A stretch of 45,475 bases of DNA from Flavobacteriaceae bacterium (GTDB lineage: Bacteria > Bacteroidota > Bacteroidia > Flavobacteriales > Flavobacteriaceae): contig JAQWGN010000006.1 of NCBI GenBank assembly GCA_029238215.1, forward strand, positions 1-45,475, in the 5' to 3' direction. Each line of letters starts with the position of its first letter. The first letter of the stretch is position 1. The notes beneath the pieces were generated by a model. It searched no databases, was not told the DNA's origin, and saw only the letters and a list, made by a program, of their open reading frames with translations. Position numbers and translations under genes: made by a program. Of this stretch, positions 1-45,475 are shown one piece after another.

Positions 1-999
1 TGTTGTACCCGTACCCGATACATAAGTAGCTGTTTTGGAAACACCGCCCACATCAATGGTATAGGTTGGTGTACCGCCTGCTGTATCTACTGTTGTTGCC
101 TCATTCATCGTAGCGGTAACAACAATCTTATCGCCCACACCTAATGTAGTGGTCTTATCAACATCTGATGCGTCAGTACCCTTAATGGCTACGGCAGTTA
201 CTGCTGGACCTGTTGCATCTACAACAATGCTGTTTGCGGCAGCGGCAACTTCTGGGGTTGCTAAAGCAACAGCCCTTCCATCTGCTATACCTTCCATGAT
301 ACCTCCAGCGTATGCCAAAGCCGAAGTACCGGCTGTAATACCATCCGTAGTATCACTATCACCAGAGGCAATGGTATAACTAAATACCAAAGAAGTTGTA
401 CCCGTACCCGACACATAAGTGGCTGTTTTATCTACGCCGCCCACGTTAATGGTGTAGGTAGGCGTACCGCCCGAGGTGTCTACTGTTGCTGCCTCATCCA
501 AAGTAACCGTAACAACAATCTTATCACCAGTACCCAATGTAGTGGTCTTATCAGCACCTGAAGCATTTGTACCCTTAATGGCTACTTTCGTTGCCATTGG
601 ACCTGCTGCATCAACAACAATGCTGTTATCACCATCTGAAACGGCTGGCGTTGATGTATTGGCAGCATTCCCTGCTGCGTCTAATAAGGTAGCACCATCT
701 AGATCCAAAGCATCGGAACCTGCTGCTGCGGTTACACCGCCTGCAGTATCCACATCCCCTTCAGAAACGGTATAACTAAATACCAAATCGGTTGTCGTAG
801 AACCCGACACATAGGTAGCCGTCCTAGGAACACCACCCACATCAATGGTATAGGTAGGTACACCACCTGTTAAATCAACCATAACTACCTCATTCATAGA
901 AACAGTAACAACGATTCTGTCACCTGGATCCAAAGCACCTGACTTAGGTGCACCTGCAGCATCCGTTGCGCTAATGCTTACGCCAGCTACTGCTGGACT
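1..999 (-). repeat. Tandem Ig-like coding repeats (393-396 bp units)
   Basis: Reading on the minus strand, repeat units begin at 999, 603 and 210, which gives unit lengths of 396 and 393 bp; the third is cut by the window edge. The second and third units are most alike at the DNA level: the stretch around ACATAAGT.GCTGTTTT recurs near 20 and 413, with a more diverged copy near 809. All units stay in the adhesin reading frame, so this is a protein-domain repeat and not an intergenic array. Close similarity between units suggests recent duplication or gene conversion. Confidence 0.85.
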
Positions 1000-1602
1000 A
1001 GACGTATCGTCTGGAGTACTATTGGGTTTAACCCAATCTGTACCATCAAAAACATAGAGATCACCCGTAGTTGTGTCTAAATAAATGGCTCCTGCCACTG
1101 GGTCTACTGGATCTTCAACACCATCGTCTGGTGGCGTAGTTCCTAGAATAGCACCAGAAGAACCTGTAGATGGTCCAGGAATAAAAACGATATCCATCTC
1201 ATGATGCGGCTCAAATTGATCTCCCGTATTGGTGAAATCAATTCTAGTTATCAATTTTTTTGAAAAACCGTTCCAATTGATGCTGCTAAAGGTTTTTGAA
1301 TACGCATTAGTAGGGTCAGTCCCAACATACGTAGAAACCATACCAAACGCATCGGTAATCACGGTTTGTCGTTCGATATATTCGACTTCGCCTACGGAGT
1401 TTTGAATGGTAAACTCCAATAAAATTTCAGCGTTTACCATAGGAATTGGAAGTTGATATCCAGGTACATTACCTGAATTCGTGTCCATAATGTATGCCTG
1501 AAAAGGAATTCCGGCAGTCTGTGCAACTAAGGCAGTAGTGCTTCCAATAAAGAAAAGTACCGTTAGGAGCAACTGTTTTTTAAATGTGTATAGTGTATTC
1601 AT
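1..1602 (-). CDS. Repeat-containing surface adhesin, N-terminal part (runs off left edge)
   Basis: The frame is open for 534 codons from an ATG at 1602 and continues past base 1, so the C-terminus is not visible. It starts with a signal peptide (MNTLYTFKKQLLL, hydrophobic core, then VAQTAG). Next comes a domain of about 130 residues with the IPFQAYIMD...TDAFGMVS pattern seen at the start of many Bacteroidota surface proteins. A Pro/Asp-rich linker with GAIYLDTTTGDLYVFDG follows, then tandem Ig-like repeats of 131-132 residues. The repeats (GDKIVVTVT..EA, TPTYTI.VGG, ATYVSG, LVFSYT) resemble the SwmB/Ig-like repeats of large bacterial adhesins, which often bind calcium. It is the last visible gene of a three-gene minus-strand set (10-nt gap to the OmpA gene). 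The neighbouring T9SS-sorted protein suggests export by type IX secretion, but the sorting domain expected at the C-terminus is outside the window. Adhesion is inferred from architecture. Confidence 0.8.
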   Translation of the reverse strand, partial: MNTLYTFKKQLLLTVLFFIGSTTALVAQTAGIPFQAYIMDTNSGNVPGYQLPIPMVNAEILLEFTIQNSVGEVEYIERQTVITDAFGMVSTYVGTDPTNAYSKTFSSINWNGFSKKLITRIDFTNTGDQFEPHHEMDIVFIPGPSTGSSGAILGTTPPDDGVEDPVDPVAGAIYLDTTTGDLYVFDGTDWVKPNSTPDDTSSPAVAGVSISATDAAGAPKSGALDPGDRIVVTVSMNEVVMVDLTGGVPTYTIDVGGVPRTATYVSGSTTTDLVFSYTVSEGDVDTAGGVTAAAGSDALDLDGATLLDAAGNAANTSTPAVSDGDNSIVVDAAGPMATKVAIKGTNASGADKTTTLGTGDKIVVTVTLDEAATVDTSGGTPTYTINVGGVDKTATYVSGTGTTSLVFSYTIASGDSDTTDGITAGTSALAYAGGIMEGIADGRAVALATPEVAAAANSIVVDATGPAVTAVAIKGTDASDVDKTTTLGVGDKIVVTATMNEATTVDTAGGTPTYTIDVGGVSKTATYVSGTGTT

Positions 1603-1612
1603 AGGAGTAGGA

Positions 1613-2926
1613 TTATTTATTGAGTAATGCGATTACTGTACGTCTGTTCTTTTTATGTTTAGTGGCGTGGAACATGTTCGTTTCTCCCGCGCCATAGCAT
1701 TTAATTTGATTTGCTGAAGCACCAAGGGTGTTCACCAAGTAGTCTTTAACGGCATCGGCTCTTTGCTGAGACAATTCGTTGTTGCGGCTTTCAGGCCCGC
1801 TGGTGTCGGCATAGCCTACAAGACTTACCGTAGCACTAGCGTGCGCTGCTAAAAAGTTAGCCACGTTTCCAAGCGTTGACCCGTAAGTAGTTGCGTCTAA
1901 AGCGGCACTGTTAGATGCGAAAAACACATGAGAAAAGTCTGAGTTTAATGGCATGTCTGTATCTAAATCTGCATCTTTGTCCATCATAGTAGTTTCGTCA
2001 TGAACATGCTTTGACTTTTTAAGTGCGTCAATAGCTTTTTGATGTGCTCTAATTTTTCGTTCCAATTCGTTAAAGCGCTCTAAGTCGATGCTATTGTCCG
2101 GAGTTTCAATCGCATCTACCTTATCCTGAAGTTCACGAATGATTTCAGCGTTTCTCTTTTTGTGCGCATTCGATGCTTTAATGTCAATAAGTAAACCGAC
2201 ACTAATAACGTCCTTGACAATTTTGTAATTCTCAGCACTAGTGTTTGGGTTTGGCTCGTCAATTTCAAAAGATTCATCCATATCGTAAGCCAAATAGACT
2301 TGCGTAAAGTCGTTTAGAGCATACTGTAGCGATGCACCGTAGGTAATAAACGTGTAGCTGTTGGGGTAATGTGTAGGATAAAACGAATCGTAGTGAAGTA
2401 AATCTACCAGTGCCCTTTGTTGCCCAAGTTCAAATTCTTGACTGGCATGGGTATAAAAACTATGACCAATACCACCACGAACATCCAACGACAACGCCGG
2501 TAAGCGATTTCCGTTGGCACTCATCTGCTTCTTAAACGTGATTGCCTGCGTCAGGTGTAGTTCAAGCTGTGCATTAAGTTCGGCAAACGAATAGTTTATC
2601 GGATAGGCTACGCCATTATCTACGTCATTAACCTTGAAATTTGACTGATCAAAACCAGCACCAAGTCCCAAACGTACAACGGGCCATTTATAGGTTCTAT
2701 TTAGGCGCTCTTCAAATGATTTGAAGTCGTGTAAATAACCCGCTCCAAAGGAAAAATCGCGGAAGCCATCAACGCCATGTAGCGGTAATTCAGTGACGGC
2801 GCCACTTGTGTGTGTAATCGTATTCGGGTCAAAACGTGAATCGGAGACCCCAAGTTCAAAATACCACTGCGCCGAGGCAGTAAGTGAGGCTATTGTTAAT
2901 AGCAAAAAGGTAAGTAAATGTTTCAT
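1613..2926 (-). CDS. OmpA-family outer-membrane protein
   Basis: 437 residues. A signal peptide (MKHLLTFLLLTIASLTASAQ) precedes an N-terminal region of about 230 residues rich in alternating aromatic/polar stretches, consistent with an outer-membrane beta-barrel. A charged helical segment (about 250-310, heptad-like, KVDAIE...IRAHQKAIDALKK) follows and probably forms a coiled coil. The C-terminal 110 residues are an OmpA peptidoglycan-binding domain (VFFASNSAALD, LVGYADTSGPESRNNELSQQRADAVKDYL, GAGETN, NRRTVIAL). The protein should sit in the outer membrane and hold the cell wall. It lies between a T9SS-sorted protein upstream and a repeat adhesin 10 nt downstream, so it may help display or anchor that adhesin; that role is inferred from the operon only. 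Confidence 0.88.
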   Translation of the reverse strand: MKHLLTFLLLTIASLTASAQWYFELGVSDSRFDPNTITHTSGAVTELPLHGVDGFRDFSFGAGYLHDFKSFEERLNRTYKWPVVRLGLGAGFDQSNFKVNDVDNGVAYPINYSFAELNAQLELHLTQAITFKKQMSANGNRLPALSLDVRGGIGHSFYTHASQEFELGQQRALVDLLHYDSFYPTHYPNSYTFITYGASLQYALNDFTQVYLAYDMDESFEIDEPNPNTSAENYKIVKDVISVGLLIDIKASNAHKKRNAEIIRELQDKVDAIETPDNSIDLERFNELERKIRAHQKAIDALKKSKHVHDETTMMDKDADLDTDMPLNSDFSHVFFASNSAALDATTYGSTLGNVANFLAAHASATVSLVGYADTSGPESRNNELSQQRADAVKDYLVNTLGASANQIKCYGAGETNMFHATKHKKNRRTVIALLNK

Positions 2927-2953
2927 AAAATTAATTTTTCTTCAGTTAAATTT

Positions 2954-3448
2954 TTATTTTTTGATAATTGATTTAGTAAATGTTTGATTATTAAGGATAA
3001 CCTCAATAAAGTATTCACCTTGGGCAAGCTCCCCAATGTCAAAGCGTTGTTGCTGTTCGGCCGTTTGTATTTTATCAAATACAAGTCTACCGGTTACATC
3101 TAAAAGACGTACCGATAAATCTCCGTTAACCGCAGTTTTAAACTCGACATTTAAGTGGGTGTCAAAAGGAACAGGATAAATAGTCAACTCAATTGGGTTA
3201 ACTACTGGTGTTCCTGAAATCCCTTGTGGTAATAAGAAACCGCTAATAACCGTATGGTTCTTTTGGTCCGCCTTAGCCATGACGCCCATATGTCCTACAC
3301 TGTAAGCAATCTTATGGCGGCTATTTGTATCTTGCGATGTATCAAATGACGCAGATAAGGAAGCCCGCATAATGGGTGAAGTCTGTGCAAGTAGCATTCC
3401 TGAGCTAAGCGATAAAATAAATAATATGTATAAGTGTTTCACATGCAT
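2954..3448 (-). CDS. Small secreted protein with T9SS type A sorting domain
   Basis: 164 residues. An N-terminal signal peptide (MHVKHLYILFILSLSSGMLLAQ) is followed by only about 55 residues of mature sequence, including a YSVGHMG...SGFLLPQG pattern common in Bacteroidota proteins of this class. The rest is a type A C-terminal sorting domain of about 80 residues (IYPVPFDTHLNVEF, VRLLDVTGRLV, GEYFIEV, KSIIKK). Such domains are recognised by the type IX secretion system and normally follow a large passenger. Here there is almost no passenger, which is unusual. It is the first gene of the minus-strand surface module, 27 nt before the OmpA gene. The molecular role is unknown. Confidence 0.85.
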   Translation of the reverse strand: MHVKHLYILFILSLSSGMLLAQTSPIMRASLSASFDTSQDTNSRHKIAYSVGHMGVMAKADQKNHTVISGFLLPQGISGTPVVNPIELTIYPVPFDTHLNVEFKTAVNGDLSVRLLDVTGRLVFDKIQTAEQQQRFDIGELAQGEYFIEVILNNQTFTKSIIKK

Positions 3449-3824
3449 TGATTTGGTTAAACATTATTAATTGGGTGTAAAATTACTAACAATTGTTAAA
3501 ATAAAACAAACTTTATTTAACATTTGTTATAGATGTTTTTTAAATACCGCGTAAATTTATTCTCTGTTGACACCCTGTTGAGAGCAATTCATACTTCGGG
3601 GGGTGGGGGGAGGTGAACCAGCAAAAATTTAGGGTGAACGGTAAAATAAAAGAGGTGGTTCTTATTGTAGTCTTTTACTTACAAAAAAGCATTGTGCGCT
3701 GGGTTTTTAAAAAAACAGTGATGTGTTTTAAAATCAACGATGAAATATGTACATTTGCATCCCGTTAAGAAACCGCTGGCGAAGTACGTGAATGTTTCTG
3801 TGCGTTAATTTAAAACCAAATACA
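3449..3824. other. Divergent intergenic region between surface operon and rplS
   Basis: 376 bases without a supported gene; the frame extension of rplS into 3792-3824 is judged non-coding. It should hold the promoter of the minus-strand surface operon (an AT-rich stretch at about 3480-3540, no clear TAnnTTTG box found) and the rplS promoter (3750-3757). A G-rich tract at 3598-3613 (six G, T, six G, A, two G) stands out from the AT-rich surroundings. Confidence 0.6.
3750..3757 (+). promoter_or_regulatory. Bacteroidota -7 promoter box for rplS
   Basis: TACATTTG fits the Bacteroidota -7 consensus TAnnTTTG and lies 67 nt before the rplS start. No clear TTG -33 element was seen. The long leader is typical for a ribosomal protein gene. 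Confidence 0.6.
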
Positions 3825-4178
3825 ATGGAGGCCTTACTACAATATGTACAGGACGAGCTTGTTCCCAAAAAAGAACTTCCTGCTTTTCAAGCTGGAGATA
3901 CCATCACCGTTTATTACGAAATCCGCGAAGGTGAAAAAGTACGAACTCAGTTTTTTAAAGGAGTCGTTATTCAAATCAAAGGAAGCGGAGCAACCAAAAC
4001 ATTTACCATTCGCAAAATGTCTGGAACTGTTGGCGTTGAACGTATATTTCCGGTAAACCTTCCAGGAATACAGAAGATAGAAATTAATGCCCGTGGTAAA
4101 GTACGTCGCTCGCGCATTTATTACTTCCGTGGCCTGACAGGTAAAAAAGCACGTATCAAAGAGCGTCAACTTAAATAG
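3825..4178 (+). CDS. rplS: 50S ribosomal protein L19
   Basis: 117 residues from the ATG at 3825, giving the N-terminus MEALLQYVQDELV that matches the family in Bacteroidota. An upstream in-frame ATG at 3792 would add 11 unrelated residues (MFLCVNLKPNT) and is not used here. L19 lies at the 30S-50S interface. Family landmarks are F.AGDTI.V, EGEKVR.Q.F.GVVI, the basic loop TFTIRKMSGTVGVERIFP and the C-terminal ARGKVRRSRIYYFRGLTGKKARI. It appears monocistronic, with its own promoter (3750) and a strong terminator at 4203-4236. Confidence 0.97.
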   Translation: MEALLQYVQDELVPKKELPAFQAGDTITVYYEIREGEKVRTQFFKGVVIQIKGSGATKTFTIRKMSGTVGVERIFPVNLPGIQKIEINARGKVRRSRIYYFRGLTGKKARIKERQLK

Positions 4179-4202
4179 GCGTTATTTTGTTACAAACATC
4201 AC

Positions 4203-4236
4203 ACCGCAGTTCGAATTTCGTATTGCGGTTTTTTTA
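4203..4236 (+). terminator. Intrinsic terminator after rplS
   Basis: ACCGCA (4203-4208) pairs with TGCGGT (4224-4229), with some further pairing inside the loop, and is followed by an eight-T run. It lies 25 nt after the rplS stop and ahead of the icd promoter, so it separates the two units. Confidence 0.8.
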
Positions 4237-4252
4237 TACACCAATCCCAGCG

Positions 4253-4260
4253 TATATTTG
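4253..4260 (+). promoter_or_regulatory. Bacteroidota -7 promoter box for icd
   Basis: TATATTTG is an exact TAnnTTTG match 21 nt before the icd ATG and just after the rplS terminator, so icd should start its own transcript. Confidence 0.65.
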
Positions 4261-4281
4261 CGCCCAAATTAATAAATACCC

Positions 4282-5511
4282 ATGGCTAAAATTCATGTAG
4301 CAAACCCCGTAGTAGAAATGGATGGAGACGAAATGACTCGAATCATTTGGGACTTTATCAAACAACAACTTATCCTTCCCTATATAGATGTAACGCTTTT
4401 ATACTACGACCTTAGCGTAACCTCACGCGACAAAACGAACGATCAAATTACCATTGATGCTGCTGAAGCCATCAATAAATACAATGTGGGGATTAAATGT
4501 GCTACCATTACGCCAGACGAAAACCGCGTTACTGAGTTCGATTTAAAACAAATGTGGCGTTCGCCAAACGGAACCATCCGTAATATTGTTGGTGGAACTG
4601 TATTTCGCGAACCCATTATAATGCGTAATGTACCACGCTACGTACAAGGATGGACCCAGCCCATATGTATCGGCCGTCATGCCTTTGGCGATCAATACCG
4701 TGCTACAGATACCGTAATTAAAGAAAGTGGTACACTCACCATGACCTTTACCCCAGAAAATGGCGGTGAAGCAAAAACATGGGAAGTGTATAACTTTAAA
4801 GAAGGTGGTGTTGCCATGAGTATGTACAACATCGACTCCTCCATTTATGGTTTTGCACGCTCTTGCATGAACCGTGCAATCAGTAAAAAATGGCCGTTAT
4901 ATCTCTCAACAAAGAATACCATACTAAAGGCCTACGACGGGCGCTTTAAAGATATTTTTCAAGAAGTTTTTGAAAATGAATTTCACGATCAATTTGAAGC
5001 CCTTGGCATTACCTACGAACACCGTCTTATCGACGACATGGTAGCTGCTGCCATGAAATGGAACGGTGGATTTGTATGGGCCTGTAAAAACTACGACGGC
5101 GATGTACAGTCCGATACCGTAGCCCAAGGATTTGGTTCTTTGGGACTAATGACCTCTACCCTAGTAACTCCAGATGGAAAAACACTAGAGGCAGAAGCTG
5201 CGCATGGTACCGTTACACGACACTACCGCCAACACCAACAAGGAAAAGAAACCTCAACCAATCCAATTGCCTCTATTTTTGCATGGACACGTGGGTTAGC
5301 CCACAGAGCAAAACTAGACGACAACCGTCAACTTAAAGAATTTTGTACAACACTAGAACACGTATGTGTGCAAACTGTTGAAGGAGGTCAAATGACAAAG
5401 GATTTGGCAATGCTGATTCACAAAGAGGAAATGACGCGCGAGAACTACTTGACTACACAAGAATTCTTAGCTGCTATCAAAGAAAACCTCGACCTAGCTT
5501 TAGCACGATAG
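4282..5511 (+). CDS. icd: NADP-dependent isocitrate dehydrogenase
   Basis: 409 residues. It converts isocitrate and NADP+ to 2-oxoglutarate, CO2 and NADPH in the TCA cycle, in the cytoplasm. The sequence is of the homodimeric eukaryote-like subfamily: [14 protein letters not shown] at the N-terminus, [10 protein letters not shown], the isocitrate-binding segment [31 protein letters not shown], the metal-binding [15 protein letters not shown] and YDGDVQSD, and the cofactor segment [12 protein letters not shown]. Length is normal for this subfamily (about 405-415). The ATG is well placed after its own promoter box at 4253. The next gene starts about 35 nt downstream and may be co-transcribed, although the functions are unrelated. 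Confidence 0.96.
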
Positions 5512-5546
5512 TTCGGTTGCCTATCTTAGCAAAAAAAATTGCTTGG

Positions 5547-7889
5547 ATGCGCTACCTGATACTTTTATGGTTTGGTGCTGGGATATGCTCCCATGCACAA
5601 TCCGTTACCCTTAGTGGAACAATTACAGCTTCTGATACGCAAGAAACCCTATTGGGTGTAACGGTGTATGCCGAAGGAACTACTTTTGGCACGGTCACCA
5701 ATAATTACGGGGTATACGCACTTAGCCTGCCCATAGGAGCTTATACGATTATTGTGCAAAATTTAGGTTTTGAAAACTTCATTTTTGACATAAATCTCGA
5801 AGGGAGTCAAACCAAAAACCTAAGCCTTAACCCACAAGCAGAAAACTTGGACGAGGTAATCGTTACTGAAGACATAGAGCGTATTAGGCTGCGTGCTCCA
5901 GAAATGAGTGTTAACAGGCTTTCGTCAAAAAGCATTAAGCAAACACCCGTTATTTTAGGCGAATCGGATATCCTAAAAACCATACAGTTGTTGCCCGGTG
6001 TGACCAGTGCAGGAGAAGGAGCTTCGGGCTTTAATGTCCGTGGTGGTGGTGCCGATCAAAACCTAATTCTTCTGGATGAGGCTACCGTTTTTAACTCCTC
6101 GCATCTATTTGGCTTTTTCTCGGTTTTCAATACCGATGCTATAAAGGATGTACAACTTTTTAAAGGAGGTATTCCTGCAACCTACGGCGGACGGACCGCT
6201 TCCGTACTGCGAATCGATCAAAAAGAAGGCGCCAAAGACCGCTTGCGTTTTAACGGAGGGATTGGTTTGGTTTCTAGTCGTGGCCTTTTAGAAGGCCCTT
6301 TGGGCAAAGGCTCTTTTTTACTCGCCGGTAGAGGAACTTACGCCCACCTATTTCTCAATGCCTTAGATCAACCCAACTCAGCGTATTTTTATGATCTAAA
6401 TACCAAAATCACCTTGCCGATAAATGAAAAAAACCGCTTGTTGCTGTCGGGGTATTTTGGTCGGGATGTTGTAAGTTTTGACAATACCTTTTCAAACATC
6501 TATGGAAACACTGTCGTTAACTTACGCCTAAACACCCTGTTTTCAAACCGTGTGTTTGGTAACCTATCCATGATTTACAGCGATTACTACTACGGGCTGG
6601 CCCTTGATTTTGTTGGCTTTGATTGGGATTCGGGCATTCAAAACTTCAACCTCAAATACGATTTGAGTTACAATGCCTCGCAGCGCGTTACCATAAAAAC
6701 AGGCGTTCAAACCACCTATTACAGTTTTAACCCGGGGTTTATTCGTCCACTCACAGCAGATTCTGGGTTTGTTGACAATCAGCTGCAACAAAAATATGCC
6801 GCCGAGGGGTCTATCTACCTCAGCGTTGAGCACGAGCTATCGCCTGCTTTAGCATTGCGCTATGGCGCTCGAATCAATCAGTTTAATCGACTGGAGCAAT
6901 CGGGTTTACAGCGTTATGAAAACGACCAACCCATAGTGTATAATCAAGACCTATCGATTTATCAGCAGGGAACTTCCTTAGGGACTTATACCAATGAAAA
7001 TAGCACGGCTTCATTTACCAATATAGAACCCCGACTAACACTTGCATACCGCAACAAGAACAGTGCATGGAAGGCGAGCTATCAACGGGTACATCAATAC
7101 TTGCATCTTATTTCGAACACCAGTTCCCCTACCCCGCTAGATGTTTGGACGCCCAGTGGCAAATACCTCAAACCACAACGTGGTGATCAATGGGCTGTTG
7201 GCTATGCTACTGAACGCAATAACGGAACTTCCTTTGAAACCGAAGCCTTTTACAAACGAACAACCAACCGATACGATTATATTGATGGTGCAGAATTGGT
7301 TGCCAATGATGCCCTGGAACAAATTTTACTTGCTGGAACGGCACGTGCTTACGGGCTGGAACTATTGTACAAAAAAACGCAAGGAGCGCTAACAGGAATG
7401 ATTGCCTATACCCTATCTAGAGCCGAACAACAAACCCCAGGATTGTCCGAAAACGAACCTGGAATTAATCAAGGAGCATGGTATGTAGCTGCTCACGACA
7501 AAACCCATGATTTAAGCATCAGTCTAGGCTATAAAGCAAGCGAAAAATGGCAATGGAATGCAAACCTGGTTGCGCAAACGGGACAACCCGTAACCTACCC
7601 CACAGGACAGTATTCGTTTATGGGATCAAGTATTCCCAACTATGGAAAACGAAACGAGCAACGACTTCCCTTCTACCACCGTATTGATGTTGCAGCAACG
7701 CTATACCCGAAAAAAAACAAAGAGAAACGTGTGCAAGGCAATTGGGTGTTTGGGATTTACAACCTATACAACCGCCGCAATGCAGCAACCATAAGTTTTA
7801 GACAGGATGCCGAAACAGGGAAAAATCAAGCCTACCGTCTTTCAATTTTTGGTATTGTTCCTTCAATCACCTATAACATTCGATTCTAA
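5547..7889 (+). CDS. TonB-dependent outer-membrane receptor with carboxypeptidase-like N-domain
   Basis: 780 residues from the ATG at 5547 (MRYLILLWFGAGICSHAQ, a signal peptide). A TTG-initiated extension to 5517 would spoil the signal peptide and is rejected. Domains: a carboxypeptidase regulatory-like beta-sandwich (about 20-105, SGTITASDTQETLLGVTVYAEGT), a TonB plug (about 115-230, with SDILKTIQLLPGV, GFNVRGGGADQNLILLDEA and GGIPATYGGR), then a beta-barrel with a terminal aromatic (ending YNIRF). It would import a substrate energised by TonB/ExbBD; the substrate cannot be read from sequence. Its stop overlaps the start of a DUF4249 lipoprotein (TAATG), a recurrent pair in flavobacteria, so the lipoprotein is probably its surface partner. 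Confidence 0.92.
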   Translation: MRYLILLWFGAGICSHAQSVTLSGTITASDTQETLLGVTVYAEGTTFGTVTNNYGVYALSLPIGAYTIIVQNLGFENFIFDINLEGSQTKNLSLNPQAENLDEVIVTEDIERIRLRAPEMSVNRLSSKSIKQTPVILGESDILKTIQLLPGVTSAGEGASGFNVRGGGADQNLILLDEATVFNSSHLFGFFSVFNTDAIKDVQLFKGGIPATYGGRTASVLRIDQKEGAKDRLRFNGGIGLVSSRGLLEGPLGKGSFLLAGRGTYAHLFLNALDQPNSAYFYDLNTKITLPINEKNRLLLSGYFGRDVVSFDNTFSNIYGNTVVNLRLNTLFSNRVFGNLSMIYSDYYYGLALDFVGFDWDSGIQNFNLKYDLSYNASQRVTIKTGVQTTYYSFNPGFIRPLTADSGFVDNQLQQKYAAEGSIYLSVEHELSPALALRYGARINQFNRLEQSGLQRYENDQPIVYNQDLSIYQQGTSLGTYTNENSTASFTNIEPRLTLAYRNKNSAWKASYQRVHQYLHLISNTSSPTPLDVWTPSGKYLKPQRGDQWAVGYATERNNGTSFETEAFYKRTTNRYDYIDGAELVANDALEQILLAGTARAYGLELLYKKTQGALTGMIAYTLSRAEQQTPGLSENEPGINQGAWYVAAHDKTHDLSISLGYKASEKWQWNANLVAQTGQPVTYPTGQYSFMGSSIPNYGKRNEQRLPFYHRIDVAATLYPKKNKEKRVQGNWVFGIYNLYNRRNAATISFRQDAETGKNQAYRLSIFGIVPSITYNIRF

Positions 7890-8686
7890 TGAAAAAACTA
7901 GCACTACTTTTTGGGTTGTTATTCTTCTGGGGTTGTGAAGATCCTATTGATGTTACATTACCACCACTAGACGAACGCCTGGTTATTGACGCAACGCTTT
8001 GGCGTCCTGTTGGTGGCAGTACGGGAAACTTGGAGGTTGTCATTTCGAGAACAACTGATTTTTACGCTACAGAAGTACCCTATGTTACTGGTGCCGCAGT
8101 TACCCTATTAGATGCAGGTGTGACGCATACAGCCACAGAAAACGAAGCAGGACATTATACCATTGAAGCACTTTCGGTGGTTGAAAACAACGAATACATG
8201 CTAGAAGTTAGCCTCGATGGTGTACGCTATACGGCCAAAGAGCACTTGGTGCTTTCAACACCCATTGACGCCATTACTCAAGGGGAAAACAGCTTGTTTT
8301 CGGGTGAGGAAACAGAAGCAATTGTTCAATTCACAGACCGACCTGAAGAAGGCAACTACTACCTCATGGATTTTGGCTACAACAACCTGTTTGTCACTCG
8401 CGATAAGTTTTATAACGGAAACCAACTTAGCTTTTCGTTTTTCTACGATGAGTTTTTTCCAAAAAACACCCCCACAACCATCTACCTAATGGCGATAGAT
8501 AAAACATTTTATACCTACATGCAAGTACTTATTGCACACTCCGGTCAAGATGGCGGCGGTCCCTTTGCTACCGCAAAATCAATTCAGCGGGGTAATATTC
8601 AAAATTCAACAGCCCCCGACGAATTTCCATTGGGATATTTTAGGGTAGTTGAACGTGATAGTTTTATATTTACAGCAACAGACTGA
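7889..8686 (+). CDS. DUF4249 lipoprotein
   Basis: 265 residues with a lipoprotein signal peptide (MKKLALLFGLLFFWGC, predicted lipidated Cys16). Features of DUF4249 are the CEDPIDV start, LVIDATL near the N-terminus and beta-rich segments such as TGAAVTLLDAG and YTIEALSVVENNEYMLEVSLDG. The family typically follows TonB-dependent receptors and is thought to sit on the outer membrane as an accessory protein; its biochemistry is unknown. It overlaps the receptor stop by one base and its own stop overlaps the next start (TGATGA), so the three genes should be translationally coupled. Confidence 0.85.
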   Translation: MKKLALLFGLLFFWGCEDPIDVTLPPLDERLVIDATLWRPVGGSTGNLEVVISRTTDFYATEVPYVTGAAVTLLDAGVTHTATENEAGHYTIEALSVVENNEYMLEVSLDGVRYTAKEHLVLSTPIDAITQGENSLFSGEETEAIVQFTDRPEEGNYYLMDFGYNNLFVTRDKFYNGNQLSFSFFYDEFFPKNTPTTIYLMAIDKTFYTYMQVLIAHSGQDGGGPFATAKSIQRGNIQNSTAPDEFPLGYFRVVERDSFIFTATD

Positions 8687-8904
8687 TGAACAAAAAAAAT
8701 CTTTTTCGCGGACTTCGTGCTATGGCCTACGCCATTTTACTGGCGTTTATTGGCCCTACCGTACTTACTTCGGCCTTTAAAAATCAAGATCACGTGCTTT
8801 ATATTCCCGTATTGGGGGTGGCCATCCTTATGTGCTTGGCTTCCATTGCGCTTGGCTTTTGGGGCATTCGCCTTATGGTTAAGGGCTTATTCAATGAAGA
8901 GTAA
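8686..8904 (+). CDS. DUF6095-like small membrane protein
   Basis: 72 residues with two predicted transmembrane helices (about 13-30 and 39-66) and the pattern FIGPTVLTSAFKNQDHVLYIPVLGV that I associate with the flavobacterial family DUF6095. Function is unknown. It overlaps the stop of the DUF4249 gene by one base and closes this three-gene unit. The family assignment rests on recalled similarity; the membrane topology is seen in the sequence. Confidence 0.7.
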   Translation: MNKKNLFRGLRAMAYAILLAFIGPTVLTSAFKNQDHVLYIPVLGVAILMCLASIALGFWGIRLMVKGLFNEE

Positions 8905-8958
8905 ACACCGCTGATTTTACCTGTTCAACCTTGTTCCATCTAAACCTATAAAAAGTTA

Positions 8959-8988
8959 TTGACCAATAGCACTTTCCGTGTATATTTG
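8959..8988 (+). promoter_or_regulatory. Complete Bacteroidota promoter for thrS operon
   Basis: TTG at 8959-8961 is followed after 19 nt by TATATTTG (8981-8988), a full match to the -33/-7 arrangement of Bacteroidota. The thrS ATG lies only 8 nt further on, so the leader is very short. Confidence 0.75.
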
Positions 8989-8996
8989 CCAGCAGT

Positions 8997-10955
8997 ATGA
9001 GTACAACAATTGACATTCGTTTACCCGATGGTGCCATCAAGCAAATGCCCAAAGGTGCTACACCATTTGATGTAGCACAAAGCATTAGCGAAGGATTGGC
9101 ACGTGCCGTATTGTCTGCCTCCTATAACGGTACTGTGGTTGAAACCAAAACCCCATTAACTGAAAACGGAGATCTTGTGTTATATACATTTTCCAATGCG
9201 GAAGGAAAGAAAGCTTTTTGGCACTCTAGTGCCCACCTATTGGCGCAAGCACTCGAACAGCTTTACCCAGGCATAAAACTTACGATTGGCCCAGCTATTG
9301 ATAGTGGATTTTACTACGACGTGGATATAACATCGCATGGCATTAGTGAAAAGGATCTTCCAGCTATTGAAAAACGCATGCTAGAACTTGCGCGAGGAAA
9401 ACACGAATTTACGATACGTTCGGCTACAAAATCCGAAGCACTTTCGTTTTATAAAGGCGCTGGAAACGAATACAAAACTGAACTTATTGAAGGACTGGAA
9501 GACGGCACCATTACTTTCTGTGATCACGACGATTTTACCGATTTATGCCGCGGTGGACATGTCCCCAATACAGGGGTTATCAAGGCGGTAAAACTCACCA
9601 ACATTGCTGGTGCTTACTGGCGTGGTGATGAACAAAACAAACAATTAACTCGAATCTACGGGGTTTCTTTTCCAAAGCAAAAACTTTTGACCGAGCATCT
9701 TGCCCTTTTGGAAGAAGCAAAAAAACGAGATCACCGCAAGCTAGGTGCCGAACTTGGACTGTTTGCCTTTTCCCAAAAAGTAGGTCAAGGACTTCCGTTA
9801 TGGCTTCCAAAAGGAGCGGCATTGCGTGAACGATTAGAACAATTTTTACGAAAAGCACAAGCAAAAGCTGGGTACGAGCAAGTAGTAACCCCACATATTG
9901 GTCAAAAAGAACTTTATGTAACCTCGGGGCATTATGAAAAATATGGTGCCGATAGTTTTCAACCCATACATACGCCAGCAGCAGGTGAGGAATTCTTACT
10001 TAAACCAATGAATTGTCCGCACCACTGTGAAATTTACAACGCTTCGCCGTGGAGTTACCGGGATTTACCCATCCGTTTGGCTGAGTTTGGTACCGTTTAC
10101 CGTTATGAACAAAGTGGTGAACTGCATGGCTTGACAAGAGTACGTGGTTTTACACAAGATGATGCCCATATTTTTTGCACGCCCGAACAACTCAACGATG
10201 AGTTTATGGCGGTGATTGATTTGGTGCTCTATGTGTTTAATGCGTTAGGATTTAAAGACTTTAAGACTCAAGTATCCATTCGGGATCCAAAAAAACCTGA
10301 AAAATACATAGGGGAAACCACACTTTGGGAGAAAGCAGAGCAAGCCATTATTGCAGCAGCCGAGGAAAAAGGATTAGACTATGTAATCGAAGAAGGAGAA
10401 GCGGCGTTTTATGGTCCAAAACTGGATTTTATGGTAAAAGATGCGCTAGGAAGAAGCTGGCAGCTGGGAACCATTCAAGTAGATTACACCCTTCCAGAAC
10501 GCTTTGATCTTAGCTATAAAGGCAGTGATAACGAAATGCATCGTCCGGTAATGATACACCGTGCACCTTTTGGAAGTATGGAACGTTTTGTTGCTATTTT
10601 GATTGAACATACGGGAGGAAATTTTCCTTTATGGCTTACGCCAACACAAGTACAATTACTCTGTGTTAGCGAAAAGCATGAAAAATACGCGAAAAAAGTT
10701 TCAGAATTCTTAGAAAATGACGAAATTCGCGCCCTCGTGGATGATAGAAATGAGACTATAGGTAAAAAAATCCGCGAAGCTGAAATGAGCAAAGTGCCCT
10801 TTATGGTCATTATAGGCGAACAAGAAGCTACGCAAAATACCGTCTCAGTTCGACAACACGGAGGAAACGTTCTGGGGACGATGTCACTAGAAGATTTTGC
10901 AAAATTGATTCGAAATCAAGTTGCAGATGATATTAAAAGTTTTTCAACCAATTAA
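8997..10955 (+). CDS. thrS: Threonine--tRNA ligase
   Basis: 652 residues. Charges tRNA-Thr with threonine in the cytoplasm. Domains in order: TGS (1-62, [21 protein letters not shown]), the editing domain with [11 protein letters not shown] and [10 protein letters not shown], the class II core with motif 2 ([14 protein letters not shown]), [10 protein letters not shown] carrying the zinc-binding cysteine, motif 3 ([18 protein letters not shown]), and a C-terminal anticodon-binding domain ([35 protein letters not shown]). Full length for the family. It starts the thrS-infC-rpmI-rplT unit, an order found in many bacteria, and infC begins only 11 nt after its stop. Confidence 0.97.
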
Positions 10956-10966
10956 ATTCGTTTGTT

Positions 10967-11518
10967 ATAGCGATTAGAAGAAGAAGAAGCAGAGGCCCTG
11001 CTCGCGTCATAAAAGAAGATAAGCACCGAATCAATGAAAAGATTCGAGTGCCTGAAGTCCGTTTGGTTGGAGAAAATGTAGAAATGGGAGTTTTCCCGCT
11101 ACAAAAGGCCTTGCAAATGGCAAATGAATTGGAGTTAGACTTGGTTGAAATTTCACCCAATGCTTCTCCCCCGGTGTGTAAAATCATCGATTATAAAAAA
11201 TTCCTTTACGAGCAAAAGAAGCGCGAAAAGGTAATGAAAGCAAACGCCTCGAAAGTGGTGTTAAAAGAAATACGATTCGGACCGCAAACCGATGAACACG
11301 ATTACGAGTTTAAAAAGAAACACGCAATCAAGTTTTTAGAAGAAGGTGCAAAGCTTAAAGCTTTTGTGTTTTTTAAAGGTCGGTCAATCATATTTAAAGA
11401 TCAAGGTCAAATTTTGTTGCTGCGATTAGCACAAGATTTAGAAGAATACGGCAAGGTTGAACAATTGCCAAAATTAGAAGGAAAACGGATGATCATGTTG
11501 ATGAATCCGAAAAAATAA
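10967..11518 (+). CDS. infC: Translation initiation factor IF-3 (non-AUG start)
   Basis: 183 residues if translation begins at the ATA at 10967 ([14 protein letters not shown]). The alternative is the ATT two codons later (10973). The first conventional in-frame start is a GTG at 11048, which would remove 27 residues including the conserved [18 protein letters not shown] segment, so it cannot be right. IF-3 binds the 30S subunit, blocks premature 50S joining and checks the start codon. The N-domain ([35 protein letters not shown]) and C-domain ([37 protein letters not shown]) are complete. In Escherichia coli an AUU start lets IF-3 repress its own synthesis; the non-AUG start here suggests the same control. 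Confidence 0.93.
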
Positions 11519-11529
11519 AAGGAAGTAGT

Positions 11530-11727
11530 ATGCCTAAGATGAAAACAAAATCGAGTGCCAAAAAACGCTTTAAGCTAACAGGCACAGGGAAAATTAAACG
11601 TAAACATGCGTTTAAGAGTCACATTTTGACAAAAAAATCAAAAAAGCGTAAGCTTAAGCTAACCCACAGTGGATTGGTACATGAAAGCGACGCAGACAAC
11701 ATCAAAGGACAACTTCGTTTAAAATAA
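11530..11727 (+). CDS. rpmI: 50S ribosomal protein L35
   Basis: 65 residues, very basic, with the family signature [32 protein letters not shown] component of the large ribosomal subunit. It lies 11 nt after infC and 59 nt before rplT, in the conserved infC-rpmI-rplT order. Confidence 0.97.
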
Positions 11728-11786
11728 CGTTAATCTGAAGTTGGGCTTAAAGTGAGTTACTCCGCCTGCTTCACAACATCTATACC

Positions 11787-12131
11787 ATGCCAAGATCCGT
11801 AAATTCAGTTGCTTCTAGAGCACGAAGAAAGAAAATTTTAAAACTCGCCAAAGGCTACTTTGGTCGTAGAAAAAATGTTTGGACTGTTGCCAAAAATGCC
11901 GTTGATAAGGCCATGCTTTATGCATACCGTGACCGTAGAAACAAAAAACGCAGTTTCCGTGCCCTTTGGATTACACGTATTAACGCTGGTGCACGACTAC
12001 ATGGTTTGTCATATTCTCAATTTATGGGAAAAGTGAGCACAAACAACATCGCATTAAACCGTAAGGTATTGGCCGACTTGGCCATGAACCACCCTGAGGC
12101 CTTTAAAGCTGTGGTGGACAAGGTGAAATAA
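11787..12131 (+). CDS. rplT: 50S ribosomal protein L20
   Basis: 114 residues, basic: [35 protein letters not shown] pattern, [16 protein letters not shown] and [16 protein letters not shown]. Binds 23S rRNA early in 50S assembly, and in several bacteria also represses the infC-rpmI-rplT mRNA. The 59-nt gap before it could hold such a site, but no obvious pseudoknot was identified by eye. It ends the plus-strand unit and converges on dnaB. Confidence 0.97.
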
Positions 12132-12150
12132 TACTTCCTATCAACATTTA

Positions 12151-13665
12151 TTAGAAAGGCATGTCGTCATCAGACGATCTGCCAAAAGCATCATTGGGAT
12201 CAATGCGTGGTTGCTCAAAAGGCTCGTCGGCATTAATCTTTGACTGGAATTCCATGGGTGCATCAAATTGATCAAGGTTATCAAACTTCCCTAAGTTTCC
12301 AATAAACTTCAACCGTATACTATCCAAGCCACCATTACGGTGTTTTGCGATAATAAATTCAGCTTGACCTGCAGCAGGAGTGCGTTCCTCATCATCCCAC
12401 TCATCGATTTTATAATACTCAGGACGATAAATAAAGGTTACTAAATCGGCATCTTGCTCAATTGCACCAGACTCACGTAAATCAGAAATTTGTGGGCGCT
12501 TACTCCCGCCACGGGTTTCTACAGCACGTGAAAGTTGTGATAAAGCAATCACCGGAATATCCAATTCCTTCGCCAGGGCTTTTAAGTTTCTAGAGATGGT
12601 GGATATTTCTTGTTCACGATTTCCAGTCTTACTACTCCCCCCTGGAGTCATGAGCTGTAAGTAGTCAATCATGATTAATCGAATGCCATATTGAGATGAT
12701 AAACGACGTGCTTTTGCACGAAGGTCAAAAATAGAAAGGGAAGGCGTATCATCAATAAATAAGGGGGCGTTTTCTAAATCCGCAACCTTGACATTGAGTT
12801 GTTTCCACTCGTGGTCTTCTAGTTTTCCTGTTCGGAGTTTTTCTGATGAAAGTCCTGTTTCTGAAGAAATAAGTCGTGTAATCAGCTGAACAGAAGACAT
12901 TTCTAGGGAGAAAAAAGCAACCGGTATATTTTGTTCAACAGCAATGTTTCGTGCCATTGATAAAGTAAAGGCTGTTTTACCCATACCCGGTCGTGCAGCA
13001 ACAATAATAAGATCACTATTTTGCCAACCAGATGTAATTTTGTCTACGCCATTAAATCCAGATGGAACACCACTCATACCTTCTTGATTGGCGATTTCCT
13101 CAATTTTTTTCTTCGCCTGAATGACAAGGCTTTGGGCCGTGGCTGTAGATGTTTTTAAATTTCCTTGCGCAACCTCGTAGAGTTTTGATTCTGCCTTATC
13201 AAGCATGTCAAAAACATCTTTAGTTTCGTCGTAGGCTTCTTCAATAATCTCACTTGAAATTTTGATCAGACTGCGCTGAATGAATTTTTGAAGAATAATA
13301 CGCGCATGGTATTCAATGTGAGCAGAAGAAGAAACTTTTTTAGAAAGCTGAATAAGATAAAAGTCGCCCCCTATTTGATTTAATTTTCCTTCTTTTCTAA
13401 GTTGAGCCGAAACTGTTAATAGGTCAATAGGTTCGGTATTTTCAAAAAGCCGTACCATCGCTGAAAAGATATGTTGGTGTGCTTCACGATAAAACGCTTC
13501 AGGAAGCAGGATATCAATAACCTCATCGACTCCTTTTTTATCAATCATCATGGCGCCCAATACCACTTCCTCAAAGTCGAGGACTTGCGGGGGGAGTTTA
13601 CCCCGTTCTAGCGGCACTACTGCTGCTGGAGAAATAATGGCCGGTTTTGATTTTTTTTCTTCCAC
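12151..13665 (-). CDS. dnaB: Replicative DNA helicase DnaB
   Basis: 504 residues. The ring helicase unwinds DNA at the replication fork. The N-terminal domain (about 25-130, PQVLDFEEVVLGAMMIDKKGVDEVIDIL) recruits primase; the C-terminal RecA-like domain has Walker A ARPGMGKT (224-231), VAFFSLEMSS, IMIDYLQLM (Walker B region), the LSQLSRAVE segment and RESGAIEQDAD. The C-terminal tail is acidic (DDDMPF). The start is a GTG at 13665, with no better ATG near the expected N-terminus. It lies 103 nt downstream of accA on the same strand, so it may have its own promoter. Confidence 0.96.
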   Translation of the reverse strand: MEEKKSKPAIISPAAVVPLERGKLPPQVLDFEEVVLGAMMIDKKGVDEVIDILLPEAFYREAHQHIFSAMVRLFENTEPIDLLTVSAQLRKEGKLNQIGGDFYLIQLSKKVSSSAHIEYHARIILQKFIQRSLIKISSEIIEEAYDETKDVFDMLDKAESKLYEVAQGNLKTSTATAQSLVIQAKKKIEEIANQEGMSGVPSGFNGVDKITSGWQNSDLIIVAARPGMGKTAFTLSMARNIAVEQNIPVAFFSLEMSSVQLITRLISSETGLSSEKLRTGKLEDHEWKQLNVKVADLENAPLFIDDTPSLSIFDLRAKARRLSSQYGIRLIMIDYLQLMTPGGSSKTGNREQEISTISRNLKALAKELDIPVIALSQLSRAVETRGGSKRPQISDLRESGAIEQDADLVTFIYRPEYYKIDEWDDEERTPAAGQAEFIIAKHRNGGLDSIRLKFIGNLGKFDNLDQFDAPMEFQSKINADEPFEQPRIDPNDAFGRSSDDDMPF

Positions 13666-13768
13666 AATACGAAACTACACAAAGCGTTCGATTTTAAGGA
13701 TTTGAAACCCAAAAACTAACGAACGCTATTTGGTTAATAACTCTAAAATTTTGTTTATAAGCCAAACA

Positions 13769-14722
13769 TTATTCGGCATAGACGCCCATGGCGAAAAACT
13801 TTTCCATGCGTTCCTTGACAAGGTCTTTAGAAGACTTGTCTTTAAGTTCTGTATATGTTTTAGAAATAGCTTTTCGGACAGTCTCAAAAATTAACTCCCG
13901 ATCGGTATGTGCACCTCCAAGAGGCTCCTTAATAATGGTGTCAATTAATTTTTGACGTTTCATGTCTTTGGCAGTGAGCTTTAAGGCCTCCGCAGCTTGT
14001 TCTTTATACTCCCAGCTACGCCATAAAATAGACGAACAAGATTCGGGAGATATTACAGAATACCATGTGTTTTCAAGCATAAAAATTCGGTCTCCAACGC
14101 CTATTCCCAATGCTCCACCGGAAGCACCTTCTCCAATAACCACAACGATAATTGGAACTTTTAATCGTGACATCTCTAAGATATTACGGGCAATGGCCTC
14201 TCCTTGTCCACGCTCTTCTGCCTCTAAACCCGGATATGCGCCCGGTGTATCCACAAAACACACAACAGGGATGTTAAATTTTTCAGCAGATTTCATCAAG
14301 CGTAATGCCTTGCGGTAGCCTTCTGGGTTTGCCATTCCAAAATTTCGATATTGGCGTGTTTTGGTATTGTAGCCTTTTTGCTGACCAATAAACATAAAGC
14401 TTTGATCACCAATTTTACCCAAGCCTCCTATCATCGCCTTGTCGTCTTTAACCGTTCTATCTCCGTGAAGTTCTAAAAAACTACCTTTTGTAAGGGCACT
14501 GATATAGTCTAAAGTATAGGGTCTGGAAGGGTGTCTTGAAACCTGAACACGTTGCCATGCAGTAAGGTTTGAATAAATTTCATTTTTCAAATCAGAAAGG
14601 CGTTCAGAAATCTTTTCACAAGTGTCTGTGACATCAACCTCACTCTCCGTCCCAATGACCTGACATTTCTGTAGCTGATCTTCTAACTCTTTGATAGGTT
14701 GCTCAAAGTCCAAGTACTCCAT
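13769..14722 (-). CDS. accA: Acetyl-CoA carboxylase carboxyltransferase subunit alpha
   Basis: 317 residues from the ATG at 14722 ([17 protein letters not shown]). An in-frame ATG at 14740 lies only 3 nt after the -7 promoter box at 14743-14750, near or upstream of the expected transcript start, so it is rejected; the shorter form also matches the family N-terminus. AccA transfers carboxyl from carboxybiotin to acetyl-CoA, giving malonyl-CoA for fatty acid synthesis, together with AccB, AccC and AccD. Family landmarks: [66 protein letters not shown] and [16 protein letters not shown]. Confidence 0.96.
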
Positions 14723-14742
14723 AGTGTGTTTGTTATCCATAA

Positions 14743-14750
14743 CAAATATA
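14743..14750 (-). promoter_or_regulatory. Bacteroidota -7 promoter box for accA
   Basis: On the minus strand this reads TATATTTG, an exact TAnnTTTG match 20 nt before the accA ATG at 14722. It sits just past the stop of the EamA gene (14752), so accA can be expressed apart from the upstream genes. Confidence 0.65.
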
Positions 14751-14751
14751 C

Positions 14752-15663
14752 TTAATTTGATTTCGGAGCAGCTGTAAGTTTTGATTTTTTTGTTTGCTTT
14801 AGTTTTAAAACCCCATTAGCCACAACAGCAACAAGGATACAAACCAAGCCGATGTAAAATGACGTAGGCATCGCCTCCTTTTCGCCAAAAATAACATAGG
14901 CAAGACCAATCCCATAAACCGGTTCCATATTTATGCCAAGCATGATAGAATATGGACTTAAGTGACGCATTACAACAATAGAAACAACGAAAGCGTAAGA
15001 GGTGCAAACAAACGCCAGGATTAAAAGCCAAAGGATGTCGGTTTGAGAAAGAATAAAAAAAGAAGGTTTAAATGCCCCTTGACTAATTAACAGTGCAGTT
15101 ACTACAATTGCCCCGACCAACAGCTCATAAAACGATAATATATAAGGATCGGTTTTAGAAACATATTTACCATTAAGCAGTGTAAAAAGAACAGCCAATA
15201 CTGTCGAAACTCCTGCGTATAAAAACCCTTTTATATGTGTCGTATCGGTGCCTAAAACCATAGAAAGTCCAACAACTACCAACAAACCAAAAAGCACCTC
15301 GTAGCCTATAATTTTTCGTTTATAAAAGATAGGTTCCAGTAATGAGGTTAAAAATGCCCCAGAAGAGAGTACCGAAAGTGTAATGGATACATTGGATGCC
15401 TTAACAGCAGCAAAAAAAGTAACCCAATGGAAGGCTATCAACACACCGCTTAAAATTGCAACCCATGCAATTGTTTTAGAAACTCTAAAAGAGCGTTTAC
15501 CGATCCAAAGCACCAGCCCCAACCCTATAGTAGCCAAGCTCATGCGATACCAAACCAAGGGAATTGCCGAAATACGTATTAACGCCCCAAGGATGGCTGT
15601 AAAACCAAAGATGATAACAATAAAATGGAAATGGAGCGCACTACGAAGTTTATCGTTTTGCAT
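14752..15663 (-). CDS. EamA/DMT family transporter
   Basis: 303 residues forming ten predicted transmembrane helices in two homologous EamA halves, the layout of drug/metabolite transporters. The C-terminus is short and basic ([15 protein letters not shown]). The first half has [20 protein letters not shown] and the second [29 protein letters not shown], both typical of the family. The substrate (amino acid, nucleotide sugar or other metabolite) cannot be predicted. Its start overlaps the end of lptG by 14 nt, so the two are probably co-translated. Confidence 0.88.
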
Positions 15664-16726
15664 GACGCAATAAATAAATTGAAATTATTGAAAAAATCAT
15701 GTTGGGGGTCCATGCGGCAATCCAAGGTGTGAAATTTGATTTCTCAACCATTACCTCAAAAATTCGATCAAAAAAGACGTAAATAAATGCCAAAATGATT
15801 CCCATAGCTAAATTAATGCCCATACCCCCACGCTTTTTAAACGAAGCAAAAGCAACTGCAATAAGTGTAAGAATAAAAGCAGAAACAGGCAGTGACCACC
15901 GCTTGTGCCTTACAAGCAAATGGCTGTTTATTAAAGGGCTTCCATTTTCTTTTTCTAGCTTAATAAACGAATTGAGCTCAAAAAAGTTAAGTGTTTGTGC
16001 TTTGTATGTGATTGGAACGAGATCATCCAATTGAAAAGGAAAAATAGTATCGAGTCGGACTTCATTTCGAATAATCTCTGACTCATCGACAAAACTGCGT
16101 TGGAAATAATTTGACAATCGGTAAATGGAGTCTTTTTCAATCCATCGAATGTTTTGTGCTTTTAATTTGTAGGCAAGCTTATCCCCTTCAAAATGTTCCC
16201 AGGAAAATTTATACCCAATTTGTCTATTTGCATTGTAATTACTCAAATAAATAAAATCATTGTCCCCAATTTGTTTGTAAATATTATCGGTCTGTCTTAC
16301 TTTTCTATTCTTATTGACGTAGGTGTATTTAAAGTCATTAAAGCGTTCGTTGGCATTGGGTACCCAAAACATACTAGACACAAAAGCTAAGGATGCAACA
16401 AAAGCAGCCGAAAGAATAAAGGGTCGGAGGTAACGATAAAATGAAATTCCTGAACTCAGTATCGCAATTACTTCGGTGTTACTAGCAAGCTTTGAAGTAA
16501 ACCAAATCACAGATAAAAACAAGAATATGGGAAAAAGCATGTAGCCAAACACCCAAATAAAGTCGTAATAATGGGATAGAATTTCTCTTGTAGTGAGCTC
16601 GTATTGCTTAAACTTATCGATATTCTGTGATAAGTCGACCAATACACTAATGGGAATAAACATACCTAGCATTACCACAAAAGTGCTAATGTATTTCAGC
16701 ATGATATATCGATCCAATAGTTTCAT
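15650..16726 (-). CDS. lptG: LptF/LptG family permease (LPS export)
   Basis: 358 residues of the YjgP/YjgQ family: three N-terminal transmembrane helices, a periplasmic beta-jellyroll of about 160 residues (QTDNIYKQIGDNDFIYLSNYN...), then three C-terminal helices (WSLPVSAFILTLIAVAFA, INLAMGIILAFIYVFFDRI). It begins MKLLDRYIMLKYISTF, a hallmark start. With a partner permease and LptB it extracts LPS from the inner membrane. Flavobacteria carry two such permeases, and choosing LptG over LptF by eye is tentative. It lies 2 nt after tgt. Confidence 0.87.
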   Translation of the reverse strand: MKLLDRYIMLKYISTFVVMLGMFIPISVLVDLSQNIDKFKQYELTTREILSHYYDFIWVFGYMLFPIFLFLSVIWFTSKLASNTEVIAILSSGISFYRYLRPFILSAAFVASLAFVSSMFWVPNANERFNDFKYTYVNKNRKVRQTDNIYKQIGDNDFIYLSNYNANRQIGYKFSWEHFEGDKLAYKLKAQNIRWIEKDSIYRLSNYFQRSFVDESEIIRNEVRLDTIFPFQLDDLVPITYKAQTLNFFELNSFIKLEKENGSPLINSHLLVRHKRWSLPVSAFILTLIAVAFASFKKRGGMGINLAMGIILAFIYVFFDRIFEVMVEKSNFTPWIAAWTPNMIFSIISIYLLRHAKR

Positions 16727-16728
16727 TA

Positions 16729-17859
16729 CTATAAGCGTTTATTCATTTGGCGTACCATGGTGTTTTTCCACGTTGAAAAGTCTCCCGCTAAAATATGCTT
16801 TCTAGCTTGGCGAACCAACCATAAGTAAAAGGATAGGTTGTGAAGTGTAGCAAGTTGTTTGCCTAGTAATTCATTGGCGGCAAATAAGTGCCGTAAATAG
16901 GCTTTTGAATAGGTGGTATCAACAAAACTAGTGCCATTTGGATCTATTGGGGAAAAATCATTTTCCCATTTCTTGTTTTTGATGTTTATCGTTCCCTCTG
17001 AGGTGAAAAGCATGCCGTTTCTGGCGTTTCGAGAAGGCATCACACAATCAAACATATCCACACCCAAGGCAATATTTTCCAAAATATTTATAGGAGTACC
17101 CACACCCATTAGGTATCGTGGTTTATCTTCAGGAAGAATCGAACAAACAGCATCTGCCATGGCGTACATTTCTTCTGCGGGTTCTCCTACAGAAAGTCCA
17201 CCAATTGCATTTCCTGGCGCATTGGTGTTTGCGATAAATGTTGCCGACTGCTCTCGTAAATCTGTATAAACACTTCCCTGAACAATGGGGAATAGTGTTT
17301 GGTTATACCCATACTTTGGGGTTGTTTCTTCAAATCGTTGTTGACAGCGCAGCAACCAGCGGTGGGTCATGTGCATCGATTTCTTAGCATAGTTGTAGTC
17401 GCATGGGTAAGGCGTACATTCATCAAATGCCATAATAATATCCGCACCTATTGTTCGTTGAACATCTATGGCAGATTCAGGCGTAAAAAAATGTTTCGAA
17501 CCATCAATATGAGATTTAAAAGCAACTCCTTCTTCTGTGATTTTTCGATTATCGGCCAGTGAATATACCTGATACCCTCCACTGTCGGTAAGCAAGGGTC
17601 TATCCCAATGCATAAACGCGTGAATACCTCCCGCTTGCTCTAAAATTGAGGGAGTGGGACGTAAGTACAAATGATAGGTGTTGGCCAAAATAATATCAGG
17701 GTTGATATCTTGTGCCAAATCTTGCTGATGAATTCCTTTTACGGTAGCTGCTGTTCCAACGGGCATAAATATGGGGGTTTCTATCCCCCCATGATCTGTG
17801 GTTATACGTCCTGCTCGTGCTTTTGATCCTTTATCTGTAGATTCTAATGTAAATTTCAC
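16729..17859 (-). CDS. tgt: tRNA-guanine (queuine) transglycosylase
   Basis: 376 residues from the GTG at 17859 (VKFTLESTDKGSKARAGRI). A longer frame from a GTG at 17874 is rejected because it lies upstream of the -7 box (17864-17871). The enzyme exchanges guanine-34 for preQ1 in tRNAs with GUN anticodons, the key step of queuosine formation. Visible: TPIFMPVGT, ANTYHLYLRPT, LLTDSGGYQVYSL with the catalytic/binding Asp, MAFDECTPYP, GGLSVGEP, YLMGVGTP and MFDCVMPSRNARNG. The zinc ligands usually near the C-terminus (C.C..C pattern) are not apparent: the region reads SKAYLRHLF, as in several bacteroidetal homologues, so metal binding is uncertain. Confidence 0.93.
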   Translation of the reverse strand: MKFTLESTDKGSKARAGRITTDHGGIETPIFMPVGTAATVKGIHQQDLAQDINPDIILANTYHLYLRPTPSILEQAGGIHAFMHWDRPLLTDSGGYQVYSLADNRKITEEGVAFKSHIDGSKHFFTPESAIDVQRTIGADIIMAFDECTPYPCDYNYAKKSMHMTHRWLLRCQQRFEETTPKYGYNQTLFPIVQGSVYTDLREQSATFIANTNAPGNAIGGLSVGEPAEEMYAMADAVCSILPEDKPRYLMGVGTPINILENIALGVDMFDCVMPSRNARNGMLFTSEGTINIKNKKWENDFSPIDPNGTSFVDTTYSKAYLRHLFAANELLGKQLATLHNLSFYLWLVRQARKHILAGDFSTWKNTMVRQMNKRL

Positions 17860-17863
17860 GTGC

Positions 17864-17871
17864 CAAATATA
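17864..17871 (-). promoter_or_regulatory. Bacteroidota -7 promoter box for tgt-lptG operon
   Basis: TATATTTG on the minus strand, with its last base only 4 nt before the GTG start of tgt at 17859. This predicts a leaderless or nearly leaderless mRNA. Confidence 0.6.
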
Positions 17872-17961
17872 CACAACCCCGAGTAGTTAGAATTATAACA
17901 AACTGTTGAAAATTCATATAAAATAAAACCAAGAAACAAGCTTGTATTCATTGTGAAGTTA

Positions 17962-17969
17962 TATTTTTG
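17962..17969 (+). promoter_or_regulatory. Bacteroidota -7 promoter box for transketolase genes
   Basis: TATTTTTG fits TAnnTTTG and lies 14 nt before the ATG at 17984. A TTG at 17942-17944 is 17 nt upstream, slightly closer than usual for the -33 element. Confidence 0.5.
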
Positions 17970-17983
17970 AAAAAAATTACTCC

Positions 17984-18829
17984 ATGGCAACAGTAGCCCA
18001 ACTACAACAACTTATTCCGCAGGTACGACGCGATATTTTACGAATGGTTCATCAAGTAAATTCTGGGCACCCAGGTGGTTCATTGGGATGTGCCGAATTC
18101 ATTGCAGTCCTATACAACCACGTCATGAAGTATTCAACAGAATTTGATATGGATGGTAAAAATGAAGATTTGTTCTTTTTATCAAATGGACATATTTCTC
18201 CCGTATTTTATAGTGTTTTAGCGCGTAGTGGTTTCTTTCCAGTTGCAGAGCTTGCCACATTTAGAAAGTTAAATTCCAGATTACAAGGGCACCCAACTAC
18301 ACATGAAGGCTTACCTGGGGTTCGTATTGCATCCGGTTCGCTAGGACAAGGCATGTCTGTAGCTATTGGCGCAGCAGAAGCTAAAAAATTAAACAACGAT
18401 TCACGTACTGTTTATAGCCTCCACGGAGATGGGGAATTACAGGAAGGACAAAACTGGGAAGCCATAATGTATGCAGGATCAAAGGGAATCGATAACCTAA
18501 TTTCAACGATAGATTACAACAAACAACAAATTGATGGTAGTACCAATGATGTATTGGCTTTGGGTGATGTAGGTGCAAAACTTGAAGCATTTGGATGGAT
18601 CGTAATTGACGTGAAAAAAGGAAATGATATTGAAGCGATTATTGCTGGATTAGAAGCAGCAAAAGCCGCTAGCGGAAAACAGAAACCCGTTGCAATATTA
18701 CTACATACTGAAATGGGTAATGGTGTTGATTTTATGATGCATACCCACGCTTGGCACGGAAAAGCACCAAGCGACGAACAACTAGCAACAGCGCTTTCAC
18801 AAAATGAAGAAACTTTAGGCGACTACTAA
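17984..18829 (+). CDS. Transketolase, N-terminal (thiamine diphosphate) subunit
   Basis: 281 residues. This half carries the pyrophosphate-binding domain of transketolase: HQVNSGHPGGSLGCAEF near 30, FFLSNGHISPVFYS, the HGDGELQEGQNWEA segment (about 145) that binds ThDP and Mg2+, and DYNKQQIDGST. The enzyme moves two-carbon ketol units between sugar phosphates in the pentose phosphate pathway. The catalytic domain is split over two genes; the partner starts 2 nt downstream, so the two should be made together in equal amounts. Split transketolases are known in several bacterial and archaeal groups. Confidence 0.94.
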   Translation: MATVAQLQQLIPQVRRDILRMVHQVNSGHPGGSLGCAEFIAVLYNHVMKYSTEFDMDGKNEDLFFLSNGHISPVFYSVLARSGFFPVAELATFRKLNSRLQGHPTTHEGLPGVRIASGSLGQGMSVAIGAAEAKKLNNDSRTVYSLHGDGELQEGQNWEAIMYAGSKGIDNLISTIDYNKQQIDGSTNDVLALGDVGAKLEAFGWIVIDVKKGNDIEAIIAGLEAAKAASGKQKPVAILLHTEMGNGVDFMMHTHAWHGKAPSDEQLATALSQNEETLGDY

Positions 18830-18831
18830 TT

Positions 18832-19791
18832 ATGGGATTAAAAGAATACACATTTACCGAAAAAATTGACACCCGCTCAGGCTTTGGTGTTGGCTTAGCC
18901 GAATTGGGGCAAGAAAATCCTGAAGTGGTTGCACTTTGTGCTGACCTTACGGGCTCATTAAAAATGAACGCATTTAAGGACGCACATCCAGACCGCTTTT
19001 TTCAGATTGGAATTGCAGAAGCAAACATGATGGGAATTGCAGCTGGGATGACTATTGGTGGGAAAATTCCATTTACAGGTACTTTTGCTAACTTTTCAAC
19101 CGGTCGTGTATACGATCAGATACGCCAATCGATAGCCTATTCGCATAAAAATGTAAAAATTTGTGCATCACATGCTGGAGTTACTTTGGGTGAAGACGGA
19201 GCTACGCACCAGATTTTAGAAGATTTAGGCCTAATGAAAATGCTTCCTGGAATGACTGTAATCAATACATGTGATTTTGAACAGACAAGAAAAGCGACTC
19301 ATGCCATTGCAGCGCATTACGGACCTGTGTATTTACGTTTTGGACGACCTAGCGTGCCTAACTTTACTACTGAGCTTCCATTTGAAATTGGCAAAGGAAT
19401 TCTTTTACAAGAAGGAACGGATATTACGTTAGTAGCTACTGGACATTTGGTTTGGGAAGCACTTGAAGCTGCCAAGTCTTTATATGCGCTTGGTATTCGT
19501 GCAGAGGTTATCAATATCCACACCATCAAGCCATTAGATGATGCCTTAATTCTACAATCAGTAAAAAAAACCGGAGCTGTTGTAAGTTGTGAAGAACACA
19601 ATTACCTAGGGGGTCTTGGAGAAAGTATTGCCCGTGTTTTGGCAGAGCAGCACCCTACTCCACAAGGCTTTATTGCCACTCAAGATACCTTTGGAGAATC
19701 TGGTACACCAGCGCAACTCATGGAAAAATACGGACTAAATGCTGATGCTATTGTTCGTAAAGCGCAAGAAGTAATCGCGAAGAAAGCTTAG
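18832..19791 (+). CDS. Transketolase, C-terminal (pyrimidine-binding) subunit
   Basis: 319 residues with the pyrimidine-binding domain (TRSGFGVGLAELGQENPEVVALCADLTGS, FQIGIAEANMMGIAAGM with the conserved Glu, FANFSTGRVYDQIRQSIAY, ASHAGVTLGEDGATHQILEDLGLM) and the C-terminal transketolase domain (LVATGHLVWEALEAAKSL, EEHNYLGGLGESIARVL). It pairs with the upstream subunit to form the active enzyme. The stop overlaps that of the convergent lipoprotein gene by 4 nt. Confidence 0.94.
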   Translation: MGLKEYTFTEKIDTRSGFGVGLAELGQENPEVVALCADLTGSLKMNAFKDAHPDRFFQIGIAEANMMGIAAGMTIGGKIPFTGTFANFSTGRVYDQIRQSIAYSHKNVKICASHAGVTLGEDGATHQILEDLGLMKMLPGMTVINTCDFEQTRKATHAIAAHYGPVYLRFGRPSVPNFTTELPFEIGKGILLQEGTDITLVATGHLVWEALEAAKSLYALGIRAEVINIHTIKPLDDALILQSVKKTGAVVSCEEHNYLGGLGESIARVLAEQHPTPQGFIATQDTFGESGTPAQLMEKYGLNADAIVRKAQEVIAKKA

Positions 19792-20675
19792 TTATTATCT
19801 AAATAGTCTGGAGTTCCATCGTTGTCTGTATCATCAGGAATTCCATTTTGATCTACGTCGTATTCGTCTTTGGTTAGAATACCATCGTTATCGTCATCAC
19901 TATCTCTATAGTTGACAATACCATCTCCGTCGGAGTCATCATCAAAATAGATGTCATTATCTATGTTCTCTAGAAATGTAGGTACCGTATCCCCATCGTG
20001 ATCTGTTGTATTATAAGTATATAAATCTACAGCAAAAATTAAAGGCGAGTATATTATTGGAAAACTATTTGTATTGTTATAATACCCTAAGGCAGAGGGC
20101 ATAAAGATCGCCGCTGATCCAAAACCGTCAAAAGCGTATGTACCGTCAGTATCATAGGCATACGTGCCTTTTTTTATATAAGGCATAAGTGCTGCAAAGC
20201 CTTTTACAACGCCTAGGGATTCAAACCATACTGGTAATGTCCTTTCATCAAACGTAGAAAGATTCAACAACATTCCTTTATAGGTAACATAAACACTGTC
20301 GGCTATTGTTGGAGATGTGAGTCCTTTACCTTCACGAATGTTAAGCACGTAAGCTGTATGGTCATGGTACACGCTATTGGCATCTTTAACCTGAAGGGTA
20401 ATCGTTTCTACTTGATCTATTAAAGGAATTTTATTTGCGTTGGCACCTTGAATGGTGTCAATAGTAAACGTGACATGCGCATCACTAGCTGCAACATTAT
20501 ATTCTTCGTAGTTGTAAAATCGAGTTTGCAAGAAGTTTAATAACGAATCGTTATCTATGGCGCGTTGCTCTGGGTATTCTTTGGCTGGGGTAACAAAACC
20601 ACGTTGTTGCTCCTCGCAAGAGGTCGATAGTAGTAATGCGCAAAAAAGTCCAAAAAAAAGCGTTAGTTTGTTCAT
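19788..20675 (-). CDS. FKBP-like peptidyl-prolyl isomerase lipoprotein with TSP3-type repeats
   Basis: 295 residues. A lipoprotein signal peptide ends at Cys20 (LLLSTSCEEQ). The middle (about 95-215) looks like an FKBP fold: GKGLTSPTIADSVYVTYKGML...FDER, then SLGVVKGFAALMPYIKKGT and FGSAAIFMPSALGY. Similar lipoproteins are linked to gliding motility in flavobacteria (GldI group). The last 70 residues are a run of DxDxDG-type, thrombospondin-3-like repeats (DHDGDTVPTF, DSDGDGIVNYRDSDDDNDG, DVDQNGIPDDTDNDG) that should bind calcium. It probably acts as a periplasmic or outer-membrane folding factor; the calcium tail is an unusual addition. The stop overlaps the transketolase stop, convergent. 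Confidence 0.82.
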   Translation of the reverse strand: MNKLTLFFGLFCALLLSTSCEEQQRGFVTPAKEYPEQRAIDNDSLLNFLQTRFYNYEEYNVAASDAHVTFTIDTIQGANANKIPLIDQVETITLQVKDANSVYHDHTAYVLNIREGKGLTSPTIADSVYVTYKGMLLNLSTFDERTLPVWFESLGVVKGFAALMPYIKKGTYAYDTDGTYAFDGFGSAAIFMPSALGYYNNTNSFPIIYSPLIFAVDLYTYNTTDHDGDTVPTFLENIDNDIYFDDDSDGDGIVNYRDSDDDNDGILTKDEYDVDQNGIPDDTDNDGTPDYLDNN

Positions 20676-20736
20676 GAATAAGATTTACTGTGCAAGATAC
20701 GATTTTCGTACGTTTTCACGAATACACAAATAAACC

Positions 20737-21108
20737 ATGCGAATCGATAAATACTTATGGGCTGTCCGATTTTTTAAATCTCGAAATGAAGCTAGCATAG
20801 CCTGTAAAAAAGGGTATGTTGCAGTAGGTGGGCAACAAGCTAAACCCTCAAGAGAGGTTTACAGTTCCGACAAAATATCTGTTCGAAAAAATCAACTAAC
20901 AACTGAACTTTATGTCATCGACTTGCCCAAAAGTCGTGTTGGTGCCAAGCTCGTACCCCAATACTGTAAAAACATAACACCTGCAGAAACTGTTGAACTT
21001 CACAATGCTGTCCTAGAAAATCAACGCCTTTCACGTATAAAAGGAGCTGGACGTCCAAGTAAAAAAGATCGGCGTGATTTAGATGATTTTACAGAAAGTG
21101 ACTCCTAA
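20737..21108 (+). CDS. S4-domain RNA-binding protein (Hsp15-like)
   Basis: 123 residues. The N-terminal S4 domain (MRIDKYLWAVRFFKSRNEASIACKKG..AVGGQQAKPSREV) is typical of Hsp15/RluA-type RNA binding. The C-terminal 40 residues are charged (GAGRPSKKDRRDLDDFTE). Hsp15 binds stalled 50S subunits carrying peptidyl-tRNA, and a similar role is likely but not shown. It starts a short plus-strand pair with the phosphoribosyltransferase 23 nt downstream. Confidence 0.88.
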   Translation: MRIDKYLWAVRFFKSRNEASIACKKGYVAVGGQQAKPSREVYSSDKISVRKNQLTTELYVIDLPKSRVGAKLVPQYCKNITPAETVELHNAVLENQRLSRIKGAGRPSKKDRRDLDDFTESDS

Positions 21109-21131
21109 AGTTTATTGTTTATTTTAGCATT

Positions 21132-21626
21132 ATGAGCGAAATCATTTTAACGGCAACACAAATTGAGCATAAATTGGAACGAATGGCGTTTCAAATTTTA
21201 GAAGCCAATAGCAATAACGACACCATAATCATTGCTGGCATTTTAAAAAATGGTTATGCTGTAGCAGTACAAATCGCGACATTTCTGGAAAAGAATTCGT
21301 CAAAAGAAATTTTACGTTGTGAAATTAATATGGATAAAAAGAATCCCAATACGCAAATTTCAACTTCTCTTAAAGAAAGCGAGTATATAAACAAATCGGT
21401 TACTATTGTTGATGATGTGCTACATTCTGGAACCACATTAATTTATGCTGTAAGGCATTTTTTAAATGTTCCGCTAGCGCAATGCAAAACCGCTGTACTT
21501 ATTGACAGAAACCATAAAAAGTTTCCAATAAAAGCGGATTTTAAGGGCTTGTCACTTTCTACATCAATAAATGAAAATGTTGTGGTGCTAATAGAAAGTA
21601 CGGGGATGACTGCTGTTTTAGAGTAG
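21132..21626 (+). CDS. PyrR-like phosphoribosyltransferase
   Basis: 164 residues of the type I phosphoribosyltransferase fold, with the PRPP-binding motif VTIVDDVLHSGTTLIYA (about 91-107) and the N-terminal IIIAGILKNGYAVAVQIA loop. Length and the C-terminal AVLIDRNHKKFPIKADFKGLSL resemble PyrR (uracil phosphoribosyltransferase/pyrimidine attenuator). The usual flavobacterial neighbours, the S4 protein and shikimate kinase, are both present. Whether it makes UMP or uses another base is not decided by sequence. Confidence 0.82.
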   Translation: MSEIILTATQIEHKLERMAFQILEANSNNDTIIIAGILKNGYAVAVQIATFLEKNSSKEILRCEINMDKKNPNTQISTSLKESEYINKSVTIVDDVLHSGTTLIYAVRHFLNVPLAQCKTAVLIDRNHKKFPIKADFKGLSLSTSINENVVVLIESTGMTAVLE

Positions 21627-21682
21627 CTTCCGGGCAATAATGAAAAGGTAAGGCTTGCATCTTTAAGTGTTAAACCAAATAA

Positions 21683-22465
21683 CTATTTATATTCAACTCC
21701 ATTAGAAGTTTTTATAGCTATCCTACCAGTATCATCTATTCTATTTAAAAGAATGGATATTTTCTGCTCTTTAAAGTACTCTTGTACTGCCTTTCTGCAA
21801 CCTTTCCAAAATCCATAATCATCAATTATTAAAACGCCATTTTGAGTCAAATTAGGAAATAGAAATGTTAACTCATGTTTTGTAGATTCATACCAGTCAG
21901 TATCTAACCGTAACAAAGCTATTCTTTCATTTGGAATTACACGGGGAATAGTATCCTCAACTTTCCCTTTAACATAAACTAAATTACTTTCCTCATATTG
22001 CGTAAGGCGTAAATTCCTTTGAACATCAACCAAATTTGCTAAACACCATACAGAATTTTCCTTATTACTGATATTTGCTTTTAGTGAAGTAGATGCATCA
22101 ACTCCATCACGAGTGACATCTTTATCCGTCGGATCTGACATACCATCAAAAGTGTCATACAAGTATATTTTTCTATTAGAATTTCTATTCTCAAGCATTT
22201 TTGCAATTAACATGGCGCTTCCGCCTCGCCAGACTCCGCATTCAACAAATGATCCGCCTATATTATTTGATAGCACATATTCAACTGAAAGGTATAAACT
22301 ATACATCCTTTCAACAGATGTCATTGTATATGGCTTACATAAATCATATATTTCCCAAAACTCTTTTTCTTTCATATCCTTTGTTGATCCAAAAGATACT
22401 TCAGATGTAGTTTTGTGTAAAGAATATCCTAGTTTATTAATTAATCGTTTTATTAAAGTTTTCAT
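21683..22465 (-). CDS. TylF/MycF-family methyltransferase
   Basis: 260 residues. The SAM-binding motif SFVECGVWRGGSAMLIAKML is near 75-95, followed by LYDTFDGMSDP, KGKVEDTIP and the metal-site segment RLDTDWYESTKHELTFLFP with GVLIIDDYGFWKG. The family methylates sugar hydroxyls of macrolides (TylF, MycF), and related genes are common in O-antigen and polysaccharide loci. It stands alone here, 5 nt after shikimate kinase in the same direction, between two genes that are otherwise neighbours in flavobacteria. Codons are visibly more AT-rich than those of the flanking genes, which hints at acquisition by transfer. The substrate is unknown. Confidence 0.85.
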   Translation of the reverse strand: MKTLIKRLINKLGYSLHKTTSEVSFGSTKDMKEKEFWEIYDLCKPYTMTSVERMYSLYLSVEYVLSNNIGGSFVECGVWRGGSAMLIAKMLENRNSNRKIYLYDTFDGMSDPTDKDVTRDGVDASTSLKANISNKENSVWCLANLVDVQRNLRLTQYEESNLVYVKGKVEDTIPRVIPNERIALLRLDTDWYESTKHELTFLFPNLTQNGVLIIDDYGFWKGCRKAVQEYFKEQKISILLNRIDDTGRIAIKTSNGVEYK

Positions 22466-22470
22466 TTAAT

Positions 22471-23016
22471 CTAAATTTCTGTTAATGCACAAACCTTCCT
22501 TACAACCTCAGTTACTGAAAGTTCTGAAACATGAATATGGTGTGGAGCTTGTGTATAAAAAGCTTGCCGTTCAAAAATATGTTTTGCTATAAATTCTTTT
22601 AATTCACTTTCAGTTGCTGCGTGTGCTATCAATGGACGGCTTTCACGACCTTCATACAAACGATCTGCTAATTCTGAAGGTGTAGCTTTTAAATAAAAAA
22701 CGTGTGGCGTTGCTGCCAAAATTTGCTTAAGATTATTATGGTAACACGGAGTGCCTCCCCCTAGTGAAATAACTTTAGGAGTAGTTTCAACAAGTATTTC
22801 TTTTAAGGTGTCGTGTTCAATTTCTCGAAACAACTTGGCGCCCTTTTTAACAAACAAATCTGGAACAGACATGTCGAACTGTTCTTCAATACGCGTATCG
22901 AGATCTACAAAAGGGATCGCTAATGCCTCTGAAAGGGCCGCTCCAACAGTAGACTTACCACTACCCATATAACCCAATAAAATGATGCTGTTTGTATTGT
23001 AAAAATTAGAACTCAT
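22471..23016 (-). CDS. aroK: Shikimate kinase
   Basis: 181 residues. Phosphorylates shikimate with ATP on the way to chorismate. P-loop GYMGSGKSTVG (15-25), the shikimate-binding DLDTRIEE (38-45), FREIEHDTLKEIL, and the Walker B-like SLGGGTPCY (about 85) are present; the lid arginine lies in YEGRESRPL. Length is normal. A TAnnTTTG box lies just upstream on the minus strand (23037-23044). The divergent tRNA cluster starts 87 nt away. Confidence 0.95.
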   Translation of the reverse strand: MSSNFYNTNSIILLGYMGSGKSTVGAALSEALAIPFVDLDTRIEEQFDMSVPDLFVKKGAKLFREIEHDTLKEILVETTPKVISLGGGTPCYHNNLKQILAATPHVFYLKATPSELADRLYEGRESRPLIAHAATESELKEFIAKHIFERQAFYTQAPHHIHVSELSVTEVVRKVCALTEI

Positions 23017-23036
23017 AAAACATATTAATTGAACTG

Positions 23037-23044
23037 CAAATTTA
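23037..23044 (-). promoter_or_regulatory. Bacteroidota -7 promoter box for aroK
   Basis: TAAATTTG on the minus strand, 20 nt before the aroK ATG. No good TTG at the -33 distance was found. Confidence 0.5.
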
Positions 23045-23058
23045 GCGGAATTTTATCT

Positions 23059-23089
23059 TTGAATAATCGTCAAAATGAGCCTATATTTG
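23059..23089 (+). promoter_or_regulatory. Promoter of the tRNA-Lys/Lys/Leu cluster
   Basis: TTG (23059-23061), 20-nt spacer, TATATTTG (23082-23089), followed 14 nt later by the first tRNA base. A full match to the Bacteroidota -33/-7 pattern. Confidence 0.75.
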
Positions 23090-23103
23090 CAGCTTCAAAA
23101 ACC

Positions 23104-23176
23104 GACTTGGTAGCTCAGCTGGTAGAGCATCTCCCTTTTAAGGAGAGGGTCCTGGGTTCGAACCCCAGCCAAGTCA
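23104..23176 (+). tRNA. tRNA-Lys(TTT), copy 1
   Basis: A 73-nt cloverleaf: acceptor GACTTGG/CCAAGTC, D arm GCTC...GAGC, anticodon stem TCTCC/GGAGA with loop CTTTTAA (anticodon TTT), T arm CTGGG-TTCGAAC-CCCAG, discriminator A. The CCA end is not encoded. Confidence 0.97.
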
Positions 23177-23185
23177 CAAGTATCA

Positions 23186-23258
23186 GACTTGGTAGCTCAG
23201 CTGGTAGAGCATCTCCCTTTTAAGGAGAGGGTCCTGGGTTCGAACCCCAGCCAAGTCA
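23186..23258 (+). tRNA. tRNA-Lys(TTT), copy 2
   Basis: Identical over all 73 nt to the copy at 23104, separated from it by only 9 nt. The tandem pair is a recent or gene-converted duplication and is surely co-transcribed. Confidence 0.97.
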
Positions 23259-23272
23259 CTTCTTCACCAAAG

Positions 23273-23358
23273 GCGCACGTGGCGGAACTGGTAGACGCGC
23301 TAGGTTGAGGGCCTAGTGGGAGTTAAATCCCGTGGAGGTTCGATTCCTCTCGTGCGCA
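23273..23358 (+). tRNA. tRNA-Leu(GAG)
   Basis: An 86-nt class II tRNA with a long variable arm: acceptor GCGCACG/CGTGCGC, anticodon stem CTAGG/CCTAG with loop TTGAGGG (anticodon GAG), T loop TTCGATT, discriminator A. A T-rich run follows (23362-23369). The promoter of the MerR regulator begins about 40 nt downstream. Confidence 0.95.
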
Positions 23359-23400
23359 CGTCTTTTTTTAGCTTTTCTACTTCATCAAGAATTTATTTAC

Positions 23401-23438
23401 TAACTTTGTTTAATATTATCTTCACAAAGTTAAACAAA
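23401..23438 (+). promoter_or_regulatory. Promoter/operator of the MerR (CarH-like) gene
   Basis: TAACTTTG (23401-23408) is a TAnnTTTG -7 box. Overlapping it is an inverted repeat: TTTGTTTAAT (23405-23414), 14-nt spacer, GTTAAACAAA (23429-23438); 9 of 10 positions are symmetric and the right arm ends on the A of the start codon. The same element, in the same register to the -7 box, recurs before the photolyase operon (31953-31990). A protein bound here would cover the transcript start, so autorepression by the gene product is the natural reading. No clear -33 TTG. Confidence 0.75.
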
Positions 23439-24343
23439 TGAATCGCGTCAAAAATAGTTTTAGCATAAAGAACCTCGAACATCTCTCGGGAATTAAAGCA
23501 CACACGATTCGTATTTGGGAAAAACGGTACAATCTTTTTGAACCCGAAAGAACAGACACCAACATTAGAATGTATAATCTTGAGAACCTTCAAAAACTTC
23601 TCAACGTTACATTGTTATATAATAATGGATATAAAATTTCAAAGATTGCAAAGCAATCTCCCGATGAAATAAAGGAAAACATTCACAACCTTACCGTTAA
23701 CAAAAACTCTGACGACTGGTCTATTGGGCTCTTTAAACTAGCCATGATTAATTTTGATCAACGCATTTTTACAAAAACATTTAATGAGCTTTTAGAGCTG
23801 TATTCATTTAATGAAATATTTAAAAATGTTTTTATTCCATTATTAAATGAACTTGGTGTATTGTGGCAAACGAACTCTATAAGCCCATCTCATGAACACT
23901 TTATAACAAGTCTTATAAAACAAAAGATTCATTCGATTTGTGAGGATCTCCAGCTTAATGAACCGAAAAGAAAAGATAGAAGGTTTGTGTTATTCCTTCC
24001 CAGTAATGAAATACACGAGTTAGGCCTTTTATATTTACACTATGAAGTTTTGTCAAAAGGATTTCAATCTGTTTTTTTAGGTCAATCTGTTCCTATCGAA
24101 AGTTTAAACAACTTGGTTGATATAGGAGAACCAATAACGTTTATCTCTTACTTTACCATTGAGCCCACACAAGACAAAGTTGAAGCATATCTAAATACTT
24201 TTCACGCTGAAATTATTGAAAATATGGATAGTGAATTTTGGGTATTAGGCTATCAAGTGCAATTCATTAAAAAAGAATTACCCAATAAAATGCATTCATT
24301 CACTTCTATCGATCAACTGGTAGAAGCATTGGCACTTCTTTAA
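23438..24343 (+). CDS. MerR-family B12-binding light-responsive regulator (CarH/LitR type)
   Basis: 301 residues. N-terminal MerR winged helix (8-75: FSIKNLEHLSGIKAHTIRIW, WEKRYNLFEPERT, IRMYNLENLQKL). It is followed by a helical cap domain and a cobalamin-binding domain. The cap carries W-x9-EH (W143, E153, H154) and the B12 domain E-x-H-x-x-G (E191, H193, G196), the signature positions that hold adenosylcobalamin and its lower-axial histidine in CarH. In CarH the AdoCbl-bound tetramer represses DNA in the dark, and light breaks it up. It is followed by crtB and crtZ, and its operator is shared with the photolyase operon, so it probably controls both in response to light. Family and motifs are seen; AdoCbl use and light response are inferred. 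Confidence 0.88.
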   Translation: MNRVKNSFSIKNLEHLSGIKAHTIRIWEKRYNLFEPERTDTNIRMYNLENLQKLLNVTLLYNNGYKISKIAKQSPDEIKENIHNLTVNKNSDDWSIGLFKLAMINFDQRIFTKTFNELLELYSFNEIFKNVFIPLLNELGVLWQTNSISPSHEHFITSLIKQKIHSICEDLQLNEPKRKDRRFVLFLPSNEIHELGLLYLHYEVLSKGFQSVFLGQSVPIESLNNLVDIGEPITFISYFTIEPTQDKVEAYLNTFHAEIIENMDSEFWVLGYQVQFIKKELPNKMHSFTSIDQLVEALALL

Positions 24344-24422
24344 TAACTGGCACTCAATTTTTGTTGTGTTTCATTTTAAATAAATTATTCCACTATATTT
24401 ACATCAATCAAGGGAAATTAAT

Positions 24423-25262
24423 ATGAAGGCGTTATTTGATAATGTATCGCACCATTGCAGCAAAGTTGTTACTGAAACATACAGTACCTCTTTTTCTCTT
24501 GCGACCCGAATGCTCTCTAATGAAATTCGTCAAGACATTTATAACATCTATGGATTTGTTCGTTTTGCCGATGAGATTGTTGATTCTTTTCATAATTACA
24601 ACAAACCCATTTTGTTTGATCGCTTTGAACAAGCATTAAATGACGCCCTTACTGACACGATTAGCTTAAACCCAATCTTAAACAGTTTTCAAGAAACCGT
24701 TCATCGTTATAATATTGACCGCGAATATATCAATGCCTTTATGCAAAGTATGCGCTGGGATTTATCAAAGAAAGTATATGAAACTGAAGAAGAATACAAA
24801 CAGTACATCTATGGTTCGGCAGACGTTGTTGGATTGATGTGTTTAAAGGTATTTGTAAAAGGTGATACTGCATTATTTAATGAGTTAAAATCCTCAGCCA
24901 TGGGCTTGGGCTCTGCCTTTCAAAAAGTAAATTTTTTACGTGACCTTAAGGCAGATCATGATCAACTGGAACGCACATATTTTCCAAATATTGACATGCG
25001 TGACTTTAGTGAAGACTCAAAACAACTTATCATAGAAGAAATTGAGGCAGATTTTAAACTTGGGCTGTCGGGGATATTCAAATTACCTGATGATGCAAAA
25101 TTTGGTGTTTATACCGCGTATAAATATTATTTAAGGTTACTCAAAAAACTAAAGAATACACCGTCTACTCAAATAAAATCGAAGCGAATACGTGTACCCA
25201 ACTATCAAAAAGTAGATGTGCTCGCACGTTCTTTTATTCGCTATCGATTTAATGTTCTTTAA
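24423..25262 (+). CDS. crtB: Phytoene synthase
   Basis: 279 residues. Condenses two geranylgeranyl diphosphates to phytoene, the first committed step of carotenoid synthesis. Both Asp-rich motifs are present: the first as DEIVD (50-54, in VRFADEIVDSF) and the second as DLKAD (174-178, in KVNFLRDLKAD). SFSLATRML near 23-31 and YGSADVVGLMCLKVF are also typical. It lies 79 nt after the MerR gene and 11 nt before crtZ. TATATTTA before the start could be a weak promoter, so transcription may come from merR, from its own site, or both. The phytoene desaturase gene (crtI) usually next to it is missing here. Confidence 0.93.
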   Translation: MKALFDNVSHHCSKVVTETYSTSFSLATRMLSNEIRQDIYNIYGFVRFADEIVDSFHNYNKPILFDRFEQALNDALTDTISLNPILNSFQETVHRYNIDREYINAFMQSMRWDLSKKVYETEEEYKQYIYGSADVVGLMCLKVFVKGDTALFNELKSSAMGLGSAFQKVNFLRDLKADHDQLERTYFPNIDMRDFSEDSKQLIIEEIEADFKLGLSGIFKLPDDAKFGVYTAYKYYLRLLKKLKNTPSTQIKSKRIRVPNYQKVDVLARSFIRYRFNVL

Positions 25263-25273
25263 TTAATTCATCC

Positions 25274-25720
25274 ATGAGTTTGATTGTTCAACTTCTAGTT
25301 TTTATCACAACATTTCTAGTGATGGAATTTATGGCATGGTTTACTCATAAGTATGTGATGCACGGATTTTTATGGTCTATCCATAGAGATCACCACAAAA
25401 AAAACCATAAATCATGGTTTGAACGCAACGATTTATTCTTTATTTTCTATGCAGTAGTTAGTGCAGGTTGTGTAATTCTTTGGGGGGAATACCAATTCAC
25501 ACCTGGGTTAGCTATAGGTCTTGGGATATTCGCGTATGGATTGGCCTATTTCTTTGTTCATGATATTTTTATTCATCAACGATTTAAATTATGGCGAAAT
25601 GCAAATAACAGGTATGCACGTGGTGTAAGACGGGCTCATAAAATGCATCATAAACATTTGGATAAAGCACATGGCGAGTGTTTCGGCATGTTGTGGGTAC
25701 CAATGAAGTACTTTAAATAG
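25274..25720 (+). CDS. crtZ: Beta-carotene hydroxylase
   Basis: 148 residues, a membrane-bound di-iron hydroxylase of the fatty-acid-hydroxylase superfamily. All histidine clusters are in place: HKYVMH (25-30), HRDHH (37-41), FVHD (His96) and RAHKMHH (122-126). Hydrophobic stretches at about 3-22, 53-70 and 77-96 form the membrane part. It adds hydroxyls to the beta rings to give zeaxanthin, the common yellow pigment of marine flavobacteria. It lies 11 nt after crtB and its end overlaps the convergent ribH by 8 nt. Its substrate needs CrtI and CrtY, neither of which is encoded in this window. Confidence 0.93.
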   Translation: MSLIVQLLVFITTFLVMEFMAWFTHKYVMHGFLWSIHRDHHKKNHKSWFERNDLFFIFYAVVSAGCVILWGEYQFTPGLAIGLGIFAYGLAYFFVHDIFIHQRFKLWRNANNRYARGVRRAHKMHHKHLDKAHGECFGMLWVPMKYFK

Positions 25721-26180
25721 GGAAGTTTGCCATTTCTATTGCTGCAGCAGCAGCTTCAGCACCCTTATTGCCCAAAGCACCACCACTTCTAGACTTCGCT
25801 TGCTCCATTGTATCGTCTGTAAGAACTCCGAAAATAACTGGTGAAATGCCGAGAATATTTAGTTCTTTAATCCCTGAGGAAACTGCTTGACACACATAGT
25901 CAAAATGCGCTGTTTCACCTCGAATGACACTTCCAATAGCAATAACAGCATCTACCCCTGCATGAATGGCTCTTTTACAACCATAAATCAACTCAAAGCT
26001 TCCTGGTACTGGAATATGAATAATGTCGACACAACCCTTGGCCTCAAGTACTTTAAGAGCACCTTGGTATAAGTTATCTGTAATTGTAGAATTCCAGCCA
26101 GAAACAACAACAGCTATCCGCAAACCTTTTGCGCTAGGAATTTTTTCTAAATCCAATGCCGTATGTTGGGCAGTCGCCAT
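25713..26180 (-). CDS. ribH: 6,7-dimethyl-8-ribityllumazine synthase
   Basis: 155 residues. Joins 5-amino-6-ribitylaminouracil with dihydroxybutanone phosphate to form the lumazine precursor of riboflavin. Motifs: RIAVVVSGWNSTITDNL, VPGSFELIYGCKRAI, AVIAIGSVIRGETAHFDYVC (catalytic His in ETAHFD), PVIFGVLTDDTMEQA and GNKGAEAAAAAIEM. It lies 3 nt after the TPR membrane protein gene. Its product is also the antenna chromophore reported for the Fe-S photolyase class encoded at 35877, a possible functional link beyond supplying flavin. Confidence 0.96.
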   Translation of the reverse strand: MATAQHTALDLEKIPSAKGLRIAVVVSGWNSTITDNLYQGALKVLEAKGCVDIIHIPVPGSFELIYGCKRAIHAGVDAVIAIGSVIRGETAHFDYVCQAVSSGIKELNILGISPVIFGVLTDDTMEQAKSRSGGALGNKGAEAAAAAIEMANFPI

Positions 26181-26183
26181 AAG

Positions 26184-26936
26184 TTAGTTTTGTGCTTGTG
26201 CCAACAGCACTTTCGCTTTTGATGCCTCAGGAGCATCTTCGTAATCATTATTAAGTGTTGAAAGCATCAAAGCGGCTTTCTTATTTTCACCAATTGCGAG
26301 GGCAACTTGTGATCCTTTGAGTAAAAATCGTGGTGTGGTTAATTTATTCTCAGCAAATGAAGCTGCTCTGCTGTAGTATTCTAAAGCGTCGCTAAGTTGA
26401 TTGAGTTCCGTAAACGCATCACCAATACCTCCAAGAGCCAATGCTCCTAAAATAGGATCATCTGTAGTAAAAGTATCCAAATAGTCAATTGCCTTATCAA
26501 ACTCTCCTTGCTGTAAGAAAATCATCCCTGCATTATACGTAGCTAATTCAGAAATGCTTGTACTGCCATATTTATCCGCAATTTGAATAAAACCAGGTGC
26601 AACGCCATCACCATTTAAAGCTAAATTGTATAACGAATCTTGTACCGTTGGGTCCTCCAATCCTTCTTTAAAATAGGCTTGCGCTTGTGCTATGGCATTT
26701 GTAGATTCTTCGTTCAAAGGTTTTATCACAAAATTCACGTATGCTAAATACCCAAGTACAGCAATAGCTACTGAACCTATTAATAGTAAAATATACTTTT
26801 GATTTCGAGCTACCCATGCCTCAGCACGTCCTGCTGTAGTGTCAAGTGTTGTAAACACCTCAGCAGTTACACTGTCTTGTTCAGGTGCTCTTTCTTGTGA
26901 TTTTATTTTACCTCCGCGTTTTTTGTACGTAGCCAT
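26184..26936 (-). CDS. TPR-containing membrane protein
   Basis: 250 residues: a basic cytoplasmic N-terminus (MATYKKRGGKIKSQERAP), one transmembrane helix (about 48-70, KYILLLIGSVAIAVLGYLAYVNF), then an extracytoplasmic helical domain with TPR-like repeats (AYFKEGL, ATYNAGMIFLQQGEFDKAIDYLDTF, ALGGIGDAFTELNQLSDALEYYSRAASFA). The topology resembles YfgM, which assists the SecYEG translocon, but the precise role here is unknown. It precedes ribH on the minus strand and diverges from recF. Confidence 0.85.
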   Translation of the reverse strand: MATYKKRGGKIKSQERAPEQDSVTAEVFTTLDTTAGRAEAWVARNQKYILLLIGSVAIAVLGYLAYVNFVIKPLNEESTNAIAQAQAYFKEGLEDPTVQDSLYNLALNGDGVAPGFIQIADKYGSTSISELATYNAGMIFLQQGEFDKAIDYLDTFTTDDPILGALALGGIGDAFTELNQLSDALEYYSRAASFAENKLTTPRFLLKGSQVALAIGENKKAALMLSTLNNDYEDAPEASKAKVLLAQAQN

Positions 26937-27035
26937 TTGAAAAAAGTTATGAAGGCAAAAATAAAATTTTTATTCCAATGAAGGTGTTGTCAAATTGTTT
27001 ATTTTCAATCGTACATTTACAACTAATTTATTCAG

Positions 27036-28124
27036 ATGAGTAATTTACGGCTCAACACCCTACATCTCACCCACTATAAAAACGTTTTAACAGGTCAATA
27101 CCAGTTTGAAGAAGCTATTCATTGTTTTGTTGGAAATAACGGAAAAGGGAAGACTAATACGTTAGATGCCATTTATCATTTGGCCATGGGGAAAAGTTAT
27201 TTTACCTCAATAAACGCACATACGATCAATCATGACGCTACTTTTATGCGTCTTGATGGGCATTTTGATCGTGACGGGGCGGTAGAACGAATTGAATGTA
27301 AATTGCAACGTGATGAAAGCAAGCAATTTATTAGAAATGGAAAGAAGTATAAAAAACTTTCTGACCATATTGGCTTATTACCCACCGTTATGATCTCACC
27401 TTCAGATGTAGATTTGATTAATGAAGGAAGTCAAACAAGAAGAAGTTTTGTTGATCGACTTATCGGACAAGCAGACAAAACCTACCTCCAACAATTAATT
27501 AAGTATCAAAAGATCTTGCTACAACGAAATGCTCTTCTAAAACAAATGGGACGCTTTGCTACGCAAGACAATGGCACTTTAGGAATCTATAACGAACAGT
27601 TAGCACAACTTGGCTCACCTATTCACGAGGCACGAAAATCATACCTAGCATCATTTGAACCGCTTTTTAAAAAGCGATATGCAACAATTAGTGGAAGTAA
27701 GGAACAGGTTGACTTACATTACATAAGCCAGCTTTTTGACAATGACTTTCACACGCTTTTGGAAGGAGCAACCCTTAAAGACAAACAGGCACAGTATTCT
27801 ACTGTAGGAATCCACAAAGATGATTTGGATTTTATCATTGAAGGATATCCCATTAAAAAATTTGGTAGTCAAGGGCAACGTAAATCGTTTTTGATTGCTT
27901 TAAAATTGGCGCAGTTTGACATGCTTAAGCAATCGACATCCATTACTCCGCTGCTTCTTCTGGACGATATTTTTGATAAATTGGATGAACAGCGAGTGTC
28001 AGAAATCATTAACTTGGTACATGAATCTTCGTTTGGGCAGCTATTTATTTCGGACACCCATGCTGCTAGGACTGAGGAAGTTATAAAACAGACCCAACAA
28101 CCTTTTAAATTACATCATTTGTGA
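27036..28124 (+). CDS. recF: DNA replication and repair protein RecF
   Basis: 362 residues of the SMC-like ATPase RecF, which with RecO and RecR loads RecA at single-strand gaps. Walker A GNNGKGKT (33-40), the ABC signature KKFGSQGQRKSFLIALKLAQ (about 272-291) and Walker B TPLLLLDDIFDKLD (about 301-314), with VMISPSDVDLINEGSQTRRSFVDRLI typical of RecF. Its stop overlaps the GTG start of the following lipoprotein gene. The DUF721 gene two places down is its common partner in flavobacteria. Confidence 0.96.
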   Translation: MSNLRLNTLHLTHYKNVLTGQYQFEEAIHCFVGNNGKGKTNTLDAIYHLAMGKSYFTSINAHTINHDATFMRLDGHFDRDGAVERIECKLQRDESKQFIRNGKKYKKLSDHIGLLPTVMISPSDVDLINEGSQTRRSFVDRLIGQADKTYLQQLIKYQKILLQRNALLKQMGRFATQDNGTLGIYNEQLAQLGSPIHEARKSYLASFEPLFKKRYATISGSKEQVDLHYISQLFDNDFHTLLEGATLKDKQAQYSTVGIHKDDLDFIIEGYPIKKFGSQGQRKSFLIALKLAQFDMLKQSTSITPLLLLDDIFDKLDEQRVSEIINLVHESSFGQLFISDTHAARTEEVIKQTQQPFKLHHL

Positions 28125-28522
28125 GAAATGTATTTATTATTGTTTTTTTCTTGTGCTTTGGATGTAGTTCAAGAGTAAATCAAGAAAGTATTTCGTTGCT
28201 TGAGGGGTATTGGGTTATTGAGCAGGCTTTGGCTCCCAATGGAGAAAGCCGGCCTTATTCAGGTGTTGTGGAAGTTGATTATTTTCAACTATCTAATCAA
28301 AAAGGGATTCGAAAAAAAATAACCCCAACTTTTGGAAACCAGCTTAGCAGTACCAATGATGCGCTTGCTTTCACTATTAATTTCACAAAAACTGAAACTT
28401 ATATATCCTATTCTAAAGGTGGGCATGATTGGCAAGAAGAAATTGTGTCCCTCACTAACGAAAGACTGGAACTAAAGGATTCTAGGGGGGTTGTATTTCG
28501 TTATAAACGCTATTTGCCATGA
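28121..28522 (+). CDS. Small lipoprotein, lipocalin-like
   Basis: 133 residues starting at a GTG that overlaps the recF stop (GTGA). A lipoprotein signal (MRNVFIIVFFLCFGC) predicts lipidation at Cys15. The mature part is beta-rich with LEGYWVIEQALAPNGE, FTINFTKTETYISYSKGGHDW and LELKDSRGVVFRYKRY, in the style of small lipocalin-like proteins of flavobacteria. Function is unknown. It is wedged between recF and the DUF721 gene with overlaps on both sides, so it is co-translated with them. Confidence 0.75.
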   Translation: MRNVFIIVFFLCFGCSSRVNQESISLLEGYWVIEQALAPNGESRPYSGVVEVDYFQLSNQKGIRKKITPTFGNQLSSTNDALAFTINFTKTETYISYSKGGHDWQEEIVSLTNERLELKDSRGVVFRYKRYLP

Positions 28523-28815
28523 GTGCACGTAAAGACGAACCACAAGCGCTAAACGATGTGTTAAAACAGTTTTCAAAGTCAAAAAAACTTGAAAAAGGAT
28601 TGGATAATGCAAAAGTAGAAGAACTTTGGTCAAAACTTTTGGGTCCAGGAATACAATCTTACACAGAATCGATTCGTTTGGTAGGAGACACACTTTATGT
28701 TGGGCTTACATCTTCTGTATTAAGAGAAGAACTAAGTTATGGAACAGAAAATATTATTTCCATGTTAAATGAAGGGCTTCAAAAAGCAGTAATAAAAAAA
28801 CTTATCCTTCGTTAA
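28519..28815 (+). CDS. DUF721 protein (DciA-like)
   Basis: 98 residues. The pattern [42 protein letters not shown] fits DUF721/DciA, a family of helicase-loader-like proteins that act with DnaB in many bacteria lacking DnaC. It overlaps the upstream lipoprotein stop by 4 nt (ATGA), and its end overlaps the convergent ndk by 4 nt. A replication role is inferred from the family. Confidence 0.85.
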
Positions 28816-29231
28816 AAGCGATCGCGTTCTGAAAAATGAAAGGCAATCTCTAATGCTGCATTTTCATCACTATCGGATCCGTGAACCGCATTTTCACCCA
28901 TAGAAGTCGCATATAACTTTCGTATGGTCCCTTCCGCTGCTTCTGATGGATTAGTAGATCCAATTAATGTGCGAAAATCAGTCACTGCATTTTCTTTTTC
29001 TAAAACTGCCGCAACTATGGGGCCGCTTGTCATAAACGAAACCAATTCACCAAAAAATGGACGTTCGTTATGAACGGCATAAAAGGCTTCGGCATCGGCT
29101 TGAGTTAACTGGGTCATTCGAAGGGCTGCAATTCGAAAACCAGCCTCTGAAATTTTATTTAAAATAGCTCCGGTGTATCCATTAGATACTGCGTCTGGCT
29201 TAATCATGGTAAAGGTCTGATTCGTTTTCAT
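28812..29231 (-). CDS. ndk: Nucleoside diphosphate kinase
   Basis: 139 residues from the ATG at 29231 ([15 protein letters not shown]). A TTG-initiated frame from 29249 is ruled out because that codon lies inside the -7 promoter box (29247-29254). The enzyme balances NTP and dNTP pools through a phosphohistidine; the active-site segment is [20 protein letters not shown]. Also visible: [41 protein letters not shown] and the [16 protein letters not shown] loop. Confidence 0.96.
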
Positions 29232-29246
29232 GCGCAATAATTTTTG

Positions 29247-29254
29247 CAAACCTA
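29247..29254 (-). promoter_or_regulatory. Bacteroidota -7 promoter box for ndk
   Basis: TAGGTTTG on the minus strand, 15 nt before the ndk ATG at 29231. It fixes the start choice. Confidence 0.6.
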
Positions 29255-29309
29255 AGGAAAATCAACTTATAGACCTGCTCAAGTTTATACTTATTCGTAG
29301 ATTTGACTA

Positions 29310-30062
29310 ATGATGCGAATAGCACTTATTGGCACGGGAAACCTAGCCATTCATATGGCACAAGTCTTTAAAAGGCACAAGGAAATAAGCTGTGTGCAAT
29401 GGATTGGTAGAAAGATGACATCTCCCCTTACTTGCGATTCCTTGCCCTATTTCAACACATTCCAACCCAGTATTGCGGTTGATGTTTGTATACTCGCCAT
29501 TTCAGATGATCAGATTTCTTCAGTTGCAGAAGCATTACCTAAAAACGATTTTTTAATTGTACACACGGCAGGAGCTGTTTCAAAAAACGTAATGGATTCA
29601 CATTCCAGAACAGGAGTTTTTTACCCGCTGCAAAGCTTTTTAAAAGACTTCCCTGTAGATTGGAATGATATCCCATTATGCATTGATGCTAGCTCAAATA
29701 AAGACATCCAGATTCTAAAATCTCTTGCTGCCATATTTGGCAACAATACGTATCAAATTTCAGAAGATCAACGCCTTAAATTACACACGGCTGCCGTGTA
29801 TATCAATAATTTTTGTACACATTTACTTGCCACTAGCAAAGAAATAACCAACGAAGCTAAACTCCCCTTTTCACTGCTAAAACCCCTAATTAAGGAAACC
29901 TTCATGCGTAGTAATGCCGATGATATTTTATCATTACAAACAGGCCCTGCCAAACGCAATGACACAAGAACACAGAATAAGCATTTACAACTCTTAGACA
30001 ACAATCAAGCAAGACTATACCGCATTTTAAGTGAATCTATATTTAACACACACAACACATGA
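29310..30062 (+). CDS. DUF2520 Rossmann-fold protein
   Basis: 250 residues (the ATG at 29313 is equally possible). The N-terminal NAD(P)-binding fold (MRIALIGTGNLAIHMAQVF) is followed by CILAISDDQISSVAE and FLIVHTAGAVSKNVM, then the DUF2520 helical domain (LHTAAVYINNFCTHLLA, LPFSLLKPLIKET, GPAKRNDTRT). It resembles ketopantoate reductase/pyrroline-carboxylate-reductase-like dehydrogenases, with substrate unknown. It overlaps the next gene by 4 nt and forms a three-gene unit with the HAD phosphatase and Maf. Confidence 0.85.
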   Translation: MMRIALIGTGNLAIHMAQVFKRHKEISCVQWIGRKMTSPLTCDSLPYFNTFQPSIAVDVCILAISDDQISSVAEALPKNDFLIVHTAGAVSKNVMDSHSRTGVFYPLQSFLKDFPVDWNDIPLCIDASSNKDIQILKSLAAIFGNNTYQISEDQRLKLHTAAVYINNFCTHLLATSKEITNEAKLPFSLLKPLIKETFMRSNADDILSLQTGPAKRNDTRTQNKHLQLLDNNQARLYRILSESIFNTHNT

Positions 30063-30586
30063 GCTATAAACAAGAATTTCGTCACATCACCACTTTTGTT
30101 TTTGATGTAGATGGCGTATTTACAGATGGGGGAATTACCATTATGCCCGATGGAGACATGATTCGAACCATGAACACTAAAGACGGATATGCCGTAAAAG
30201 CAGCATTACATGCTGGCTTCAATGTTGCTATTATATCTGGCGGAACAAATGAGGCGGTACGTCTTCGGCTACAACAATTGGGAGTGAATGATGTTTATTT
30301 GGGCGCACACGATAAAGGCCCTGTTTTAAAGGAGTATGCTGAAAAAAACAAGCTCTCTTTTGATGAAATTTTATTTATGGGGGATGACATTCCTGACATT
30401 TCAGCAATGAATTTGGCACGGCTTGGCTGTTGCCCAAACGATGCTGTTCCTGAAGTTTTAGAAGCCGCTGCCTATATTTCTCATAAAGACGGGGGAAAAG
30501 GATGTGCTAGAGACGTTATTGAACAAGTGCTTAAAGTTCAAGGAAAATGGGGGAAGTTGACAGATGCTAGAAATGACAGCAAATGA
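30059..30586 (+). CDS. KdsC-like HAD phosphatase
   Basis: 175 residues. HAD motif I FDVDGVFTDGG (16-26), motif II VAIISGG, and motif IV GDDIPDISAM, with CCPNDAVPEVLEAA as in 3-deoxy-D-manno-octulosonate-8-phosphate phosphatase (KdsC). KdsC makes free Kdo for LPS. The C0-type cap-less build and length fit KdsC, but an unrelated substrate is possible. It overlaps both neighbours by 4 nt. Confidence 0.85.
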   Translation: MSYKQEFRHITTFVFDVDGVFTDGGITIMPDGDMIRTMNTKDGYAVKAALHAGFNVAIISGGTNEAVRLRLQQLGVNDVYLGAHDKGPVLKEYAEKNKLSFDEILFMGDDIPDISAMNLARLGCCPNDAVPEVLEAAAYISHKDGGKGCARDVIEQVLKVQGKWGKLTDARNDSK

Positions 30587-31158
30587 TCCATAAAATATAT
30601 TTGGGATCTGGATCACCACGCCGCGTAGAACTTCTTCAACAAATGAACATCCCATTTACTCAACGGGTACTTGATGTTGACGAACTTTATCCGGAAGATT
30701 TAAGTGATGTAGAAATCACAGATTTTTTAGCCAAACTTAAAGGAAAAGTACAACAGCAAAAGCTAGCTCTTAACGAACTTGCACTTACAGCAGACACCAT
30801 TGTTTGGCACAACAATATTGCCTTAGGAAAACCGAAAAATGAGGACGAGGCTATAGAAATGTTAATTGCTCTCTCTGGAGAAACACACCAAGTAATCACT
30901 TCTGTGTGTCTAAGCACTAAAGACAAACAACGCTGTATTAACGACACTACCCATGTTACGATGACAGCATTGAGTCAAGACGAAATTACATATTATATCC
31001 GCAAGTTTAAACCTTTTGACAAGGCGGGGGCATATGGTATTCAAGAATGGATTGGACGTGTTGGTGTTTCGCGAATTGAAGGATCGTATACTAATGTTGT
31101 GGGACTTCCTACACACAAAACTTACGCCCTTTTAAAACCTTATATAGTTAACCTTTAG
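30583..31158 (+). CDS. maf: Maf-like nucleotide pyrophosphatase
   Basis: 191 residues with LGSGSPRRVELLQQM (the phosphate-binding loop), ALTADTIVWHNNIALGKPKNEDEAIEML, and FDKAGAYGIQEWIGRVGVSRIEGSYTNVVGLP. The family hydrolyses non-canonical or UTP/dTTP nucleotides to the monophosphates; YhdE/YceF subgroup choice is not attempted. It overlaps the KdsC-like gene by 4 nt. Confidence 0.92.
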   Translation: MIHKIYLGSGSPRRVELLQQMNIPFTQRVLDVDELYPEDLSDVEITDFLAKLKGKVQQQKLALNELALTADTIVWHNNIALGKPKNEDEAIEMLIALSGETHQVITSVCLSTKDKQRCINDTTHVTMTALSQDEITYYIRKFKPFDKAGAYGIQEWIGRVGVSRIEGSYTNVVGLPTHKTYALLKPYIVNL

Positions 31159-31173
31159 CTAACACAAGACGCT

Positions 31174-31181
31174 TACATTTG
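31174..31181 (+). promoter_or_regulatory. Bacteroidota -7 promoter box for aquaporin
   Basis: TACATTTG ends 4 nt before the aquaporin ATG, so the mRNA would have almost no leader. Confidence 0.5.
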
Positions 31182-31185
31182 CACT

Positions 31186-31839
31186 ATGTCTATACGCACA
31201 GCACTTTACAGTGAATTTATTGGAACTTTTGCTATGGTTTTTTGCGGAACTGCCGCCATGGCAGTAAACGAAACCACTGGAGCCGTCGCACACGAAGGAG
31301 TTGCGATTACTTGGGGTTTAATCGTTATGGCCATGATTTATGCTTTTGGCGATCTCTCTGGAGCTCACTTTAATCCAGCGGTAACACTTGCATTTGCAGT
31401 TTCAAAACGATTTCCTTGGTCAAAAGTATTTCCATATTGGATGACACAAGCAACTGGAGCTATTGTTGCGAGTTTAGCAGTTCATGCATTACTACCCCAA
31501 AGTGAATATATTGGAGCCACTATTCCAACAATACCCCACATGAGCGCTTTTTGGCTTGAGCTTTTGCTTTCATTTATGCTGATGATAACCATACTGCATA
31601 TAAGTACGGGAAGTAAAGAAATTGGACCTGTGGCCGGAGTTGCCGTAGGAAGTATTATTTTATTAGAAGCCATGTTTGCTGGACCATTAACCAATGCCTC
31701 AATGAACCCAGCACGTTCATTAGGGCCAGCGTTGGTTGGAAATCACTGGGAACCTATGTGGGTTTATAGTACTGCACCATTTGCAGGAATGCTTCTTGCG
31801 GTAGGGGCTTTTAAATTGTTTGTAACTGCTCCAAAATAA
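31186..31839 (+). CDS. Aquaporin (MIP family)
   Basis: 217 residues with six predicted transmembrane helices and two half-helix NPA boxes: NPA at 63-65 (GAHFNPAVTLAF) and NPA at 174-176 (NASMNPARSLGPAL), the second followed by the selectivity-filter Arg177. GPLTNASMNPARS resembles the plant NIP-like bacterial group more than AqpZ, so glycerol or small solutes besides water are possible. It is the last gene before the photolyase operon but has its own promoter and no copy of the shared operator. Confidence 0.93.
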   Translation: MSIRTALYSEFIGTFAMVFCGTAAMAVNETTGAVAHEGVAITWGLIVMAMIYAFGDLSGAHFNPAVTLAFAVSKRFPWSKVFPYWMTQATGAIVASLAVHALLPQSEYIGATIPTIPHMSAFWLELLLSFMLMITILHISTGSKEIGPVAGVAVGSIILLEAMFAGPLTNASMNPARSLGPALVGNHWEPMWVYSTAPFAGMLLAVGAFKLFVTAPK

Positions 31840-31950
31840 AGCCTTAGCACTTCCTGTACCATCAAAACAACATTACGCTGGTATTTCTTACGCCAATTTT
31901 GTACTGTTAATCAAACTGAAAACTTAGTGATGCAGCACTTTAAAGCTTGT

Positions 31951-31990
31951 TAATTTTGTTTAACTATTTTATTATAAAGTTAAACAAAAT
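31951..31990 (+). promoter_or_regulatory. Promoter/operator of the photolyase operon
   Basis: TAATTTTG (31951-31958) is a TAnnTTTG -7 box. A perfect 12+12 inverted repeat overlaps it: ATTTTGTTTAAC (31953-31964), 14-nt spacer, GTTAAACAAAAT (31979-31990). It shares arm sequence, spacer length and register to the -7 box with the element before the MerR gene (28 nt from the start of the box to the start of the right arm in both). A tetrameric MerR-type repressor such as CarH would fit this long site. The start codon is 27 nt downstream. Confidence 0.8.
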
Positions 31991-32017
31991 AAGTATATTC
32001 GTACTATAAACAGCGAC

Positions 32018-32476
32018 ATGTATCAGTACACAACCAAACAGGAATTACCTATTACCATGCAAGAGGCGTGGGTGTTTCTGTCAGATCCGAAAAATTTAAA
32101 ACGAATCACTCCTGCCTACATGGGTTTCGACATATTATCTGGTGCAGACCGCAGCATGTTTCCTGGACAAATAATTCAATACAGGTTGACTCCATTACTA
32201 GGAATTCCATTTCGTTGGGTTACTGAAATAACACACGTTAAAGAAGGTTCGTATTTTGTTGATGAACAACGTTTTGGACCATATACTTTTTGGCACCATA
32301 AACATTTTATCTATCCCACAGAAAAAGGGGTTATAATGGAAGATATTGTTGATTACAAGCTCCCATTAGGTCTTTTGGGGCGGATAGCTCACTTCTTATT
32401 TGTGCGTTTTAAAGTCAAGCAAATTTTTAGCTTCCGGGAAAAGGCACTTGAACAAATTTTTAATTTAAAAAAATGA
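32018..32476 (+). CDS. SRPBCC-family protein of the photolyase operon
   Basis: 152 residues of the START/SRPBCC hydrophobic-ligand fold: QELPITMQEAWVFLSDPKNLKRITP at the N-terminus, then SMFPGQIIQYRLTPLLGIPFRWVTEIT, FVDEQRFGPYTFWHHKHFI and EDIVDYKLPLG. The family binds lipids or other hydrophobic ligands, and no ligand can be assigned here. It is the first gene after the shared operator, and its stop overlaps the next start (ATGA). Similar genes occur beside photolyase genes in other bacteria, so a light- or membrane-stress role is a reasonable guess only. Confidence 0.82.
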   Translation: MYQYTTKQELPITMQEAWVFLSDPKNLKRITPAYMGFDILSGADRSMFPGQIIQYRLTPLLGIPFRWVTEITHVKEGSYFVDEQRFGPYTFWHHKHFIYPTEKGVIMEDIVDYKLPLGLLGRIAHFLFVRFKVKQIFSFREKALEQIFNLKK

Positions 32477-33174
32477 CAAAAACATATTTATTTATTGGAG
32501 GTAGCTACGGAATTGGGAAGGAAATTTTACCCCTACTCCCCTCAGATGCAAAAGTAATTGTAGCATCCAGAACCCGTGAGGGTCTTGAAGGTGAAAATAT
32601 TCAGCATATACCATTTGATGTGTTGACTGACACGTTACCAATAGAACAACTTCCTTCACAATTGGATGGTTTTGTATACTGTCCAGGAAGCATTAATTTA
32701 CGTCCTTTCAGAGGGCTTAAAGAAGAAGCCTTTAAAAATGATTTTGAGATTAATGTTCTAGGTGCTGTACGCACCTTACAACAAATACAACCCTTGCTAA
32801 CAGCAAGTGAGCAAGCTAGTGTTGTTTTGTTCAGTACAGTTGCTGTTCAAACCGGAATGCCGTTCCACGCAAGTGTTGCCGCTTCAAAAGGAGCACTTGA
32901 AGGCTTGGGCCGTTCATTGGCCGCTGAGTGGGCACCAAAAGTTCGCGTGAATGTCATTGCCCCCTCTATTACAGATACTCCATTAGCCAATCGTTTTTTG
33001 AATAATGATGCTAAAAAAGAAAAGGCAGCTTTACGGCATCCGTTAAAACGTATCGGCACTACAAAGGATGTTGCGCAACTAGCCGCTTTTCTTCTTTCAG
33101 AAAACAGCAGTTGGATGACAGGACAAGTACTTGGTCTCGATGGAGGTATGTCATCTTTAAATGTAAGTGGATGA
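32473..33174 (+). CDS. SDR-like protein lacking the catalytic tyrosine
   Basis: 233 residues of the short-chain dehydrogenase fold. The nucleotide-binding loop GGSYGIG (9-15), the FEINVLGA helix (Asn94), the Ser121 position (VLFSTVAV) and the VRVNVIAPS and TGQVLGLDGG segments are typical. The active-site Y-x-x-x-K reads V-A-A-S-K (Val135, Lys139), so the proton-donating tyrosine is replaced by valine. Normal dehydrogenase chemistry is therefore doubtful; a cofactor-binding or structural role is possible. It overlaps both neighbours by 4 nt within the photolyase operon. Confidence 0.85.
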   Translation: MTKTYLFIGGSYGIGKEILPLLPSDAKVIVASRTREGLEGENIQHIPFDVLTDTLPIEQLPSQLDGFVYCPGSINLRPFRGLKEEAFKNDFEINVLGAVRTLQQIQPLLTASEQASVVLFSTVAVQTGMPFHASVAASKGALEGLGRSLAAEWAPKVRVNVIAPSITDTPLANRFLNNDAKKEKAALRHPLKRIGTTKDVAQLAAFLLSENSSWMTGQVLGLDGGMSSLNVSG

Positions 33175-34463
33175 TATTATTTTGGTTTCGTCGGGATTTA
33201 CGAATAGTAGATAATGCTGGTTTTTTTCATGCACTTTCTTCTGAAGATTCCGTGTTACCCGCTTTTGTTTTTGACGAAACGATACTAAAAAAACTTCCTG
33301 AAAACGATGCCCGTGTTGGATTTATCCATAGAGAACTTCATACCCTTAATGATACGTTCAAAAAATACAACAGCAAGCTACTTGTGACCCATGGAAATCC
33401 TGCAGATTGTATTACTTCATGGTGCAATGAATACAACATTACTGCTGTTTACACCAACGAAGATTACGAACCGTATGCCAGAGAACGTGACGATACAATA
33501 AAGAACCTTCTTGAAGCACAAGGTATTGCGTTTAAAACGTTTAAAGATCATGTGCTGTTTGGTCCAGATCAAGTATTAAAAAAAGATGGCACTCCTTATA
33601 AAGTGTACACTCCATACTCAAGAGTGTGGATTGCCCAGATGGAGGCACAAGGCATTCCCAACTATCCTGCTGAAAAGCATTTGGATAAATTACACACCAT
33701 GGAATTGCCACCATTGCCTACACTAGAAACCATAGGGTTTAAAGCGTGTCACAATCCTATTCCAAAACCAAACAATTCATTAGAACTAATGAATGCTTAT
33801 GATGCAACGCGAAATTTCCCCGCTTTAGATAGTACAAGCCGCTTAGGCATTTATTTACGATTTGGAGTGGTGTCTGTAAGAGAACTTGTTAGAAAGGCTC
33901 GTAAAAGTACCTTGCCTACATTTTTAAAAGAATTGGTGTGGCGTGAATTTTTTATGCAAATCCTTTGGCACTATCCACATACTACGCAATCAAGTTTTAA
34001 GCCTCAATACGATCGAATTTTGTGGAAAAACAACGAAGAAGAATTTGAGAAGTGGTGCTCAGGAAATACAGGGTATCCATTAGTAGACGCTGGCATACGA
34101 GAATTGAACCAAACAGGATTTATGCACAACCGTGTGCGCATGCTAGTAGGTAGTTTCCTGTGCAAGCATTTATTAATCGATTGGCGGTGGGGCGAAGCCT
34201 ATTTTGCCGAAAAGCTTTTGGATTACGAACAGGCCAGTAATGTTGGAAACTGGCAATGGGTCGCTGGCTGTGGTGTAGATGCAGCGCCCTATTTTCGAGT
34301 ATTTAACCCAACTGAACAAGTGAAGAAATTTGACAAGGAACATCAATACATAAAAAAATGGGTTCCAGAATATCAATCGCCAGACTACCCTGCTCCTATG
34401 GTAGATCACAAAGAGGCTCGGATACGTTGTTTGAACACCTATAAAGAAGGGTTGAATTCGTGA
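33171..34463 (+). CDS. phr: Deoxyribodipyrimidine photolyase, class I type
   Basis: 430 residues from the ATG at 33171, which overlaps the SDR stop; an upstream in-frame start at 33111 lies inside the SDR gene and is rejected. The N-terminal antenna domain begins [15 protein letters not shown]. The C-terminal FAD domain has [37 protein letters not shown] (about 295-320), [12 protein letters not shown] and [30 protein letters not shown] (about 350-380). Trp residues in the ILWKNN, LIDWRWG and NWQW segments match the electron-transfer triad of Escherichia coli photolyase, and the Asn contacting FAD N5 is kept. It most likely repairs cyclobutane pyrimidine dimers with blue light. Confidence 0.92.
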
Positions 34464-34606
34464 GAGGAGTAAAAAAAACCAACCTCCCTCAAAAGAATTG
34501 TGTCAGTTGTGGATTGCCCTTCACATGGCGAAAAAAATGGCGCAAGGACTGGGAAAACGTAAAATATTGTAGTGAACGATGCAGAAAAGAAAAACAACAG
34601 GATTAG
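34460..34606 (+). CDS. DUF2256 zinc-ribbon microprotein
   Basis: 48 residues from a GTG whose last two bases start the photolyase stop (GTGA). Four cysteines (C14, C17, C37, C41, as CxxC...CxxxC) frame the conserved core [15 protein letters not shown] and VKYCSERCR, the DUF2256 signature. The fold should be a tiny zinc ribbon rich in Trp and basic residues, suited to nucleic acid or protein contact. The last 28 nt are read in a second frame as the start of the CRY-DASH gene. The family often accompanies cryptochrome/photolyase genes, but its function is unknown. Confidence 0.85.
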
Positions 34607-35877
34607 TTTGGTTTAGAAACGATTTACGCGTTTCAGACCAGCATGCTTTATCCCAAGCGGTAATGGCACATGATCGGGTTGTTGGCATATACCACATTCC
34701 CACAAGCTGGCTAAAAACAACCCCTTGGGGATTTAAGAAAATGGAAGGCTTTCGTGCAAAATTTTTACTAGAAACCTTACAACAACTCAGAAGCGATTTA
34801 GATGCAATCAATATTTCGTTATGGATTACTACAGGAAATTGGAAGGAAACGCTATTGGAACTTCAACAAAAACACCAAGTTACTGATCTATACGGACAAA
34901 AAGAATGGACACAAGAAGAAGTTGACGATGAAATGGAAATCCCAACTGATATTACAACACATTGGCACTACGATCAGTTTTTATTTCATCCCGATGATAT
35001 TCCGATGACTGTTGAGAACATACCAGAAGTATTTACGGTTTTTAGAAAGAAGTGTGAAAAGCATAGCATTGTTAGGGCTCCAATAGAAACACCTCCAGCA
35101 ATGCCACCAGAAAACAAACTAAGTAATACCCCAGAAACGCCTAGTTTATTGTCGCTAGGTTATAGCAAAAATAAAGAAGATAGTAGAACAGCAATTCCAT
35201 TTAGCGGAGGAGAAAAAGCTGCTTGGGAACGCATGAACGAATACTTTTGGGAAACGGAACAACTTTCATATTATAAAAAAACGCGAAATGGATTATTGGG
35301 AAAAAAATATAGCTCAAAACTATCCCTTTGGTTGGCTTTTGGATCTATTTCTCCGCGTTCCATCTATGCTTCGGTAAAAAAGTACGAACAAAAAATAATA
35401 AAAAATGACTCAACCTATTGGCTTGTTTTTGAACTTATCTGGAGAGATTACTTTAAATACATTTCACTGAAACATCAAAATCGTGTGTTTCACCTAGGTG
35501 GGATTTTACAAAAATCATATGAATGGGAAGACAATAAACATCGTATCCAAAAATGGATTGATGGAAACACACCTGAACCTTTTGTTAATGCAAACATGAG
35601 AGAACTAAGATGCACAGGTTTCATGAGTAATAGGGGGAGACAAAATGTAGCAAGCTTTTTTGCAAAAGAATGGAAACTCGACTGGCGTATTGGTGCCGCT
35701 TATTTCGAGGCCATGCTCATAGATTATGATGTGCATAGCAATTATGGGAATTGGATGTATAATGCTGGTGTTGGAAATGACCCACGCGACAGGAAATTTA
35801 ATGTGGCGTGGCAAGCTGAGCGTTATGATCCAAATAAAAAGTACCAAAATACCTGGCTTCAAACAACACTATTCTAA
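34579..35877 (+). CDS. Cryptochrome DASH
   Basis: 432 residues. N-terminal photolyase domain ([21 protein letters not shown]) and the DASH-specific FAD region [27 protein letters not shown] (about 333-360), followed by [49 protein letters not shown] proteins bind FAD and folate and repair dimers mainly in single-stranded or looped DNA; some are photoreceptors. The ATG lies within the end of the DUF2256 gene (28-nt overlap) and its stop overlaps the next start by one base (TAATG). Confidence 0.94.
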
Positions 35878-37406
35878 TGGAAATACGACTTATTTTAGGA
35901 GATCAGCTTAACGAAAATCATTCTTGGTTTACGGAAATTGACAGAAACGTATGCTACATAATGCTTGAAATGCGTCAGGAAACGGATTATGTAAAGCACC
36001 ATATCCAAAAGGTAGTAGGGTTTTTTGCTGCAATGCGAACGTTTGCACGTCAATTAGAAAACAACGGGCATACTGTAATTTATTACACAATTGATGATCC
36101 AAAAAACACGCAAAACATTCAAAAAAATGTTGAGCATTTGGTGACTCTTTTAGAAGCGACTTCATTTGCATACCAACTTCCAGACGAATACCGACTGGAT
36201 AAACAAATGAAAACCATTGCCGAGCAGCTTAGTATTCCAACCAAAGTATACGACTCCGAACACTTTTTAACTACCAGAAGTGAGCTAGCCACTTTTTACC
36301 AAGGGAAAAAAACCATGGTAATGGAGTTCTTTTACCGGTATATGCGGAAAAAACATCAATATTTAATGGTTGATGAACAACCCGAAGGTGGAAGTTGGAA
36401 CTATGATAAATTTAACAGAAACACCTGGAAAGGTGAGAGTATCCCCACGCCATACAAAACAGATGCGACAGTGGCCAAACAGATCTATCCTATAATAAAA
36501 GCAGCTGGAATAGAGACCATTGGAACTTTCGATGAAAACAACTTTTTATTTGCGGTTTCGAGAAAAGAATCTCTTGCACAATTGGATTATTTCTGTGAAC
36601 ACTTACTTCAAGACTTTGGTACTTATCAAGATGCGATGCATCAAGACGAAACTAATTTATTTCATGCGCGCATATCCTTTAGCCTGAACATAAAACTTAT
36701 AGACCCCGCAGAAGTAATCGATCGTGCAATTGCGGCATATAGAGCGAATACTGAACATATTAGTTTGTCGCAAATTGAAGGTTTTGTACGCCAAATATTG
36801 GGATGGCGCGAATATATTAGAGGACTGTATTGGAAAGAGATGCCTCACTACAAACAAAAAAATGAGCTTAATAATTTTGGGAAACTTCCTGCGTTCTATT
36901 GGACCGGTAATACCAAAATGAATTGTTTGAAGACAAGCATCAAAAACAGCTTGGATAATGCTTACGCACATCACATTCAACGCCTTATGATTACAGGAAA
37001 CTTTGCTTTGCTTTTACAAACGCACCCTGATGAGGTAGATGATTGGTATTTGGGAATTTATGCAGATGCTGTTGAATGGGTACAATTACCAAATACTCGA
37101 GGCATGAGTCAATATGCAGATGGAGGTATTCTGGCAACAAAACCTTATGTGTCCTCTGGATCATATGTGAATAAAATGAGTAATTACTGTGATGCATGTA
37201 GTTATAATAAAAAGAAACGTACAGGTGAAGACGCTTGTCCATTCAATAGCTTGTATTGGAATTTTTTGGATGATAAAAAAGAAGCGTTAAAAAAGAATAA
37301 TCGTATGGGAATGATGTTTAGCCTACTCGGGAAAATCAAGCCTGAAGAGCTCGCTGAAATTAAAGAACGTGCATACAAAATAATGGAAGAACCGGATGCC
37401 TATTAA
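35877..37406 (+). CDS. Fe-S cluster bacterial photolyase ((6-4) type, FeS-BCP)
   Basis: 509 residues, the family length. The N-terminus [18 protein letters not shown] is typical of the class once called deoxyribodipyrimidine photolyase-related protein. Four cysteines sit at 350, 438, 441 and 454 (MNC, CDAC, DAC), the same numbers as the [4Fe-4S] ligands of Agrobacterium PhrB as I recall them, and the active-site pair H365-H366 (AHHIQRLM) is also at the same positions. These enzymes repair (6-4) photoproducts with FAD, the cluster and 6,7-dimethyl-8-ribityllumazine as antenna. It overlaps the CRY-DASH stop by one base and the next gene by 11 nt. Confidence 0.93.
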   Translation: MEIRLILGDQLNENHSWFTEIDRNVCYIMLEMRQETDYVKHHIQKVVGFFAAMRTFARQLENNGHTVIYYTIDDPKNTQNIQKNVEHLVTLLEATSFAYQLPDEYRLDKQMKTIAEQLSIPTKVYDSEHFLTTRSELATFYQGKKTMVMEFFYRYMRKKHQYLMVDEQPEGGSWNYDKFNRNTWKGESIPTPYKTDATVAKQIYPIIKAAGIETIGTFDENNFLFAVSRKESLAQLDYFCEHLLQDFGTYQDAMHQDETNLFHARISFSLNIKLIDPAEVIDRAIAAYRANTEHISLSQIEGFVRQILGWREYIRGLYWKEMPHYKQKNELNNFGKLPAFYWTGNTKMNCLKTSIKNSLDNAYAHHIQRLMITGNFALLLQTHPDEVDDWYLGIYADAVEWVQLPNTRGMSQYADGGILATKPYVSSGSYVNKMSNYCDACSYNKKKRTGEDACPFNSLYWNFLDDKKEALKKNNRMGMMFSLLGKIKPEELAEIKERAYKIMEEPDAY

Positions 37407-37710
37407 CCCTAAAAACCCTGCACCTTTGGATACGAAACATCCACTTACAGAAAGAGATATTGATAGAATTATCGAAATGGGATGGGAAGACCGTACCCCA
37501 TTTGATGCCATCACACTTCAGTTTGGCCTAAAGGAACAAGAAGTTATTACCATTATGCGGCAAAACATGAAACCGAATAGTTTTAAACTTTGGCGAAAAA
37601 GAGTTCAAGGAAGAAAAACAAAACACGTAAAAAAGCGTACGGATGAAGTTGGACGGTTTAAATGCAGCCGTCAACGTGGTATAAGCAACAATAAAGTCTC
37701 TAAACGCTAA
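37396..37710 (+). CDS. TIGR03643-family small protein
   Basis: 104 residues. The core (about 15-80: HPLTERDIDRIIEMGWEDRTPFDAI, LQFGLKEQEVITIMRQNMKPNSFKLWRKRVQGRKTKH) matches the small TIGR03643 family found in bacteria and plants, often next to cryptochrome/photolyase genes; the DRTPFDAI..QFGL part looks helix-turn-helix-like. A basic extension of about 24 residues follows. It overlaps the Fe-S photolyase by 11 nt and ends the operon. No biochemical function is known to me. Confidence 0.8.
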   Translation: MPINPKNPAPLDTKHPLTERDIDRIIEMGWEDRTPFDAITLQFGLKEQEVITIMRQNMKPNSFKLWRKRVQGRKTKHVKKRTDEVGRFKCSRQRGISNNKVSKR

Positions 37711-37741
37711 GTACGCATTTATGAAAATGAAAAAACTGGGC

Positions 37742-39052
37742 TTAATCTATCCGTTCAATTTGAGCACCTAAAGCACGAAGCCTAGTATCGATATCCTGAT
37801 ATCCACGATCGATTTGTTCAATGTTATAAATGGTGCTTGTGCCTTTGGCAGACAGAGCAGCTATCAACAGCGAAATACCAGCTCGAATATCGGGTGAAGT
37901 CATGGTAGTTGCCTTTAATGCAGAGTTGAAATCGTGTCCAATAACATTTGCGCGGTGGGGATCACACAAAATAATTTTTGCACCCATATCAATTAATTTA
38001 TCAACGAAGAAAAGACGGCTTTCAAACATTTTTTGATGAATCAGTACACTTCCGCGTGCTTGAGTAGCCACTACCAAAACGATACTCAATAAATCAGGTG
38101 TAAATCCTGGCCAAGGCGCATCGGAAATTGTCATTACAGAACCATCTATATAACTTTGAATTTCGTAACCTTCATCATGAGCGGGAACAAACATGTCATC
38201 GCCTTTCTTTTCTATAGTAATTCCTAATCGACGGAACACATCCGGAATTTGTCCCAGAAACTCCCACTGTACATTCTTAATGGTAATTGCGCTTTTTGTA
38301 ATTGCAGCCAAACCAATCCAGCTTCCAATTTCGATCATATCTGGCAGCACATGGTGTTCCGTTCCACCTAAAGTTTCAACGCCTTCAATTATTAATAGGT
38401 TTGAACCTATTCCAGAAATTTTGGCTCCCATACGAACAAGCATATTGCATAGCTGTTGTAAATAGGGTTCACATGCGGCATTGTAAATTGTTGTGGTGCC
38501 TTTTGCTAGTACTGCAGCCATTACAATATTGGCAGTTCCCGTCACAGATGCTTCGTCGAGCAACATATATGTTCCTTGAAGTTTTTTCGCTTCTACGCCA
38601 TAAAAGTATTCTTCTTTATTGTAGCGGAATTGTGCACCAAGCTTAATAAAACCCTGAAAATGTGTGTCTAGCCTTCTACGGCCAATTTTATCACCTCCTG
38701 GCTTTGGTATGTACCCTTTGCCAAAACGAGCTAATAATGGACCTACAATCATAATGGAGCCACGCAACCCCCTACCTGATACTTTAAAATCGTCAGATTG
38801 CAAATAATCAATATCAACATCGTCTGCTTGAAAGGTATAACTGTCAGCAGCATGCTTTTCGACTTTTACGCCAAGCTGAATAAGAATATCAATGAGCTTA
38901 TTAACATCAATAATATTTGGAATATTATGAATTGTAACGGGCTCGGGTGTAAGTAAAACAGCACATAAAATCTGGAGGGCTTCATTTTTGGCTCCTTGTG
39001 GTTGAATGGAACCAGATAATTTTATACCGCCCGTAATTTTAAATGCTCCCAT
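37742..39052 (-). CDS. murA: UDP-N-acetylglucosamine 1-carboxyvinyltransferase (Asp-type)
   Basis: 436 residues. Transfers enolpyruvate from PEP to UDP-GlcNAc, the first committed step of peptidoglycan synthesis. Visible: GSIQPQGAKNEALQILCA (Lys22 and Asn23 of the active site), GRGLRGSIMIVGPLLARFGKG, PGGDKIGRRRLDTHFQG, and the C-terminal DIRAGISLLIAALSAKG. The catalytic loop has Asp121 where Escherichia coli has Cys115, the form that is intrinsically insensitive to fosfomycin. It abuts the DUF4290 gene and converges on the photolyase operon. Confidence 0.95.
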   Translation of the reverse strand: MGAFKITGGIKLSGSIQPQGAKNEALQILCAVLLTPEPVTIHNIPNIIDVNKLIDILIQLGVKVEKHAADSYTFQADDVDIDYLQSDDFKVSGRGLRGSIMIVGPLLARFGKGYIPKPGGDKIGRRRLDTHFQGFIKLGAQFRYNKEEYFYGVEAKKLQGTYMLLDEASVTGTANIVMAAVLAKGTTTIYNAACEPYLQQLCNMLVRMGAKISGIGSNLLIIEGVETLGGTEHHVLPDMIEIGSWIGLAAITKSAITIKNVQWEFLGQIPDVFRRLGITIEKKGDDMFVPAHDEGYEIQSYIDGSVMTISDAPWPGFTPDLLSIVLVVATQARGSVLIHQKMFESRLFFVDKLIDMGAKIILCDPHRANVIGHDFNSALKATTMTSPDIRAGISLLIAALSAKGTSTIYNIEQIDRGYQDIDTRLRALGAQIERID

Positions 39053-39703
39053 TTAATTGCGTCGTTGCTTTGGGTTACGGTATTTTTTGTGCTTTGTATT
39101 CGTTCTGGCCCCTTTTGAAAAACGTTTGTTAGTTAAACGAATTAAGTTATCCGATGAAGAAAGTACTTCTTCACTAGGGTTGAGTACGATTTTTCCGTCA
39201 GAAAGCTCGGCTAAATGTTTAAAGATTACTTGATCTTCAACAGTATCCTTATTCCAATTCAAAAAACACTTTTTCATGTGATTTGCAATGGTATAAACTA
39301 AGGCTTGTTTAAGATCACCTTCTTCCCAGCCTACAACCACATCAATCATTCCCTTAATATTATTACCATAAAAACGGTATTTAGGATAAGATTGTGGGTA
39401 GTCTAGAGGAGTTGGAGGTGCAGCTAAAACCTCAGGGTCTGGTTTTGGAAAAGGTGCTTCTACATCCAATTCAAAATTGGACATTATAAAAAGTTGATCC
39501 CATAATTTATGCTGGAAATCGGCTACATCGCGTAAGTGCGGGTTTAAATTTCCCATAATGCCGATAATGGCTTGAGCCTGCTTATTACGCTCTTCTTTGT
39601 CGTCTTCAGCTAATACTTGCTGAATCATTTTATGAATGTGACGACCGTACTCAGGAATTGCTAATAATGTACGTTCTGTGTTGTATTGGAGATTATCTAT
39701 CAA
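39053..39703 (-). CDS. DUF4290 protein
   Basis: 216 residues, helical, with a basic C-terminus (KRFSKGARTNTKHKKYRNPKQRRN). The pattern NTERTLLAIPEYGRHIHKMI, IMGNLNPHLRDVADFQHKLWDQLFIMS and YGNNIKGMIDVVVGWEEGD identifies DUF4290, a Bacteroidota family of unknown function that regularly precedes murA. Its stop abuts the murA start directly, so the two are coupled. Confidence 0.88.
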   Translation of the reverse strand: MIDNLQYNTERTLLAIPEYGRHIHKMIQQVLAEDDKEERNKQAQAIIGIMGNLNPHLRDVADFQHKLWDQLFIMSNFELDVEAPFPKPDPEVLAAPPTPLDYPQSYPKYRFYGNNIKGMIDVVVGWEEGDLKQALVYTIANHMKKCFLNWNKDTVEDQVIFKHLAELSDGKIVLNPSEEVLSSSDNLIRLTNKRFSKGARTNTKHKKYRNPKQRRN

Positions 39704-39741
39704 GTGAAGTGGTTTATGAGGTAAAACTAAGAAAAAATAAA

Positions 39742-40032
39742 TTACAGTTGGATGATGTTTGGGATTTTAGCTGCTAGCCTGTATTTTTCAATAATAACAT
39801 CTGGATTATCGAATATGCCAGACACAGATACACTCGTATATTTCCCTTTACTTGATGCTCGAACTGCTATAGAAACATCATTTTTTTCAAAAAGCTGTCG
39901 AAGGACTTGCTCTGCATTGCCTAAAGTGGGCACGATAAACTTAAACATATACGAAGCTGGCCACCTAGAAGTTTCCAAGAGCTGTTCGCGTAAGCGCAGG
40001 TAAAAAGCGTCGTCTTTAGCCATTTTTTGCAT
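39742..40032 (-). CDS. DUF493 protein
   Basis: 96 residues (a start three codons later, at 40023, is as likely). The alpha/beta sequence ASYMFKFIVPTLGNAEQVLRQLF and ASSKGKYTSVSVSGIFDNPDVIIEKYRLAAKI matches the DUF493 (YbeD) family, an ACT-like fold of unknown role. It lies 38 nt before the DUF4290 gene on the same strand. Confidence 0.85.
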   Translation of the reverse strand: MQKMAKDDAFYLRLREQLLETSRWPASYMFKFIVPTLGNAEQVLRQLFEKNDVSIAVRASSKGKYTSVSVSGIFDNPDVIIEKYRLAAKIPNIIQL

Positions 40033-40084
40033 GTTGTAAAGATACAGTTTTAGAAACGCTTACAAATACCGACATTTGTAATTA

Positions 40085-40612
40085 ATGCTACAACTAAAAG
40101 CAGTGCTTACCGGAGGACCGTCAAGCGGTAAAACAACCCTAATTAATCAGCTGAATATTTCGGGTATTCGCTGTTTTGAAGAGGTGTCAAGAGGTGTTAT
40201 ATCAATGGCACAAAGCAAGGGGATTAACAACCCGTTTTTATCACAGCCATTGGGGTTTAGCGAAGCTCTTTTTGAACGCCGATTAGAAGATTATTTTACT
40301 CCTAGTGGTAATCGAGTTCACCTTTTTGATAGAGGAATCCACGACGTAGTTGCTTATTTGAACCGTATTGGTAAAGAAATACCCTGTGGCATGCAAGAGG
40401 ATTGTATAAAGCACACATATGAAAAAGTATTTGTATTACCCCCATGGGAGGCTATTTTTGAAAAAGACAACGAACGCATAGAAAATTTTGAGGAGTCTGT
40501 CATTCTTTACAAGGCGTTAGTAGATACTTACGAAGACTTTGGCATGACATGTATTGAAGTTCCAAAACTTTCTATTGAAGAACGAAAAGTTTTTATAGTT
40601 AAACATTTATGA
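40085..40612 (+). CDS. AAA_28-family P-loop NTPase
   Basis: 175 residues. The P-loop TGGPSSGKTTLINQL (9-23) and the segments CFEEVSRGVISMA, LFDRGIHDVVAYLNRIG and YEKVFVLPPWEAIFEKDNERIENFEESVILYKALVDTY match the AAA_28 ATPases related to the NadR kinase domain and TTD14. The partner or substrate is unknown. It diverges from DUF493 and overlaps recQ by 4 nt. Confidence 0.85.
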   Translation: MLQLKAVLTGGPSSGKTTLINQLNISGIRCFEEVSRGVISMAQSKGINNPFLSQPLGFSEALFERRLEDYFTPSGNRVHLFDRGIHDVVAYLNRIGKEIPCGMQEDCIKHTYEKVFVLPPWEAIFEKDNERIENFEESVILYKALVDTYEDFGMTCIEVPKLSIEERKVFIVKHL

Positions 40613-42462
40613 GTCCACAGCTATCAGAAAAACTTAGACAATACTGGGGAGCATCAACTTTTCTGCCAGGGCAAGAGGAAGCCGTATCTGCAGTATTAGA
40701 CCGAAATGACAGTCTAGTTGTGCTACCTACTGGTGGCGGAAAAAGCTTGTGCTATCAATTACCAGGATTAATAATGCCTGGTTTATGCGTGGTAATTAGT
40801 CCTTTAATTGCGCTAATGAGCGACCAAGTTATTGGCTTAAAGAAAAAAGGGGTACGCGCAATGCACATTTCAGGGCCGATGAAAGAAGACTCTTTGATTA
40901 CAGCTTTGGACAATTGTAAATTTGGAAATTATAAATTTTTATACCTATCCCCCGAGCGTGCCCAACACCCATTGGTACAAGAGCGTTTGTCGCAAATGAA
41001 CCTCTGTTTGTTAGCTATTGACGAAGCGCATTGTATTTCTGAGTGGGGACATGACTTTAGACCTTCATATCGTGAAATTAAAACTCTTAAAGAACGATTA
41101 CCTGAAATCCCTGTTATGGCAGTTACTGCAACAGCTACTCCAAAGGTAAGAACAGATATTTGTAACACATTGGACTTAAAAGATCCTGTGCGTATTGTAG
41201 GAGGATTTGATAGGCCAAATATTGAGTTAAATGTTTTACAAACAACAAATAAACTCGACGCTATTTCTGATGCCTTAGAACCAAAAGGGACACCCGCTAT
41301 TGTTTATGTGGGCACAAGAAAGAGTGCAGCACTTTTAAGTAGTCATTTAAACAAAATGGGGCATTGTACCCAGTTTTTTCATGGAGGAGTAATCGATAAA
41401 GAAACACGAATTTCTCAATGGATGAATGAAGAAAAACCCGTTATGATAGCTACAACGGCTTTTGGAATGGGAATCGATAAGTCTAATGTACAGCGAATTG
41501 TACATGCTTCAATTCCGTTTAGCATAGAGCAATATTATCAAGAAGTTGGGCGTGCTGGCAGAAATGGAAGTCAATCGAAAGCCTATTTATTCGTGGCTCC
41601 TGGCGACAAAGAAAGTTTATGGAAACGACAAATATCAAGTATCCCTCAAAAAGAAATACTTAAAAAAACCTACAAGCATCTCTACCATTATTTTAATATC
41701 GGCTATGGCGAACGGCCTGAAGTTTTACTGCCCTTTAATTTAGGGCTATTTTCTGATCGCTATGCGTTGAAACAAAAAACCATCCATAATGTTCTTCGTT
41801 TATTTGAACGGGCTCAAATTCTAAATACAGTTACTTACGACACACCAAAAACAATACTAAAACTTTCTTCTCACATTGAATCTTCTGATGAACCCTTAAC
41901 AAATCATCTGCTTCGAAATGTTGGTGGGATAACAGAAGGCCTTCAAACCATAGCACTTGATGTTGTTTCCAAACGCTGTAACCTATCGCTTGATTATTGC
42001 TTGGATATACTAAAAACCTTAGAAAAAAATGGTGATGCAACGGTGCCGCAACTACATGCAGACAGTGCCATTCAATTCCTTGTGCCTAGAGAAGATTTAC
42101 GAACCTTACTCCCTGTCATTCAACAATTGGATCGCTTTAAAGAAGAGAAAAAAAGATTGTCCAAAACGATCTTTGATTACTGTGATACAAATCAATGCTA
42201 TCGTGCAAAATTACTTGCATATTTTGGAGAAACACCTCAAAAAAGTTGTGGTTCTTGTTCAAACTGTACGCATCAGAATCACAATAAAAAAGCAATCCGT
42301 GAAGCGGTAAAAAATTTACTTTCAAACAAAGAAGCATTATCTTTGGATGAGTTGATTTTAAAGTCAACTTATAATAGAAATCAACTCATTGAAGCGCTTA
42401 ATGCACTAATGCATGAAAAACTCATTGAAGAATCAGAGCCTAACAATTTCAAACTAGTATGA
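40609..42462 (+). CDS. recQ: RecQ-family ATP-dependent DNA helicase
   Basis: 617 residues. Walker A PTGGGKSLCYQ (40-50), DEAH box AIDEAHCISEWGHDFRPSY, VTATATPKVR, and the second RecA domain with STATT-like IATTAFGMGIDKSNVQRIVHA and YQEVGRAGRNG. The C-terminal half is long; a cysteine cluster (CDTNQCYRAKLLAYFGE...CGSCSNC) resembling the RecQ zinc site lies near 520-550, later than the position of about 380-400 in Escherichia coli RecQ, and no HRDC domain follows. A short winged-helix-like tail ends the protein. It acts in recombination repair. The start overlaps the NTPase stop and its stop overlaps fmt by 4 nt. Confidence 0.92.
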   Translation: MSPQLSEKLRQYWGASTFLPGQEEAVSAVLDRNDSLVVLPTGGGKSLCYQLPGLIMPGLCVVISPLIALMSDQVIGLKKKGVRAMHISGPMKEDSLITALDNCKFGNYKFLYLSPERAQHPLVQERLSQMNLCLLAIDEAHCISEWGHDFRPSYREIKTLKERLPEIPVMAVTATATPKVRTDICNTLDLKDPVRIVGGFDRPNIELNVLQTTNKLDAISDALEPKGTPAIVYVGTRKSAALLSSHLNKMGHCTQFFHGGVIDKETRISQWMNEEKPVMIATTAFGMGIDKSNVQRIVHASIPFSIEQYYQEVGRAGRNGSQSKAYLFVAPGDKESLWKRQISSIPQKEILKKTYKHLYHYFNIGYGERPEVLLPFNLGLFSDRYALKQKTIHNVLRLFERAQILNTVTYDTPKTILKLSSHIESSDEPLTNHLLRNVGGITEGLQTIALDVVSKRCNLSLDYCLDILKTLEKNGDATVPQLHADSAIQFLVPREDLRTLLPVIQQLDRFKEEKKRLSKTIFDYCDTNQCYRAKLLAYFGETPQKSCGSCSNCTHQNHNKKAIREAVKNLLSNKEALSLDELILKSTYNRNQLIEALNALMHEKLIEESEPNNFKLV

Positions 42463-43409
42463 GTAAATCCTTACGCGTTGTTTATATGGGTACGCCACAA
42501 TTCGCAGTTGCTGGACTGTGTAGTATTCTAAAAAGTAATCACCATGTGGTTGGAATTGTAACTGCTCCTGATCGCCCGGCAGGAAGAGGAAAAAAACTAA
42601 CCCCGTCTGCAGTAAAAATTGAAGCTCTTGCGCATAACATCCCCTTATTTCAACCTGAAAAACTCAATACTAATGAAATTGCTAAAGAATTAATTGCACT
42701 CAACGCTGACGTGTTTGTTGTAGTGGCATTTCGTATGCTTCCAAAAGCTATTTGGTCAATTCCTACGCTAGGCACTTTTAATCTACATGCCTCTTTACTT
42801 CCGCAATATCGTGGTGCTGCTCCCATTCATTGGGCAATAATAAATGGAGAAAAGGAGACTGGGCTTACCACCTTTTTGATAGATGAAAAAATTGATACTG
42901 GAGCTATACTATTACAGCAAAGAATGACAATCGCTTCCGAAGAAACAACTGGAGAATTAAGTGAGCGCATGCAAGAAAAATCAGGGCCAATACTTATAGA
43001 AACTCTTGATACGCTAGCCACTGGCGAGTTCACTCCAATAGCGCAGTCGAATAGGGGTTTATTAAAACCGGCACCAAAACTAACTCGTATCAACACCCAT
43101 ATTAACTGGAATGAAGCTGGTCAAGATATTGTAAATAAAATTCGTGGATTAAATCCATTTCCAACGGCGTGGAGTACTTTAAAAACTGAAGAAGATAACG
43201 TTTATGTGAGATTTAAGCGTGCGCATTTTGTACAGGGTACAAGCTTTGATCTTCCAGGTACTATACAAATTGTAGACAAACAACTTAGCGTTGCTGTGCA
43301 TGACGGCTGCGTTTATATCGATGAACTACAATTCCCCAATAAAAAAAGCATGGAGACTGCTGCACTTTTAAACGGCTATTTGTTTCCATCTAAATCACGT
43401 TTTGAGTGA
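42459..43409 (+). CDS. fmt: Methionyl-tRNA formyltransferase
   Basis: 316 residues. Formylates initiator Met-tRNA with 10-formyltetrahydrofolate. Formyltransferase core: VYMGTPQFAVAGL, TAPDRPAGRGKKL, the catalytic NLHASLLPQYRGAAPIHWAI with Asn and His, and the DTGAIL aspartate. The C-terminal tRNA-binding domain starts near 205 (INWNEAGQDIVNKIRGLNPFPTAWS). It overlaps recQ by 4 nt. Confidence 0.96.
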   Translation: MSKSLRVVYMGTPQFAVAGLCSILKSNHHVVGIVTAPDRPAGRGKKLTPSAVKIEALAHNIPLFQPEKLNTNEIAKELIALNADVFVVVAFRMLPKAIWSIPTLGTFNLHASLLPQYRGAAPIHWAIINGEKETGLTTFLIDEKIDTGAILLQQRMTIASEETTGELSERMQEKSGPILIETLDTLATGEFTPIAQSNRGLLKPAPKLTRINTHINWNEAGQDIVNKIRGLNPFPTAWSTLKTEEDNVYVRFKRAHFVQGTSFDLPGTIQIVDKQLSVAVHDGCVYIDELQFPNKKSMETAALLNGYLFPSKSRFE

Positions 43410-43939
43410 TGGTTGGTAAATTACTTGTTGCTCGGCCATCTATACTTGGGGATCCATCTTTTAGTCGTAGTGTTATACTTATGACGGAGCACAATGATGA
43501 AAACGCTTTGGGCTTTATTGTAAATCAACCTACACATTACAACCTTAGTGAACTGCTTCCAGAATATAGGCATGACATACCTGTTTTTAAAGGCGGCCCT
43601 GTAGATCAAGATCGACTGTTTTATCTACATGCCCTAAAAACCATTCCCAATGCAATCCAAATTGGAAAAGATTTATTTTGGGGTGGTGATTTAGAAGCAA
43701 TTATTTCAGCTATTAATAGCGGAGAGTTAAGCAGCAAAAAAATCAAGTTTCTATTAGGGTATACTGGTTGGGGAAAAAACCAACTAACGAAGGAATTAAA
43801 AGAAAATTCCTGGTTACTTATAAAAAATAACTATGATTTGTTTTCAGAGGAAACAACACTTTGGGGCAATATTTTACGCAAAATAGGAGGTGAATTAGCC
43901 CTGTATGCTTCTGCGCCTAGTTCCCCTGGACTGAATTAA
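43409..43939 (+). CDS. YqgE/AlgH family protein
   Basis: 176 residues from the ATG at 43409, whose first base is the last base of the fmt stop; a GTG one codon earlier (43406) is the alternative. Conserved features are LLVARPSILGDPSFSRSVILMTEHN, GFIVNQPT, FKGGPVDQDRLFYLH and FLLGYTGWGKNQL. AlgH/YqgE is a widespread family of uncertain biochemistry. The last 23 nt overlap the convergent aminotransferase gene. Confidence 0.9.
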   Translation: MVGKLLVARPSILGDPSFSRSVILMTEHNDENALGFIVNQPTHYNLSELLPEYRHDIPVFKGGPVDQDRLFYLHALKTIPNAIQIGKDLFWGGDLEAIISAINSGELSSKKIKFLLGYTGWGKNQLTKELKENSWLLIKNNYDLFSEETTLWGNILRKIGGELALYASAPSSPGLN

Positions 43940-44765
43940 CTGCCTCTTTAAGTAACTGCTGAAATCTTTTGGTGTGTATATGAGTATATGTCGTTCTGCG
44001 GTAATACGAAACTGGTTGAACACCTACAACGGCATTAGTCATGAAAATTTCTTGAACTTTTTGTAAATCAAAAGGAGAAATATCTGCTTCTTCGTAGGGC
44101 AGGTTATGCTTTTTTGCTAAACGTAATAGTTGTTTGCGAATAATACCATCCAAACAACCTGATGATAAAGGAGGCGTACGCAACACTCCATCTTGAACGA
44201 CAAAAAGGTTTCCGTTTAGAAACTCAACAATTTCTTTGGCATCATTAACAACTATTCCGTTGTCAAAACCTTGCTCTTGCATAAAAATACTACCAATAAC
44301 ATGAAGCGCTTTGTTCGTAGATTTCAAAGTAGAAAGCATACTTTTTTGGATGTAATAGTCCTTAAAAAGATCAACTCTATATGTATCCTTAAAACTGTAC
44401 GAATCGGTTTCGAGCGGCTTAGCCTCAATGGCATAACCTACAGCTTTACTTGTTGGTAAATAAGCTCCTCCATCTTCACGATAGACCGTTAAGCGTAACC
44501 GCCAAGAAGGAGCACTTTTAGTTTGTGCATCAATTACCCTAAGACATTCTTGTTCTAAAAATTCTGGTGTGAATTCCATGGGGATTTGCATGCGGAATAT
44601 TCGCATGGCAGCCATAAGTCTAAAATAATGGTCTTCCCAAAAATGAATGTGTTTTTGTCTAAACCTTAAGGTTTCAAAAACAGCATCGCCATATAAAAAC
44701 CCACGATTATGAACTGAAAAGAGTGGCGTGTTTGAAGCCTTAAGCGCGCCGTTGTGATTAATCAT
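43917..44765 (-). CDS. Class IV PLP-dependent aminotransferase
   Basis: 282 residues with the fold-type IV pattern: FSVHNRGFLYGDAVFETLRF, HFWEDHYFRLMAAMRIFRM, LKSTNKALHVIGSIFMQEQGFDNGIVVN with the expected PLP lysine, VEFLNGNLFVVQDGVLRTPPLSSGCLDGI and EIFMTNAVVGVQPV. Members include branched-chain and D-amino-acid aminotransferases and 4-amino-4-deoxychorismate lyase (PabC); the size and isolated location fit PabC or a generic class IV enzyme, and sequence alone does not decide. It lies 4 nt after the START-like gene. Confidence 0.87.
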   Translation of the reverse strand: MINHNGALKASNTPLFSVHNRGFLYGDAVFETLRFRQKHIHFWEDHYFRLMAAMRIFRMQIPMEFTPEFLEQECLRVIDAQTKSAPSWRLRLTVYREDGGAYLPTSKAVGYAIEAKPLETDSYSFKDTYRVDLFKDYYIQKSMLSTLKSTNKALHVIGSIFMQEQGFDNGIVVNDAKEIVEFLNGNLFVVQDGVLRTPPLSSGCLDGIIRKQLLRLAKKHNLPYEEADISPFDLQKVQEIFMTNAVVGVQPVSYYRRTTYTHIHTKRFQQLLKEAVNSVQGN

Positions 44766-44769
44766 ACTA

Positions 44770-45159
44770 CTAAGAAGACCCGAGTACCTGTTTTAAACTA
44801 CCTATCTGACTTTCCCAAAGCATTTTAGCTTCATCAACTTCATCTTCATCCGAAAAATCTATTACAACTACAGAAACATCTTTGGTTATTTCGTCAACTA
44901 CAATACGCATTTCAAAGAAGTAATCATCTTGATCGTCTTCATCAGTTAACCAACGAAACCGAACAAACTCATTCGCTTTTTTTCTGAGCAATAGAGCTTC
45001 TTCTTCAGAACCATCCCAAAAGAAGGTGTATTTTTCGGTTCGGGCATTCACATTATCAGCAAACCATTCAGATAAACCTGAAGGGGTATGCATGTATTGA
45101 TATAAAAGCTGGGGAGAGGCTTGAATGACAAATTCAATCTCGAATTGTGTTTTTGACAT
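44770..45159 (-). CDS. START-like (AHSA1-type) domain protein
   Basis: 129 residues from the ATG at 45159 (MSKTQFEIEFVIQASPQLLYQYMHTPSGLSEWFADNV). A TTG start at 45177 would add six residues and is less likely. The rest, FFWDGSEEEALLLRKKANEFVRFRWL and MRIVVDEITKDVSVVVIDF, matches the small START-like proteins found throughout Bacteroidota, of unknown ligand. The C-terminus is acidic (DEDEVDEAKMLWE). It precedes the aminotransferase gene on the same strand. Confidence 0.88.
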   Translation of the reverse strand: MSKTQFEIEFVIQASPQLLYQYMHTPSGLSEWFADNVNARTEKYTFFWDGSEEEALLLRKKANEFVRFRWLTDEDDQDDYFFEMRIVVDEITKDVSVVVIDFSDEDEVDEAKMLWESQIGSLKQVLGSS

Positions 45160-45246
45160 ATCTGATAAAAAAGGCAATATATAGATTTATACTGACCTTT
45201 AAAAGAATTGTGATAAAATCTGGTTTACAGAAGGCGAACAAATGTG

Positions 45247-45254
45247 TATATTTG
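45247..45254 (+). promoter_or_regulatory. Bacteroidota -7 promoter box for tRNA-Met
   Basis: TATATTTG ends 9 nt before the first base of the tRNA. No good -33 TTG was identified. Confidence 0.6.
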
Positions 45255-45263
45255 CGCGACTTT

Positions 45264-45337
45264 GGCGAGGTAGCTCAGCCGGTTAGAGCGTCGGATTCAT
45301 AACCCGGAGGTCGGGAGTTCGAGTCTCCCTCTCGCTA
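45264..45337 (+). tRNA. tRNA with CAT anticodon (tRNA-Met likely)
   Basis: A 74-nt cloverleaf: acceptor GGCGAGG/TCTCGCT (G-U pairs at both ends), D arm GCTC...GAGC, anticodon loop TTCATAA (CAT) closed by a 5-nt stem with an A-C closing mismatch, T arm GGGAG-TTCGAGT-CTCCC, discriminator A. Elongator tRNA-Met is most likely. A tRNA-Ile with modified CAT cannot be excluded; initiator-type features (C1-A72, three GC pairs in the anticodon stem) are not seen. Confidence 0.9.
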
Positions 45338-45344
45338 CTAAATG

Positions 45345-45383
45345 AGACTCAAGCACTTTTTGTGTTTGGGTCTTTTCTTTTTT
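45345..45383 (+). terminator. Intrinsic terminator after tRNA-Met
   Basis: AGACTCAAGCAC (45345-45356) pairs over 12 positions (two G-U) with GTGTTTGGGTCT (45362-45373) around a five-T loop, followed by a T-rich run interrupted by one C. It ends the tRNA transcript. Confidence 0.85.
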
Positions 45384-45475
45384 AGTATAGTAAGTTTTTG
45401 AAAAAGAACTGGTTAAGTCGAACAAAATGTTCAATTTACTGGTTCGACATTCCTTGTTTTTCATTGAAAATCTAA
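45384..45475. other. Right-edge non-coding sequence
   Basis: No gene can be supported before the window ends. An inverted repeat GTCGAAC (45417-45423)/GTTCGAC (45442-45448) flanks an AT-rich loop that itself holds GAACA-AAA-TGTTC. Whether it is a hairpin, a protein site or chance cannot be told from this fragment. Confidence 0.4.

Follow-up and report, generated by a model that had tools for sequence, protein, structure and literature searches.

A candidate inverted-repeat operator of a CarH/LitR-like MerR regulator shared by carotenoid, photolyase and probably proteorhodopsin genes of Bacteroidota

The window, i.e. the whole stretch of 45,475 nucleotides of a Flavobacteriaceae genome that was analysed, carries a gene run of a MerR-type regulator gene, crtB and a crtZ-like gene as well as an operon for photolyases and associated proteins, each headed by a copy of the same inverted repeat (Table 1). 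The crtZ-like gene, which is preceded by crtB in the relatives G067 and G043 as well, presumably encodes a carotenoid hydroxylase, judging from its position and its His motifs. The first gene of the photolyase operon, to which 123 of the 149 family genomes contain a match, presumably encodes an SRPBCC-like protein. The count of seven genes in this operon given in the original prediction is correct once the DUF2256 gene is included.

Table 1. Genes and operator sites of the two loci
Feature	Position	Strand	Basis and remarks
Operator O1	23405..23438	.	TTTGTTTAAT-N14-GTTAAACAAA; heads merR-crtB-crtZ-like gene run
CarH/LitR-like MerR regulator	23438..24343	+	Pfam MerR_1, B12-binding_2; phmmer; conservation; AF2; Foldseek
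crtB, phytoene synthase	24423..25262	+	Pfam SQS_PSY 3e-46
crtZ-like gene	25274..25720	+	no Pfam/NCBIfam match; name inferred
Operator O2	31955..31988	.	perfect dyad TTTGTTTAAC-N14-GTTAAACAAA; 29 bp ahead of first gene of photolyase operon
SRPBCC-like small protein, photolyase operon gene 1	32018..32476	+	no Pfam/NCBIfam match
Short-chain dehydrogenase/reductase	32473..33174	+	Pfam adh_short_C2 9e-40
DNA photolyase, CPD type by similarity	33174..34463	+	Pfam DNA_photolyase, FAD_binding_7; NCBIfam 8-HDF photolyase 1e-108, below cut-off
DUF2256 small protein, easily missed seventh gene	34460..34606	+	GTG start; Pfam PF10013 2e-21
Cryptochrome DASH	34579..35877	+	TIGR02765 2e-149, above cut-off
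Deoxyribodipyrimidine photolyase-related protein (DPRP)	35877..37406	+	Pfam PF04244 1e-72
DUF2805 protein, last gene of operon	37396..37710	+	Pfam PF10985 1e-37

The pattern TTTGTTTAAY-N14-RTTAAACAAA is present in exactly two exact copies in the genome of the window (19 contigs, 1.67 Mb, 88% complete), one at the start codon of merR, with the A of the ATG as the final base of O1, and one upstream of the photolyase operon. Both sites lie where originally stated, the span originally given for O2 (31953-31990, ATTTTGTTTAAC...GTTAAACAAAAT) including two flanking bases per side. The right arm and the spacer agree as claimed; the left arms are not identical, ending in T at O1, an imperfect dyad, and in C at O2. 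With up to 3 mismatches allowed, matches in the window were found at O1 and O2 only, on both strands (4 rows), while 0.08 rows were expected from 100 shuffles and 4 rows were reached in none of them, in agreement with the statement that no other non-coding copy was found in the 45 kb. Frequent occurrence at unrelated sites genome-wide would have spoken against a specific operator, and both exact copies are located at the genes named. At the same threshold the genome contains two further sites with 2 mismatches each; because the reversed-pattern control yielded 3, any site of this genome other than the two exact copies requires corroboration from elsewhere. A degenerate third copy lies between the proteorhodopsin gene and blh. 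A site with 2 mismatches lies at htpG/KAS III (C2:98111), a single such match within the control rate.

An exact-pattern scan of 84,980 species revealed at least 119 stretches, 117 of them in Bacteroidota among the matches listed. Among these listed matches, 1 of 121 exact sites was situated deep in an open reading frame, despite the fact that reading frames of at least 100 aa cover 88% of the stretches. Two stretches assigned outside Bacteroidota (L135 and L151) adjoin PTPS and TetR_C_23 genes; they were counted as exceptions and are probably misnamed MAG contigs. Within 149 genomes of the family 239 sites were detected, compared with 8 by the reversed control. The presence of the site follows that of the MerR gene: at a maximum of 1 mismatch it was found in 100 of 120 family genomes with MerR vs 3 of 29 without, and in a phylum sample of 296 genomes in 38 of 64 with MerR vs 1 of 232 without, i.e. 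38 of the 39 site-bearing genomes of this sample possess MerR; all of these are raw genome counts that ignore kinship. In g128, the sole sampled genome without MerR (G344) has no site, and the other 16 have both. MerR genomes without a site at this threshold amount to 20 of 120 in the family and 26 of 64 in the phylum sample, in which the site accompanies the divergent MerRs of families f3, f4 and f9 in 1 of 12 cases and MerRs outside the class in 0 of 8.

At the level of individual loci, the site is located just up- or downstream of merR in 82 of 105 family loci with an IRI-type recognition helix (the window's included; up to 3 mismatches), vs 1 for the reversed control. Allowing up to 2 mismatches, it was identified in the leader of the photolyase operon in 13 of 30 orthologous loci (the window's included) and in 13 of 30 rhodopsin loci (the genome's own included), and neither reversed nor shuffled controls gave a match in either set. 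No site within 400 bp was found at this threshold in 17 of 30 loci of each kind, and the nearest relative, G067, lacks it at both. Conservation at orthologous promoters holds in many relatives and fails in others. The genes downstream of sites comprise crtI-like genes (15 distinct ones immediately downstream), photolyase-operon genes, rhodopsin, blh and genes for PTPS, GTP cyclohydrolase I, ECF sigma factors and fasciclin; 19 distinct ECF genes and 7 TetR_C_23 genes are preceded by sites. The originally proposed regulon of merR-crt and the photolyase operon is contained in this set and was drawn too narrowly, as sites are scattered across Bacteroidota and also stand ahead of genes for rhodopsin and blh, ECF sigma factors, pterin/folate enzymes and fasciclin.

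A sister clade of MerR proteins has the recognition helix LRK instead of IRI, and its operator reads TTTGTC...GACAAA. Such C-type sites were found at 6 of 8 LRK loci vs 5 of 105 IRI loci, and T-type sites at 95 of 105 IRI loci vs 1 of 8 LRK loci. Downstream of the C-type sites are genes for MerR, fasciclin, SRPBCC and PTPS, the same kinds of genes as for the T-type. Since the sister helix comes with the sister operator, the protein is tied to the site. On the protein tree 1-2 changes suffice for the switch; therefore Fisher values of the helix/operator association do not represent independent events, and a phylogeny-corrected analysis, with 1-2 independent pairs, has no power. Co-occurrence, conservation at orthologous promoters and the matched change of helix and operator support the prediction that the merR-crt locus shares with the photolyase operon one operator, recognised by the CarH-like MerR.

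The regulator resembles CarH of Thermus thermophilus, Bacillus megaterium and Myxococcus (class I LitR) in its architecture of a MerR helix-turn-helix (winged-helix domain PF13411, 1e-12), a four-helix B12 cap (PF02607, 4e-11) and a predicted Rossmann B12 domain, and it keeps the B12 signature of CarH. From the Wx9EH motif, W143 and E153 are present in 53 of 53 orthologues and H154 in 52; the axial His H193 (ExHxxG) is present in all 53 and G196 in 45. The Pfam search gave no match to PF02310 for the Rossmann domain, which is predicted from the structural model with a Foldseek TM of about 0.8 to the cobalamin domains of TtCarH and would contain the axial His. Foldseek ranked CarH first, the structural alignment showing about 20% identity, and phmmer aligned the protein with 5c8d/3whp at 2e-14. 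The NCBIfam CarH equivalog model NF052513 scored 72.1 bits vs a curated cut-off of 400; the protein is therefore a relative of CarH and no equivalog. Carotenoid genes are neighbours, as for CarH, in the window (merR-crtB) and in G043 (site-merR-crtI-like-crtB), and an adenosyltransferase gene is present in the window's genome.

With regard to promoter geometry, 26 of 202 gene-facing orientations vs 1 of 91 others have a TAnnTTTG box at position 18 of the operator, and 38 of 202 vs 7 of 91 have a TA immediately upstream of the left arm. The better supported register places the box at positions 18-25, with the operator reaching from upstream as far as the -7 box; register -3 is only weakly enriched. 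O1 and O2 indeed share the 28-nt distance between the TAnnTTTG box and the right arm, but this was dropped as support: the TTTG of the box belongs to the left arm, so that only the TA is extra and nothing independent is added. No convincing -33 element was seen by eye at O1 or O2.

Taken as a whole, we consider it quite probable that the MerR protein has the 34-bp inverted repeat as its operator and through it controls the merR-crt run, the photolyase operon and probably the divergent proteorhodopsin/blh pair elsewhere in the genome, most likely by dark repression of the CarH type. We infer that MerR would bind the repeat directly, probably in dimeric or tetrameric form, with each arm contacted by DNA-binding domains. 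In the dark, AdoCbl-bound MerR would occupy the operator over the promoter and repress transcription; in the light, cleavage of the Co-C bond would release it, and pigment, photorepair and light-pump genes would be switched on together.

An origin of the repeat as a chance AT-rich palindrome, for which arms of 80-90% A+T in AT-rich genomes might speak, is practically negligible and was rejected by the shuffles, the reversed control and the intergenic placement. The sites ahead of TetR_C_23 and ECF genes could mean that one of these regulators binds the repeat and MerR is a target; this is very unlikely, as neither gene explains the operator change that accompanies the MerR helix, and a TetR_C_23 gene itself heads the photolyase operon in G122. 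MerR might instead be an activator that binds between promoter elements like classical MerR activators, to which an operator that reaches the -7 box from upstream would be equally suited. This reading is improbable: the extension of O1 to the start codon and a right arm over the ATG in 30 of 105 merR loci suit a block, and the CarH/LitR proteins described in PMC9758184 and PMC8156234, as far as these accounts extend, act as repressors.

A somewhat more serious, though still unlikely, alternative is that MerR binds the operator and light is sensed not via AdoCbl but by a LOV partner photoreceptor, as with class II LitR of Pseudomonas, or that another signal, e.g. the cobalamin level, is read. 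According to PMC9758184, class II LitR (PplR/PmlR) controls a very similar set of photolyase, SDR, cryptochrome and folate genes (phrB, SDR, cryB, folE) and P. mendocina uses a LOV partner, and M. xanthus CarA is outlined in PMC8156234 as retaining the motif yet acting without B12. Moreover, G008 and G064, each 99% complete, have MerR and sites and lack a PF01923 adenosyltransferase. Against this, class II proteins keep the four-helix bundle only, whereas the window MerR has a predicted Rossmann domain and a conserved axial His; adenosyltransferase occurs in 137 of 149 family genomes, though most genomes without MerR have one too.

Control of pigment and photolyase genes by CarH/LitR proteins is already known elsewhere, and in Streptomyces a CarH-type MerR, LitR, adjoins the ECF sigma factor LitS. 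This arrangement in another phylum resembles several Cytophagales and Chitinophagales loci found here, in which MerR lies beside an ECF sigma factor gene. As in CarH systems, the operator would lie over the promoter; its form differs. CarH of Thermus binds 11-bp direct repeats in the outline of PMC8156234, while here one inverted repeat with an N14 spacer takes the place of tandem nAnnTnnACAn repeats. The consensus A of CarH is not enriched at operator position 11, and a full 11-mer subsite in each arm was rejected, the logo keeping the T-nn-ACA core alone. The predicted regulon is also far wider than that of CarH. The class II LitR operator T(G/A)TACA-N12-TGTA(C/T)A is similar in its layout of two arms and a fixed spacer and has another sequence; class II LitR further differs by its LOV partner and the missing Rossmann domain, and the passages on it in PMC9758184 name no rhodopsin or carotenoid targets. 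MliR of Bizionia argentinensis, likewise a MerR-type regulator of a marine flavobacterium, was ruled out as the window MerR, being described in PMC9478572 as having no effector domain and a role in iron homeostasis. Among the open-licence papers listed by the literature searches, none was found to describe this inverted-repeat operator or a CarH regulon in Bacteroidota.

In the flavobacterium Nonlabens rhodopsin expression increases with light (PMC4831467), and passages of a Dokdonia study (PMC3587595) discuss sigma factors for rhodopsin genes and name no regulator. The operator points to a candidate rhodopsin regulator and predicts targets in many sequenced strains. On balance we favour the broader reading that one B12-type MerR photoreceptor commands, via one inverted-repeat operator, a Bacteroidota-wide sunlight regulon of carotenoids, photolyases with pterin/folate cofactors, proteorhodopsin plus the enzyme for its retinal, ECF sigma factors and surface proteins of the fasciclin type; that the operator changed once or twice, T giving way to C in each arm along with I26 to K in the recognition helix, while the kinds of genes in the regulon were kept; and that this protein would be the light switch, so far unnamed, of proteorhodopsin in flavobacteria. 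T- and C-type operators would offer synthetic biology two repressor specificities that form a natural pair. Much of the sunlight kit of many Bacteroidota is probably under the control of one protein and, if this is true, both phototrophy and UV repair would depend on a link to vitamin B12 supply in this major marine phylum.

The two inverted repeats of the original prediction (TTTGTTTAAY-N14-RTTAAACAAA) were recovered by pattern search at their predicted positions and, as also claimed, no further copy is present in the window, where with up to three mismatches only these two sites, O1 and O2, are matched (chance expectation 0.08, 100 dinucleotide shuffles). O1 runs into merR, its final base being the A with which the start codon opens. 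The window represents the entire contig 1 of its genome (G000; 1,667,493 bases, 19 contigs, 88% complete), and a scan of all 19 contigs revealed exactly two perfect copies, the next-best sites being two with 2 mismatches, while the reversed pattern gave three at ≤3 mismatches. One of these degenerate sites lies beside a KAS III-like gene, and a KAS III gene is also found downstream of an exact site in another stretch (L091).

Operator sites and neighbouring features in the genome of the window (G000)
Feature	Location	Remark
Operator O1	window 23405-23438	
merR (CarH/LitR-like)	window 23438-24343 (+)	
Operator O2	window 31955-31988	
Two tRNA-Lys (ttt) genes, one tRNA-Leu (gag) gene	window 23104-23359	immediately upstream of O1
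Interval between merR and crtB	window 24343-24423	crtI absent, as in G067
Operator, 2 mismatches	C10:133160	between rhodopsin gene and blh
Rhodopsin gene	beside C10:133160	PF01036, 3e-38
blh	beside C10:133160	PF15461; TIGR03753 above its cut-off
Proteorhodopsin gene and blh, divergent	G000:C10:132432-134116 (L273:4433-6117)	the pair flanking C10:133160, the degenerate operator
Operator, 2 mismatches	G000:C2:98111-98144 (L274:4112-4145)	between htpG and KAS III-like gene

For the family Flavobacteriaceae, 149 genomes were evenly drawn, one per genus, and 239 sites with ≤1 mismatch were found in 103 of them (reversed pattern, counted by eye: 8). Scanning 84,980 species for exact copies, with a single genome per species, yielded at least 119 stretches with the operator. 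Among the matches listed, 117 stretches belong to Bacteroidota (78 Flavobacteriia, 15 Cytophagia, 6 Chitinophagia, 3 Sphingobacteriia, 2 Saprospiria, 2 Bacteroidia and 11 without named class), one to Planctomycetota and one to Bdellovibrionota. Of the 121 exact sites in these stretches, just one is located well within an ORF of at least 100 aa, such ORFs making up 88% of their sequence. The repeat represents a genuine class of operators. When symmetrised, the profile of 119 distinct sites has an arm longer by one T (75%) and is nearly free of G and C at spacer positions 12-13. Tandem operators occur at nearly constant spacing in G034, G017, G049 (43 bp), G107 (42 bp), G255 (44 bp) and L088 (55 bp), those of G017 (L041) and G049 (L063) between fasciclin and mnmA genes; this near-fixed spacing suggests that two oligomers bind cooperatively. 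Literature searches of open-licence papers found no description of the inverted-repeat operator among the matches listed. Published work gives 11-bp direct repeats as CarH operators (PMC8156234) and T(G/A)TACA-N12-TGTA(C/T)A as the consensus for class II LitR of Pseudomonas (PMC9758184).

Sites are predicted by the presence of MerR: they occur in 100/120 MerR-bearing versus 3/29 MerR-free family genomes (Fisher p 2e-13) and in 38/64 versus 1/232 of the 296 sampled Bacteroidota genomes (p 2e-29), both values uncorrected for kinship. Of the three family exceptions, two are MAGs (G079, 81% complete, and G147, 73% complete), the third, G116, has a single site inside a 210-aa ORF, and the phylum-sample exception is G411. 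Conversely, 20/120 and 26/64 MerR genomes are site-free, and G344 of genus g128 lacks both MerR and site, which the other 16 sampled members possess. At 105 merR loci encoding the IRI-type recognition helix, sites with ≤3 mismatches lie upstream in 46, downstream in 59 and on at least one side in 82 (reversed pattern: 1 upstream and 0 downstream), and the start codon as called here lies under the right arm in 30.

Divergent family MerRs that have a KAHTLRKWE-type helix instead of KAHTIRIWE are preceded by dyads of unchanged geometry in which position 6 of the arm is C; this C-variant pattern was matched in 11/149 family genomes. For 121 loci from 119 of the 120 MerR genomes (G106 was left out), 95 of 105 IRI loci have a T-site and 5 a C-site, four of these five sites being hybrids that combine a T-type and a C-type arm; of eight LRK loci six have a C-site and one a T-site, most likely a hybrid (Fisher 4e-6 and 5e-6). 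The remaining eight loci are LRI (3, two with T-sites), IRM (3, two with T-sites), LRV and IRA (1 each, no T-site), the LRV locus being from G135, which also carries an LRK MerR and C-sites. In G014, G028, G038, G066 and G135 the C-sites stand before merR and a fasciclin gene divergent from it, in G032 before the SRPBCC photolyase leader and in G066 also before PTPS; a few stand before genes outside the named clusters. In the MerR tree the LRK lysine (K26) requires two changes, one of them forced, and the switch therefore amounts to one or two events; what gives it weight is that several promoters shifted together.

To collect the genes behind the sites (L001-L004, L035-L064, L065-L183), the first gene met within 350 bp was recorded going outward from each site on both sides, giving 207 site-gene pairs. 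Clusters were named from a single representative each; pair counts double tandem sites and loci present twice (L046/L131, L049/L104, a repeat in L109), distinct genes following the slash, and with at most one family stretch per genome and the exact-scan matches listed, all counts are minima. At least 28/26 concern fasciclin, often divergent from mnmA (12/10), at least 22/19 ECF sigma factors and at least 17/15 a crtI-like PF01593 oxidase named by position. The SRPBCC photolyase leader follows (at least 11 pairs), with PTPS (8), TetR_C_23 and TonB receptor (7 each), rhodopsin (6), flavin reductase and MORN-like (5 each), merR, GTP cyclohydrolase I and DUF2911 (4 each), blh (3), photolyase (2) and SDR (1), likewise as lower bounds, besides further small clusters; 41 pairs fall outside any named cluster. 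In seven ECF loci (L066, L088, L095, L105, L130, L134, L175) the stretch also contains a full-length merR orthologue, a hint of a two-step cascade. Stretches combining operator, ECF sigma and merR are mainly from Cytophagales and Chitinophagales.

Behind O2, the count of seven genes was confirmed (SRPBCC-like, SDR, photolyase, DUF2256, cryptochrome DASH, DPRP, DUF2805), the first being, as we presume, an SRPBCC protein; strand and spacing point to one putative operon. The expected conservation at orthologous photolyase promoters held for 13 of the 30 best SRPBCC loci, own included (≤2 mismatches; none in reversed and shuffled controls), and failed for 17, of which two have a site at 3 mismatches, one at 4 and 14 none. 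Longer stretches were examined for five clusters. Two of these, in G122 (among the 14) and G017 (outside the 30), have the SRPBCC gene within an extended gene run including GTP cyclohydrolase I and SDR, and the head of that run carries a site (1 or 2 mismatches); for G145 (of the 14) the stretch ends short of the head. At merR the nearest relative, G067 (also among the 14), carries an exact site, but it has none at ≤2 mismatches before the photolyase genes. In G043 both sites are present with 2 mismatches each and the gene order is as in the window; its carotenoid locus runs merR, crtI-like gene, crtB, crtZ-like. Rhodopsin loci carry a site (≤2 mismatches, 400 bp before the match) in 13/30 family cases, own included, with none in reversed and 20 shuffled controls; the rest comprise one at 3 mismatches, five at 4 and 11 without. 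Published work on related systems reports control of phrB, SDR, cryB and folE by Pseudomonas class II LitR, which has a LOV partner in P. mendocina (PMC9758184), an increase of Nonlabens rhodopsin genes with light (PMC4831467), and carotenoid formation in light by Chryseobacterium lacus, where a hypothetical protein acting like CarA/LitR was the authors' guess (PMC7064467).

Thermus CarH (5c8d) and LitR (3whp) match the window MerR over residues 8-243 (phmmer, 2e-14). The AdoCbl-contact residues W131, E141, H142 and H177 of TtCarH (PMC11796333) correspond to W143, E153, H154 and H193, conserved in 53, 53, 52 and 53 of 53 orthologues. An AlphaFold2 model (22 sequences; pLDDT 87.5, pTM 0.68) predicts a complete Rossmann domain; in the PDB its closest counterparts are TtCarH chains (E 6e-15), with a whole-chain TM of 0.59, the domains being rotated relative to each other, and about 0.8 for the cobalamin domain. 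Cob(I)alamin adenosyltransferase is encoded in the own and 137/149 family genomes, MerR-bearing or not; the PF01923 search of the 149 found no match in MerR-bearing G008, G048, G062 and G064. G008 and G064 are 99% complete and have MerR and operator, and a different transferase or a different ligand is possible there.

A TAnnTTTG -7 box begins at operator position 18 in 26/202 gene-facing versus 1/91 other orientations (mean of other offsets 0.5). It also occurs at -3 (38/202 versus 7/91), a register mostly accounted for by the operator arm itself. Repression fits because the operator overlaps promoter and start codon. Our best guess, by analogy with CarH, is that MerR would repress at the operator in the dark and that light would release it.
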